64,000 nt of DNA from Rugalucina vietnamica (taxonomy: Eukaryota; Mollusca; Bivalvia; Lucinida; Lucinidae). Both the position numbers and the translations under genes were made by a program. This document shows, piece by piece, positions 1 through 64,000 of this stretch (its first letter is position 1; each line of letters opens with the position of its first letter). The stretch covers positions 51,229,986 to 51,293,985 of the forward strand of contig OZ024875.1 in the NCBI GenBank assembly GCA_964017185.1, given 5' to 3'. The notes under the pieces were generated by a model that was not told the origin of the DNA, ran no database searches, and saw only the letters and a list, made by a program, of their open reading frames with translations.

Positions 1-368
1 TGCCAAAATTGTCAAAAAGTGCGGGGGGATCTGTTCAGGTCAGGTGGTACCGACATCTTAAATAGCTCATGGACCAATTAATATGTTATTACAAAAAAGA
101 GCTATGAAATTTTCTTCGCGTTTTTTGATATGGTCATCGGCGCTTTCGTAACGCACCGGTGGCATTATTGTCTCTTACAAACTTGAAGAAACGAAAGCTT
201 AAAACGCTTATGGTACAGCTGACAAATTATAAGTTATGTTGTATTGCTTTATTTGCTTATGTTGTATTATGTTGTAAGACTTTTTAGCTCGCATATACGA
301 AAGTACAGGAACAGCTATTGCAGTTACCCCGGCGTTGGCGTTGGCATTGGCGTTCGCGTTGCTCATAA

Positions 369-715
369 AAATGTTAAAGTTTTTGGTTAAAGTTTTTATA
401 AGTCTATATCTCTTAAACATATTGATGGATCAAGTGGATACTTTGCATGTTGGTAGATATTTTGTCTAAAGTTTTATGCTGTACCATCATGACCCACCTG
501 CATGATCTTGATGTCAAGGTCACGGACTTAGAAATTTTGCGTTAAAGATTTTGGTAAAAGCTTTTATATGTCTATATCTCTTGAACATGTTGATGGATCA
601 AGTTGATACTTTGCATGGTGGCAGATATTGGCCTGAAGTTTTATGCTGTACCATCACAATCCACATGAGTGACCTTGAGGTCAAGGTCACGGACTTAACA
701 ATTTTGTGTCAAAGT
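369..715 (+). repeat. ~175-bp tandem repeat, two units
   Basis: Two adjacent units (about 369-541 and 542-715) share phrases such as GTCTATATCTCTT, GATGGATCAAGT and TTTTATGCTGTACCATCA. A third, partial unit lies at 3,806-3,905 on the far side of the mariner-like element, which therefore inserted into the array. B carries the same array at about 15,930-16,260. Each unit contains a TCAAGGTCA-type motif. Confidence 0.75.
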
Positions 716-787
716 TTTTGGTTAATACAGGGTGATCCAGAATATCTGATACCATTACAATCTCTAATAATTTTGCTTCAGCAGCAC

Positions 788-1790
788 ATGAATGGATATT
801 GGGCAAATGAAACACAGTTTAAAATGTATAATTTATATTTGATTGTTGTGGTTTGTTATGCTCATGATGTGTTCACAACAATATTACGTTTTTGCTTTGA
901 TGTTTTTTTAACTATCATCACTTAATTAGTCTTGATTAGACTCTTTCACCGTAACGTGTGTAATTTGTATTTTCAACATATAAAAAGGTGTAGAGTGTCG
1001 CGAACAGTAAAGGAATAGTATAAATGACTGCTAGGTAAATAGCAAAATTTATGTGATGACTTTACTTGTTTTGGCTAGTATATTTATCTTGAGAATTTTC
1101 CTGCAGCTGGCTAATCAAATATCCTGTCTGGTGCCTCATTTATCTGGCTGTTGCCAAGGCGATTTCGGAATTTTACAATGTGTAGTGGAATAGTTTTACC
1201 TTAGTTGTGTTCTGTTTGTCGAATAAGCCGGTTGCTTAGATAAGCTGAAATAAATAAATTGCCTCCTTCCATCCCCTCCACCACCTACTTGTTCGCTGAT
1301 GGGTGATGCTGTAAATAGTTTGGTTGCTTACAGTATATATTATGTTTATGCTATTGTGTTATGTTCTTGAAGTATTTGGATCCTATTTTCACATTTTGTA
1401 ACCTTGCTTCTGCTGTGAATTTTAGCTGGCAATTCCTTGAGTAACGAATTTTATCTGCATTATGTCATTTAAGTACAGGCTTGTATTTTGGTCACTTGGC
1501 CGTGGACAATGTGCCCCATATAAAGATAAAATTTCATGGAATGACAGTAGGATATTGGGCAAATGAAACACAGTTTAAAATGTATGATTTATATTTGAAT
1601 GTTGTGGTTTGTTATGCTCATGATGTGTTCACAACAATATTACGTTTTTGCTTTGATGTTTTTTAACTATCATCACTTAATTAGTCTTGATTAGACTCTT
1701 TCACCATAACGTGTGTAATTTGTATTTTCAACTCCCATCTGCGAACATATAGAAATGTGTAGAGTGTCACGATCAGTAAAGGAATAGCAT
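788..1790. mobile_element. ~1-kb insertion with ~230-bp direct repeats, only in copy A
   Basis: Copy B reads straight through this point (CAGCAGCACATAAATTATAC at about 16,324), while A has an extra ~1 kb. The insert starts and ends with a direct repeat: about 795-1,024 and 1,549-1,795, both beginning GGATATTGGGCAAATGA and ending AAGGAATAG. Around 520 bp lies between them. The arrangement resembles a miniature terminal-repeat element, but the ends lack the TG...CA of LTRs and the target duplication is at most 3 bp (CAT). Loss from B is also possible. Confidence 0.55.
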
Positions 1791-2936
1791 AAATTATACT
1801 TAGAAAAACAATTTAGGGATATTGAACTTATTTCGATTTCATTGCAATGAATGTTATTCCCTTTACCAAAATATTTTGAAAATCTGATAGAGCAGCCAAT
1901 TTGCAATCGATCAGAAAGGAAACAAAAGTTCACGGTTTCAATACAGTAATGCGACAAATGTAGCAACCCTCTATACCCAAAAGTAACATGGTTATTTTTT
2001 CTACTGGATTCAGATTGCTGCAATCTTTTTCAGTCTTTTGCCCACCTTTTTAAACCGGCCATGGAAAAGTTTTCATAACCCTGTATCACTCATGAGTCAA
2101 AACAATTGCGATACAATGCCTGCTTATATGCGCTCAGATGGCACCCTTCAGTCAATAAGTTACAAAATTGGCAGCAATAAATTGACACTGGTGTGAAACT
2201 TTGATGTCAAACTCGACTACGAGAGGCAATCATGATTTTGCACACAAAAATGTTTGGTAAACAATCTCCGAAAATAGGATTAATCATCTTCAAACGTTTT
2301 CGAACTTTGGGTATGGAGAATTGTGTCATTTTGGACTGTACTGTACATGGAACATTGAAGTGTGATTAAAATTAAACACACAGTTCGACAGCAGTATTAT
2401 GGAACTGTCGACAACAACTATCTACACAATAAATAATTTCTTCTTAAATGTAAGAAACACGACCAAAATCAAATATCCTTCAATTATTTCTCTAAGTATA
2501 TTTAAATCTATATCAAAGTAATCTACAAAGATTCAAATTTTGTTTAGTATACAACATTAGATACATGTACATACATAACTAATATGTAAAATAGAACTGT
2601 TCAAACAATTTCATAAAAGTTACATTTTAAAAAGCCTTTTATGTCGTCCATATTAGATTACAATGACGTTAAGCTTGTTTTGATAGCTCGCCTTTTCTTG
2701 TGAGGGCACTTAAATGAAAATGCATATTCACCTCAATCAAATACTTTTTGAAAGCCGAAACGCTCTAAGTAATAAATGTTTTGAAAATTAACGCCACACA
2801 TTCCTGCATAAGTAGTAGCAAACATTCACGCGCGGACTGAATGAGACATCGTAATAACATTAATGTGACGTAAAATAACGAATTATGCAAAAAATCAAAT
2901 TGTTTGATCTCTATTATTCAAAATGTCTTTACTTAA

Positions 2937-3668
2937 GGGGATGGGAATTGTCAAAATCTAATACTTGTATAATTTTACCTGTATAAAGAAAAAGGTGATT
3001 TCACCAAAGAGACTAGACATTCTTGAAACATTCTTGTATGGGCCATTCAAACATCGAATACAGATTATTTTTTGCCCAAAAGCCCAACTCTAGAGGGCTC
3101 AGCAACACGTACGCTTATCAGCAGTGCTCAAGTTACTTCCTGGTTTGATTCCATTTTCATCCGTGTGGCATGCTGCGTAAATTTTAGGAAAAGTTATCAC
3201 CATAAACATGATCTCCAACTTCTTGACTATATTCTTTGAAATTATTTCGAACAAAAAGTCAATATTTTGGGAGAAATCATACTTTTTACTATATCTGCTG
3301 TAAAAGGTTTTCACTGCAAATGATAAATAACATATTTTCATCAAGAAAAATGAATCTCTGAGTGGACAAACTTTCAAAGATTGTAGTCAGGCACTTGGAG
3401 AACATGTTTATTGTGACAGCTTCAACAAAATTTTATCCAGCATGGATGAAAACGGAATCAAACCAGGAAGTAACTTTCACACCGCTGATAAGCGTGTTGC
3501 TGATCCCTCCCAAGATGAGTATTTGGGCATAAAACAATCTGTATTTGATGTTTGTATGGCTCATACAAACATTTGTCCACAAGAGCCAATCTTCTTAGAA
3601 AAAAATGCCATTTTTCTTTATACAGGTAAAAATAAAACAAGTATTAGATTTTGACAAATGGCATCCCC
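2937..3668. mobile_element. TTAA-flanked long-hairpin element, copy A
   Basis: Flanked by TTAA at 2,933-2,936 and 3,669-3,672. The left ~240 bp is the inverted complement of the right ~230 bp: for example GGGGATGGGAATTGTCAAAA against the complement of TTTTGACAAATGGCATCCCC, and internal phrases around GGAATCAAACCAGGAAGTAA on both arms. A ~265-bp centre separates the arms. TTAA targeting is characteristic of piggyBac-type elements, although those usually begin CCC, so the family is uncertain. No transposase is visible. Confidence 0.6.
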
Positions 3669-4579
3669 TTAAAGTACTTATTATCATATACCAAACAAAA
3701 TTTGAATTATCACAGCCGACTGTGAATAAAGGTTAATTATGATATGCGTTTGTGGAACAAAATTATGTAAGCTTAAAATGGTATCAGATATTCTGGATCA
3801 TCCTGTATGTAGGATCAAGTTGATGCATTGCATGTTGGTAGATATTGGTCGGAAGTTATATGCTGTACCATCACACCCTAGTGACCTAGAGGTCAAGGAC
3901 ATGGGTCAATTTGAATAGATATAGTGCCAAAGCACAAGTCAGGCAAAGTTACGCTGCCCTGCGACAGCTCTTAATAGTTAGATGTAGTCGAAAGTACTGC
4001 CAGTATTAGTGACTATAAAATAATAGCAAACTAGAGTGACACTGGATAAGTTTTGTGGGAATAAAGGCTACGATAAGTATAATCTGATGATTAGTTGATA
4101 ATTAATTAGAAAGAAACATTAAGCTCTGGATAATTTAGATACAAAACATGATTTGAAGATTTGAAGAATAAAGCAATTGATCTTGTCAGACCTTTTTGTT
4201 GATAAACCAGCTAACATTACGTCATTATTCCGGAGATAATGTTGAACGAAACCTGATACAGCCCACTATCTGATCTTCTCAGCCTCATGGTTATGATTAA
4301 AGACAAACCTTGAAGCAAATCCAATCTGATATACCTGCTAGAAACACGTCATCATTCTGGAGATGTTGTAGAGATTTAACGAAACGAAATGTGATACATT
4401 TAACTATCTGATCTAAGCCTCACGTTGATGTTTAAAGACAAACCTCGAAGCAAATCAAATCAAATATGATACAACGCCTGATAAATATCAATCAGCGGAG
4501 TGTTTTAATTCAGAGGATGGTGCAAGGATATAACCTACCATTTATTGATATATACAACCCTGGTCCAACAGTCGCTGTC

Positions 4580-4632
4580 CGTCTCCATATGACCTTAGTT
4601 GTTGGTGGGACGTTAAACCCCAATCAACCAAC
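4580..4632 (+). mobile_element. 53-bp 5'-truncated SINE stub, copy A
   Basis: A 53-bp insert ending in GGGACGTTAAACCCC followed by a short ATCAACC-type tail is bracketed by a perfect 14-bp direct repeat CAACAGTCGCTGTC (4,566-4,579 and 4,633-4,646). Copy C has the unduplicated site (ACAGTCGCTGTC near 32,685), so this is a real retroposition with target duplication. The tail resembles those of SINE and RTE-type families; the short length prevents a firmer call. Confidence 0.65.
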
Positions 4633-5066
4633 CAACAGTCGCTGTCTCATGTTTGGTTGTGGAAAATAGAACAAAATCTTCCATATTCCTGGTGATTAAA
4701 ATGATTTAAATGCAAATGCTCAAAATGTTTGAAATGGACAGGTCGATATTTAAGGGTCCATTATATATTTTATGGTGTTTTCGAAACGTTGGTAGTAAAG
4801 TCCCCCTCTATATAATGGATATTGACAAAACAACGTTTGTTTAGAAGTGTACATACGAGAAACTGATGTGATGGCGTTTTGTGTCCCTCAGCACTTTTGG
4901 TCATACGGAAACCGATTATGTAAAAAATAAAAAAGCATGTCCTTAGAATCAAAAGAATGATGCACAGAATATGTGACAAGGAAGCCCAGTTACCAAAGCA
5001 ACAGGATGTCATTAAGCCAATCGTATGGGGTTGAGTGGCTTTCATGCACTCTGTCTGTTGTATATA

Positions 5067-5115
5067 AAGGTACAAGTAGGCAACGATCAGGAAAATGCGC
5101 AATCAGACAAAGGAT
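5067..5115 (-). repeat. Short relic of the Penelope-like 3' end
   Basis: GTACAAGTAGGCAACGATCA followed by GGAAAATGCGCAATCAG matches the 3' terminus of the Penelope-like family elsewhere in the window. It is present at the same unit position in B (19,573-19,620) and C (33,893-33,945), so it predates all three copies. Confidence 0.5.
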
Positions 5116-5250
5116 TCAAATGTATCTCTTCAAATTGTATATATGTATATATTGTAAATAATACACTTGTTTATTCATTTTTACAAGCACTATTAAGGAC
5201 CATATGTTAGACTGGCATATTTGCCAAATATGTTATCCTCTTCAAATAAA

Positions 5251-5251
<1 letters not shown>

Positions 5252-5300
<49 letters not shown>
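5252..5300 (+). repeat. (ATT)n microsatellite, copy A
   Basis: Uninterrupted ATT trinucleotide run of about 16 units. The B equivalent at 19,755-19,805 has one interruption (ATAATT). Confidence 0.95.
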
Positions 5301-5301
<1 letters not shown>

Positions 5302-5831
5302 AAATAAAACTTTGTAAGAAAGATTAAAGCAGAAAGCATCTTGTTCTTTGAAAATTTAAAACAAAATCATTCAAAATGAGGTCAGAAGAACAAGCTTTAC
5401 TTAGATTCAAACAGTTAATGCTTTTTAAAACCTCTTGCTCGACTATGGGGGAATTTATTTCTAAGTTGTGCTCAGAAGCTTTGGTAGGATCAAACAGTGG
5501 TAATGTATCATTATCTGAAATAGAGATTGTTTACGTGAAATGTTCAGCAAATGCTTCAAAAACAATTTTTAGGTAGTGGCAGCCCCATTATCATCATACT
5601 TTTTCAATAATTTCCATTATGCTTTGTATCAGGGTTTTTCAAATTTCCAAATTATTAATATATACAATTTTATATTGCTTGAAATGCTTATTTATGTATT
5701 ATATAAGCCTCAATATCTTCATTTAAAGCACAAAAATTTTCAACATTATTCACATATCGACGCAAGTTTTAAAATCTACGGTAATGCCGCTGCATTCAAC
5801 ATTTTTTTAGGATTAGAGAGTTTATAATTAA

Positions 5832-6209
5832 GTACAAGTAGGCAAAGATCAGGAAAAGGCGCAATCAGAAAAAGATTCCCACTCCAAAAACCGAGGTGGG
5901 AAAAAAGTAAATTAACAATCAGGTACTTATACCATGAAAACCTGTCGTAAGCCGAATGAGCAGCTATTTTCCCAATAGGTGGCCACTCAGTTACCTAAAC
6001 TAAAAATATGAAAACTGACATGAGGAGCCAACAGCACAAACAATTTTAAGCACCAAGACATAAAACAACAAGAACCACCACAGAAGTATCGTCTTGGAAC
6101 GGTCAGTAACACAAAGTTACTGGCGGGCTTAAACCGTTTTTACAAGGCCATAACCTCATCCTCAGCTTCTGCAGTGGTTCATAACATTTAGTTAGTTCTT
6201 CGGTCCTCG
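5832..6209 (-). mobile_element. Penelope-like element, 5'-truncated copy (~380 bp), in A
   Basis: On the minus strand this is the 3' terminal ~380 bp of the family whose longest members are at 40.5-44.1 kb. It starts (plus strand) GTACAAGTAGGCAAAGATCA and stops abruptly after GGTCCTCG. Copy C has the empty site (TTTATAATTAACC near 35,450). The insertion is shared by A and B, so it occurred after C diverged and before the A/B duplication. No coding sequence remains. Confidence 0.8.
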
Positions 6210-6964
6210 TTAACCTATTAACCTATTTAGGAGTATTTGTAGTTTCTGGACTCCTACTTTTTTAATCATTCCTGCAGCATCCGCTGCATTATACAATAAT
6301 TAATAGCATTCAGTTGTTTATAGCTCATTGTAGTATGACTTTTTGTTTTTCCTTTGAAGTTTTAGTAACATTAAATCCAATACAAATAAATATCAAAGGA
6401 GGCGGGCCTACATATTGATACACAGGAAGGAGGCGGAATTAAAACAGTACTGTAGCTTCCTGATATTGGAAGTTACAGTACAGATCTGTCAATTTCTGTT
6501 GTGTCATACTACAAGTTAGTTAAAGACCTCGTAGAAAAAATAAGTAAAAACAGCTCGTCTTCGACTCGCTTTATTTTACTTATTTTTTCTACTCGGTACT
6601 TTAACTCTAACATAGTGTCTAAAGTGATATTTTGACTGGAGTCTTACTGTACAACAAACTGGTTTATATCATCGTTATTCAAGTTTTGTAAAATGGTTCA
6701 AGTTAAGACAAACAGCTTTACTGACTGTACTAATTCATGGTTTTCACTGTTTTCTTTGTTAGCTAAATGGTCACAAGATTGACAGGAAAATGAATTATGT
6801 ATGTCACAATGACCATCTCCAAACAACATAGCATCAGATTGATCATAATAATATAAAACTCTATTTGACAGAATTGCTTGACATTTTCAAATTATTCTTT
6901 TTCGGCTATTGCTGAACTTTTTGCAAAAAGAAAATTACAGGGAGAAGGAGTGTTACTTATCTTT

Positions 6965-6966
<2 letters not shown>

Positions 6967-7021
<55 letters not shown>
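6967..7021 (+). repeat. Poly(T) tract, copy A
   Basis: A run of 55 T. The B equivalent is a 51-T run followed by a (GT)n run; copy C lacks it at this position. Confidence 0.95.
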
Positions 7022-7026
<5 letters not shown>

Positions 7027-7839
7027 CCAGATTTCATCCTTGTTCAGCGGAGCGTGACCAAAAGTGTCGTTTTGAATAAATCGCACGTGCATTTTTAACG
7101 AAATTTAATATAGTAAAAGTTCTCAATGCACTTTATGTGGCATAGACACACCTACCTATAGATATATAATCATTCATTAAGATACGATGCAAGGTGTGCT
7201 TAAACGATATGCGATACGAGGACAAACTCTTCTAGCATTTTCAAAAATTGTCTGACCTTTGCAAAGTTGTAAATTTATTTTGACAACACGACAGTACACC
7301 GTAGCTGACGTTAAAAATGGCGCAAAGTAACGTCACGCTTATTCGCTCAGTGAAATTGTTGCATATATAACATAAATATTTTTTTTAAAATTGGCTACAT
7401 AGGCGAGGTGTGTTAGAATTAATTGTTTTGTTTGATTGGTTCCTCGTCAAACTAATTGCCTCTAGAGGCTTATCATGAGTGAGATATCATGATAAACTGA
7501 TAAAACAACTTTAAATCAAGCCTCTTAATGAGTCCTTAGTTCACGCGTGATGGTTTTTCAAAATAGCCTTAAACTTAATTGACCTGAATATATAATTTGC
7601 ATGCATCATTTTTTTCCATAAAAAACATACTATTTAAAATTATAGGCATAGTGGATCTGAGTCAACGTTCTCTAATATCAAGTATTTCTTGGTAGGCGTT
7701 TTAGATGTCTTAAAATGAGTGAAATAAAGTCATTAAGCATTCAACGAGAGTGAAATTAAGATGATCATTATAAAGCTGAGACTGTTCTGATAGACAAAGT
7801 TTATATCGTTATCATTTATGACACAAACAAAATGGTAAT

Positions 7840-8085
7840 TGCACATCAGGAAACATGTCCGTGCAATATATACCCACTTAAAACTATTTTTATTTAGCAA
7901 AATTGGGTTGTGCAGGGGTATACCTATTTTTCTTATTTTTGCTTCAAAACATAGATTGTGTGTACCCACAATCAATGTTTTGAGCCAAGATATTACAAAT
8001 TTCAAACGTTTTCCAATGTTTTCAATTTTTTGCTTGCGAAAAAATTTCTGTATATTGCATGGGCACGTTTTTGTAATGAAGCATC
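7840..8085. repeat. Diverged copy of the 41-bp-TIR foldback family
   Basis: It keeps the signature centre (AAAACATAGATTGTG with a nearby inverted partner) and a right end reading CTGTATATTGCATGGGCACG and TTTTTGTAATG, close to the TIR of the better copy at 11,400-11,614. The left end (CATGTCCGTGCAATATATAC) is more worn. Confidence 0.45.
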
Positions 8086-8640
8086 AGCAAATTTCCCTGT
8101 GTGCAGAATCCTAATTTTTGCAAAGACCTGGTCTTCTTGATCTTCATTACAGTTGTTTTAACTGTTGTCTTTTTCCCGCATCATATTTTGGAAACCATTC
8201 ATATTGATGGGATCAGTTCTATTGTTTTATTCTATTTTTCTCGTGTACTGAATATATATCTAGTGTTGGGTAAAAGTTCCATAAAATTGAGGCAACGCCT
8301 CGACATGGCCATACCTGCTTATGGTTTTGTCAACAATTAATAGATATTGGACACGTTATCGCGTCATCTACCTTGTTACGACATCTCTGGAATGGGTATT
8401 TAAAGCTTCTAATGTGTCAATGGCAGGGTTTTCAGTCTTTCTTTTCTGATGTTTCCTGGGTATCTGTCGTTTTCATATAATCATGCCAGCAATTATGTAA
8501 TAAGTATAACAAAATGATTAAATACATGATCTTCTTAAATAACCCTGTCACAACATCTCAGTTCTTTCATTGACAGTTTAGAAGGACCGTCAGTTCCGTT
8601 GTATGAATTCGTTCATCACAAGTTAAAAGCAAGCAACACA

Positions 8641-8815
8641 TTACGAAAACTCGCCCATGTTATATACAGAGATTTTTTTTGAAAAGCAAAAATAGAAAAT
8701 TTAATTGGAGAAATTTTGATTTTTTTTTTATTTTTGTCAAAACATAGATTGTGGGTACACGGTGAGGCGGTTCTAACTAGTACTCACAATCTATGTTTTG
8801 GAGCGAAACAAAAAT
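8641..8815. repeat. Partial copy of the 41-bp-TIR foldback family
   Basis: Starts ATTACGAAAACTCGCCCATG, carries the family centre AAAACATAGATTGTGGGTAC and GAGGCGGTTCTAAC, then an inverted partner CACAATCTATGTTTT. The right TIR is absent. Equivalent sequence occurs in B (near 22,925) and C (37,470-37,610). Confidence 0.5.
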
Positions 8816-9925
8816 AGGCATGCCCCATGCAAACCCCACTTTTACTATATAAAAGTGGGGTATAATGGGGTATGTTTTACACGGACGTGTTATCCTGATG
8901 AAATAATTCAGATATTACGTGATGTAATTCATTTGAAGTATGATACTCATTATATTGTTTTTGAAGCAAAGCATGTTTTGTGGTTCTAGTAATGAAAATA
9001 TCTCATCTTCACTTCCTTTCAAAGGCTAATATTACATGAGGTGGCATTGTAAAGATGGCGGAATTTATATCAAAAAATATATCTTAAGCAGAAGTTGTAT
9101 CTGAATTATAAGGATAGTCTCCCTGTACAAAACTTTAACTTAATAGTATATTTTTCTGTTGCTTAATCATTTGAAGATGCGAAAATATTATGAGAATTGA
9201 CAACTTTTAAAAATTGATATCTACTGTCTTTACACCATCTTCCAGAAACTGCATTTTTCAAAATCTCACACTTCTTAAAGAAAAATATGACCAAGACTCA
9301 CAAAAGTACATTCCAAAAGTCTAAAAAAGTGCCACAAAAATTGAAAATCGGTTAACAAATAAATATTTTATTCCAGAAAATAATTTTGAATAGGGTTTTT
9401 CCATTGTAAAAATGTCAGCAAGGGAAGTAACTATTTTCAAAAAAAAAAAATAATAAAAAATAATAATTGCTTATTTTTCATTTACCGAAACAAATTTGCA
9501 TTTTATGCATAACTGAGCGCCAAACTCTTAAACCTATTCCACAGATTTGTTTGATTTTTAAATTTAAGATGTTTGGATTACATCCCTTACACATGAATAA
9601 AGGCCTATTCAATTTTTTTGCCATTTATAATTTATTATTGAACCGATTTTCAAACTTTTGTGGCACAATTTCACACTTTGGGTTGCAAAAAGATAGACAT
9701 AGTCATATTTTTCTTGTGGTGTTTCAGAAAAGTGAGACTTTTAAGAAAAAAAAAAAAAAGGTTTCTGAAAGATGGTTTGTATATATTGTACGTTAAGAAT
9801 CATCTTCTTAACAGTTTTTTGATTATTTGGCCCCTTTGGGAATATGTGTCTTTGATTTAGACTACACAGATGTAAATTCTTGAAATTGCTGCAAAATGTC
9901 TGGCTTTCGCTGTCAGTTTAGTTAA

Positions 9926-9971
9926 GGGTCACTCATGAAGGTTCATTACCCGAAATTGTACAATATGGCCC
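9926..9971 (+). ncRNA. Hammerhead ribozyme, unit A1, core mutated
   Basis: Same fold as the intact motif at 10,274-10,319, but the first core strand reads CTCATGA instead of CTGATGA. The G at the position corresponding to G5 is lost. G5 is invariant in active hammerheads, so this unit should not cleave. The second core strand GAAA and all stems are kept. Confidence 0.7.
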
Positions 9972-10273
9972 ATCTTCTCGCTTTGAATGTTTTACTGCTT
10001 CCAAAGGATCTAACTTGCTATTACTGCAGCTGGTGTTGTGCCGTGTGGCGGCCCTAAAATGTCTCCCCGTACATTATCCATAGTGCAGATTATATTTTTC
10101 TTTTGATCCTTTGGGATCAGTGAATATATTTGGAGTATGTCAAATATATTGTACGTTAACAGTTTTTTGATTATTTGGCCCCTTTGGGAATATGTGTCTT
10201 TGATTTAGACTACACAGATGTAAATTCTTGAAATTGCAGCAAAATGTCTGGCTTTCGCTGTCAGTTTAGTTAA

Positions 10274-10319
10274 GGGTCACTGATGAAGGTTCATTACCCG
10301 AAATTGTACAATATGGCCC
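10274..10319 (+). ncRNA. Hammerhead ribozyme, unit A2, core intact
   Basis: Read in order: stem I 5' strand GGGTCA; core CTGATGA; stem II GGT with loop TCATT and ACC, closed by an A-C mismatch next to the core; core GAAA; a short stem III TTG-TA-CAA next to the A-T pair; cleavage-site A at 10,313; stem I 3' strand TGGCCC. Stem I pairs over 6 bp (one G-U). All invariant core bases are present. A tiny stem III and an open stem I match hammerheads of metazoan retrozymes and Penelope-like elements. The weak point is the A-C pair at stem II position 10.1-11.1, usually G-C, which may slow cleavage. Assigned by folding by hand. Confidence 0.8.
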
Positions 10320-10651
10320 ATTTTCTCACTTTGAATGTTTTTTACTGCTTCCAAAGGATCTAACAATTATTTTTATTTGCTATTACTGCAGCTGGTGTTG
10401 TGCCGTGTGGCGGCCCTAAAAAGTCTCCCCGTACATCATCCATAGTGCAGATTATATTTTTCTTTTGATCCTTTGGGATCAGTGAATATATTTGGAGTAT
10501 GTCAAATATATTGTACGTTAAGAATCATCTTCTTAACAGTTTTTTTGATTATTTGGCCCCTTTGGGAATATGCGTCTTTGATTTAGACTACACAGATGTA
10601 AATTCTTGAAATTGCAGCAAAATGTCTGGCTTTCGCTGTTAGTTTAGTTAA

Positions 10652-10697
10652 GGGTCACCCATGAAGGTTCATTACCCGAAATTGTACAATATGGCCC
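10652..10697 (+). ncRNA. Hammerhead ribozyme, unit A3, core mutated
   Basis: The core strand reads CCCATGA in place of CTGATGA, two changes including the invariant U4 and G5, so it should be inactive. Stems I-III and GAAA are unchanged. Confidence 0.7.
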
Positions 10698-11399
10698 ATC
10701 TTCTCGCTTTGAATGCTTTACTGCTTCCAAAGGATCTAACAATTATTTTTATTTATAGACAGTATAGACATTATGTCCAACGTGCAGAGTCGTTCAAATC
10801 GACAACTTTGATCAATGGAATATGTCGCAGTATGATTTTCTGCGTTCATTGTAATCGCATTTATTGTCCCTGGTGAGCTTTTGTTATCCAATATTGCACA
10901 GCGGCATAGCCGTATCACTTCCTTCCTTAGATTGCAAAGAAACTATCTTTTTCCGTATATCAAGGACATATAATGAACGCGCTGTGAAATACAAGGTGAA
11001 TGAACAATAAACCAAGATTTTAGAGCGCCAAATGGCATGTGTAATATATCTCAATATTAATATCCCTTCGGTGTAATATAGAATCAGTCCAGCTGAGCTG
11101 GAATCTATTTAGAATATTGTCACTCATGATTCAGGGACACATTAGGAGATCTCATATAAAGTTGTTTTATCAGGTTTTCATATCTCACTTATGATAAATC
11201 TCTTGTGTCAATTGGTTTTGCGTAGAATTAACCAAACAAGAAGCTTAAACAATTGTATCGTCGACGAACAAACGGAAACTGTATGGAAGTCGACGGTCCA
11301 AGACGACTGTTTTAGAAGACATTGTTATTTCTGGTACTAATTTGGAACACTCATCCGGATTATGTTGATGACGTGGTTTGCTGATCCCACTTAGTGTTG

Positions 11400-11614
11400 G
11401 TCACACCATTACGAAAACATGCCCATGCAATGTACAGAGATTTTTTTTAAGTTTTAAGAATGAAAATTTTCAGTAGAAAATATTTGATATTTTTCTTATT
11501 TTTCTCAAAACATAGATTATGGTTACACGTTAGAACCGCCTCGGCGATTTTCAGTTAAATAAACTTAAAACAGTCTCTGTACATTGCATGGGCATGTTTT
11601 CGTAATGGTGTGAC
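11400..11614. mobile_element. Foldback element (MITE-like) with 41-bp inverted repeats, copy A
   Basis: The left end (11,400-11,440, starting GTCACACCATTACGAAAACA) is the exact or nearly exact inverted complement of the right end (11,574-11,614). The centre carries AAAACATAGATTATGG and TAGAACCGCCTCGGCG, shared with related partial copies at 7.8 and 8.6 kb. No coding capacity and no clear target duplication. B has it at 25,660-25,873. Confidence 0.8.
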
Positions 11615-11783
11615 TTTGTTGTCTGCACTATATCATCGTCGGTAAGTATCGTTTTGGGTCGCATCAACAGAAAACTACCTGCGTTCTCAATACTGCGATC
11701 CTATGACGGTAACAATATTAGACCACGTGCTGCACATGGCACTGGAAAAATGTGTGAAGCAAACAGGCACCTACAAAACTTCA

Positions 11784-11873
11784 TCACGTGAGTTCAAGCG
11801 GCACGGTCAAAGTATTATCCTATAGAACAAGCAGCAGCACCTTTTCTAGTGTTTACAAAACTTTGTCACGTGA
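11784..11873 (+). promoter_or_regulatory. 82-bp upstream repeat with TCACGTGA E-boxes, two units (gene A)
   Basis: The palindrome TCACGTGA occurs at 11,784-11,791 and 11,866-11,873, exactly 82 bp apart, inside a repeated sequence (GTTCAAGCGGCACGGTCAAA, then AACAAGCAGCAGCACC). The last box lies 289 bp before the sulfotransferase ATG. A further CACGTG is at 11,724-11,729. CACGTG flanked by T and A is the class bound by USF and MITF/TFE-type bHLH-zip factors. A TATA-like stretch follows at about 11,958-11,970. A regulatory role is inferred from motif and position. Confidence 0.5.
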
Positions 11874-12161
11874 GGTCAAGCGGCACGGTCAAAGTAATAG
11901 CACTGTTTTATACCAGCACATTATCCAAACAGCCTAGCACTTTTTTGTCTCCATTTATTTATATATATTTGCGTGATTTTGCATTTTGGACATTAAATTG
12001 TCGAGCGCATACATCTAAGAAAGCAAGAAGTATATTTTATTTGTATTTATTGTTAATTAATAACATATTTAATAACTGGCATTTATTGTCAAATCAATAA
12101 AAATATCTTCTTGATAAGCAGATACTTGGTGACGGAGTCGTCAGTATTCAAACTTTGGAGA

Positions 12162-13556
12162 ATGTCTCGAAAATTAAAGCAGATTTGTATTGTAGCGATT
12201 CTCCTTTGTTTTGTCGTGTTAGCCCGATATTTTATGTGTTTGTCTGGTAAATCAAAATGTGAATTCAGCCATATAGAGAAGAATGATCTACGGAACCGTG
12301 ATAGGTTTGAGAAAGGATATGAATTTCCTGATTCCAAAAGCAAAGACGTTAAAAGTACAGATGTTGCGCAGCTGCGAAAACAATCAACCGAGAAAGGAAA
12401 GGAAACGTTGAAGCAAACGATGGTAACAAATAAAACATCTGGGGTCATGAGACAACATGGGGCTGTGACTAAGTATGACATTATTTTGAGCGCGTACCAA
12501 CACAGTGGCTCGTCAGTTACAGGGAAATTATTCGGTAATCGCGAGGATACCTTCTACTTTTATGAGCCACTTTGGGAAATAGCAACGCACACCTTCTATA
12601 AAGGCAAATGTCTGTTTTGTAGAGATTTCAAGTACACAAATAACGATAAATGTATAAAAGTCAACAAAACATGTAACATTAACGCGTCAGTATTAGGAAA
12701 ACTCACTTCCGAGCTTACTGCCAACGGAGAAGATCGCACACCGGAGTCAAAAATTTGGAATGCATATCATAAAACACTTGAAGAATCTGTGACGTTTTTG
12801 CAAGGTATTTTCGACTGTAAGTTCCTTCAGTTTGCAGATTTTTTCTACGATCCGACATTGCACAGTCCTAGGTCACTGCATATGTATAAACTGTTTTCTA
12901 AAAGGGTAAGATGGGGCGATGTAGCTGAATGCAAAGAACCACAGAACATGCATTTAAAATCGTGCTTGGAATTGGCTGAGAAAACGTGCAACAAGGCAGA
13001 CCACAGGGTTATTAAGTCATTGAGAATGACTCTTGATAATGTTATACCACTGTTAGGAGCGAATCCGCGAATAAAAGTAGTTCATCTTTTTCGTGACCCA
13101 CGGGGAATCTTTAATTCTAGGGTTGGTGACGAAATGTTACATCCCCTAGACGATCAGAAATTACTGCGTCTGATGAGTGCGATTAAAACTACGTGTGACA
13201 GACATCGTATTGACTTACAGGCCACTGTAATGCTTAGTGTTAAGTATCCAGATAGGTTTAAGGCCATCCAGTACGAAAACCTGTATGCTGAACCAATGAT
13301 AAAAGGTGTGAAAGAGTTGTATGAATTCGCAGGCATGGATTACGGCAGTGAACAGCAACTAGAAAAACAACTGGACTCACAGATTAGAAAGGAATCAGAA
13401 TTTCATCCCTTCAAATATAGGACAACATTACCATGGAGTGTGGTTGCCATGTTCAACAAGGAGTGTTCGGACGTTCTGGATAGATTAGGGTATACACGTT
13501 TCAAGAACAAATCGCATCTGGAAGACCTATCGCAGTCAGGGTTTGCTTTGATGTGA
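12162..13556 (+). CDS. Carbohydrate (Gal/GlcNAc/GalNAc-6-O type) sulfotransferase, copy A
   Basis: Intact 464-residue single-exon frame for a Golgi type II membrane enzyme that moves sulfate from PAPS to a glycan. A short basic tail (MSRKLK) precedes a signal anchor at residues 8-27, then a stem region to about 100. The PAPS 5'-phosphosulfate loop is at 112-121 (YQHSGSSVTG) and the 3'-phosphate site at 306-320 (VVHLFRDPRGIFNSR). The C-terminal W425...LGY444 arrangement fits the CHST1/3/6-like family. The usual Arg before the first loop's S/T-G-S-S is His here. N-glycosylation sequons are at 90, 168, 174 and 449. The ATG is chosen because it immediately precedes the anchor, has A at -3, and upstream in-frame codons lack an ATG. 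The acceptor sugar cannot be told from sequence. Confidence 0.9.
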   Translation: MSRKLKQICIVAILLCFVVLARYFMCLSGKSKCEFSHIEKNDLRNRDRFEKGYEFPDSKSKDVKSTDVAQLRKQSTEKGKETLKQTMVTNKTSGVMRQHGAVTKYDIILSAYQHSGSSVTGKLFGNREDTFYFYEPLWEIATHTFYKGKCLFCRDFKYTNNDKCIKVNKTCNINASVLGKLTSELTANGEDRTPESKIWNAYHKTLEESVTFLQGIFDCKFLQFADFFYDPTLHSPRSLHMYKLFSKRVRWGDVAECKEPQNMHLKSCLELAEKTCNKADHRVIKSLRMTLDNVIPLLGANPRIKVVHLFRDPRGIFNSRVGDEMLHPLDDQKLLRLMSAIKTTCDRHRIDLQATVMLSVKYPDRFKAIQYENLYAEPMIKGVKELYEFAGMDYGSEQQLEKQLDSQIRKESEFHPFKYRTTLPWSVVAMFNKECSDVLDRLGYTRFKNKSHLEDLSQSGFALM

Positions 13557-14290
13557 AATCGCGAACTTGAGTATCAAGTTAAATAGACACTAATATTTCA
13601 CTACGTTTCATGACTTTCATCAACTGTTTCATATGCGGAAATTCGCTAGATTCGATATTTTACCTTATCCCTGCAAGAAATGTGATGTTTATTTAGATAA
13701 GGCCTGGAACGGTTATGCCATAAATCGGCAAAGCCGGCCACAGGTTGTGACAAATCACAGCCTTTCATACTTTAAGAAAGCCGGTCATCGGGGTTTCCGA
13801 CCAGGTCTGACACAACCCGACCAGTACAGTCACAGAAGAAAGCTAGCCGCTGAAATTTCGGATTTCAGAAGAAGAGAAAATGTACTATCCATGTAGCGAA
13901 AACAATTGCGCTTATCAGCTTCGCAGTTTCCCATGCGGTGGCTCATATTCGCCTTTTCTTTAAATCTATTTCAAGTTGTGCCGTCGAGCATATGAGTTGG
14001 CACAGGCTAACCACAGAGGAGCTCACGTGTTTAGATCCATAGATGACATTTATATCGGGCCCTGGAGAGGTTCTGCTACCGGGCGTGTGACACTCGAGCA
14101 TGTGCCAGGGAGACCCACCGAGATACGGGCGGGGCAGGGAGATGTAGTGCGGTTTCTGAATAACTGGGACGGATATACCGGGATTGGTACCAAACAAAAC
14201 CACACCGGACTTATACCTATGTTTAAAATAAAAAAAGTGTGTTTAAAATGCACAATTATTCCAGCAATATAAACAGCAATATAAACATTT
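13557..14290 (+). other. 3' flank of gene A, likely 3' UTR and degraded repeats
   Basis: No gene seen. About 13,781-13,946 resembles a worn GAGCCGC-type inverted-repeat element: it shares TTCCGACCAGGTCTGACACA, the AGAAGAAG block and a GCGGTGGCTCAT end with the better copy at 14,291. Small open frames are conserved in B, but the differences do not respect codons. Confidence 0.4.
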
Positions 14291-14490
14291 GAGCCGCTGC
14301 ATGAGAAAACCAACAATTTGGGTTCCGACCAGGTCTGACACAAACCGGCATGTACACTCACAGAAAATAGTTAGAAACTTGAAAATTTGGATTTTAGAAG
14401 AAGAAGGACTGTACTATATCTGTTTAGCGAAAACAAAGGCGCCTTTGGTTTCGCATAATGCAGATTGTTGGTTTTCTGATTCAGCGGCTC
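14291..14490. mobile_element. GAGCCGC-type MITE, copy A
   Basis: 200-bp element bounded by inverted ends GAGCCGCTGCATGAGAAAAC and the complement of GTTTTCTGATTCAGCGGCTC. Internal blocks GACCAGGTCTGACACAAACC and GCGAAAACAAAGGCG are shared with copies at 28,620, 50,028 and 63,350. I recall GAGCCGCG...ATGAGAAAACC ends as common in bivalve genomes, but that is memory, not a search. Confidence 0.7.
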
Positions 14491-14734
14491 GTTTAGTATT
14501 TTCCGCGTGGAAAATAACGCAAAGTCTTAAGGACTTTCTTCTTGACACATTTGCCTTGAGTTTAGAAAATATGCCAAACCTTTATCTAATTAGAGATAAA
14601 AGTGGGTACTGCTTTTAAGCTGAAACTTTGAAACACCATACCTTTAATGATGCTTTATAGATTGAGGCTGTGCATGGAGTATCAAAATATCACAACGAAA
14701 TGCATTTGAGTTTAAATCATGTCCATGCATATTG

Positions 14735-14845
14735 TTTGCTGGGGCGCGGGTCTAATGACCCGGCAGATCAACAGACCGCTGTGGTGCCGTGTTCTTGAGC
14801 AAAACGCATTTACTCTAAATGGTACTGGTTGATACCCATGAAGCT
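14735..14845 (+). repeat. Possible tRNA-derived SINE relic, copy A
   Basis: GCGGGTCTAATGACCCGGCA resembles a decayed tRNA B-box arm. It is followed by GGTGCCGTGTTCTTGAGCAA and later TGATACCCATGAAG, the order seen in widespread SINE bodies. B has a similar stretch at about 29,060-29,165. The resemblance is weak. Confidence 0.3.
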
Positions 14846-15241
14846 ATGAGAACGTCCTTACATGAATTTTTTTTTGGGTGGGACTTTAAACTACAGAAAC
14901 AGAAGCATATATAGAGTGATAACTCATTGGGTTGAACAGTGTTTCTTTAAGAGCATTGCTTGCATTTACCTTTTTATTTTGCTTTATGATTGAGTAATGG
15001 CTTTTCCAAGGTAATTAGAACCTGTTTCTCACTTTCGATGGGGACTTGAAAAGCGACTCAAATGTTTTCAGATAACGCGACGGACCTCTGCTTCTTGGAA
15101 ATTAACTAACCAGTAGGGCATCCAATGGGGATTTAAAAGACCTCAGTTAAAGACACAGACAATAACAGTGGGATTCAAATCGAGAAGTCGAACAAGACCA
15201 GTTAAAATTATAATAATTTAATTCAGAGTTCTTCACAAGCA

Positions 15242-15621
15242 GCGGCGCCCGGCGAATTTGCCGACTACTCCAGAGAGTGGGGCTGGCTACTTTTTACCGA
15301 TCTTGAAGTTTTTCCTATTCTACTTTCGTTTTTGTTACAAAAAGCGTGTTCAGAGACTTATGGCCTTTCGATTCAGACTCGGGTGCATTAACCACTAAAC
15401 CATCATGCTACTCTGTCCAAGATGTTCCCTCGTGTCCTTCGACAACTGGGATCAAAGCGCATCGAAATCATTGCGATATTACCGTGACAAGAATTTATAA
15501 TTTATAATGGCATTGATAATGGTTGGATTCACTTCATACACTGTACGGCTGTGGTTCAACTTATCAAGCCACGATCACTTGCAATAAAACATACTTAATA
15601 ATAACAAATACATATTCTGAC
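15242..15621. other. Unique spacer between copies A and B
   Basis: Not repeated elsewhere in the window. On the minus strand, 15,376-15,416 reads like a tRNA A-box region (ATGGTTTAGTGGTTAATGCA), perhaps an old tRNA-derived fragment. No matching B-box at the proper distance, no gene. Confidence 0.4.
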
Positions 15622-16271
15622 AAATTAATATGTTATTACAAAAAAGAGCTATGAAAATTTCTTCGCGTTTTTGATATGGTCATCGGCGCTTTCGTAACGC
15701 ACCGGTGGCATTATTGTCTCTTACAAACTTGAAGAAACGAAAGCTTAAAACGCTTATAGTACAGCTGACAAATTATAAGTTATGTTGTATTGCTTTATTT
15801 GCTTATGTTGTATTATGTTGTAAGACTTTTTAGCTCGCATTTACGAAAGTACAGGAACAGCTATTGCAGTCACCCCGGCGTTGGTGTTGGCGTTGGCGTT
15901 GGCGTTGGCGTTCGCGTTGCTCATAAAAATGTTAAAGTTTTTGGTTAAAGTTTTTATAAGTCTATATCTCTTAAACATATTGATGGATCAAGTGGATACT
16001 TTGCATGTTGGTAGATATTGGTCTAAAGTTTTATGCTGTACCTGCATGATCTTGATGTCAAGGTCACGGACTTAGAAATTTTGCGTTAAAGTTTTTGGTA
16101 AAAGCTTTTATAAGTCTATATCTCTTGAACATGTTGATGGATCAAGTTGATACTTTGCATGGTGGCAGATATTGGCCTGAAGTTTTATGCTGTACCATCA
16201 CAACCCACATGGGTGACATTGAGGTCAAGGTCACGGACTTAACATTTTTGTGTTAAAGTTTTTGGTTAATA

Positions 16272-18332
16272 CAGGGTGATCCAGAATATCTGATACCATT
16301 ACAATCTCTAATAATTTTGTTTCAGCAGCACATAAATTATACTTAGAAAAACAATTGAGGGATATTGAACTTATTTCGATTTCATTGCAATGAATGTTAT
16401 TCCCTTTACCAAAATATTTTGAAAATCTGATAGAGCAGCCAATTCGCAATCGATCAGAAAGGAAACAAAATTTCACGGTTCCAATACAGTAATGCGCCAA
16501 ATGTAGCAGCCCTCTATACCCAAAAGTAACATGGTTATTTTTTCTACTGGATTCAGATTGCTGCAATCCTTTTCAGTCTTTTGCCAACCTTTTTAAACCG
16601 GCCATGGAAAAGTTTTCATGACCCTGTATCACCCATGAGTCAAAACGATTGCGATACAATGCCTGCTTATATGCGCTCAGATGGCACCCTTCAGTCAATA
16701 GGTTACAAAATTTGCAGCAATAAATTGACACTGGTGTGAAACTTTGATGTCAAACTCGACTACGAGAGGCAATCATAATTTTGCACACATAAATGTTTGG
16801 TAAACAATCTCCGAAAATAGGATTAATCATCTTCAAACGTTTTCGAACTTTGGGTATGGAGAATTGTGTCATTTTGGACTGTACTGTACATGGAACATTG
16901 AAGTGTGATTAAAATTAAACACACAGTTCGACAGCAGTATTATGGAACTGTCGACTACAACTATCTACACAATTAATAATTTCTTCTTAAATGTAAGAAA
17001 TACGACCAAAATCAAATATCCTTCAATTATTTCTCTAAGTATATTTAAATCTATATCAAAGTAATCTACAAAGATTCAAATTTTGTTTAGTATACAACAT
17101 TAGATACACACACAACTAATATGTAAAATAGAACTGTTCAAACAATTTCATAAAAGTTACATTAAGGCCTTTTATGTCGTCCATATTGGATTACAATGGC
17201 GTCAAGCTTGTTTTGATAGCTCGCCTTTTCTTGTGAGGGCACTTAAATGAAAATTCACCTCAATCAAATACTTTTTGAAAGCCGAAACGCTCTAATTAAT
17301 AAATGTTTTGAAAATTAACGCCACATATTCCTGCATAAGTAGCAGCAAACATTCACACGCGGACTGAATGAGACATCGTAATAACATTAATGTGACGTAA
17401 AATAACGAATTATGCAAAAAATCAAATTGTTTGATCTCTATTATTCAAAATGTCTTTACTTAAGGGAATGCCAATTGTCAAAATCTAATACTTGTATAAT
17501 TTTACCTGTATAAAGAAAAAAGGCGATTTTACCAAAGAGACTAGACATTCTTGAAACATTCTTGTATGGGCCATTCAAACATCGAATACAGATTATTTTT
17601 TGCCCAAAAGCCCAACTCTAGAGGGCTCAGCAACACGTACGCTTATCAGCATTGCTCAAGTTACTTCCTGGTTTGATTCCATTTTCATCCGTGTGGCATG
17701 CTGCGTAAATTTTAGGAAAAGTTATCACCATAAACATGATCTCCAATTTCTTGACTACATTCTTTGAAATTATTTCGAACAAAAAGTCAATATTTTGGGA
17801 GAAATCATACTTTTTACTATATCTGCTGTAAAAGGTTTTCACTGCAAATGATAAATAACATATTTTCCTCAAGTAACATGAATCTCTGAGTGGACAAACT
17901 TTCAAAGATTGTAGTCAGGCACTTGGAGAACATGTTTATTGTGACAGCTTCAACAAAATTTTATCCAGTATGGATGAAAACGGAATCAAACCAGGAAGTA
18001 ACTTTCACAGCGCTGATAAGCGTGTTGCTGATCCCTCCCAAGATGAGTATTTGGGCATAAAACAATCTGTATTTGATGTTTGTATGGCTCATACAAACAT
18101 TTGTCCACAAGAGCCAATCTTCTTAGAAAAAATGCCATTTTTCTTTATACAGGTAAAACTAAAACAAGTATTAGATTTTGACAAATGGTATCCCCTAAAA
18201 GTGCTTATCATCATATACCAAACAAAATTTGAATTATCACAGCCGACTGTGAATAAAGGTTTATTATGATATGCGTTTGTGGAACAAAATTATGTAAGCT
18301 TAAAATGGTATCAGATATTCTGGATCATCCTG
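16272..18332. mobile_element. Mariner-like non-autonomous element, copy B
   Basis: Same TIRs and TA flanks (16,270-16,271 and 18,333-18,334) as the element at 728-3,805, but 2.06 kb because it lacks the inserted ~1-kb block. No transposase frame. Confidence 0.65.
17464..18195. mobile_element. TTAA-flanked long-hairpin element, copy B
   Basis: Duplicate of 2,937-3,668. The left flank TTAA is intact (17,460-17,463); the right flank has mutated to TAAA. Confidence 0.55.
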
Positions 18333-19067
18333 TATGTAGGATCAAGTTGATGCATTGCATGTTGGTAGATATTGGTCGCCATCACACCCTAGTGACCTAG
18401 AGGTCAAGGTCATGGGTCAATTTGAATAGATTTAGTGCCAAAGCACAAGTCAGGCAAAGCTACGCTGTCCTGTAACAGCTCTTATTAGTTAGATGTAGTC
18501 GAAAGTACTGCCAGTATTAGTGACTATAAAATAATAGCAAACAAGAGTGACACTGGATAAATTTTGTTGGAATAAAGGCTACAATATGTATAATCTGATG
18601 ATAAGTTGATAATTAATTAGAAAGAAACATTAAGCTCTGGATAATTTAGATACAAAACATGATGTGAAGATTTGAAGAATAAAGCAATTGATCTTGTCAG
18701 ACCTTTTAGTGATAAACCAGCTAACATTACGTCATTATTCCGGAGATAATGTTGAACGAAACCTGATACATCCCACTATCTGATCTTCTCAGCCTCATGG
18801 TTATGATTAAAGACAAACCTTGAAGCAAATCCAATTTGATATACCTGCTAGAAACACGTCATCATTCTGAAGATGTTAAACGAAATGTGATAAATCTGAT
18901 CTAAGCCTCACGGTGATGTTTAAAGACAAACCTCGAAGCAAATCAAATCAAATATGATATAACGCCTGATAAATATCAATCAGCGGCGTGTTTTAATTCA
19001 GAGGATGGTGCAAGGATATAACCTACCATTTATTGATATATACAACCCTGGTCCAACAGTCGCTGTC

Positions 19068-19120
19068 CGTCTCCATATGACCTTAGTTGTTGGTGGGACG
19101 TTAAACCCCAATCAACCAAC
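19068..19120 (+). mobile_element. 53-bp SINE stub, copy B
   Basis: Same insertion as 4,580-4,632, with the 14-bp target duplication intact at 19,054-19,067 and 19,121-19,134. Confidence 0.65.
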
Positions 19121-19753
19121 CAACAGTCGCTGTCTCATGTTTGGTTGTGGAAAATAGAACAAAATCTTCCGTATTCCTGGTGATTTCTAATGGTGAAGTA
19201 AAATGATTTAAATGCAAATGCTCAAAATGTTTGGAATGGACAGGTCGATATTTAAGGGTCCATTATATATTTTATGGTGTTTTCGAAACGTTGGTAGTAA
19301 AGTCCCCCTCTATATAATGGATATTGACAAAACAACGTCTGTTTAGAAGTGTACATACGAAAAACTGATGTGATTGCGTTTTGTGTCCCTCAACAGTTTT
19401 GGTCATACGGAAACCGATTATGTAAAAAATAAAAAAAAGCATGTCCTTAGAATCAAAAGAATGATGCACAGAATATGTGACAAGGAAGCCCAGTTATCAA
19501 AGCAACAGGATGTCATTAAGCCAATCGTATGGGGTTGAGTGGCTTTCATGCACTCTGTCTGTTGTATATAAAGGTACAAGTAGGCAACGATCAGGAAAAT
19601 GCGCAATCAGAAAAAGATTCAAATGTGTCTCTTCAAATTGTTTATATGTATATGTTGTAAATAATACACTTGTTTATTCATTTTTACAAGCATTATTAAG
19701 GACCATATGTTAGACTAGCATATTTGCCAAATATGTTATCCTCTTCAAATAAA

Positions 19754-19795
<42 letters not shown>

Positions 19796-20344
19796 ATTAT
19801 TATTAAATAAAACTTTGTATGAAAGATTAAAGCAGAAAGCATCTTGTTCTTTGAAAATTTAAAACAAAATCATTCAAAATGAGGCCAGAAGAACAAGCTT
19901 TACTTAGATTCAAACAGTTAATGCTTTTTAAAACCTTTTGCTCGACTATGGGGGAATTAATTTCTAAGTTGTGCTCAGAAGCTTTGGTAGGATCAAACAG
20001 TGGTAATGTATTATTATCTGAAATAGAGATTGTTTACGTGAAATGTTCAGCAAATGCTTCAAAAACAATGTTTAGGTAGTGGCAGCCCCATTATCATCAT
20101 ACTTTTTCAATAATTTCCATTATGCTTTGTATCAGGGTTTTTCAAATTTCCAAATTATTAATATATACAATTTTATATTGCTTGAAATGCTTATTTATGT
20201 ATTATATAAGCCTCAATATCTTCATTTAAAGCACAAAAATTTTCAACATTATTCACATATCGTCGCAAGTTTTAAAATCTACGGTAATGCCGCTGCGTGT
20301 GTCTACATTCAACATTTTTTTAGCATTAGAGAGTTTATAATTAA

Positions 20345-20722
20345 GTACAAGTAGGCAAAGATCAGGAAAAGGCGCAATCAGAAAAAGATTCCCACTCCAA
20401 AAACCGAGGTGGGAAAAAACTAAATTAACAATCAGGTCCTTATACCATGAAAACATGTCGTAAGCTGAATGAGCAGCTATTTTCCCAATAGGTGGCCACT
20501 CAGTTACCTAAACTAAAAATATGAAAACTGACATGAGGAGCCAACAGCACAAACAATTTTAAGCACCAAGACATAAAACAACAAGAACCACCACAGAAGT
20601 ATCGTCTTGGAACGGTCAGTAACACAAAGTTACTGGCGGGCTTAAACCGTTTTTACAAGGCCATAACCTCACCCTCAGCTTCTGCAGTGGTTCATAACAT
20701 TTAGTTAGTTCTTTTGTCCTCG
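20345..20722 (-). mobile_element. Penelope-like element, 5'-truncated copy in B
   Basis: Duplicate of the insertion at 5,832-6,209, same truncation point and same flanks, so it was copied with the segment and is not an independent insertion. Confidence 0.8.
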
Positions 20723-21170
20723 TTAACCTATTAACCTATTTAGGAGTACATGTATTTGTAGTTTCTGGACTCCTACTTTTTTAATCATTCCTGCAGCATC
20801 AGCTGCATTATACAATAATGAATAGCATTCAGTTGCTAATAGCTTAATTGTGTCTAAAGTGATATTTTGACTGGTTTATATCATCGTTATTCAAGTTTTG
20901 TAAAAATGGTTCATGTTTAGACAAACAGCTTTACTGACTGTACTAATTCATGGTTTTCACTGTTTTCTTTGTTAGCTAAATGGTCACAAGATTGACAAGA
21001 AAATGAATTATGTATGTCACAATGAGCATCTCCAAACAACATAGCATCAGATTGATCATTATAATATAAAACTCTACTTGACAGAATTGCTTGACATTTT
21101 CAAATTATTCTTTTTCGGCTAACTTTTTGAAAAAAGAAAAGTACAGGGAGAAGGAGTGTTATTTATCTTT

Positions 21171-21172
<2 letters not shown>

Positions 21173-21256
<84 letters not shown>
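21173..21256 (+). repeat. Poly(T) followed by (GT)n, copy B
   Basis: 51 T (21,173-21,223) then about 16 GT units (21,224-21,256). Copy A has only the poly(T), so the dinucleotide tract expanded after the duplication. Confidence 0.95.
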
Positions 21257-21259
<3 letters not shown>

Positions 21260-24192
21260 AAATCCCAGATTTCATCCTTGTTCAGCGGAGCGTGACCAAA
21301 AGTGTCGTTTTGAATAAGTCGCACGTGCATTTTTAACGAAATTTAATATAGTAAAAGTTCTCAATGCACTTTATGTGGCATAGACACACCTAACTATAGA
21401 TATATAATCATTCATTAAAATACGATGCATGGTGTGCTTAAACGATATGCGATACGAGGACAAACTCTTCTAGCATTTTCAAAAATTGTCTGACCTTTGC
21501 AAAGTTTTAAATTTATTTTGACAAACACGACAGTACACCGTAGCTGACGTTAAAAATGGCGCAAAGTAACGTCACGCTTATTCGCTCAGTGAAATTGTTG
21601 CATATATAACATAAATATTTTTTTTAAAATTGGCTACATAGGCGAGGTGTGTTAGAATTATTTTTTTTTTGTTTGATTGGTTCCTCGTCAAACTAATTGC
21701 CTCTAGAGGCTTATCATAAGTGAGATATGATTAACTGATAAAACAACTTTAAATCAAGCCTCTTAATGAGTCCTTAGTTCACGCGTGATGGTATTTCAAA
21801 ATAGCCTTAAACTTAATTGACCTGAATATATAATTTGCATGCATCATTTTTTTCCATAAAAAACATACTATTTAAAATTATAGGCACAGTGGATGTGGGT
21901 CAACGTTCTCTAATATCAAGTATTTCTTGGTAGACGTTTTAGATGTCTTAAAATGAGTGAAATAAAGTCAAAACATTGATTTTTATATTGAACAAAAAAG
22001 CTTGGAGGCATTAAGGTCATTAAGCATTCAACGAAAGTGGAATTAAGATGATCATTAGAAAGCTGAGACTGTTCTGATAGACAAAGTTTATATCGTTATC
22101 ATTTATGACACAAACAAAATGGTAATTGCACATCAGGAAACATGTCCGTGCAATATATACCCACTAAAAACCATTTTTATTTAGCAAAATTGGGTTGTGC
22201 AGGGGTATACCTATTTTTGCTACAAAACATAGATTGTGTGTACCCACAATCAATGTTTTGAGCAAAGATATTACAAATTTCAAACGTTTTCCAATGTTTT
22301 CAATTTTTTGCTTGCGAAAAAAATTCTGTATATTGCATGGGCAAGTTTTTGTTATGAAGCATCAGCAAATTTCCTTGTGTGCAGAATCCTAATTTTTGCA
22401 AAAACCTGGTCTTCTTGATCTTCATTACAGTTGTTTTAACTGTTGTCTTTTTCCCGCATGATATTTTGGAAACCATTCATATTGATTGGATCAGTTCTAT
22501 TGTTTTATTCTATTTTTCTCGTGTACTGAATATATATCTAGTGTTGGGTAAAAGTTCCATAAAATTGAGGCAACGCCTCGACATGGCCATACCTGCTTAT
22601 GGTTTTGTCAACAATTAATAGATATTGGACACGTTATCGCGTCAGCTACCTTGTTACGACATCTCTGGAATGGGTATTTAAAGCTTCTAATGTGTCAATG
22701 GCAGGGTTTTCAGTCTTTCTTTTCTGATGTTTCCTGGGTATCTGTCGTTTTCATATAATCATGCCAGCAATTATGTAATACACGTAAGTATAACAAAATG
22801 ATTGAATACATGATCTTCTTAAATAACCCTGTCACAACATCTCAGTTCTTTCATTGACAGTTTAGAAGGACCGTCAGTTCCGTTGTATGAATTTGTTCAT
22901 CACAAGTTAAAAGCAAGCAACACATTACGAAAACTCGCCCATGTTATATACAGAGATTTTTTTTGAAAAGCAAAAATAGAAAATTTAATTGGAGAAATTT
23001 TGATATTTTTTTTTATTTTTGTCAAAACATAGATTGTGGGTGCACGGTGAGGCGGTTCTAACTAGTACTCACAATCTATGTTTTGGAGCGAAACAAAAAT
23101 AGGCATACCCCATGCAAACCCCACTTTTACTATATAAAAGTGGGGTATAATGGGGTATGTTTTACACGCACGTGTTATCCTGATGAAATAATTCAGATAT
23201 TACGTGATGTAATTCATTTGAAGTATGATACTCATTATATTGTTTTTGAAGCATGTTTTGTGGTTCTAGTAATGAAAATATCACATCTTCACTTCCTTTC
23301 AAAGGCTAATATTACATGAGGTGGCATTGTAAAGATGGCGGAATTTATATTTAAAAATATATCTTAAGCAGAAGTTGTATCTAAATTATACGGATAGTCT
23401 CCCTGTACAAAACTTTAACTTAATAGTATATTTTTCTGTTGCTTAATCATTTGAAGATGCGAAAATATTATGAGAATTGACAACTTTTAAAAATTGATAT
23501 CTACTGTCTTTACACCATCTTCCAGAAACTGCATTTTTCAAAATCTCACACTTCTTAAAGAAAAATATGACCAGGACTCACAATAGTACATTCAAAAAGT
23601 CCTAAAAAGTGCCACAAAAAAATAAAAATCGGTTAACAAATAAATATTTTATTCCAGAAAATAATTTTGAATAGGGTTTTTCCATTGTAAAAATGTCAGC
23701 AAGGGAAGTAACTATTTTCAAAAAATAAATAAATAAAAAATAATAATTGCTTATTTTTCATTTACTGATACAAATTTGCATTTTATGCATAACTGAGCGC
23801 CAAACTCTTAAACCTATTCCACAGATTTGTTTGATTTTTAAATTTAAGATGTTTGGATTACATCCTTTACACATGAAAAAAGGCCTATTCAATTTTTTTG
23901 CCATTTATAATTTATTATTGAACCGATTTTCAAAATTTTGTGGCACGATTTCACACTTTGGGTTGCAAAAAGAAAGACATAGTCATATTTTTCTTGTGGT
24001 GTTTCAGAAAAGTAGGACTTTTAAGAAAAAAAAAAGGTTTCTGAAAGATGGTTTGCACGTTAAGAATCATCTTCTTAACAGTTTTTTGATTATTTGGCCC
24101 CTTTGGGAATATGTGTCTTTGATTTAGACTACACAGATGTAAGTTCTTGAAATTGCAGCAAAATGTCTGGCTTTCGCTGTCAGTTTAGTTAA

Positions 24193-24238
24193 GGGTCACT
24201 CATGAAGGTTCATTACCCGAAATTGTACAATATGGCCC
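24193..24238 (+). ncRNA. Hammerhead ribozyme, unit B1, core mutated
   Basis: Core reads CTCATGA as in A1, so the inactivating change preceded the A/B duplication. Confidence 0.65.
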
Positions 24239-24567
24239 ATCTTCTCGCTTCGAATGTTTTACTGCTTCCAAAGGATCTAACAATTATTTTTATTTGCTAT
24301 TACTGCAGCTGGTGTTGTGCCGTGTGGCGGCCCTAAAATGTCTCCCCGTACATTATCCATAGTGCAGATTATATTTTTCTTTTGATCCTTTGGGATCAGT
24401 GAATATATTTGGAGTATGTCAAATAAATTGTACGTTAAGAATCATCTTCTTAACAGTTTTTTGATTATTTGGCCCCTTTGGGAATATGTGTCTTTGATTT
24501 AGACTACACAGATGTAAATTCTTGAAATTGCAGCAAAATGTCTGGCTTTCGCTGTCAGTTTAGTTAA

Positions 24568-24613
24568 GGGTCACTGATGAAGGTTCATTACTCGAAACTG
24601 TACAATATGGCCC
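24568..24613 (+). ncRNA. Hammerhead ribozyme, unit B2, core intact, stems weakened
   Basis: Core strands CTGATGA and GAAA and stem I (GGGTCA/TGGCCC) are intact. Stem II has become GGT/ACT (one G-U) and stem III carries a C-A mismatch (CTG/CAA), so folding is weaker than in A2. Confidence 0.7.
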
Positions 24614-24942
24614 ATCTTCTCACTTTGAATGTTTTACTGCTTCCAAAGGATCTAACAATTATTTTTATTTGCTATTACTGCAGCTGGTGTTGTGCCGTGT
24701 GGCGGCCCTAAAAAGTCTCCCCGTACATCATCCATAGTGCAGATTATATTTTTCTTTTGATCCTTTGGGATCAGTGAATATATTTGGAGTATGTCAAATA
24801 TATTGTACGTTAAGAATCATCTTCTTAACAGTTTTTTGATTATTTGGCCCCTTTGGGAATATGTGTCTTTGATTTAGACTACACAGTTGTAAATTCTTGA
24901 AATTGCAGCAAAATGTCTGGCTTTCGCTGTCAGTTTAGTTAA

Positions 24943-24988
24943 GGGTCACCCATGAAGGTTCATTACCCAAAATGGTACCATATGGCCC
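24943..24988 (+). ncRNA. Hammerhead ribozyme, unit B3, core lost
   Basis: First core strand CCCATGA (shared with A3) and second strand CAAA instead of GAAA. Stem III has changed with compensation (TGG-TA-CCA). Inactive. Confidence 0.6.
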
Positions 24989-25659
24989 ATCTTCTCGCTT
25001 TGAATGTTTTACTGCTTCCAAAGGATCTAACAATTATTTTTATTTATAGACAGTATAGACATTATGTCCAAGGTGCAGAGTCGTTCAAATCGACAACTTT
25101 GATCAATGGAATATGTCGCAGTATGATTTTCTGCGTTCATTGTAATCGCATTTATTGTCCCTGGTGAGCTTTTTATTATCCAATATTGCACAGCGGCATA
25201 GCCGTATCACTTCCTTCCTTAGATCAAGGACGATGAACGCGCTGTGAAATACAAGGTGAATGAACAATAAACCAAGATTTTAGAGCGCCAAATGGCATGT
25301 GTAATATATCTCAATATTAATATCCCTTCGGTGTAATATAGAATCAGTCCAGCTGAGCTGGAATCTATTTAGAATATTGTCACTCATGATTCAAGGACAC
25401 ATTAGGAGATCTCATATAAAGTTGTTTTATCAGGTTTTCATATCTCACTTATGATAAATCTCTTGTGTCAATTGGTTTTGCGTAAAATTAACCAAACAAG
25501 AAGCTTAAACAATTGTATCGTCGACGAACAAACGGAAACTGTATGGAAGTCGACGGTACAAGACGACTGTTTTAGAAGACATTGTTATTTCTGGTATTAA
25601 TTTGGAACACTCATCCGGATTATGTTGATGACGTGGTTTGCTGATCCCACTTAGTGTTT

Positions 25660-25873
25660 GTCACACCATTACGAAAACATGCCCATGCAATGTACAGAGA
25701 TTTTTTTAAGTTTTAAGAATGAAAATTTTCAGTAGTAAATATTTGATATTTTTCTTATTTTTGCTCAAAACATAGATTATGGTTACACGTTAGAACCGCC
25801 TCGCCGATTTTCAGTCTTAAAACTTAAAAAAAATCTCTGTGCAATATTGGGCATGTTTTCGTAATGGTGTGAC
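25660..25873. mobile_element. Foldback element with inverted repeats, copy B
   Basis: Duplicate of 11,400-11,614. The right arm has degraded (CTGTGCAATATTGGGCATG), the left arm is intact. Confidence 0.75.
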
Positions 25874-26039
25874 TTTGTTGTCTGCACTTTATCATCGTCG
25901 AAGTATCGTTTTGGGTCGCATCAACAGAAAACTACCTGCGTTCTCAATACTGCGATCCTATGACGGTACAATATATGACCACGTGCTGCACATGGCACTG
26001 GAAAAATGTGTGAAGCAAACAGGCACCTACAAAACTTCA

Positions 26040-26211
26040 TCACGTGAGTTCAAGCGGCACCGTCAAAGTATTATCCTATAGAACAAGCAGCAGCACCTTT
26101 TCTAGTGTTTACAAAACTTTGTCACGTGAGTTCAAGCGGCACGGCAAAGTATTTTAAATATAGAACAAGCAGCAGCACCTTTTCTAGTGTTTACAAATCT
26201 TTGTCACGTGA
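26040..26211 (+). promoter_or_regulatory. 82-bp upstream repeat with TCACGTGA E-boxes, three units (gene B)
   Basis: TCACGTGA at 26,040-26,047, 26,122-26,129 and 26,204-26,211, each 82 bp apart, ending 303 bp before the ATG of gene B. Gene A has two units. Motif reasoning as for the A array; a TATA-like stretch lies near 26,295-26,307. Confidence 0.5.
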
Positions 26212-26513
26212 GGTCAATCAGCACGGTCAAAGTATTTGCACTGTTTTATACCAGCGCATTATCCAAACAGCCTAGCTGTTTTTGTCTCCATTTATTTATA
26301 TATATTTGCGTGGGTTTGCATTTTGGACATTATATTGTCGAGCGCATACATCTAAGAAAGCAAGAAGTATATTTTATTTGTATTTATTGTTAATAAATAA
26401 CATATTTAATAACTGGCATTTATTGTCAAATCAATTAAAAATCTTCTTGATAAGCAGATACTTGGTTTTCATTTCTTGGTTTGACGGAGTCGTCAGTATT
26501 CAAACTTTGGAGA

Positions 26514-27911
26514 ATGTCTCGAAAATTAAAGCAGATTTGTATTGTAGCGATTCTCCTTTGTTGTGTCGTGTTAGCCCGATATTTTATGTGTTTGTCTGGT
26601 AAATCAAAATGTGAATTCAGCCATATAGAAAAGAATGATATACGGAACCGTGATAGGTTTGAGAAAGGATATGAACGCTCTGATTCCAAAAGCAAAGACG
26701 TTGTAAGTACAGATGTTGCGCAGCTGCAAAAACAATCAACCGAGAAAGGAAAGGAAACGTTGAAGCAAACGATGGTAACAAATAAAACATCTGGGGTCAT
26801 GAGGAGACAACATGGGGCCGTGACTAAGTATGACATTATTTTGAGCGCGTACCAACACAGTGGCTCGTCAGTTACAGGGAAATTATTCGGTAATCGCGAG
26901 GATACCTTCTACTTTTATGAGCCACTTTGGGAAATAGCAACGCACACCTTCTATAAAGGAAAATGTCTGTTTTGTAGAGATTTCATGTACACTGATAACG
27001 ATAAATGTATAAAAGTCAACAAAACATGTAACATTAACGCGTCAGTATTAGGAGAACTCACTTCCGAGCTTACTGCCAACGGGGAAGATCACACACCGGA
27101 GTCAAAAATTTGGAATGCATATCATAAAACACTTGAAGAATCCGTGACGTTTTTGCAAGGTATTTTCGACTGTAAGTTCCTTCAGTTTGCAGATTTTTTC
27201 TACGATCCGACATTGCACAGTCCTAGGTCCCTGCATATGTATAAACTGTTTTCTAAACTGGTAAGATGGGGCGATGTAGTTGAATGCAAAGAACCACAGA
27301 ACATGCATTTAAAATCGTGCTTGGAATTGGCTGAGAAAACGTGCAACAAGGCAGACCACAGGGTTTTTAAGTCATTGAGAATGACTCTTGATAATGTTAT
27401 ACCACTGTTAGGAGCGAATCCGCGAATAAAAGTAGTTCATCTTTTTCGTGACCCACGGGGAATCTTTAATTCTAGGGTTGGTGACGAATTGTTACATCCC
27501 CTAGACGATCAGAAAGTACTGCGTCTGATGAGTGCGATTAAAACTACGTGTGACAGACATCGTATTGACTTACAGGCCACTGTAATGCTTAGTGATATGT
27601 ATCCAGATAGGTTTAAGGCTATCCAGTACGAAAACCTGTATGCTGAACCAATGATAAAAGGTGTGAAAAAGCTGTATGAATTCGCAGGCATGGATTATGG
27701 CAGTGAACAACAACTAGAGAAACAACTGGACTCACAGATTAGAAAGGAATCAGGATTTCATCCCTTCAAATATAGGACAACATTACCATGGAATGTGGTT
27801 GCCATGTTCAACGATGAGTGTTCGGACGTTCTGGATAGATTAGGGTATACACGTTTCAAGAACAAATCGCATCTGGAAGACCTATCGCAGTCAGGGTTTG
27901 CTTTGATGTGA
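26514..27911 (+). CDS. Carbohydrate (Gal/GlcNAc/GalNAc-6-O type) sulfotransferase, copy B
   Basis: Intact 465-residue paralogue of the enzyme at 12,162-13,556; about 95% identical in protein, with one added Arg in the stem (MRRQHG). The signal anchor (8-27), PAPS 5' loop (113-122) and 3'-phosphate site (307-321) are unchanged. Substitutions are spread through stem and catalytic domain, several non-conservative (for example SVKYPD to SDMYPD, and KEC to DEC near the C terminus). By eye there are roughly 21-22 amino-acid changes against about 12 silent ones, so constraint since duplication looks weak. Both frames remain open. Role as for copy A: Golgi glycan sulfation, acceptor unknown. Confidence 0.9.
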   Translation: MSRKLKQICIVAILLCCVVLARYFMCLSGKSKCEFSHIEKNDIRNRDRFEKGYERSDSKSKDVVSTDVAQLQKQSTEKGKETLKQTMVTNKTSGVMRRQHGAVTKYDIILSAYQHSGSSVTGKLFGNREDTFYFYEPLWEIATHTFYKGKCLFCRDFMYTDNDKCIKVNKTCNINASVLGELTSELTANGEDHTPESKIWNAYHKTLEESVTFLQGIFDCKFLQFADFFYDPTLHSPRSLHMYKLFSKLVRWGDVVECKEPQNMHLKSCLELAEKTCNKADHRVFKSLRMTLDNVIPLLGANPRIKVVHLFRDPRGIFNSRVGDELLHPLDDQKVLRLMSAIKTTCDRHRIDLQATVMLSDMYPDRFKAIQYENLYAEPMIKGVKKLYEFAGMDYGSEQQLEKQLDSQIRKESGFHPFKYRTTLPWNVVAMFNDECSDVLDRLGYTRFKNKSHLEDLSQSGFALM

Positions 27912-28619
27912 AATCGCGAGCTTGAGTATCGAGTTAAATAGACACTAATACTTCACTACGTTTCATGACTTTCATCAACTGTTTCATATGCGGAAATTCG
28001 CTAGATTCGATATTTTACCTTATCCCTGCAAGAAATGTGATGTTTATTTAGATAAGGCCTGGAACGGTTATGCCATAAATCGGCAAAGCCGGGCACAGGT
28101 TGTGACAAATCACAGCCTTTCATACTTTAAGAAAGCCGGTCATCGAGGTTTCCGACCAGGTCTGGCACAACCCGGCCAGTACAGCCACAGAAGAAAGCTA
28201 GCCGCTTGAAATTTCGGATTTCAGAAGAAGAGAAAATGTACTATCCATGTACAGAAAACAATTGCGCTGATCAGGTTCGCAGTTTCCCATGCGATGGCTC
28301 ATATTCGCCTTTTCTTTTAATCTATTTCAAGTTGTGCCGTCGAGCATACGAGTTGGCACAGGCTAACCACAGAGGAGCTCACGTGTTTAGATCCATAGAT
28401 GACATTTACATCGGGCCCTGGAGAGGTTCTGCTACTTAGAGCATGTGCCAGGGAGACCCAGCGAGATACGGGCGGGGCAGGGAGATGTAGTGCGGTTTCT
28501 GAATAACTGGGACGGATATGCCGGTATTGGTACCAAACAAAATCACACAGGACTTATACCTATGTTTAAAATTAAGAGTGTGTTTGAAATGCACAATTGT
28601 TCCAGCAATATAAACATTT

Positions 28620-28815
28620 CAGCCGCTGCATGAGAAAACCAACAATTTGGGCTCCAACCAGGTCTGACACAAACCAGCATGTACACTCACAGAAAATAGT
28701 CTCTTGAAATTTTGGATTTAAGAAGAATTTTACTATCTGTTTAGCGAAACAAAGGCGCTGACCTGCGCCTTTGGTTTCGCATATGCAGATTGTTGGTTTT
28801 CTGATGCAGCGGCTC
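28620..28815. mobile_element. GAGCCGC-type MITE, copy B
   Basis: Duplicate of 14,291-14,490. Here the internal palindrome around GGCGCTGACCTGCGCC is better kept than in A. Confidence 0.7.
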
Positions 28816-29461
28816 ATTTGATATTTTCCTCGTGGAAAATAACGCAAAGTCTTAAGGACTTTCTTCTTTACACATTTGTCTTGAGTTTAGAAAATATGCC
28901 AAGCCTTCATCTAATTAAAGATAAAAGTGGGTACTGCTTTTAAGCTGTAACTTTGAAACACCATCCCTTTAATAATGCCTTATAGATTTAGGCTCTGCAT
29001 GGAGTAACAAAATATCACAACGAAATGCATTTGAGTTTAAACATGTCCATGCATATTGTTTGTTGGTGGCCTATTGACCCGGCAGAGCAACAGACCGCTG
29101 TGGTGCCGTGTTGTGTTCTTGAGCAAACGTATTTACTCTAAATAGTACTGTTTGATTCCCATGAAGCTATAAGAACGTCCTTACATGGCTGAAATATTTT
29201 GAGTGGGACTTTAAACTACAGAAACAGAAGCATAATTATATTTTATGAGGGATAAACCATTGGGTTGAGGAGTTTCGATAACAATTTGTCAGCCATAGCG
29301 CGACGGACCTCTGCTTCTTGGGAATTAACCATTAGGGCGTCCAATGGGGATTTAAAAGACCTCAGTAAAAGACACAGATTATAACAGTGGGGGGTTTAAA
29401 TTAAGGAGTCGAACACGACCTTAGAATTATAATAATTTAATTCAGAGTTCTTCACAAGCCA

Positions 29462-29877
29462 AAGAGTGTTGATTTCTACAACGCCTATTCTTCGGGATAA
29501 GGTCATCTGTGGGTATTCTGGCTTTAATCTTTAGACCTTTGTAAAGCGATATGTCTACTATCCGTCCTCCTTTTTTTAAGAGATTCCCATTTCATTTGAC
29601 CTAAAATGCCAGTCATGCTCCCAGTTTAAAAAACATGATTTCCAGACACAAACCTTGCCGCACGAGTTTGGGCCTTTTCCAGGTGAGGGCCCCAAACTGA
29701 GCTTCCATATTCCAAGACCGGCCGCACCAGTCCTTTTATAAGGTGCTTCTTTCACATCTTGGGGACAAGACTACAAATTACTCCTCAAGAATCCGAGAGT
29801 TCTGTTTGCCTTTGTACAAACATTGGAAATATGAGTATTCCATTTCAAATCATTTGTGATACATGTAGTTACACCCA
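29462..29877 (-). pseudogene. LINE reverse-transcriptase C-terminal relic
   Basis: Minus-strand translation, with frameshifts, gives NVCTKANRTLGFLRSNLQ, then YKGLVRPVLEYGSSVWGPH, then SMTGILGHFKWESLKKRR. These are classic downstream-of-RT segments of CR1/L2/Jockey-group LINEs. The catalytic RT palm is absent. It abuts the right edge of copy B on one side and a Penelope-like copy on the other. Confidence 0.75.
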
Positions 29878-30330
29878 GGTATGCTTAGTTTTTAACCCAA
29901 TTAGGGTTGATAACTATGCTGCCTTCTTTAATTGCACGCCGGTGGGTCAGGCATAAAGCTATTCATTTTAGTTGGTTGTGGCCGGTTGCTTGGCCCACCG
30001 GGGTTCAAATGGTGTTTTTTTTTTGCTCTGGGTCTCAGTAAGTTATTCGGCGCCCAGGGATATCCACCGTCGGACAGCTTACTGAATCTGTTGAGTCCTC
30101 GTTTTTTGATTCATCAAGGTGATTATCATGATTTATTCGTTTGTCCTTGATGATTCATTGACTAGTTAGAGATTCCCCACGAGGAACGAACAACTAAACA
30201 AATGTTGTGAACAACTGCAGAAGATGAGGGTGAGGTTAGGTACCTGTAAAACCGGTTTAAGCCCGCCAGTAATTTTATATTACTGATCGTTCCAGGGTGA
30301 TACTTCTGTGGTGGCTCTTATTGTTTTATG
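29878..30330 (+). mobile_element. Penelope-like element copy (plus strand), 5' portion, split by a LINE
   Basis: Begins inside the last ~25 codons of the reverse transcriptase (CLVFNPIRVDNYAAFFNC) and continues into the family's 3' region. It is interrupted at 30,330 by a LINE and resumes at 31,849-32,085, ending in the family 3' terminus GCCTACTTGTAC. Confidence 0.8.
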
Positions 30331-31838
30331 AGTTTGTTTGTTTATTAAAGTCTCATTTTGATGTACAGTCTACAAATACATATTTACACATAAAACATAT
30401 AGTAATACATCAAACCGTTCTTAATAGAACTACAAGAGACTATATCACAAATAACATAAAATTCAGATTACATTGATCTATATATACATGTAAAATGTAC
30501 CCTAAAAAGAAAAGTTAAGAGTTACACATTAAGAAAAATAAGAAAAATCAGCAAAATAAGCTTTACACTAAGATTCAAACAAGTTATATATACCACATGA
30601 AGTGATAGTGGCACCCTCCACCCACACGAAAAGCCAACGGGTACGAAACAGCAGATCGTTATGAATACTGACCCACCAAGAATCTGGAACCGGAGCGTCA
30701 CGAGGAGCTTCTCCGCGAACCACCCCCGCCTCTCGAGGTGCCACGTAAGTGGGCCCAGAGCAAGCGGCAGACCTAGAGTGTGGATGGAGGATAGCAGAAA
30801 ACACTCATTTAAATCTTAGACCAAACCTAATTAACATAAAGAAGCATTATAAGCAAGTGTAGCTTACAATATATTCAGGACTGTTTAAAATTGACCATTA
30901 TTGTTTACAAATTAAAAATTGTCTCCTTTGCAGTATTAAAGAACAGGTTTTGGCACAAAGACGGACTAGTTCATTATTGGAAAATAAAAACACAAATTTA
31001 TCTTCATCTGACAAAGAATCAAATTGGTCTAAAACTTCAGTAGCTTTTTTAAACAGGGTATCTCTTAGATCTTCGTATACGTGACACTTTAAAATGGCAT
31101 GCACTTCATTTTCTACAACACTACAAAAAGGGCACAACCGCATGTCTTCTGTTAAACCCTCATATCGGCCAGTTTCAATTCTTTATGGCGCTACGCCGCA
31201 TCTAAATTTACTAAACGCCGCTCTGTATCTCGGTGGCAATATAATTTTACAGTAATTTTCTGCGACAAACCTGGACTTGATCAACTTATACATTCGAAGC
31301 TTATTGCGACCTCTGCCAGACGGGCCTATTTCGCTGTTGATTTGACGAGTCCACTTATTGACGAAGTCAGCGAGTACTTTATCTACGACAACATTAACAA
31401 GCTGAGATGTCCCAATCGAAATATTTATGTCAGAATATTGAGACAATTCATTCGTTCTAAGAAAATTCGACACTAAGTAAAACCAGTTTTTACACGACCT
31501 GTTTGCTTTACTAGCACACCAACTAGCTATTCTTTTATTGATTCGAATATTATTTAAATTTGACAATTTGGACCAGTACAAACATATGCTTTTCCATTGG
31601 CGCACTATTGTAGGATTCCATCCCATTTCACCGGCAATAGCGTCATTTGGTGTGTACTTGCCTACGCCCAAATAAAACCTCATAGCTCTATTATGTACGG
31701 CATCAATACAGGAAAATGATCTAAATCCCCAGACCGGAGCACTATTATTTATAACTGGCCATACAACCGAGTCATACAGTTTAGTAAATACGTCGTATGG
31801 AACCCCACCCATAGTTTTGCATTTTGCTATTAACAATC
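30331..31838 (-). mobile_element. 5'-truncated LINE inserted in the Penelope-like copy
   Basis: 1.5-kb insert whose removal restores the continuous Penelope-family sequence seen at 33,240. The target is duplicated: TTGTTTTATG (30,321-30,330) and TTGTCTTATG (31,839-31,848), one difference. The minus-strand 3' end is a short AAAC-type tail (AATAAACAAACAAACT), as in CR1/L2-type elements that end in short repeats, not poly(A). Confidence 0.85.
30898..31836 (-). pseudogene. LINE ORF2 C-terminal region, one nonsense codon
   Basis: A single minus-strand frame of about 311 codons broken by one TAA at 31,183-31,185. It starts within the post-RT thumb region (LYDSVVWPVINNSAPVWG; MRFYLGVGKYTPNDAIAGEM) and ends with a CCHC-type zinc motif (CPFCSVVENEVHAILKC). 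EN and the RT palm are missing through 5' truncation. With only one in-frame stop, the insertion is not very old. Confidence 0.85.
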
Positions 31839-31848
31839 TTGTCTTATG

Positions 31849-32085
31849 TCTTGGTGTTTAAATTTTTTGTGCTGTTGGCGCCTTATGTACGTTATCATAT
31901 TTTTAGTTAAGTTTAGGTAACTGAGTGGCCACCTATTGGGGAAAATAGCTGCTCTTTGGGCTTACGATATGTTTTCATGGTATAAGTACCTGATTGTTAA
32001 TTTAGTTTTTTTCCCACCTCGGTTTTTTGGAGTGGGAAACGTTTTCTGATTGCGCGTTTTCCTGATCGTTGCCTACTTGTACGCT
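31849..32085 (+). mobile_element. Penelope-like element copy, 3' portion after the LINE
   Basis: Continuation of 29,878-30,330: GGCGCCTTATGTACG, GTGGCCACCTATTGGGGAAA, CCCACCTCGG, ending at GCCTACTTGTAC. Immediately followed by copy C sequence (GCTGACAAATTATAAG). Confidence 0.8.
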
Positions 32086-32790
32086 GACAAATTATAAGTA
32101 TGGTTGTATTGCTCATGTAGTATTTCACAAAAGATTTTTAGTTAGATGTAAGCGATAGTACTGTCAGTTTTGGTGACTTAAAAGTAATGCAAAAAAAAAA
32201 AACTACACTTCGGTAGATGGTAATTAATAAGAAAGAAACATAAAGCTCTGGATAATTTAGATACAAGACGTAATTTGAAGATTGAAACAATAAAGCAATT
32301 TATCTTGTCAGACTTTTTGTTGATAAACCAGCTAAAATTACGTCATTATTCCGGAGGTAATGTTGAACGAAACCTGATACAGCCCACTATCTGATCTTCT
32401 CAGCCTCACGGTGATGATTAAAGACAATCCAATCTTATATACCTGCTAGAAACACGTCATCATTCTGGAGATGTTGTAGAGATTTAACGAAACGAAATGT
32501 GATACATTTAACTATCTGATATTCTAAGCCTCACGGTGATGATAAAAGACAAACCTTGAAGCAAATCAAATCAAATATGATACAACGCCTGATAAAAATC
32601 AATCAGCGGCGTGTTTTAATTCGGAGGATGATGCAGGGATATAACGTATCATTTGTTCATTGATATCATACAACCCTTCAATCCCACAGTCGCTGTCTCA
32701 TATGGGACAAAACGGTTTGGTTGTGACAAAAACAGAAGAAAATCTTCCATATTCCTGGTGATTTCTAATGTTGAAGTAAAATGATTTAAG

Positions 32791-33482
32791 TTCTTAACCC
32801 AATTATGGTTGATAACTATGCTGCCTTCTTTAATTGCACCCCGGTGGGTCGGGCGTCAGACTCTATGATGACCCCGACTTAAAGCTATCCATTTTAGTTG
32901 GTTGGGGCCGGAGCTTCTTGTCTTTTGCTTGGCCCACCGGGGTCCAACTGATGTTTTTCTTTAACTCCGGAGTTAGTAGTAAGTTATTCGGCGCCCAGGG
33001 ATCTCCATCGTAGGGCATGTTTCTCAATCTGTGAGTCCTGGTTTTTGATTCATCATGGTGTTTATTATGATTTATTTGTTTGTTCTTGATGATTCATTGA
33101 CTAGTAAGAGATTCACCACGAGGACCGAAGAACTAACTAAATGTTATGAACCACTGCAGAAGCTGAGGGTGAGGTTATGGCCATGTAAAACCGGTTTAAG
33201 CCCGATCGTTCAAAGGCGATACTTCTGTGATGGATATTTTTGTTTTATGTCTTGGTGTTTAAAATTTTTTGTGCTGTTGGCGCCTTATGTATGTTTTCAT
33301 ATTTTAGTTTAGTTTAGGTAATTGAGTGGCCACCTATTGGGAAAATAGCTGCTCATTCGGCTTACGGTATGTTTTCATGGTATAAGTACCTGATTGTTAA
33401 TTAAGTTTTTTTCCCACCTCAGTTTTTAAAGTGGGAATCTTTTTCTGATTGCGCCTTTTCCTAATCTTTGCCTACTTGTACC
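32791..33482 (+). mobile_element. Penelope-like element copy inserted in copy C
   Basis: ~690-bp copy starting in the final RT codons (AACCCAATTATGGTTGATAA) and ending at the common 3' terminus. The target in A/B is ATGATTTAAATGC; in C the element lies between ATGATTTAA and TTTAAATGC, so TTTAA is duplicated. An in-frame remnant of the RT C terminus is present, no functional coding. Confidence 0.8.
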
Positions 33483-34207
33483 TTTTTAAATGCAAATGGT
33501 TAAATTGATTGGAATGGACAGGTCGATATTTAAGGGTCCTTTATTTATTTCTATGAAGTTTTCGACGCGTTTTGATTTTACGTAGTAAAGACTTCCTCTA
33601 TACAATCGCAGGACAGTTTCAGTAATCAAGATATTGACAAAACAACGTCTGTTTAGAAGTGTACATACGAGAATATGATGTGATGGCGTTTTGTGTCCCT
33701 CAACAGTTTTGGTCATATGAAAACCGATAATGCAAAAAATAACAAGCATGCCCTTTAGAATAAAAAAAATGATGCAGAGAATATGTGACAAGGAAGCCCA
33801 GTTACCATAGCGACATGATGTCGTTAAGCCAACCTTACATCCTCTCCAATCGTATGGGGTTGTGTAGCTAGCATGCTCTCTGTCTGTTGTATAAAGGTAG
33901 AAGTAGGCAACGATCAGAAAAATGCGCAATCAGAAAAAGATTCAAATATGGTTCTTCAAATTGTATGTATGTATCTATTGTAAATAATAGGATTGTTTAT
34001 TCACGTTTACACGCATTGCAACAGTTGTTAATTAAGGACCATATGTTAGACTGGCATATTTGCCAAATAAGTTATCCTCTGCAAATAATGTTCAGCAAAT
34101 GCTTCAAGAAACAATTTGCAGGCAGTGGCAGCCCTATTACCATCATACTTTTTTCAATAATTTCCATTAGGCTTTGTATCAGGGTTTTTCAATTTCTAAG
34201 TTATTAA

Positions 34208-35273
34208 GGTGGCTCGATACCAATTTTTGTTGATAAATAAATCTATAATTTTTAGCTTAAAATATGGGTGGAAAGCTACTCATAAAGTGAAATATTTGTG
34301 GGGGTATCTATGCTTTTTAAAAAGTTACGTATTTTCAACATTGAGAAAAATAGACTTTTTGAAATATTTTCAATTTCATTTTTCACGGAATAGATCTAAA
34401 ATATGTAAACGGAATGTGTTTTAAACTGTAAATGTAATCATAAACTACTAAAAGGTAAAAATGAATATATGCATTCAAGGGAAAATGCAATTTTTTGCAG
34501 AAAATATTTATTTATTTATTTTTTTTTTTTTTCAAATTTTTGATCATATTTGTCTAGTACATCTCCGAGAATATACTAAGAATAACAAAAACTGATTTTT
34601 AAGAAGGGGAATGATTATCGAATAAGATAATGCATAAATTGATAGTTTTTTTTACGCTTTTTAAGCTGCTTTAAGCATTTTCTCGCACCCACCCCTTACA
34701 AAGATACATATCCCGGCGTATAATCAAACCTCATACAACTTTTGAAAAACATTTTAAAGATTGTGATGTATGGATGTTTAGATTCGAATATTGCCAATGT
34801 GATGATACCAAAATCATTGAATTCTGATAAATATTAGATGAGACACAAGGCCCAAATCACCACTTGTCGTACATCGCGATCATCGCGACAATTAGTATGC
34901 TATAGTAACAATTTTTACGTAGTAAAAGCTTCAACTTAAATGTAAAAAAATGTTATTTCCTTTTCAATACCGGCTGGATCTGAGTCAAATGAGGCAATCT
35001 ATTTATAGAATTTAAAACATATGTTCAATTATTTATAATTATTTATAATTTTTAAATCAAAAAGAACAAAGAAGGCAATTTCGATGCATTTTCATTTTTC
35101 CATTCTTTTTACTTCTTCTGTTGATGGGATATGCCAATTTCTTCTACCATATGAATTTCATCACAATATGTGTAGTCTATATTAAATCATACAAATTTTA
35201 CAAGAACCAAATGACGATAACTCTAGCTTTTTGTGCTCATTACAGTTGTCTTATTTATTACTATCGACACCCC
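34208..35273. mobile_element. TTAA-flanked 1.07-kb insertion in copy C
   Basis: A and B have a continuous sequence here (AAATTATTAATATATAC). C has TTAA at 34,204-34,207 and 35,274-35,277 around a 1,066-bp insert with imperfect inverted ends: GGTGGCTCGATACCAA and the complement of TTACTATCGACACCCC. The interior is AT-rich with no recognisable protein. The TTAA target is piggyBac-like; no transposase seen. Confidence 0.6.
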
Positions 35274-36728
35274 TTAAAATATTCAATTTTATATTGCTTG
35301 AAATGCTTATTTATGTACTATATAAGCCTCAGTAGCTTCATTTACTCGTAAAGCACAAAATTTTTAAACATTATTCACACATCGACGCAAGTTTTAAAAT
35401 CTACGGTAATGCCGCTGCAACATTTATTAAGGATTAGAGGGTTTATAATTAACCTTCTTCAGTTAGGAGTATTTGCAGTTTTTTTGGTCACCTTCTTTTT
35501 TAATCATTCCTGCAGCATCAGCTGCATTATACAATAATGAATAGCATTCAGTTGTTAACAGCTCAGTTGTGTCTAAAGTGATATTTGACTGGAGTCTAAT
35601 TGTACAATAAGGTGGTTTATATCATCGTTATTCAAGTTTAGTAAAAATGGTTCAAGTTTAGACAAACAGCTTTACCAACTTGTTTTCACTGTTTTCTGTA
35701 TTAGCTAAATGGTCACAAGATTGACAGGAAAATGAGTTATGTATATCACAATGAGCATCACCCAACAGCATAGCATTAGATTTGTCATTATAATATAAAA
35801 CTCTACTTGACAAAATTGCTTGACATTTTCAAATTCTTCCTTTTCGGCTATTTCTGAACTTTTTGCAGACAGAAAATTACAGGGAGAAGGAGTGTTATTT
35901 ATCTTTTGTTAAAAGTGAAAAAAATCCAGATCTCATCCTTGTTCAGCGGAGCGTGACCAAAAGTGTCGTTTTGAATAAATCGCACGTGCATTTTTAACGA
36001 AAAGTTCTTAATGCACTTTATGTGGTATAGACACACCTACCTATTCATAAAATACGATGCAAGGTGTGCTTAAACGATATGCGATTCGAGGACAAACTCT
36101 TCTAGCATTTTCAAAAATTGTCCGACCTTTGCAAAGTTTGAAGTTTATTTTGACTATGGTACACCGTAGCTGACGTTAAAAATGGCGCAAAGTAACGTCA
36201 TGCTTATTCTTCCAGTGAAATTGTTGCATATATAACTACATAAGCCACTTGTGTTAGAATTAAGTTTTTTGTTTGATTGGTTCCTCGTCAAATTAAATGC
36301 CTCTAAAGGCTTATCATAAGTGAGATATGATTAACTGATAAAACAACTTTAAATCAAGTCTCTTAATGAGTTCTTAGTTCACGCGTGATGGTATTTCAAA
36401 ATAGCCTTAAACTTAATTGACCTGAATTTATTTACATGCCTCATTTTTTCCCATAAAACCATACTAGTATTTCTTGGTACACGTTTTAGATGTCTTATTT
36501 AAAATGAGTGAAATAAAGTCAAAACATTGATTTTTATATTGAACAAAAAAGCTTTAAGGCATTAAGGTCATTAAGCATTCAACGAGAGTGGAATTAAGAT
36601 GATCATTAGAAAGCTGAGACTGTTCTGATAGACAAAGTCTATATCGTTATCATTTAGGACACAAACAAAATGGTAATTGCAAGCATCAGCAAATTTCTGA
36701 TGTGTTTTGTGTTTCTTTGTAGCAGAAT

Positions 36729-36730
<2 letters not shown>

Positions 36731-36763
<33 letters not shown>
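36731..36763 (+). repeat. Poly(T) tract in copy C
   Basis: 33 consecutive T, at a position where A and B have no such tract, in a region otherwise diverged from them. Confidence 0.9.
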
Positions 36764-36765
<2 letters not shown>

Positions 36766-37471
36766 AAAATTAGCGACAAAATTAACGACATCGTCAAAAT
36801 TTTAAATTGCAATATTACAAATACACTGTTATTTTTGTTGATAAAATGTGAGAATCCTTTGCAATATTCGCACATTTTTTTTTTCTTTTTCAACAACAAC
36901 AACAAAAAAAAAAAATAACAGTGAAGTAAGCATTATCTTATCAAGCTGAGGTCTTAACGATGACGTTAAGCTAACGAAGTTTTGAACAGCTGGGCCCTGG
37001 TTTTCTCAATCTTCGTCACAGTTGCTTTATCTATCGTCTTTTTCCCGCATGATATTTTGGAAACCATTCATATTGATGGGGTCAGTTAAATTGTGTTTTA
37101 TTCTTATTTTTCTCGTGTACTGAATATATATCTAGTGTTGGGTAAAAGTTCCATAAAATTGAGGCAACGTCTCAACATGGCCATATCTGCTTATGGTTTT
37201 GTCAACAACAATTAATAGATATTGGAAACCTTATCGCGTCAGGTGCCTTGTTACGACATCTCTGGAATGGGTATTTAAAGATTCTAATGTGTCAATGGCA
37301 GGGTTTTTAGTCTTTCTTTTCTGATGTTTCCTGGGTATCTGTCGTTTTCATATAATCATGCCAGCAATTATGCAATAAGTATAACAAAATGATTGAATAC
37401 ATGATCTTCTTAAATAACCCTGTCACAACATCTCAGTTCTTTCATTGGCAGTTTAGAAGGACCGTCAGCAA

Positions 37472-37615
37472 GCAAAACATTATGAAAACACGCCCATGTT
37501 ATATAGAGATTTTTTAAAGCAAAATTGAAAATTCAATTGGAGAAATTTTGATATTTTTTTTTTATTTTTGCTCAAATCATAGATTGTGGGTACACGTTAG
37601 CGCGTTAGAACCCCC
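37472..37615. repeat. Partial foldback-family copy in C
   Basis: ATTATGAAAACACGCCCATG at the left, family centre AATCATAGATTGTGGGTACA, then TAGAACCCCC. It corresponds to the partial copy at 8,641 in A. Confidence 0.45.
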
Positions 37616-38455
37616 TAGGGAAGTAACTATTTCCCCCCCCCAAAAAAAAAAAAAAAAAAATCAAAATTGATTATTTTTCATTTACCGAAACAAATTTGCA
37701 TTTTATGCATAACTGAGCGTCAAACTCTTAAACCTATTCCACTGATTTGTTTGATTTTTAAATTTAAGATGTTTGGATTACATCCTTTACACATGAAAAA
37801 GGCCTATTCATTTTTTTTGCCATTTATAATTTATATTTGAACCGATTTTCAAAATTTTATGGCACAATTTCACACTTTTGGGTTGCCAAAAGATAGACAT
37901 AGTCATATTTTTCTTGTGGTGTTTCAGAAAAGTGAGACTTTTAAGAAAAGAAAAAAAGTTTGTGAAAGATGGTTTATAGACAGTAGAATTATGTCCAATT
38001 GTTATCCAATATTGCACAGCATGGCCATAATTATCTCTTCCTTCCTTAGACTGCAAAGAAACTATCATTAAGTCTTTTTTTCAGTATATCAAGGACATAT
38101 AATGCACGCACTGTGAAATACGAGGTGAATGATTTAAGAGCGCCAAATGGCATGTGTAATATATCTCAATATTAATATTTCTTCGATGTAATATAAAATC
38201 AGTCCAGTTGAGCTGGAATCTACTTAGAATATTGTCACGCATGATTCAAGGACACATTAGGAGATCTCAGTCATATAAAGTTATTTTTATCAGGTTATCA
38301 TATCTCACTAATGATAAAACAAACGGAAACTGTATGAAAGTCGACGGTACAAGACGACTGTTTTAGAAGATATTGCTATTTCTGATATTAGTTTGGAACA
38401 CTCATCCGGATAATGTTGATGGCGTGGATTGCTGATCCAACTTAGTGTTGGTCAT

Positions 38456-38634
38456 ATCTATTTTCTATTATAGACCTCTCAATGTAAATGTGAAGCAAGT
38501 AAAGTAATATAAAAGTATTTAAATATTTATACAGTCGGAGATCTGGTTTTAGTCACTGCGTTTTATTCTAATTCTCGAGTTTTCAAGTACTATTCGGTTA
38601 TAAATTCTTTGGGTTTGCAAGTAATTGAAAAAAG
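38456..38634. other. Unassigned sequence right of copy C
   Basis: Short AT-rich stretch between the end of copy C and a truncated Penelope-like copy. No gene or repeat recognised. Confidence 0.5.
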
Positions 38635-38992
38635 GTACAAGTAGGCAAAGATCAGGAAAAGGCGCAATCAGAAAAAGATTCCCACTCCAAAAACCGAGGT
38701 GGGAAAAAAACAAACTAACAATCAGGTACTTATACTATGAAAACATTTCGTAAGCCGAATGAGCAGCTATTTTCCCAATAGGTGGCCACTCAGTTACCTT
38801 AACTTAACTAAAAATATGAAAACATACATAAGGCGCCAACAGCACAAAAATATTTTAAACACCAAGACATAAAACAAAAAGAACCACCACAGAAGTATCG
38901 ACTTGGAACGATCAGTAACACAAAGTTACTGGCGGGTTTAAATCGATTTTCCATGGCCATAACCTCACCCTCAGCTTCTGCAGTGGTTCATA
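38635..38992 (-). mobile_element. Penelope-like element, 5'-truncated copy (~360 bp)
   Basis: Shares the family 3' terminus (plus strand GTACAAGTAGGCAAAGATCA) and is truncated after CAGTGGTTCATA, slightly shorter than the copy in A. No coding sequence. Confidence 0.8.
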
Positions 38993-39106
38993 AGTATCAT
39001 AGTATGGTAAGATGAAACAGTAATGAACAATAAAAAGTTCAAATAACTGCATATACTGTATTGTCGCTCCGAAATCATCATCTGTCTGTTTGGAACACAA
39101 CCCTTG

Positions 39107-39300
39107 CAGAAAAATAAAAGTAGGCAATGGTCAATAAATGGAGCAATCAGAAAGAAATTCCCACTCCAAAATCCAAATTTGGGAAAAAATTAAATAAACA
39201 AGAAAGCATATCGTTAGCCGAGTGAGAAGAGCAGATATTTCCCAATAGGCTGCCAATCAGTTACACAAACTTAACTAAAAAGATGAAGTGCAGAAGTTTA
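39107..39300 (-). mobile_element. Old degraded Penelope-like 3' fragment
   Basis: AAAGTAGGCAATGGTCAATA, GAGCAATCAGAAAGAAATTC and CCCAATAGGCTGCCAATCAG align in order with the family 3' end at clearly lower identity, indicating an older insertion. Confidence 0.6.
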
Positions 39301-39773
39301 GAAGCACTTTTTCGTAAATCATTTAATGGTTGACTCTATATTGGAAAACCATTAAAATCTTTCTGTCTGACTAACACTTAACTACAGGTCGATCTTTCCA
39401 TTGAAACGTATTAGGATTTTAAAATATCTCTTGGAAAATGCAATACATGACAATTATAGGGTGTATAGCTGTAAGAAGAGGTGAAATTATTCGCTGCAAT
39501 ACTGTTTGTTTGAAAATAAAGTAGAAGCAGTAAAGTTCAATGTCATTTCTTTAGAAGAAAGCACGTTGGCCCCATACGTGAGAAATACATTGATCTTGTC
39601 ATTTAAATAAATGAATGGCAATTTCGTTTATTTCATGAGTTATCTCGTCAAAAATTGAAAGAAAAATACCCGTTTCATTATAAGTAAGTATATTGTTATT
39701 CATATCGCTGTCGTAAAGTCACAAAGAAACTTTCCTTTGGATAAAGGTTGAGAAAGCATTAATTTTGTATGAA
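39301..39773. other. Unassigned AT-rich sequence
   Basis: No open frame of note, no repeat recognised within the window. Confidence 0.5.
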
Positions 39774-39925
39774 ACAAAAACAAAAAAAAAACTTTTAGGC
39801 ATTAAGGTCATTACGCATTCAACGAGGGTCATTAGAAAGCTGAGGCTGTCCTACTATAGAGTCAAAGTCTTTATCATTAACGACAAAGGAAATGGTAATT
39901 GCAAGCAATAGCTAAATTCGTTTCG
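39774..39925 (+). repeat. Relic of a fourth unit copy (D), first fragment
   Basis: GGCATTAAGGTCATTACGCA, TTCAACGAGGGTCATTAGAA and GAAATGGTAATTGCAAGCAA follow the order of A near 7,735-7,840 and C near 36,560-36,690, at lower identity. Confidence 0.6.
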
Positions 39926-40533
39926 GTTTAAAAAGGTCATTATATACAGTGTCGAGAAAATAATTCCGTGTCTGCTATAATTTGTGTATACGTCATACGA
40001 CAGAGAGCGCGTTCGTACTGTACATAATTTCGGAAATCACGCATTGCTATTTTCATGTTAAAGAAAAAATGTTTTACACATATCCTTTCATATGTGTGAC
40101 ATAATATATTCACTGTTTAGCAATCTTTTCTTTCTTTGAAACATTTGTCATCATTTTGATAAAATCGGAACTTTAAAGTTTCCGAAGTGTTATCAGCGAC
40201 CAGATATTTTTTTTAATGCTTACAGTTATACAATCATTTATGTGTGCTGCATATGACAGAATTATATGTAAAATATTTCACAAATAACAAGTAACTGTGA
40301 CGTCACTAACATGTACACAAAATGTTAGTAAACACGGAGTTTGTTTCCCGACAGTGATGTGTCTCGTCTTAATTCGCTGTAATTGTCTAACTGGGAAAGA
40401 GATGACCAACTTGCTCTTCGATCATGTTGTTATGTGTTCGTTGTCTGTTTGTCCCGCGTGATTTCTGGGTAACAGTTTAACTATGTCTTGACTTTGTGTT
40501 CTTGCTTTATTCGTACTTTCCCTATGTAAAAAA
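39926..40533. other. Unassigned sequence left of the long Penelope-like copy
   Basis: No gene seen. GC content is slightly higher around 40,000-40,030 and 40,370-40,480. No similarity to other parts of the window noticed. Confidence 0.45.
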
Positions 40534-42305
40534 GTACAAGGGGGCAAAGATCAGGAAAAGGCGCAATCAGAAAAAGACTCCCACTCCAAAAACCAAGGTG
40601 GGAAAAAACCAAACTAACAATCAGGCACTTATACCATGAAAACACTTCGTAAGCCGAATGAGCAGCTATTTTCCCAATAGGTGGCCACTCAGTTACCTTA
40701 ACTAAAAATATGCAAACATACATAAGGCGCCAACAGCACAAAAGTATTTTAAACACCAAGACATAAAACAAAAAGAACCACCACAGAAGTATCGACTTGG
40801 AACGATCAGTAAATCAAGTTACTGGCGGGTTTAAACCGATTTTACACGGCCGTAACCTCACCCTCAGCTTCTGCAGTGGTTCATAACATTTAGTTAGTTC
40901 TTCGGTCCTCGTGGTGAATCTCTAACTAGTAAATGAATCATCAAGAACAAACAAATAAATCATGATAAACATCCTGATGAATCAAAAACCAGGACTCACA
41001 GATTCAGTAAGCTGCCCGACGATGGAGATCCCTGGGCGCCAAATAACTTACTAACTCCGGAGCTAAAGAAAAACATCAGTTGGACCCCGGTGGGCCAAGC
41101 AACAGACAAGAAGCTCCGGCCCCAACCAACTAAAATGAATAGCTTTAAGTCGGGGCCATCATAGAGTCTGACGCCCGACCCACCGGCGTGCAATTACAGA
41201 AGGCAGCATAGTTATCAACCGTGATTGGGTTAAAAACTAAGCGTACAGACTGTCGCATAACATTCAAGTTATAACCTATACGTCTGTAACGTGTTATGAT
41301 TTTTCTAAACTGAAAAGAAAAATCATTACTTCCTATAAGTTTCTTAAATTTGTAAACCAAGTCACCATAAAATTCTGGTTCCGAAAGACCCTCACTTAAA
41401 AGCGTCTTTAACCCAACATTATATTTGGAAATCAATTCATAGTGTCTACGATAAAATTTAGAAAAGGTTTTTCGAAGTTTATGATACCGATAGCCCTGTT
41501 GGAGAAGTTTGGCCGTTAAAGATTTATTTCGAGCGTTGAAGTCTGTAACATGATTGCAGACTCTAGCAAACCTAATAAGTTGCGAAATGTATACACCATA
41601 AGAAGCACGACGAGGAACGTCACCATCCAAATACGGAAAATTTACTATATCAAAATCAAAATCATCGCGCTTATCATAAATTTTAGAAGAAACAAATCCA
41701 TTTGCAACAGAAAGATGTAGATCTAAAAAGGGGGCTTCGGTATCCGAGATATTGGCTTTGTTCAACTGTAGTTCAGATGGATAAATTTGATTGACCATAC
41801 CTTCAAAATAAGGGTTGTCCATGTTCAAAAGGTCATCGAGGTACCTAGAAGTGGAATTAAAAGCCTCGATAACATCAGCTTGATTATCATGGTTAAGAGA
41901 ATCCATGAAATCTCTTTCATAGCAGTATAAAAATAAATCAGCTACGAGAGGTGCGCAATTTGTACCCATCGGAATTCCAACAATTTGTCTGTATAACTTG
42001 GTCCCAAATCTAATATAAATATTATCCAGGAGATAGGATAAGGCGTCGCACACATTCTGACATGACCAAAGTGTATACCGACTTTGGTCAGAGGAAGTGA
42101 AAAAAGTCTTTCTGTCATTACATGCCAAATAAAGTGAACCATAGTTTTTTAACGCCCTTTTGAAGGTCCACTCTATCAAATCCAGAAGTTTTTCTTTAAT
42201 TAGATTATGTGGTAAAGTTGTATACAGAGTAGAAAAATCATATGTGGACAAGCTCGTCGCACGGAACCCAACCAAGGTTAACATTTTGTCAAAACTGGCA
42301 TGTAA
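40534..42305 (-). mobile_element. Penelope-like element, longest copy
   Basis: 1.77-kb minus-strand copy inserted in the copy D relic. It comprises a 5'-truncated reverse transcriptase frame followed by the ~600-bp 3' region shared with all the shorter copies. The 3' terminus is slightly mutated (GTACAAGGGGGCAAAG). The 5' end falls inside the RT, before its palm motifs. Confidence 0.85.
41145..42284 (-). CDS. Penelope-like reverse transcriptase, N-terminally truncated
   Basis: 379-residue open frame. RT motif A is at 14-20 (TYDFSTL), the B-like GIPMGTNCAP at 103-112, and the catalytic RYLDDLL at 147-153. A thumb-like region follows (IYDKRDDFDFDIVNFPYLDG; YGVYISQLIRFARVCNHV) and the frame ends at VGRASDSMMAPT. 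The palm Asp residues are present. The spacing, the GxPMGTNxAP motif and the post-palm K/R-rich region resemble Penelope-like RTs. No GIY-YIG nuclease follows, and anything N-terminal is lost by truncation. The assignment to Penelope-like over another RT class is an inference. Confidence 0.7.
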   Translation of the reverse strand: MLTLVGFRATSLSTYDFSTLYTTLPHNLIKEKLLDLIEWTFKRALKNYGSLYLACNDRKTFFTSSDQSRYTLWSCQNVCDALSYLLDNIYIRFGTKLYRQIVGIPMGTNCAPLVADLFLYCYERDFMDSLNHDNQADVIEAFNSTSRYLDDLLNMDNPYFEGMVNQIYPSELQLNKANISDTEAPFLDLHLSVANGFVSSKIYDKRDDFDFDIVNFPYLDGDVPRRASYGVYISQLIRFARVCNHVTDFNARNKSLTAKLLQQGYRYHKLRKTFSKFYRRHYELISKYNVGLKTLLSEGLSEPEFYGDLVYKFKKLIGSNDFSFQFRKIITRYRRIGYNLNVMRQSVRLVFNPITVDNYAAFCNCTPVGRASDSMMAPT

Positions 42306-42729
42306 ATTGAAAACGTAATCGATAAAGTATTTCGTTTCGGTATTTCAGGATTGGGATTTTAAAGTTTAGTGTGTTAATGACAGGGTTTTTGTTATATTTG
42401 TTACCTGAATATAAGCCATGCTTGCATGTGTCACAAGTATAACGAAATGATTGAAAGCGCGATCGTGTCAAGAAACTCGTTACATTATCTCAGTTCTTTC
42501 ACACAGTTTTGACCAATCATCATTTCCTTTTTTTAATCGTTCTGTGCAAGTAATGAGCAAAACCAGATAACATGCAACAGATAAACCAGATATTACGTGA
42601 TTTTGTTCATTTATAGTATGATACTCATTATATTGTTTTTGAAACATTCTTTGTGATTTTGTGATTCTTATCATAAAACTATCTCATCGCCAGTGCCATG
42701 TCAAAAACTAATTAATATTGCATGAAAAG
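42306..42729 (+). repeat. Relic of a fourth unit copy (D), second fragment
   Basis: GTATAACGAAATGATTGAAA, ATCTCAGTTCTTTCA, AGATATTACGTGATTTTGTT and TATGATACTCATTATATTGT align with A at about 8,400-9,030 in the same order. Clearly more diverged than C. Confidence 0.65.
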
Positions 42730-44118
42730 GTACAAGTAGGCAAAGATCAGGAAAAGGCGCAATCAGAAAAAGATTCCCACTCCAAAAACCGAGGTGGGAA
42801 AAAACCAAACTAACAATCAGGTACTTATACCATGAAACCATTTCGTAAGCCGAATGAGCAGCTATTTTCCCAATAGGTGGCCACTCAGTTACTTTAACTT
42901 AACCAAAAATATGAAAACATACATAAGGCGCCAACAGCACAAAAATATTTTAAACACCAAGACATAAAACAAAAAGAACCACCACAGAAGTATCGACATG
43001 GAACGATCAGTGGCGGGTTTAAATCGATTTTCCATGGCTTTAACCTCACCCTCAGCTTCTGCAGTGGTTCATAACATTTAGTTAGTTCTTCGGTCCTCGT
43101 GGTGAATCTCTAACTTGTCAATGAATCATCAAGAACAAACAAATAAATCATGATAAACATCCTGATGAATCAAAATCCAGGACTCACAGATTGAGTAAGC
43201 TGCCCGACGATGGAGATCCATGGGCGCCGATTAACTTACTAACTCCGGAGCAAAAAAAAACATCAGTTGGACCCCGGTGGGCCAAGCAACAGACAAGAAG
43301 CTCCGGCCCCAACCAACTAAAATGAATAGCTTTAAGTCGGGGCCATCATAGAGTCTGACGCCCGACCCACCGGCGTGCAATTAAAGAAGGCAGCATAGTT
43401 ATCAACCATGATTGGGTTATAAACTAAGCATGCAGACTATCGCATAAAATATACGTCTGTAACGTGTTATGAGTTTTCTGTAGTTATCAACCATGATTGG
43501 GTTAAAAACTAAGCATGCAGACTGTCGCATAACATTCAAGTTATAACCTATACGTCTGTAACGTGTTATGATTTTTCTAAACTGAAAAGAAAAATCATTA
43601 CTTCCTATAAGTTTCTTAAATTTGTAAACCAAGTCACCATAAAATTCTGGTTCCGAAAGGCCCTCACATAAAAGCGTCTTTAACCCAACATTATATTTGG
43701 AAATCAATTCATAGTGTCTACGATAAAATTTAGAAAAGGTTTTTCGAACTTTATGATACCGATAGCCCTGTTGGAGAAGTTTGGCCGTTAAACATTTATT
43801 TCGAGCGTTGATGTCTGTAACATGATTGCAGACTCTAGCAAACCTAATAAGTTGCGAAATGTATACACCATAAGAAGCACGACGAGGAACGTCGCCATCC
43901 AAAAACGGAAAATTTACTATATCAAAATCAAAGTCATCGCGCTTATCATAAATTTTAGAAGAAACAAATCCATTTGCAACAGAAAGATGTAGATCTCTGA
44001 AAAAGGGGGCTTCGGTATCCGAGATATTGGCTTTGTTCAACTGTAGTTCAGATGGATAAATTTGATTGACCATACCTTCAAAATAAGGGTTGTCAATGTT
44101 CAAAAGGTCATCAAGGTA
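42730..44118 (-). mobile_element. Penelope-like element, second long copy
   Basis: 1.39-kb minus-strand copy with the intact family 3' terminus (GTACAAGTAGGCAAAG), truncated at the RT active-site motif. Its RT C-terminal part contains a ~90-bp partial duplication (43,430-43,560). It abuts the 21-bp minisatellite. Confidence 0.85.
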
Positions 44119-44148
44119 TATGGAACGCCATAGCTGTCTCATGATCAA
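43417..44148 (-). pseudogene. Truncated Penelope-like reverse transcriptase
   Basis: 243-codon open frame; residues from YLDDLLN onward match the RT at 41,145-42,284. The first ~10 codons come from flanking non-element DNA. The N-terminal half of the palm is gone, so it cannot be an active RT. The C terminus is altered by the local duplication. Confidence 0.75.
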
Positions 44149-44150
44149 TA

Positions 44151-44768
44151 AACGTCATTATATGATGTACAAACGTCATTATATGATGTAACAACGTCAT
44201 TATATGATGTACAAACGTCATTATATGATGTGGAAACATCATTATATGCTGTACAAACTTCATTATATAATGTACAAACGTCATTTTATGATGTACAAAC
44301 TTCATTATATGATGCGAAAACATCATTATATGATGTACAAACTTGATAATATGATGTGAAAACGTCATTATATGATGTACAAACTTCATTATTTGATGTG
44401 ATAACGTAATTATATGATGTGAATGCGTCATTATATGATGTGACTTCATTATATGATGTGCAAACATCATTATATGATGTATAAACGGCATTATTTTATG
44501 TTCAAACTTCATTATATGATGTATAAACTTCATTATATTATGTACAAACCTCATTGTATTATGTGCAAACTTCATTATATTATGTACGAACTTCATTATA
44601 TTATGTACAAACCTCATTGTATGATGTGCAAACTTTATTATATTATGTACAAACTTCATTATATTATGTACAAACTTTATTATATTATGTACAAACTTCA
44701 TTATATTATGTACAAACTTCATTATATTATGTACGAACTTCATTATATTATGTACAAACTTCATCTTA
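44151..44768 (+). repeat. 21-bp minisatellite, main block
   Basis: About 29 units of a 21-bp repeat. Left units read ACGTCATTATATGATGTACA plus A; right units drift to ACTTCATTATATTATGTACA plus A. Because 21 is a multiple of three and the unit lacks stops in several frames, long spurious heptapeptide-repeat frames appear on both strands. Confidence 0.95.
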
Positions 44769-44989
44769 AAAGAATTTTGCATATTTGGCCCCTTTGGGAA
44801 TATAAGTCTTTGATTTAGACTATACTGGTGAAAATTCTTGAAATTGCAGCAATCATGAATGTCTGGCTTTCGCTGCCAGTTTTGTAAAGGGTCACTGATG
44901 AAGGTTCATTACCCGAAATTGTACAATATGGCCCACCTCTCTTTGAATGTTTTTACTGCTTCCAAAGGATCTAACAATTATATTTTATT
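44769..44989 (+). mobile_element. Solitary hammerhead-ribozyme unit inside the minisatellite
   Basis: About 220 bp matching the array unit of A/B: TTGGCCCCTTTGGGAATATA, GTCTGGCTTTCGCTGCCAGT, the ribozyme, GCTTCCAAAGGATCTAAC. It lacks the GCAGCTGGTGTTGTGCCGTG half of the unit. Minisatellite units continue on both sides, so the unit either inserted in the array or was included when the array expanded. Confidence 0.75.
44889..44934 (+). ncRNA. Hammerhead ribozyme, solitary unit, core intact
   Basis: Identical over all 46 nt to unit A2 (GGGTCA, CTGATGA, GGT/ACC stem II, GAAA, short stem III, TGGCCC), while the flanking sequence has diverged from the array units. Cleavage is expected after the A at 44,928. 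Confidence 0.8.
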
Positions 44990-45165
44990 CATTATATTAT
45001 GTACAAACCTCATTATATGATGTGCAAACTTCATTATATGATGTGCAAACTTCATTATGTTATGTATAAACTTCATTATATTATGTACAAACTTCATTAT
45101 ATTATGTTAAAACTTCATTATATTATGAACAAACTTCATTATGTTATGAACAAACTCCATTATGT
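44990..45165 (+). repeat. 21-bp minisatellite, second block
   Basis: About eight more units of the ACTTCATTATATTATGTACA-type repeat after the ribozyme unit. Confidence 0.9.
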
Positions 45166-47201
45166 AGCTTTTTCGTTATGATGCGGTTAAAATCAATAGA
45201 CAAGATTGTTTACTTAACACCGGTAGAACTTGTTTTGCTTCACGGTGTTGAAAGTCCGAAACTAACCCAAGTCGTTTCGCCCCAACCCATTTCTTCTGCT
45301 AGGCAATTGATCCTGTAACATGGGGACCCAACTAGCTGTTAATCGTGATTATTGATGCGACGTGGAATGTTAATGCCTGCTAATATGAAGTTTCGTATGC
45401 GTCGGCGAGATCGTTACGAATGCGACGTTCCACATCCTCTGCCCTTGAACGGTAAGTATCACATGTTTTGCTCTCGCGAAAATAAACAAATCCGAGTTTA
45501 CAAAATCGGCGTCCACTATGATCTGCAAAATTCTTCTATGTTCCCACTTGAAGTCAATTGGAATACTTACGGCACTTGTGTTTTTCAGCTAATGGTTTAT
45601 AAAGTTGACCTGTAGATACAATTTTGCCACGGAAACTCATTACATTCTTAAATTCCTTTTGTTTTTCTTTGTCTTGGTCGTAAACTAAAAAGTATAACAT
45701 AGTCCCGTGTGTGTCTTTATTGAAATATGTATCCAAACGGCTTTGTAAATGCACAATTATCTACTGAGCGTGAAAAAGGGTAAGATAAGCATCTGTTATA
45801 TGCATCGAAGACGTTGTTAAAATTTAATATGAGACACAGAAATGCATCGTGGAAGAATGAGACCGATGATTCAGTAAAATAAAAATAGCAAATGTTGCGA
45901 TATGGAGACAGTGATGCATTTTCTTCAATAAATATTTTTAGATACATGTTAAACGGGCCAACCATGGTTTTTATACTTGCAGAGGCTGGAGAAAGTTGTT
46001 TGAGCCCGAGGCCGAGGGTTCAAAGTGCTCCCGAAGACTTCTAACCATAGTTGATCGCTGTTCTTGTATAACACACCATTCCAATGGAAAACTGCCTCGC
46101 AACCGCACCTAAAAACCGCATAAATCCCTTTAATTCTGTTGTTTTCCCCCTGCTTATCAGAAATGCATGGAGCCACCCATATTTAATGATAAAAAATCAT
46201 TTGGTTTAGCCTTAGATTTAACGTAAGGAAACATATAAGCTCTGTCACTGATATATGATTTGCTGTTTCGAGGCAAGAATAAATCACTTGTGTCACTCGA
46301 ATGTTGACAAAGCTGAATCAGAAATCCCACTCTGTGACCTCATTCAAAATAAAAGTGGTATATGATTTGAAGCAACGAAGTGCATGTAGTCCAAGAAAAA
46401 AAACGCTATGCAATATTTCGCTTGATAAAGGCACTCGTTGTGCTTCTGCATGTACGTAAATAACTTTTGAAAGAGCACAACAAAAACGTTAATTCTTCCA
46501 TGACTCATTCTATACTTAAGGAATAAAGAAACGCAACACATACTTTGGGTTACTAAAAACATGCTTTGTAATGCAAGTATTTGGTATAACTGAGCATCTT
46601 ATATGAAAACAATATCTAAACGTCAAATTGCAACCGGTTTAGCCACAATGTCGGTTACGTATGCTTAATGGCGTACGCGTAACCACACTGACCTACAGTA
46701 GCAAACCCTGTAAGCATGATCAGTAAATGTAAAATTTGAAACCAAAACCAATTTTTTGATTCCAAAACCCCTAAAAGTGATTGCAGATGTAACCATTGAT
46801 CAGTTGGTAACATTTGGGTATGTTATGGGACGTTTAACGTCACCAACGTCAACCGAAAAAATGAGTCAAAAGCCAGAAAAATTCCTTCGGCATGCGTTAT
46901 ATTCAATAAAATGATTATTTACGTAAACATTATGACCTTTGTACTTAAGACGTCCATAACACGTCAATTATAACGTCAAAAATCAACATCCTGCATTTTA
47001 AAGACTCTCATTATGTTTTTCAAATTTTCTGATTAAAATTGATCAATTACCAAACATTTGATTTACAGTGCGTAAATCGAGAGTTTACTCAAAGCATATA
47101 ATCCGTTTCGCTCCTTTACATAACGCGATATACTGTCTAACGAACGTCAAAACAAACGCTCCGATGATCCATTTCTACGGTACATGTGACGTCAATTAAG
47201 G

Positions 47202-47345
47202 ATTGAAATTCATATTTTAGCTTTCACTGGATGATGAAAAACATTAGGCTGTTTTAATGTCTGTGAAGCCCGAAGGGCTTCTCGGAGACATTAAAACAGC
47301 TAATGTTTTTCATCACCCAGTGAAAGCTAAAATCTGAATTTCAAT
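47202..47345. repeat. Central palindrome 1 of the foldback element
   Basis: 144-bp near-perfect hairpin: ATTGAAATTCATATTTTAGC pairs with the end GCTAAAATCTGAATTTCAAT, and the centre is GAAGCCCGAAGGGCTTC. Only a few mismatches. Confidence 0.9.
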
Positions 47346-47615
47346 ACTTATATTTACATTTTATATTATCAATCAAGTATCAGATTTTTAATTGCGCATA
47401 TCACCTTTCATTTTCATGTTATTTGACATTAAATCCGACTTAACGTAATTTTGGAACAGCCAAAACGTCAAATTTTCGCGCCTAACGTCATGGCGATACG
47501 CGGCCAACGTCACGTCAACAAGAGTAAACAAATAACATCACTGGATGAGTTTTGACGTCACCCCGCCCATAGGCGTGGCCTCTAGATCACGTGACTTAAT
47601 GTTTTTCATTTAAGG

Positions 47616-47760
47616 ATTGAAATTCAGATTTTTAGCTTTCACTGGATGATGAAAAACATTAGGCTGTTTTAATGTCTGTGAAGCCCGAAGGGCTTCTCGG
47701 AGACATTAAAACAGCTAATGTTTTTCATCATCCAGTGAAAGCTAAAATCTGAATTTCAAT
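47616..47760. repeat. Central palindrome 2 of the foldback element
   Basis: Second copy of the hairpin, 414 bp downstream, as part of a direct duplication of a ~414-bp unit (47,202-47,615 and 47,616-48,025). It is slightly more perfect than palindrome 1 (ATCATCCAGTG against ATCACCCAGTG). Confidence 0.9.
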
Positions 47761-48025
47761 ACTTATATTTACATTTTATATTATCAGTCAAGTATCAGAT
47801 TTTTAATTGCGCATATCACCGTTCATTTTCATGTTATTTGACATTAAATCCGACTGAACGTAATTTTGGAACAGCCGAAACGTCAAATTTTCGCGCCTAA
47901 CGTCATGGCGATACGCGGCCAACGTCACGTCAACAAGAGTAAACAAACAACGTCACTGGATGAGTTTTGACGTCGCCTCGCCCATAGGCGTGGCCTCTAG
48001 ACCACGTGACATAATGTTTTTCATT

Positions 48026-48155
48026 GGGAAATGAAGAACATCAAGAAAGATACTTTCATCTAAGGCGATTGCAATAAAAATGTAAATATTGGGAAATGAA
48101 GAACATCAAGAAAGATACTTTCATCTAGGGCGATTGCAATTAAAATGTAAATATT
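48026..48155 (+). repeat. 65-bp tandem duplication
   Basis: GGGAAATGAAGAACATCAAG and the following ~45 bp occur twice back to back (48,026-48,090 and 48,091-48,155), with two differences. Confidence 0.9.
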
Positions 48156-49731
48156 GTTGATTACAAAAGCACGTCGTGTCATATGTTGGTTTGATATATC
48201 GAATAATTTAAATGACGATAATTACTCATTTTTCTTTATTGTAAACTTCAGCATTCCGTTAACAGGATTTAACGCAACATGGGACGGCACATAAGTATAC
48301 AATGATTCTTGTCTTTATTGCACATTATTAAGTCGACGTCACGTAACCCACATGCAAAGAATTTGTCATCTTCCCCTTCGCCCCGACGTTTACGTCACAA
48401 TTTTCGTTTTTCATAGTTTTTGACGTTTTGTCGTTAATATTGTCAATAAAATGACGTTTTTGCATTTCAACACGTGCACAAAGCAGTCAGTATGTCATTT
48501 CATAAAAGGATTTTATCAAAACGTCAAATACATACATAAAAGTTGAAATTTAGTGTGTTGCGTATTTTAATTCTTTAAGTATAGTAGTACGTACCTTCGT
48601 CTTCGATGCATAGAAAAGATGCTTATCTTACTGTTGTTCACGCTCAGTAAATAAATGTGCATTTACAAAGCCGTTTGGATACTACAAATTTCAATAAAGA
48701 CACCCACAGGACTGTGTTATACTTCTTAGTTTACGACCAAGAATGTAATTTAAGAATGTAATGAGTTTCCGTGGCAAAATTGTATCTACATGTCAACTTT
48801 ATAAACCATTAGCTGAAAAACACAAGTGCCGTAAGTATTCCAACTGACTTCAAGTGGGCACATAGAAGAATTTTGCAGATCATAGTGGACGCCGATTTTG
48901 CAAACTCGGCTTTGTTTATTTTCACGAGAGCAAAACATCTGTCCAAGGGCAGAGGATGTGGAAAGTCGCATTCGTAACGATCTCGCCGACGCATACGAAA
49001 CTTCATAATAGCATGCATTATCATTCCACGTCGCATCAATAATCGCGATTAACAGTTGGGTCCCCGTGCTGTAAATCATTTCCTTTTTTCATTTTCTAAC
49101 CAAGTCTTTTCGCCACAACTATTTTGTCTGTAAGTCGTTGCGCTCCAAAGACATTTGCCCCTCACTGGGGTTCAACTGTTTTATGATCCAGAACCCAATT
49201 GAGATAGAAACAGGAATGAAACTGACAAAACAAGACAGACGAAACATGAAAAATGACGTTACATGACGAAGAGCAAGATGATAAGCTCCCGGGGTGTGGA
49301 GGGGGTACTCTGAAAATTTCCATATACGTAGGCTCGGCGGACTTTTTTGGGGATCAAAATTTTGAATTTCCATAGTTTTGGGGGTTTTCAGAAAATGTGA
49401 ATATTTTGGGGCATGGGCATTTTTTTTTCAGATATTTTTGGGATCACTTCAAAATTTGACTATTTTTATGGGGTTTTGCTTTACGAATTGTTGGTTTTTA
49501 TAGCGAATTCACGTATTTTTGGGGTGTCCTTCAAATACACTCAGACCAGATATTTTTGGGGTACGGAGCAGAAACTGGATCCGAGCCTATGTATGAGCAA
49601 AAGTTCGGAGTATCCCCTTTGGATAAGCTCTTTCCCATGAAGGTAGACTTCAAGTCTTCAATACTACCACGGCGTAAATTCTTGAAATGGCAGCACACAC
49701 GTCTGGGTTTCGTTGCCAGTATTCATGAGGT

Positions 49732-49770
49732 GGGTCACTGTGATGGTTTCATATCTGAATTTGCGCGCCC
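49732..49770 (+). ncRNA. Degenerate hammerhead relic, left arm
   Basis: GGGTCA is followed by CTGTGATGG where CTGATGA is expected, and GAA is followed by TTTGCGCGCCC, so stem III and the 3' side of stem I are broken. Not functional; identified through its partner at 63,819-63,863. Confidence 0.45.
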
Positions 49771-50027
49771 TCCTTCCCAAGTTCGAACATTTTCACTGCT
49801 TCCAAAGGATCTAACCTTTATCTTTTTAATTCCATATCTTCATATGCGTTGTTGGAAAGCATGTTCGAATCTTTCAGGGATCTACACTGGTCATCATTGC
49901 AAAGTTATTAGCAAATCGTCAGCTCTGTGAAATTTCGAGTACCATGATAAATTCTACAAATGCGATGGTGACCAATTAATATGATATTACAAGACTGCAG
50001 TAAGCAAAAAAGAGCCTTTAAAACCAT

Positions 50028-50233
50028 GAGCCGCGACACGAGAAAACCAACAATGTGGTTTTCTTCAGGTCCGACACAAACCAGGCTGTACAGACACTAT
50101 AGGTAGCTACAGGCTTGGAATTTTGGATTTAGAAAGTAGAGGTATAGTATTATCTATTGAATGAAAACAAAGGCGCTGATCAGTGCCTTTGTTTTCGCAT
50201 AAGCAGATTGTTTGTTTTCTCATGTCGCGGCTC
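50028..50233. mobile_element. GAGCCGCG-type MITE in the left arm
   Basis: GAGCCGCGACACGAGAAAAC at the start and GTTTTCTCATGTCGCGGCTC at the end, an almost perfect inverted pair. Internal near-palindrome AACAAAGGCGCTGATCAGTG and CCTTTGTTTTCGC. Confidence 0.8.
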
Positions 50234-50335
50234 ACATGTATTTAACTTAATAAGCATGCAAAACTCGCCTTTCTAAAGACAATTAACTAGACCCTCCTAC
50301 TGTGCTAATTTCCCAAAGGTACTTGGATATTATAA

Positions 50336-51174
50336 AGTAAGTAAGTAATAGGCCACTGGCCAGATATGGTTTCGCTCTCCCCCGGGAAATTTTGCAGACC
50401 TTGATTTTCATGTAGCCTGATGTCTTAGGAGTTTTTTTAAAACATGTTAGCCCTCTGTAAAGTGTCACGTAACCGTGTAACATCCAATAACGTATGTAAC
50501 CTATTGAATATCTAATAATTGCCCTTGAAATAAAAACTGCTGTAAAGATCAATGAAAACCTTTTTCTGTTGATTAAACTGTGTTTCTTCTGATAGAAAGG
50601 GTCTCAAGCTACAACATGAAACATTTGATTTTCACGTTGGCCTGTCACAGTGTAACGTATGTAACATTTTTCACAGAGACATTTTAAATGAATGTTGGAA
50701 GCTAAATAGTTCTTTATATACTTTGCTACATTATTAACGAGGACAAGTCATAGTATTCATCCTCAAGAAGATTTATTTACCTTTCCGACAACACAAAATT
50801 TGTTCTAATATCTAAAACACTTTTGAAGTTATGGCCTGTTAAACACCCATAGACCATCCAAAATGTCACACACCAAAATACTGCTGCCATAGCCGAAATT
50901 TGAAACTATGTGCTAATAAACCAAAAACGCTGCAAAATCTTATTATTTTCTGACATTTCAATGTGCCCTGATTCCTGTTTTAACCATTTAATGATGCTTA
51001 TCATTCTAGCTTGATGCAAAATGGTAACATATGTAACACATTTATCTGAATTTTAGATACTTTCCTTGCAATACGTTCTTATACACTAATGTTTGATGCA
51101 AGTGGTCAATATCTGTTCTAAACCAATGGCTGGATCCAAAGAAATGATAAAATACCCTAGCAATTTAACATTCT
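50336..51174. other. Unassigned sequence with recurrent GTAACGTATGTAAC phrases
   Basis: No gene recognised. Variants of GTAACGTATGTAACA recur (near 50,490, 50,652 and 51,023), perhaps a worn dispersed repeat. Confidence 0.4.
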
Positions 51175-51497
51175 CTATGTCCTATGTGTAATTTGTGTTA
51201 CTATGTTCAAAGCAGCAGCATTTCCAACAAGCAAAAATAATCCATATCTAAAAGCATACTGTTTATCTGACAAAAGTTTATGTTCATTCAGATGGGCCAT
51301 GATGTTTGAACAAATTATATGTCCCAGCAACTTGGAAGGTACACAAGTTAATGACACTGGACGATAATTGCTAGCCAGCGACCTGAACAAAGGGCAAATG
51401 TTTGCTAGAGACCATTCTTTCTGTATCAATTGACTGTTGAGAGATGGGAAAATACTGGGTCTAACTCGGTATTTGAAGCTTTGGATGAGATATTTCA
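51175..51497 (-). pseudogene. LINE reverse-transcriptase fragment (N-terminal RT)
   Basis: Minus strand: KEWSLANICPLF, then SNYRPVSLTCVPSKLL and HLNEHKLLSDKQYAFR, the RT fingers of CR1/L2/Jockey-type LINEs, with a small internal deletion before SLASNYRP. It stops after QYAFR. It lies next to, but out of gene order with, the fragment at 51,500-51,674, so it belongs to a separate insertion. Confidence 0.7.
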
Positions 51498-51499
51498 AT

Positions 51500-51674
51500 G
51501 TGGGGTTTCCAATTTAGATCCTTTTTTAATTGTAATTCCAAGATATTTGGCTGTTTCGACGGATTTGAGCTCAGTGTTATGAAGTTTATATGGGTACATG
51601 ATAGGATTTTTCTTGTCAGATCAAGATTTAACTCCATGGATCAATTTGATTCCCACTCTTCAAGTTTATGTAGG
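51500..51674 (-). pseudogene. Downstream half of a LINE split by the L1-like element
   Basis: Minus-strand frames with stops and shifts read LHKLEEWESN, then ILSCTHINFITLSSNPSKQ and YLGITIKKDLNWKPH. The upstream part resumes at 60,040 on the other side of the 8.4-kb insertion, where ILQADLHKL leads into the same LHKL codons. Confidence 0.75.
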
Positions 51675-51986
51675 CATTTGGCTAGTTATGTTGTGATTTT
51701 CACTCTTGTTATATTTTGTGCAAATATACTGGATTTAGTGGTTTATTCTCAGAATCTTGGATACTATATGATGGATAAATGTGCAGTGTAAATGTTACTT
51801 CAAAAAATTGGAAATATTAAAGTTTGATTTTGGAGTAATTTAGAAAGAAAAATTTCCAGCCTGTAGAGACAAAGAAAAATTTACAGTTACCTGTGTCAGT
51901 GTTGTACCTATACAGTGTACCAGTAACTTTGGAGACTATCCCTACCTGATCACTGCAGTTCTTTTGTTATTACCTGGGCACTAACA
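51675..51986 (+). promoter_or_regulatory. 5' leader of the L1-like element
   Basis: 312 bp between the insertion boundary and the ORF1 ATG. In L1-type elements this region carries the internal promoter; no specific motif is recognised here. Confidence 0.4.
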
Positions 51987-52955
51987 ATGGAAGAGAAAAA
52001 GAAAGGCAGTAAGGACAGTAAAAAGATTGATGACAAGGGCAAGAAACCAGGGGCCGCCTCAGCACATACAACACCGGCTAAACCAAAACGCCCCTTCTCA
52101 GAGGTAGCCAACTCAAGTGCTGAGGAACTTACCCTCTTAGCTCATCAGATAGAAGATATGTCCTCAGAACTTAAAAGTGTGAAGGAAAGTGTCAGTAAAA
52201 TACTTACTAAAGATGACATGAAGACATTCATAAAGACAACTGTCGAAGAAATTATGACAGAAATCTATAAGGGCATTGATCTACAAATAGAAACAAAGCT
52301 CAGAGAACATTCCAAGACATTGAACAAAACCATAGCAGACTTGAAAAAGGAGAATGATCTGTTAAAGACAGAGAATCACACACTACATACTAAACTCAAA
52401 ACTGCTCAAAACCAGGTGGAAGCTACAGAGAAGCGATCCCAGTTAGCAGTTAAAATGGCTAACTACAATGAGCAGTATTCGAGGAAAAACAATATCAAAA
52501 TAATGAACATGGAAGAGAAACCGGACGAGACTGAGAATTCCCTTACTTCTGAGATGTGCAAGCTGCTATCTGAGAAATGTGCTGTTGACCTTAATCCCCG
52601 GGAAATACAGGCCATCCACAGGATACCTGGTAAAACTGGCTCACCGAAACCTGTGCTTGTGAAGCTATTCAATAACAATAGCAAAACTAAGATCATGAAA
52701 GTAAGGTCAGACATGAAAACAGCGGGTCACCGGCTTGTGGACGATGTGACGAAGATGAATGCAAAACTTATCTCTGAACTGCTGGATCATACGTCAATAG
52801 ATTCAGCATGGTACTTTAATGGCTCCGTGTTTGGGAAAACCAAGGGTGGAAAGCGTGTAAAGTTTGACTTGTACGACGACATAGACTCTGTGATAACCAA
52901 GGAAACTACTGTAGCTGCTGCTCCTCCCCCTACCCCTGCCGGCTCTATGGACTAA
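51987..52955 (+). CDS. L1-like ORF1 protein (RNA-binding chaperone)
   Basis: 322 residues. A Lys-rich N terminus (MEEKKKGSKDSKK) precedes a long heptad-type coiled coil at about 45-160. An RRM-like region begins near 164 (YSRKNNIKIMNM) and a C-terminal domain reaches about 300 (ILWMA-type HRIPGK segment, KPVLVKLF, RVKFDLYDD). This is the layout of L1/Tx1 ORF1p, which trimerises through the coiled coil and coats element RNA. The short Pro/Ala-rich tail (APPPTPAGSMD) is unremarkable. The frame is intact, and the ATG follows a leader with in-frame stops. Confidence 0.8.
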   Translation: MEEKKKGSKDSKKIDDKGKKPGAASAHTTPAKPKRPFSEVANSSAEELTLLAHQIEDMSSELKSVKESVSKILTKDDMKTFIKTTVEEIMTEIYKGIDLQIETKLREHSKTLNKTIADLKKENDLLKTENHTLHTKLKTAQNQVEATEKRSQLAVKMANYNEQYSRKNNIKIMNMEEKPDETENSLTSEMCKLLSEKCAVDLNPREIQAIHRIPGKTGSPKPVLVKLFNNNSKTKIMKVRSDMKTAGHRLVDDVTKMNAKLISELLDHTSIDSAWYFNGSVFGKTKGGKRVKFDLYDDIDSVITKETTVAAAPPPTPAGSMD

Positions 52956-55900
52956 GGCTCCAGACACTATATATATATATATATCATGGACTTGACTCTT
53001 GTCAAGCTATAACTATAATGCATTCTTTTGACGATTAAAATTCCATTTAATTTCGGTTCATTTAGAAAATGTGTGAAAGGGTGTGAGTGATCATTCATAC
53101 TATTCAGGATTACATATAATATAAGACATACAGTGACTGAAATTTGGCTGCATAAGCATCTGACATTCTTTAACATGGATTATCTTAACATTAACAGGAA
53201 TGGTGATGTTTTCCACACTTAAGGTAAGCACTTAATGAAATATATTTCTAAAAACAAAGCAGTATCTATACTCAGTTCTGCTCTAGACACAGAGCAAAAT
53301 GCTCAATCATAAGGGTTAACTTCTTCTCGTCTATACTTCTAGCTCTCCTCAAGTCAATACTTTTAGTCTGTCATGCTTAATAATGTGGTTAAAAATTATT
53401 ACAGTGTTTGTCAGGACACATGTTTCTCCATAGAAATAAGTGCATTGTTTATCATGCTATCTCTCTAATGAAAAAGTAGCACAGTGTCTGTCATATGCAT
53501 TTACTTAAGAATCTGACACAAACTCTGTTATGCTATGCGTTAGTAAAAAGTCTGTCATGCTATGCTGTTTTATTAAAAAAATAGTAAAATGTCTTTCATG
53601 CTATGCTATTTATTGTTAAAAATTAACAAAAAGTCTGTCATGCAATGCTGTATTATTAAAAAGTAGTTAAAAATCTGTCATGCTATGCCATTTTAGAAAA
53701 TTAGTAATATATCTATCTATCATGTTATGCTGTTTTATTAAAGAAAGTAAAAAGTATGTCATGATATGCTGTTTTAATTAAAATTGTTAAAAAAAAAAAC
53801 TGTCATGCTATGCTGTTTATTGTTAAAAAGTAGCAAAAAACCTGCCATGCCATGCTATTTATTTTAAAAAATGAGCAAAAATCCTGTCATGCTATGCTAT
53901 TGGCAAAAAGTCAGGCATGTTAGCTGTTTTATGTGATCATAAAAAGAATAAGTAAAACGTCTGTCATGTTATACTGTTTTATCAAAAATTAGTAAAAAGT
54001 CTGTAATGCTATGCTGTTTTATTAAAAATATTAGCAAATATTCTGTCACACACATTGTTTAGAAATTAGCAAAAAAGTCTGTCAGGGTATATCTAAAATC
54101 TTAGTACAGTGTCTGTCATGTGGATTGGGTCATTTACTCAAAAAGTTAGGACAGTGCCTAACATGATTAAAGATATCCAAAATCATGACCAGATTTATAA
54201 TACAACTAACAACCCAATAAAACTAGTTTATAAGGCTGGTAATAGGTTGTTTTGCCATGAGCTGGCCACAATAATTACTCTACAACACCAGTCCTGTATG
54301 GCTAGTTACTGTTATATGATACTGTTAATGTTTAACTGTCCAGTGAATCATAAACACATGATGGCCATGATAATCTTTAGCCAAAGCACTAGAACACCAG
54401 CCTTATGTCATGTAATATATTGGTTTGACATTTCTGTATATGTGTATCTTTAATTCTGGAATCATTGCAGTTCAAGTGCATAATGTCATTTAATAACTGG
54501 TGCTATTAAAGAAACAAAGATAGGTTTTTCTACGATAAAAGAATAACACTTGAAAATAGCTATAAATGTTCATACAAGGATCAAATGAGTAAATGTCTGG
54601 TACATATAACTGTCATTGACAAGCAGTATTCCTTGCTAGGATGTTTGCGAGGGTTGCTGCTTGTCTTTGCCAGTCTAAAGTGCAATGGAAAAGCTTTTCA
54701 CCATAACCAAGGCTAGCTTCCACTTGTATTTCGTTTCGGCAAGTGGTGCTATGTCTGTATGTATCATACCAGACAACTGGGAAGCTTCCCTAAGCAGTCC
54801 TTCTATTTTCTGGGAAGGATGCTGGAAAGGGAAGTCTCCTGTTAAATAATTATATTATACATGAATTTCCTTCAGCAAAGACCTGTGTCTCAAATGTATT
54901 TGTGACTTGGGTCTGTGGTGGAGGGAATCCATATATACCATCAATAATTAAGAAGTTTTGTGTCATGAGTTGTATAGTGAAACACCATATCATGGGGTTC
55001 ATTGTGGCAAATGCTTGAGCGATGTATTGGCTGAGTCATGGGAAATGTCTGTATTGCCAAAAACAGTGCCTTTGTATTTCGCTGTGTGTATAGAAGAACT
55101 TTGCTACTTACACAATACATAACCTGCTATTATTAAAATCAGGTTTCCCGTGGGGCAGAACATATATGGCATCCTGCATTTGGTACAATGTGACTGCATA
55201 AATTATATTAACATGCTGTATCAACAGGCTCCTAGTAAGATTACAGTGCTGTATAGGCCAATCAATGTGAAGTCACTCAGACAGATTTTCTCATGACTTG
55301 TCAGTTGGTTTTTTTTATACTGGATTTGCCAGCTGAAAATCTTAGATATATACATATATTTTGGCAAAGACTGGTAGACTGAAAATGTAAAAAGTTTTAG
55401 CTAAGTGATGGCATCATGTAGTTAAGATTGTGTTTACACTAATTCAAGGATAAGATGATAGACTAGTCTTGTTGACTGATACTGACATTTGCATAGTCTT
55501 TGGCTACAATATAATAGATTAAGACATTGCTGTAAAAATTAAAAATTTAACTAGAGTAAGTACAAAAACAATTTTGTAAGTGCTATAAGGGAATTTAATT
55601 CTTTTGAATTCTAAAGTAAAGACTGGATTTTTTTTTTCTTCTCTTGACTGACATGCCAAATGTACTTCTGTTCACTTCTGGTCACATGGTTAGATTTTGT
55701 AAAACCATCATTATACATTGTAATGTACTAATAGTTGTACTGCATCTTTTCTAGGAATATTTGTACAAAATATATTATATTTTGTTTATGCAATTGCACA
55801 TTCATTTGTTACATTTTATATGCACAATTATTTGTTTTCTTCCATCTCTTCTGTCTTTGAAGAACCTCTGCTTTGGGATGAGCTGGTCAAGAGCACTGCA

Positions 55901-55971
55901 AAACAAATCATCATGCCATAGATATTTCAGAAAACCCCTTTACAATAATAGTATAATAAAATTTGACTGTT
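52956..55971 (+). other. Long inter-ORF region of the L1-like element
   Basis: 3.0 kb without a convincing gene: an (AT)n run (52,966-52,984), a minisatellite (53,280-54,110) and about 1.85 kb of AT-rich sequence with no recognised repeat. Most L1-clade elements have overlapping or closely spaced ORFs, so this length is unusual. A further nested insertion cannot be excluded, but I found no second target duplication. Confidence 0.7.
53280..54110 (+). repeat. Imperfect ~40-60-bp minisatellite between ORF1 and ORF2
   Basis: Recurrent GTCTGTCATGCTATGCTGTT followed by TTATTAAAAA and a TAG(C/T)AAAAA spacer, more than a dozen units of varying length and decay. Confidence 0.85.
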
Positions 55972-58900
55972 ATGGCTGAATTAAAAATTCTAACTGTAAA
56001 CTGTCAGGGAATTGGATTGCTCCCAAAACGCACAGATGTTTTACATTACCTCAAAGAAAACGGGTGTCAAATATACTGTCTGCAAGACACGCATTTTAGC
56101 CCTGGTGTTGATGAAAAGTATGTTCGTTCCCATTGGAATGGTGACTGTTACTTTAGTTCTTTTAAATCAAATGCAAGGGGAGTGGCTATTCTGTTCACTA
56201 AAACATTTGAATATAAAGTACATAAATGCATCAATGACACCAATGGAAATTTTTTATTATTAGACATGACAGCAAACAACAATCGTTTTACTCTAGTAAC
56301 TATATATGGTCCGAACACAGATAACCCTCAGTTTTTTGAAAATATTTCAAATAATAATAAACACTTAATAGATCCATTTAGAGATGAACATGCGGATTTA
56401 AGAAGGTACACTTGGAGAAGAAAACAACCGTTTCAGCAAGCTAGACTTGACTTCTTTTTAATCTCAGAAGATCTTTTAACATCTGTTAAAAAGTGCATAA
56501 TAGAAAATAGTTATAGATCTGATCATTGTCCAGTACTACTTAGTTTGTGTTTTAAAAAATTTGTTAAAGGTAAATCATTGTGGAAGTTTAACAACTCTCT
56601 ACTAAAGGATACTGAATACTTAGAAAATATTAACAAGAAAATAGAAGAAGTTAAATTACAATATAGCCTTCCAATTTATAACAATGAAAACTTGCAAAAT
56701 ATTCCTAATTCTGAAATTCCATTTACCATAAATGATCAGCTTTTTCTGGACACATTACTAATGGAAATACGAGGGCAAACCATCTCTTTTTCATCATATA
56801 AAAAGAAACAAAATGACCAAAATGAAAAATTATTAGCAGAAAAAATATTAAAACTTGAGCAAAATCTTACCGAGGATAAAATGGAAGAACTAGAAAATCT
56901 TAAATTAGAACTGACAGAATTGAGACAAATCAAAGTTAAAGGTGCAGTTATTAGATCCAGGGCCACAAATCTATTAGGAGGCGAAAAGCCAACAAAATAT
57001 TTCTGTTCTCTAGAAACTCATAATTACTTAAGCAAAATAATACCAAAGCTAGAAACTGCTGATGGAAAAATTATAACTGATCAAAACGATATATTAAAGG
57101 AAAGTGAACTTTTCTATAAAAATTTATATAGTAATAAAGATGATACTTCAGCAGAAATCAATGTAAAAGAATACTTAAAAGATCTTAATGTTCCTAAGCT
57201 TACTGATAATGAATCAAATCAATTAGAAGGAACTTTAACATTACAAGAGCTGACTAATGCATTACGTAATATGAAAAACAATAAAAGTCCTGGTACAGAT
57301 GGCTACTCATGTGAATTTTTCAAAGTGTTTTGGAATAGATTAGGTAGTTTCGTACTGCGCTCAATCAATCATAGCTATGAAATAGGAGAATTATCATTAG
57401 TACAAAAACAGGGAATTATTACCCTTTTACCAAAAGAAAACAAATCCAGGCAGAAATTAGCAAACTACAGACCAATATGCCTATTAAACACAATATATAA
57501 AATAGCTTCTGCTTCAATTGAAAACCGCATTAAAACTGTTTTAGATAAACTAATTCATAAAAACCAATCTGGATTTATTTCAGGAAGGTATATTGGTGAT
57601 AATACACGATTATTATATGATTTGATGCAATTTGTAGATGAAAATAATATACCAGGTCTGTTGTTACTTATTGACTTCGAGAAAGCATTTGATTCTTTAT
57701 CTTGGTCATTTTTGCGAGAAGTGTTGAGTTACTTTAATTTTGGTCCTTCTATTATCCAGTGGATATTTACATTCTATGACAACACACAGGTAACAATCAA
57801 TCAAGGTGGCAATCTTTCTTCCTTCTTTAAAACTGAACGGGGCTGTAAACAGGGCGATCCAATTTCACCATATTTATTTATACTTTGTGCTGAGATTTTA
57901 GCCATAAAAATAAGAAATAATGAAAAAATTAAAGGGATAAAAATTAATGATAAAGACTTTGTTCTTACACAATATGCTGATGATACAACAGTTATTCTAG
58001 ATGGTTCTGAAGATTCCCTTAACGAAACACTATATGAACTTGACGAATTCGCAAAAAAATCAGGTCTTAAAGTCAACTTCTCAAAAACACATGTAGTATG
58101 GATAGGTTCTAAAAAGTACAGTACTCAGTCAATAAAAACAAGATGGAAATTACAGTGGGGGGTAACTAGATTTAAAATGTTAGGAATTATTTTTGACACT
58201 GATCTTACAAAAATGTTAACCCTTAATTTCTCTGAGAGAATATCCAACATGAAAGCCAAAATAAAATACTGGAAACGCAGAAACTTAACCCCATTAGGAA
58301 AAATTACTATTATCAAATCTCTTCTACTTCCCAGTTTTAACCACCTATTTCTATCACTTCCTAATCCAGAGGATAAAATTTTAAAGGAAATGAATGAAAT
58401 ATTTTATAATTTCATCTGGGAAGGCACTAACAGAATAAAAAAGACAGTTATATGTCAAGAGTACAGTGAAGGTGGGTTAAAAATGATAAATATTGAAGAT
58501 TTCATAACTGCTCTAAAAACAACTTGGGTGAGAAAATTGATTATAAATAACAGTCTTTGGAGCACAATCCTTCAGCCGTCTGTAAATGTTCAATCCCTAC
58601 TTACTTTAGGTACAACATACATCACTGAAAATATTCTACGGAAAACCAAAAACAGATTCTGGAAAGATGTCTTCCAATCTCATATAAAAATATCAGAAAA
58701 ACAAACACCAACAGACATAGATCAATTCCAAGCAACTCCATTATTTCTCAACAAAAATATTAAAATAGGAAACAATCCAGTGTATAATAAATCTTGTATT
58801 AAAAATGGAATCTGTTATATCAATGATATTACTAAGGCGGATGGTAATCTCTTAACATATGATGAATTGAAGCAAGCATACAACAACATTAATATTAACT

Positions 58901-59439
58901 TCTTACAGTACTCAGGGCTTGTAAGATCAGTCCAAGATTGGAAGAAAACATTGAACTTAAATAACATAAAATACAAAGTAGAAACCCCTATTTTACCTTT
59001 TGCATTTAAGATATATTTAAAAAGTATAAAAGGCATACAAGACATGTATAAACTGCTAAATAACAATAAAGAAATCCCCAGTGGAAGAATAGCATGGAAT
59101 AAAAAATATTCAGTTGACAACAATGAGTGGAAAATAATCTTTAACGAACCATTTAAAATCACCAAAGACACAACAATGCAATGGTTTCAAACCAGAATTA
59201 ATCATAAAATTTTAGCTACAAACAAACTCTTATGTAAAATAAAAGTTAAAAAAATGACCCAAAATGCTCGTTCTGTGCTATATCCGAGGAAACCATTGAG
59301 CACCTCCTATGGGAGTGTAATTATGTTAAAGACTTTCTACGTGAGGCTATTAACTGGCTCAGTGAACATAATATACATATACACCTCGAGGAAAAATCAT
59401 TTCTCTTTGGATTATTTAAAAATCAAGATAATGAAGTGA
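55972..59439 (+). CDS. L1-like ORF2: endonuclease (deleted) and reverse transcriptase
   Basis: 1,155 codons from ATGGCTGAA. The N-terminal APE-type endonuclease starts normally (ILTVNCQGIG, CLQDTH) and ends normally (RRYTWRRKQPFQQARLDFF, SDHCPV). Between IYGPNTDNPQFFENI (about 111-125) and HLIDPFRDEH (131-140), however, the segment that carries the GD(F/W)N motif is missing, in frame. RT motifs are complete: NNKSPGTDGYS, LLIDFEKAFDSL (Asp568), GCKQGDPISPYLF and YADD at 668-671. The frame shifts near 59,248, and the last ~60 residues are aberrant. Predicted: RT-competent palm, endonuclease-dead. Confidence 0.85.
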   Translation: MAELKILTVNCQGIGLLPKRTDVLHYLKENGCQIYCLQDTHFSPGVDEKYVRSHWNGDCYFSSFKSNARGVAILFTKTFEYKVHKCINDTNGNFLLLDMTANNNRFTLVTIYGPNTDNPQFFENISNNNKHLIDPFRDEHADLRRYTWRRKQPFQQARLDFFLISEDLLTSVKKCIIENSYRSDHCPVLLSLCFKKFVKGKSLWKFNNSLLKDTEYLENINKKIEEVKLQYSLPIYNNENLQNIPNSEIPFTINDQLFLDTLLMEIRGQTISFSSYKKKQNDQNEKLLAEKILKLEQNLTEDKMEELENLKLELTELRQIKVKGAVIRSRATNLLGGEKPTKYFCSLETHNYLSKIIPKLETADGKIITDQNDILKESELFYKNLYSNKDDTSAEINVKEYLKDLNVPKLTDNESNQLEGTLTLQELTNALRNMKNNKSPGTDGYSCEFFKVFWNRLGSFVLRSINHSYEIGELSLVQKQGIITLLPKENKSRQKLANYRPICLLNTIYKIASASIENRIKTVLDKLIHKNQSGFISGRYIGDNTRLLYDLMQFVDENNIPGLLLLIDFEKAFDSLSWSFLREVLSYFNFGPSIIQWIFTFYDNTQVTINQGGNLSSFFKTERGCKQGDPISPYLFILCAEILAIKIRNNEKIKGIKINDKDFVLTQYADDTTVILDGSEDSLNETLYELDEFAKKSGLKVNFSKTHVVWIGSKKYSTQSIKTRWKLQWGVTRFKMLGIIFDTDLTKMLTLNFSERISNMKAKIKYWKRRNLTPLGKITIIKSLLLPSFNHLFLSLPNPEDKILKEMNEIFYNFIWEGTNRIKKTVICQEYSEGGLKMINIEDFITALKTTWVRKLIINNSLWSTILQPSVNVQSLLTLGTTYITENILRKTKNRFWKDVFQSHIKISEKQTPTDIDQFQATPLFLNKNIKIGNNPVYNKSCIKNGICYINDITKADGNLLTYDELKQAYNNININFLQYSGLVRSVQDWKKTLNLNNIKYKVETPILPFAFKIYLKSIKGIQDMYKLLNNNKEIPSGRIAWNKKYSVDNNEWKIIFNEPFKITKDTTMQWFQTRINHKILATNKLLCKIKVKKMTQNARSVLYPRKPLSTSYGSVIMLKTFYVRLLTGSVNIIYIYTSRKNHFSLDYLKIKIMK

Positions 59440-59642
59440 ATAAACTTGTTCTGATGGAAATAAAGTATTATATATATTTCGCTAAATGCAGTAAAAATAA
59501 TCTCAGGCTTTCTGTATTAAAACAAAGACTTAAGCTTGTATATCAAACCCAGCAATATGCTTCTATTTTAGAAAATAAATATGAAACATTCCAGGTAAAA
59601 TGGCAAAATTTCCACAATCTATTCATATATGAGGCAAAATAA
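59253..59642 (+). pseudogene. ORF2 C-terminal region in the -1 frame
   Basis: From the A7 run at 59,248-59,254 the -1 frame gives NDPKCSFCAISEETIEHLLW and continues through EKSFLFGLFKNQDNEVNKLV to a stop at 59,640. This is the expected CCHC-type tail (C-x2-C, H, C) of Tx1/L1 ORF2. One extra A in the run would restore a continuous ORF2, so this is a single-base frameshift at a homopolymer. Confidence 0.8.
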
Positions 59643-60026
59643 GGAACCTAAAATAAATGTTTAAAAACAGTTTCTATTGTGAATCCCTTCAGAATCTTAA
59701 TCAGAATTCCAATTAGATTCTATTTACATCAAGCAGATGCTATCAATAAGGTCCAGCTCATCCCATATCTTTTTCACTCTATTTCCTCACTTACTCCTCT
59801 TCGTTTCCCAAAATTACTCCTCGTAATGACAATTCTTAGCATGTATGATAATTATGTTCACATATACATTTGTATAAAAAAGGAATTGCTATTGTAAGTG
59901 TGAGAGGTGTGTGAGAGATAATATCATTCATATAATATAATTGTAAGATGTGTAGAGGGATGGTCCTCCCCGACCCTCTGCATGTCATGTTACGGGGAGA
60001 TTAAATGGGCTACCAGTTGGTAGCTG
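59643..60026 (+). other. 3' UTR of the L1-like element
   Basis: 384 bp from the ORF2 stop to the poly(A). It ends with a GGTCCTCCCCGACCCTCTGC block and AGATTAAATGGGCTACCAGT, a possible polyadenylation context (ATTAAA at about 60,000). No coding. Confidence 0.6.
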
Positions 60027-60052
60027 AAAAAAAAAAAAAAAGTTTATGTAGG

Positions 60053-61575
60053 TCGGCCTGCAAAATTTCTGGGTCTGACGGGGAATTTATTGTGAGCAAA
60101 CAGTCGTGCTCTACTTTTGAGGGAGTCTGGTAGATCATTTATATATGAAAGGAATAGACAGGGCCCTAACACAGATCCCTGGGGAACACCCGACATAACA
60201 GGTATGAGTGGGGACTGTTTACCTTCAACAACTACTGACTGGTTTCTTTCTTGGAGAAATGTTTTTATCCAAGAGACTGCTTTAAGATTTACACCAAAAT
60301 TGAAGAGTTTGTAAATAAGTTGTGATCAACTTTGTCAAAAGCTTTACTGAAATCCGTAACAATTAAGTCGGTTTGTTTTCCATCATCCAAATTATCAATA
60401 TTTCTTGAGTAAAGCTTATAAGTTGGGTCTCACAACTGTGTTTAGAGCGGAAGCCATGCTGGAAGGGGCTAAGAATGTTATTTGAATCAAAATGGGTCAT
60501 GATGTTTGACACCAATATATGTTCCATTAATTTAGCGTCTATATATTATAAGTGAAATTGGCCTGTAGTTGCTAGGTTTGCATTTCAGGCCTTTTTGTAG
60601 ACAGGAGCAACAAGAGCAGTTTTCCAGTCTTCAGGTACTATACCAAATTTGAGAGAGCTTCTGAATACTTTTGTGAGGATTGGTGCGATTTTGTGATGCA
60701 AAGTTCCTTGAGGAGCCTGGGAGAAATTTTGTCCGGCCCAGAAGCTTTATTTGGGTTAAGGTTTAATAGTTTTTCTGTGCCTGTAACAGTAATTGAAATA
60801 TCTGGCGTTTGCTTAATATTTTTGGGGTTTGGTCCCTCGAACCAAAGCTTTAGTTCTGCAAGGATTTTTAAGGAGAGGACTTTGGGTTTGGAGAAAACAG
60901 ATTCAAACTGTTTGTTTAATATTGTGGCTTGTTGGGTAGGGTCTGTTTGTGTTGACCCCTCCGATTTCAGAGGAGATATACCTGTATTTTCAGTGTGTTT
61001 GTGTTTGATGAAGGTATAGAGCTTTTTTATTTTTACATCTATCTGCATCATTACTGAATATAACAGAGTCAAGATATTCCACATAAGATTTCCTAATTCC
61101 TTTTTGAATGATGGATTTGAATTTAGTTAATTTACGTTTGAGTTGTTTGCCTCTTGACTGTTTTACTTTATGGTACAATTTGTCACGCTTGTGGATTTTC
61201 TTTCTGATGGAGCTTGTTATCCAGGGGAGGTCACTTCGAGATCTGGTCATTTTGAAAGGTATGTGAATGTTTGATAGGCGGTCAATTTCAGTTTTAAAGA
61301 TGGACCACAGTTTGTTTGTGGCACTTTCATCTTCACTCTGGAAACTTTCACTAAACGAGTTGATATCAGCTTTAAATTGTTCCCAGTTGGTCTTCCGATG
61401 TAGTTTGATTTTTCTTTTAGGTTGAATTGGGCGACCTATTGGAATAGAAATTTAATGAAAAACAATATCATGGTCAGATGAGCCAAGACGAGGCAGGGTT
61501 TTGGTGGTATGTACCTTACCAGGCTGATTTGTCACAAACAGGTCTAAGATTGTAGACAAAGCAAAAGGGTGATAG
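60053..61575 (-). pseudogene. Upstream part of the CR1/L2/Jockey-type LINE split by the L1-like element
   Basis: Minus-strand order from 61,575: endonuclease end (LDLFVTNQPGKVHTTKTLPR, SSDHDIVF), linker (DLPWITSSIRKKIHKRDKLY), KLYTFIKHKHTENTGISPLK, RT start (LNPNKASGPDKISPRLL), PFQHGFRSKHSCETQL, TDFSKAFDKVDH, then a worn active-site region and ILQADLHKL at the insertion point. Many stops and shifts; long dead. The N-terminal endonuclease is missing. Confidence 0.8.
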
Positions 61576-61632
61576 TGAGAAGATAAAAGGTTACAGGGTT
61601 AAAACAGTTGGTGAGAAAAAATTGTTAAAATC

Positions 61633-61946
61633 TTATGCACCAGTCATTAGTAAGCACGACCCCCACCCCGGGGGCGGGCGATAACCGTGGAAATGAACGA
61701 GGATTTGACTTTCAAATTATCCCAGGTAGGGCGAGGGAACAACCCGGGGTTTGCCCTATATATGCAAAAACAGCAGTGCAATGAAAAACATAACAGACTG
61801 CGGGGGAAATTAGCAGTGGTTTTTCCAACAAATTGCCCTCGCAGGGTAGGGCTTTTAGCAGGGGTTTGAAAAATGAAAACTCAAGGTCTCCGCTTTATCC
61901 CGAGGGGGGGGGATGAGGGGCGTGGTTGTAAATGACTAGTGCATAA
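61633..61946. mobile_element. Short inverted-repeat element, ~314 bp
   Basis: TTATGCACCAGTCATTAGTA at the left matches the complement of the right end (AAATGACTAGTGCATAA), followed inward on both sides by C/G runs (CCCCCACCCCGGGGG; GAGGGGGGGGATGAGGGG). No coding, no clear target duplication. Confidence 0.65.
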
Positions 61947-63246
61947 TGGCGTGAGTGATGCAGTTTACAGAACAGAACAAGACTTTATTGGTAAATACAT
62001 TCTCGCGTAAGCAGATGATACCTCATCTTGATCTCTCCTATTTGGCTCTATGCATTATGGGATCTAGCCGATTTTGGCTAATTGCGGCAATTGAAGAAAA
62101 CAAGAGCATCCCGCATGAATTATCCAGTTGCCATGCGCCAACTGCGACAGGTCAGTGCGTAGAGGGCTACCTGTCAGCAACAATGTTGATAAATATACAT
62201 CTCAGGATACGCGCAGGTAGTATAAGAACTCCTTTCTTGAACGCATCAAGGGTTTACAAACATACGCCCGACTAGGGTAGGACACAGATGGCATTATCCC
62301 CAAAATAGACACTGGAGAAATCAGCACTCAATGACATTTCAAATACACTCCGCAGTTACAAATACCTAATTAAGCATTTTTTCTCAGGCTAACAGGGACT
62401 GGAATGGCCTCCCTGAATCTGTGATTACCTCTGCAGAAGTGTAATGATTGCGTGTGAAAGTTCACTTCTCTAATAAGACATATGGAATAATCGTCCCTGG
62501 TCAAGCCCCACCCCCTAGTGTGATACTGTCAGTTTGGCTTTCACTAGCAATCTTTATTCTAGAATAGTTCAGGATTTCTATAAAGGGGGTTCGAATTTAC
62601 CAAGGGGGGTTCGTTTTCTTCATTTTAACTAGTTTTTTCTTGAATTACCCCATGAAAATGAAATAATTTTGTCCCAGAAGGGGGTTCGAGCGAACCCCCG
62701 AACCCCCTCTTAATCCACCAATGTAGCTACAGAATGTAGTTAGTCAGATAATGATGAGTTTAAGTGCTGCTGAACGTTTTTTCTTCAAAGCGGGGTAGAA
62801 ACCAGACTCTTGTGCGGGGTCGCACCACAAAAATGCTTTTGTGCCATATTAAAACCCATTGGAAATATGTGCAATAGATTTTGTTTGAGCTTGAGAGAGA
62901 CACAAAATCTTATAGAGGATTATTACCCACATCCCTGCAAAGTGAAAAAATGCCAGCAGCTCTTTTAATTGTTGTGCCGTAGCTAGATACTGACACTTAC
63001 TTGCAACACAAGTGGCTTTAGATGGACTCGAGGAACTCAACCAGAGACACGTCTGAATCGGTTAGAATCCAAGAGAAAAAGAGGACGATTCCAGGTGTTG
63101 ATTTGACACGTCAACTTTGCTGGTGGCTCGAGCCAATCAGACTTCTTTATGAAGGTCAAGGACACCTGAAAAGTTAATATGTCCACCGCAGGTCGATGCA
63201 GTTACCACAAGGGAAGTTGTACAATGTACCGAAACACTGGAAGATC
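61947..63246. other. Unassigned region inside the large inverted repeat
   Basis: No recognisable gene. GGGGGTTCGAGCGAACCCCC (about 62,680-62,700) forms a small perfect palindrome. Nothing else stands out. Confidence 0.45.
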
Positions 63247-63349
63247 TATAATATCCCCGTACCTTTGGGAATTAGCACAGTAGGAGGGTCTAGTTAATTG
63301 TCTTTCGAAAGGCGAGTTTTTGCATGCTTATTAAGTTAAATACGTGTGA

Positions 63350-63553
63350 GTCGCGACATGAGAAAACCAACAATCTGCATATGCGAAAACAAAGACACTG
63401 ATCAGCGCCTTTGTTTTCGCTCAACAGATAGTACTATCCCTCTACTTTCTAAATCCAAAATTCCAAGCCTCTAGTTTTCTCCAGTGTCTGTACAGCCTGG
63501 TTTGTGTCGGACCTATACAAAACCACATTGTTAGTTTTCTCGTGTCGCGGCTC
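63350..63553. mobile_element. GAGCCGCG-type MITE in the right arm
   Basis: Bounded by GAGTCGCGACATGAGAAAAC and GTTTTCTCGTGTCGCGGCTC. The internal palindrome is nearly perfect (GCGAAAACAAAGACACTGAT, then CAGCGCCTTTGTTTTCGC). Confidence 0.8.
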
Positions 63554-63818
63554 ATGTTTTGCTTCTTAAGGCTCCTTTTTGCTTACTGTAATCTTGTAAT
63601 ATCATATTAATTGGTCACCATCGCATTTTTAAAATTTATCATGGTACTCGAAATTTCACAGAGCTGACGATTTGCTAATAACTTTGCAATGATGACCAGT
63701 GTAGATCCCTGAAAGATTCGAACATGATTTCCAACAACATATGAAGATATGGAATTAAAAGATAAAGGTTAGATCCTTTGGAAGCAGTGAAAACGTTCGA
63801 ACTTGGGAGGAGGGCGAT

Positions 63819-63863
63819 GGACCATATTGCGTAATTTCAGATATGAAACCATCACAGTGACCC
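63819..63863 (-). ncRNA. Degenerate hammerhead, right arm
   Basis: On the minus strand: stem I GGGTCA, CTGTGATGG in place of CTGATGA, then TTTCATATCT, GAAA, a TT/AA stem III and stem I 3' strand TGGTCC. Stem I still pairs (two G-U), but the core has an insertion, so it is probably inactive. Confidence 0.55.
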
Positions 63864-64000
63864 TCCTCATGAATACTGGCAACGAAACCCAGACGTGTGT
63901 GCTGCCATTTCAAGAATTTACGCCGTGGTAGTCTAGATTAAAGACTTGAATTCTACCTTCATGGGAAAGAGCTTATCCCCTGGGGGTTCTCTGAACTTTT

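Follow-up and report, generated by a model that had tools for sequence, protein, structure and literature searches.

In animals, retrozymes naturally supply circular RNA that is made by ribozymes, which raises the question of how these RNAs return to DNA. According to the accessible portion of a review, the repeats of metazoan retrozymes show no conserved motif that points to an autonomous partner (PMC7761336). A tandem array in a 64,000-nucleotide stretch of the Rugalucina vietnamica genome (the window) leads to the same question. An earlier note, made from the sequence alone, had described it as a retrozyme-like element beside a sulfotransferase gene, with a hammerhead motif in each unit. 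We ask here whether this motif is a hammerhead, what the copies in the window can do, and how members of the family enter the genome.

The array comprises about 2.6 tandem units of about 375 bp. Alignment places in-register copies at 9,815, 10,163 and 10,541, i.e., at spacings of 348 and 378, in agreement with the periodicity of about 350-375 bp described before. The unit has a GC content of 0.36-0.39 and is non-coding, as had been stated, with no open reading frame of at least 110 amino acids (stop to stop) within 9,779-10,754. Its features are as follows.

9779-10754, plus strand: array A, about 2.6 tandem retrozyme units; on the right it stops at the 3' end shared by the family, ...TTTTTATTT
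9926-9971, plus strand: hammerhead motif of unit A1; core CTCATGA with G5 changed, expected to be inactive
10274-10319, plus strand: hammerhead motif of unit A2; core CTGATGA intact, A.C at the base of stem II, predicted cut after 10313
10652-10697, plus strand: hammerhead motif of unit A3; core CCCATGA, expected to be inactive, predicted site after 10691
10692-10754, plus strand: tail of 63 nt, from the cut site to the common 3' insertion end, holding the conserved ACTGCTTCCAAAGGATCTAA
10341-10363, plus strand: 5' arm of a candidate hairpin around the start site, 83% complementary to 10464-10486
10464-10486, plus strand: 3' arm of the candidate hairpin, partner of 10341-10363

The 46-nt motif is indeed present in each unit, and all three units of array A share stem I (GGGTCA/TGGCCC), the GAAA and the short stem III (ATT-GTAC-AAT) with its palindrome ATTGTACAAT. 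The core CTGATGA, which had been ascribed to every unit, is found in unit 2 only, and unit 1 has CTCATGA and unit 3 CCCATGA. The cut predicted after 10,313 therefore falls in the one unit of array A with an intact core. A mismatch that the earlier note did not mention, A.C at the base of stem II, recurs in each unit of both arrays in the window, six in total. A descriptor scan of the window, which allowed at most two core mismatches and required at least five pairs in stem I and at least three in stem II, returned seven motifs, three of them with an intact core. In comparison, 30 Markov-1 versions of the window yielded two motifs in total on both strands, each with two core mismatches.

Copies that had been missed before are a second array at 24,053-25,045 and a single copy at 44,766-44,989. 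The remaining features around the retrozyme copies are listed below.

24053-25045, plus strand: array B, a duplicate of array A by segmental duplication, with the unit types in identical order
24193-24238, plus strand: motif B1, core CTCATGA
24568-24613, plus strand: motif B2, core CTGATGA, with further changes in stem II (ACTC) and stem III (ACTGTACAAT)
24943-24988, plus strand: motif B3, core CCCATGA, AAAA in place of GAAA, palindrome of stem III retained (ATGGTACCAT)
12057-13556, plus strand: sulfotransferase open reading frame (PF00685), a bystander
26454-27911, plus strand: duplicated sulfotransferase open reading frame, adjoining array B
44766-44989, plus strand: single 5'-truncated retrozyme with an intact motif at 44889-44934, within a 21-bp minisatellite
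49674-49825, plus strand: diverged retrozyme piece with a broken core, inside a larger dispersed repeat
63753-63945, minus strand: second diverged piece, like that at 49674-49825; tail present, core one base short

Arrays A and B are not independent insertions, because about 14 kb, including the sulfotransferase gene and the retrozyme array, have been duplicated (72-15240 against 15619-29459, mostly 93-97% identical). Unit B3 has a dead core, yet its stem III shows a compensated change from ATTGTACAAT to ATGGTACCAT. A chance open reading frame of 126 amino acids (23747-24127) extends into the start of array B. The sulfotransferase gene that had been noted beside the array is recognised by its PF00685 match; its open reading frame starts about 1.3 kb downstream of array A and is incidental to it. 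Among 16 related proteins, the two that carry a species name are both from Mya arenaria, at 29-30% identity. An inverted repeat of 68 nt (11400-11467/11547-11614, 85% complementary, 79 nt apart) also lies downstream of array A, with a sub-threshold match to a plant microRNA model on the minus strand.

The single copy at 44.8 kb is absent from the corresponding place of a related repeat, at locus L099, in which the number of 21-bp units also differs. The stretch 44117-50647 matches L099 5586-9901 piecewise at 97-98% and is a large dispersed repeat that contains the 21-bp minisatellite and an old retrozyme piece. For a 736-bp part of this repeat, 40 of 5,142 candidate places were scored and showed 92-100% identity.

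Whether the motif is a hammerhead was addressed with the covariance-model search that the earlier note had proposed, and this gave no above-threshold hammerhead match in the window, an outcome that the earlier note had named as one that would count against its reading. Rfam returned no hammerhead at gathering score and none at E<=1 over the whole window, none at E<=10 on arrays A and B, and none on eight loci of the assembly that were chosen by the core. In one of 17 loci that were scanned, a diverged relative (L097) aligns to the whole length of RF00163, in the position and on the strand predicted for the motif, with 23.1 bits against a gathering score of 34 (E 0.36 in 51 kb, 0.0059 in 851 bases). 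Because L097 matches the complete model where the hammerhead is predicted, though below the gathering score, we read the missing Rfam match as a probable limit of the Rfam model for this hammerhead variant. Thus, Rfam can miss such variants.

The assembly to which the window belongs (1.09 Gb, 47 contigs) contains the family in large numbers. A 30-mer from the middle unit of array A occurs at 4,178 places with at most two mismatches, and its reversed control at none. A 27-mer from another part of the unit, the Y part, occurs at 11,971 places with at most three mismatches, with one place for its reversed control. The descriptor GGGTCACTGANGA-N10-16-GAAA-N4-12-TATGRYCCA puts no constraint on stems II and III; the assembly contains 9,280 exact matches to it and none to its reversed form. 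A 24-mer of the core has no match in a viral contig collection. To avoid selection on the core, 30 loci, some of them overlapping, were picked by the Y-part 27-mer, and they include subfamilies that are about 72% identical to the unit of the window. From 27 of these 30 loci, 60 cores could be projected; CTGANGA...GAAA is kept in 50 and damaged in ten. Position 7, a tolerant position of the hammerhead core, is C in 22, T in 20 and A in eight of the 50 kept cores. Arrays with two or three descriptor-fitting motifs were found 13 times elsewhere, holding 29 of the first 100 descriptor places listed, with spacings of 362-418 bp. The array at L021 and L093 alternates between two kinds of unit, one about 82% and the other 91-92% identical to the query, a pattern that multiplication of a heterodimer would produce.

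Covariation was analysed in the 54 distinct sequences among the first 100 descriptor places listed, all of which lie on contig 1. Stem I is uninformative here, because the search pattern fixes most of it. In stem II, both sides change in three of the four pairs, and the variants across subfamilies comprise AGGT/ACCC, GGGT/ACCC, GACT/AGTC and GGCT/AGCC, plus minor ones; in 17 of the 54 sequences the base of stem II lacks a standard pair. Stem III and its loop form a palindrome of 8 or 10 nt, chiefly ACCGCGGT, ATTGTACAAT, ATTGCGCAAT and ACCATGGT, and 39 of the 54 sequences are palindromic or paired at every step. Pairing is kept in 95.4% of cells, against 9-47% when the partner strand is slid. 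Double-changed cells number 32 against 13.6 (sd 2.6) after shuffling, and the covariation score is 0.224 against 0.131, although the significance is overstated because the shuffles treat related sequences as independent, a bias that affects neither the slid control nor the kinds of swap. Two of the five measures did not exceed the shuffles; no excess was found for pairs changed on both sides (3 against 2.9) or for further pair types (10 against 9.8).

The predicted fold of one complete unit RNA is better than its shuffles (z -3.06, none of 100 as good). For the A2 motif, a competing hairpin has the lowest energy, -8.0 kcal/mol against -5.1 for the hammerhead fold. This is weak evidence against activity, because in the gamma motif the hammerhead fold is not the minimum either (-9.2 against -13.1). 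The family shows the core CUGANGA...GAAA, three stems and the open stem I of a type I hammerhead. On these comparisons, the motif of the window is a predicted type I hammerhead in which swaps in stems II and III keep the pairing.

Metazoan non-LTR retrozymes are defined by many dispersed copies, a GC content under 50% and tandem repeats, 150-450 bp long, that carry type I hammerheads. The family described here, with its unit of about 375 bp, GC of 0.36-0.39 and 9,280 descriptor places, has these properties, and there is no LTR pair, because there is no fixed 5' end. Metazoan non-LTR retrozymes in general also lack a PBS and a PPT, and their RNA, highly self-paired, occurs as linear and circular units. 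The earlier assignment to the mollusc type of metazoan retrozymes is borne out by the dispersal of thousands of copies, by covariation in stems II and III, and by unit length, low GC and lack of coding. The family is a member of a kind already published for Mytilus: M. galloprovincialis contains about 5000 type I hammerheads in repeats of 350-390 bp (Cervera and de la Pena 2020, PMC7229834). Both families combine type I hammerheads with tandem repeats of about 350-390 bp, thousands of copies, low GC, and the absence of coding capacity and LTRs, a likeness of description. For the mussel, RNA activity and circles were shown, and most of its retrozyme RNA is circular, in contrast to the DNA-level view of the family taken here. 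A fixed 3' end with even 5' ends, as reported below, is not described in the accessible portion of that paper (PMC7229834).

Retrozymes of axolotl and newt resemble the family in their unit size and in a weak stem III closed by a palindromic tetraloop (PMC7229834). Their hosts are unrelated to the clam, in which dimeric action is suggested solely by the palindromes. Plant LTR retrozymes likewise have hammerheads in direct repeats, no coding capacity and circular RNA, but their hammerheads are of type III and they have 4-bp target duplications, a PBS and a PPT (PMC7761336), different from the type I hammerhead and the one-sided fixed end found here.

What the copies in the window can do is a separate matter. 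Array A goes back to an old insertion, now broken in part, of a small mobile element that encodes no protein and has thousands of copies in the genome. Circles of 350-375 nt had been expected from it, an expectation that is not supported by one intact core of three and a mismatched stem II base. Array A is unlikely to release a unit, because release needs two working ribozymes and only one of its cores is intact. In array B, one of three cores is intact as well, with further changes in the stems of B2. The mismatch at the base of stem II is not necessarily fatal, since the axolotl hammerhead HHR_Amex2 has a U.U mismatch at this place and nonetheless cuts, better as a dimer (PMC7229834). Judged by their sequences, the arrays of the window are probably degenerate and the release of unit-length RNA is improbable. 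The local array may be a fossil, and arrays whose motifs are intact occur at other places in the assembly.

The ends of the insertions provide information on how the family is copied. With four subfamily queries, 109 insertions were mapped at loci L001-L098 and in three stretches of the window, and 85 of them end within -6 to +8 nt of one 3' site, ...TTTTTATTT. This common end is shared by 47/56, 22/24, 10/16 and 6/13 insertions of the four subfamilies, and by 57/71 insertions at loci chosen by the core, 25/35 at loci chosen by the Y part and 3/3 in the window, of which two are duplicates by descent; the other 24 of the 109 have other 3' ends. Subfamilies differ in the distance from the predicted cut to this site downstream of it, which is 61-66 nt overall and 63 nt in the subfamily of the window. 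A uniform distribution over the unit fits the 5' ends of the 85 insertions (KS p 0.44) but not the 3' ends of all 109 (p about 1e-30). Insertions longer than one unit make up 41 of the 85, and the longest has 1,865 nt. Only two of these 41 multi-unit insertions start within 5 nt of the cut, where about 1.2 are expected, i.e., there is no pile-up. Target duplications, which in metazoan non-LTR retrozymes exceed 4 bp when they occur, reached at least 5 nt in 17 of the 109 insertions and in 95 of 1,077 swapped-flank controls, hardly above background.

These ends bear on the nature of the template. A cut linear monomer copied from the 3' site would give at most about 63 nt, but one of the 85 insertions is 65 nt long and the other 84 are at least 99 nt, among loci that were picked by the core or the Y part with strong matches required, so that short insertions are invisible. 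Likewise, multimeric templates with a cut 5' end would pile up 5' ends at the cut, and none are piled. Thus, the end pattern argues against a cut linear monomer as the template of the mapped insertions, and copying most likely began internally on a template that was circular or an uncut multimer. The combination of a fixed 3' end with even 5' ends is new here and points to a fixed internal start of reverse transcription, as in Penelope-like elements; retrozyme end mapping of this sort does not appear among the titles and abstract openings listed from an open-licence library.

In PAc, a Penelope-like element of Anolis, the reverse transcriptase initiates within the RNA, at a stem-loop beyond the hammerhead, and for this reason the genomic copies carry a tail (PMC11167929). 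The family is like PAc in its proposed start downstream of the cut, in the tail and in the occurrence of tandem or partial-tandem copies. The positions are alike, not identical, with a start about 85-92 nt past the cut in PAc, as calculated from the text of that paper, against 61-66 nt here. Penelope-like elements encode a reverse transcriptase and a GIY-YIG endonuclease and the retrozyme unit encodes neither. The unit is not itself a Penelope-like element, because it is too short and non-coding, and its likeness is confined to the place of the 3' end. In the candidate hairpin around the start site (10341-10363/10464-10486), 95.4% of cells are paired in 23 sequences. Its covariation is weakly above the shuffles, 43 of 500 of which score as high, and it therefore stays a suggestion.

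The most likely cycle is the following. Intact arrays elsewhere in the genome would be transcribed, and the hammerheads would cut the RNA into units, perhaps as dimers formed via the palindromic stem III, as the covariation suggests. A host ligase may close the units into circles, as published for other animals. A borrowed reverse transcriptase, for which a Penelope-like enzyme is the best candidate, would then begin on RNA circles or uncut multimers, at the one internal position 61-66 nt beyond the cut, and run over part of a unit to several units before stopping at random. The insertion ends are observed, and the template and enzyme are proposed to account for them. A more specific version, which we put forward tentatively and with somewhat less than even expectation, is that a Penelope-like reverse transcriptase recognises a conserved hairpin in the tail, starts about 63 nt past the cut on the circle and runs a random distance round it.

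Other explanations have to be weighed against this reading. The missing Rfam match in the window, the broken cores of the outer units and the mismatched stem II base would all suit an ordinary satellite-like repeat or SINE with a 46-nt motif that resembles a hammerhead by chance, and the conserved 30-mer by itself would fit any repeat family. We consider such a coincidence highly improbable in view of the covariation of stems II and III in loci and lists that were not selected on those stems, the low motif counts in the Markov-1 controls and the full-model match to RF00163 in L097. A SINE as such, which would have a fixed 5' end and a pol III head derived from a small RNA, is also rejected by the uniform 5' ends and by the absence of a tRNA in 9700-10900, and the same uniformity rules out a plant LTR retrozyme, which is bounded by two LTRs. 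Non-autonomous Helitrons or Helentrons, DNA transposons that carry satellite arrays, and LTR-type TRIMs are reported in bivalves, and in the portions of that literature available such carriers are known to contain arrays that have few units and end in a truncated copy. Helitrons and TRIMs have defined ends on both sides, whereas here only the 3' end is fixed and the 5' ends of the 85 insertions are uniform, which leaves very little room for a carrier of this kind.

Closer to the proposed cycle is the idea that the ribozyme is not needed for spread, i.e., that reverse transcription acts on the uncut tandem transcript, and the hammerhead has its role in some other step or has no role at all. Insertions that run through the cut site without a pile-up of 5' ends would agree with this, and hammerhead mutants of Anolis PAc inserted equally well in vitro, with unprocessed RNA as the main substrate (PMC11167929). 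Nonetheless, the core and the paired stems are kept across subfamilies that are about 72% identical, which suggests selection on cleavage, and the published RNA of the mussel retrozyme is mostly circular (PMC7229834). A dispensable ribozyme is therefore an alternative of some weight, albeit an unlikely one. It is very likely that the locus as a whole represents a metazoan non-LTR retrozyme insertion whose type I hammerhead has a short, palindromic stem III, with the cycle proposed above and degenerate copies in the window.

No partner element for the retrozyme was found among the candidates examined in the window. The reverse transcriptase-like open reading frame 42344-41145 on the minus strand, which may be Penelope-like, was rejected: it has no Pfam match even at E 5, one weak and unrelated PDB match and no similarity to the retrozyme unit. 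A repeat of 750 bp at 49.6 kb was also rejected, as it is part of the larger dispersed repeat that carries the old retrozyme piece. Matches to SECIS_1 above the gathering score (39 bits against 35) lie at 41103-41170 and 43290-43357 on the minus strand, the former at the 3' end of the reverse transcriptase-like frame. The SECIS_1 repeat also occurs at L005, L001, L069 and L091 (27.7-39 bits), and the six stretches align; the predicted SECIS-like hairpin is carried by a dispersed repeat. The window further contains the two open reading frames of a non-LTR retrotransposon, at 51927-52955 and 55960-59439, the first presumably ORF1-like and the second matching RVT_1 (PF00078).

The fixed 3' end, the conserved tail and the even 5' ends together give a concrete candidate start site for the return of retrozyme RNA to DNA and point to a mechanism of the Penelope type. 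If the tentative version with hairpin recognition on a circle is true, the genome would preserve a record of how a borrowed enzyme copies an RNA circle in rolling fashion, and both the start site and the recognition element would be named.
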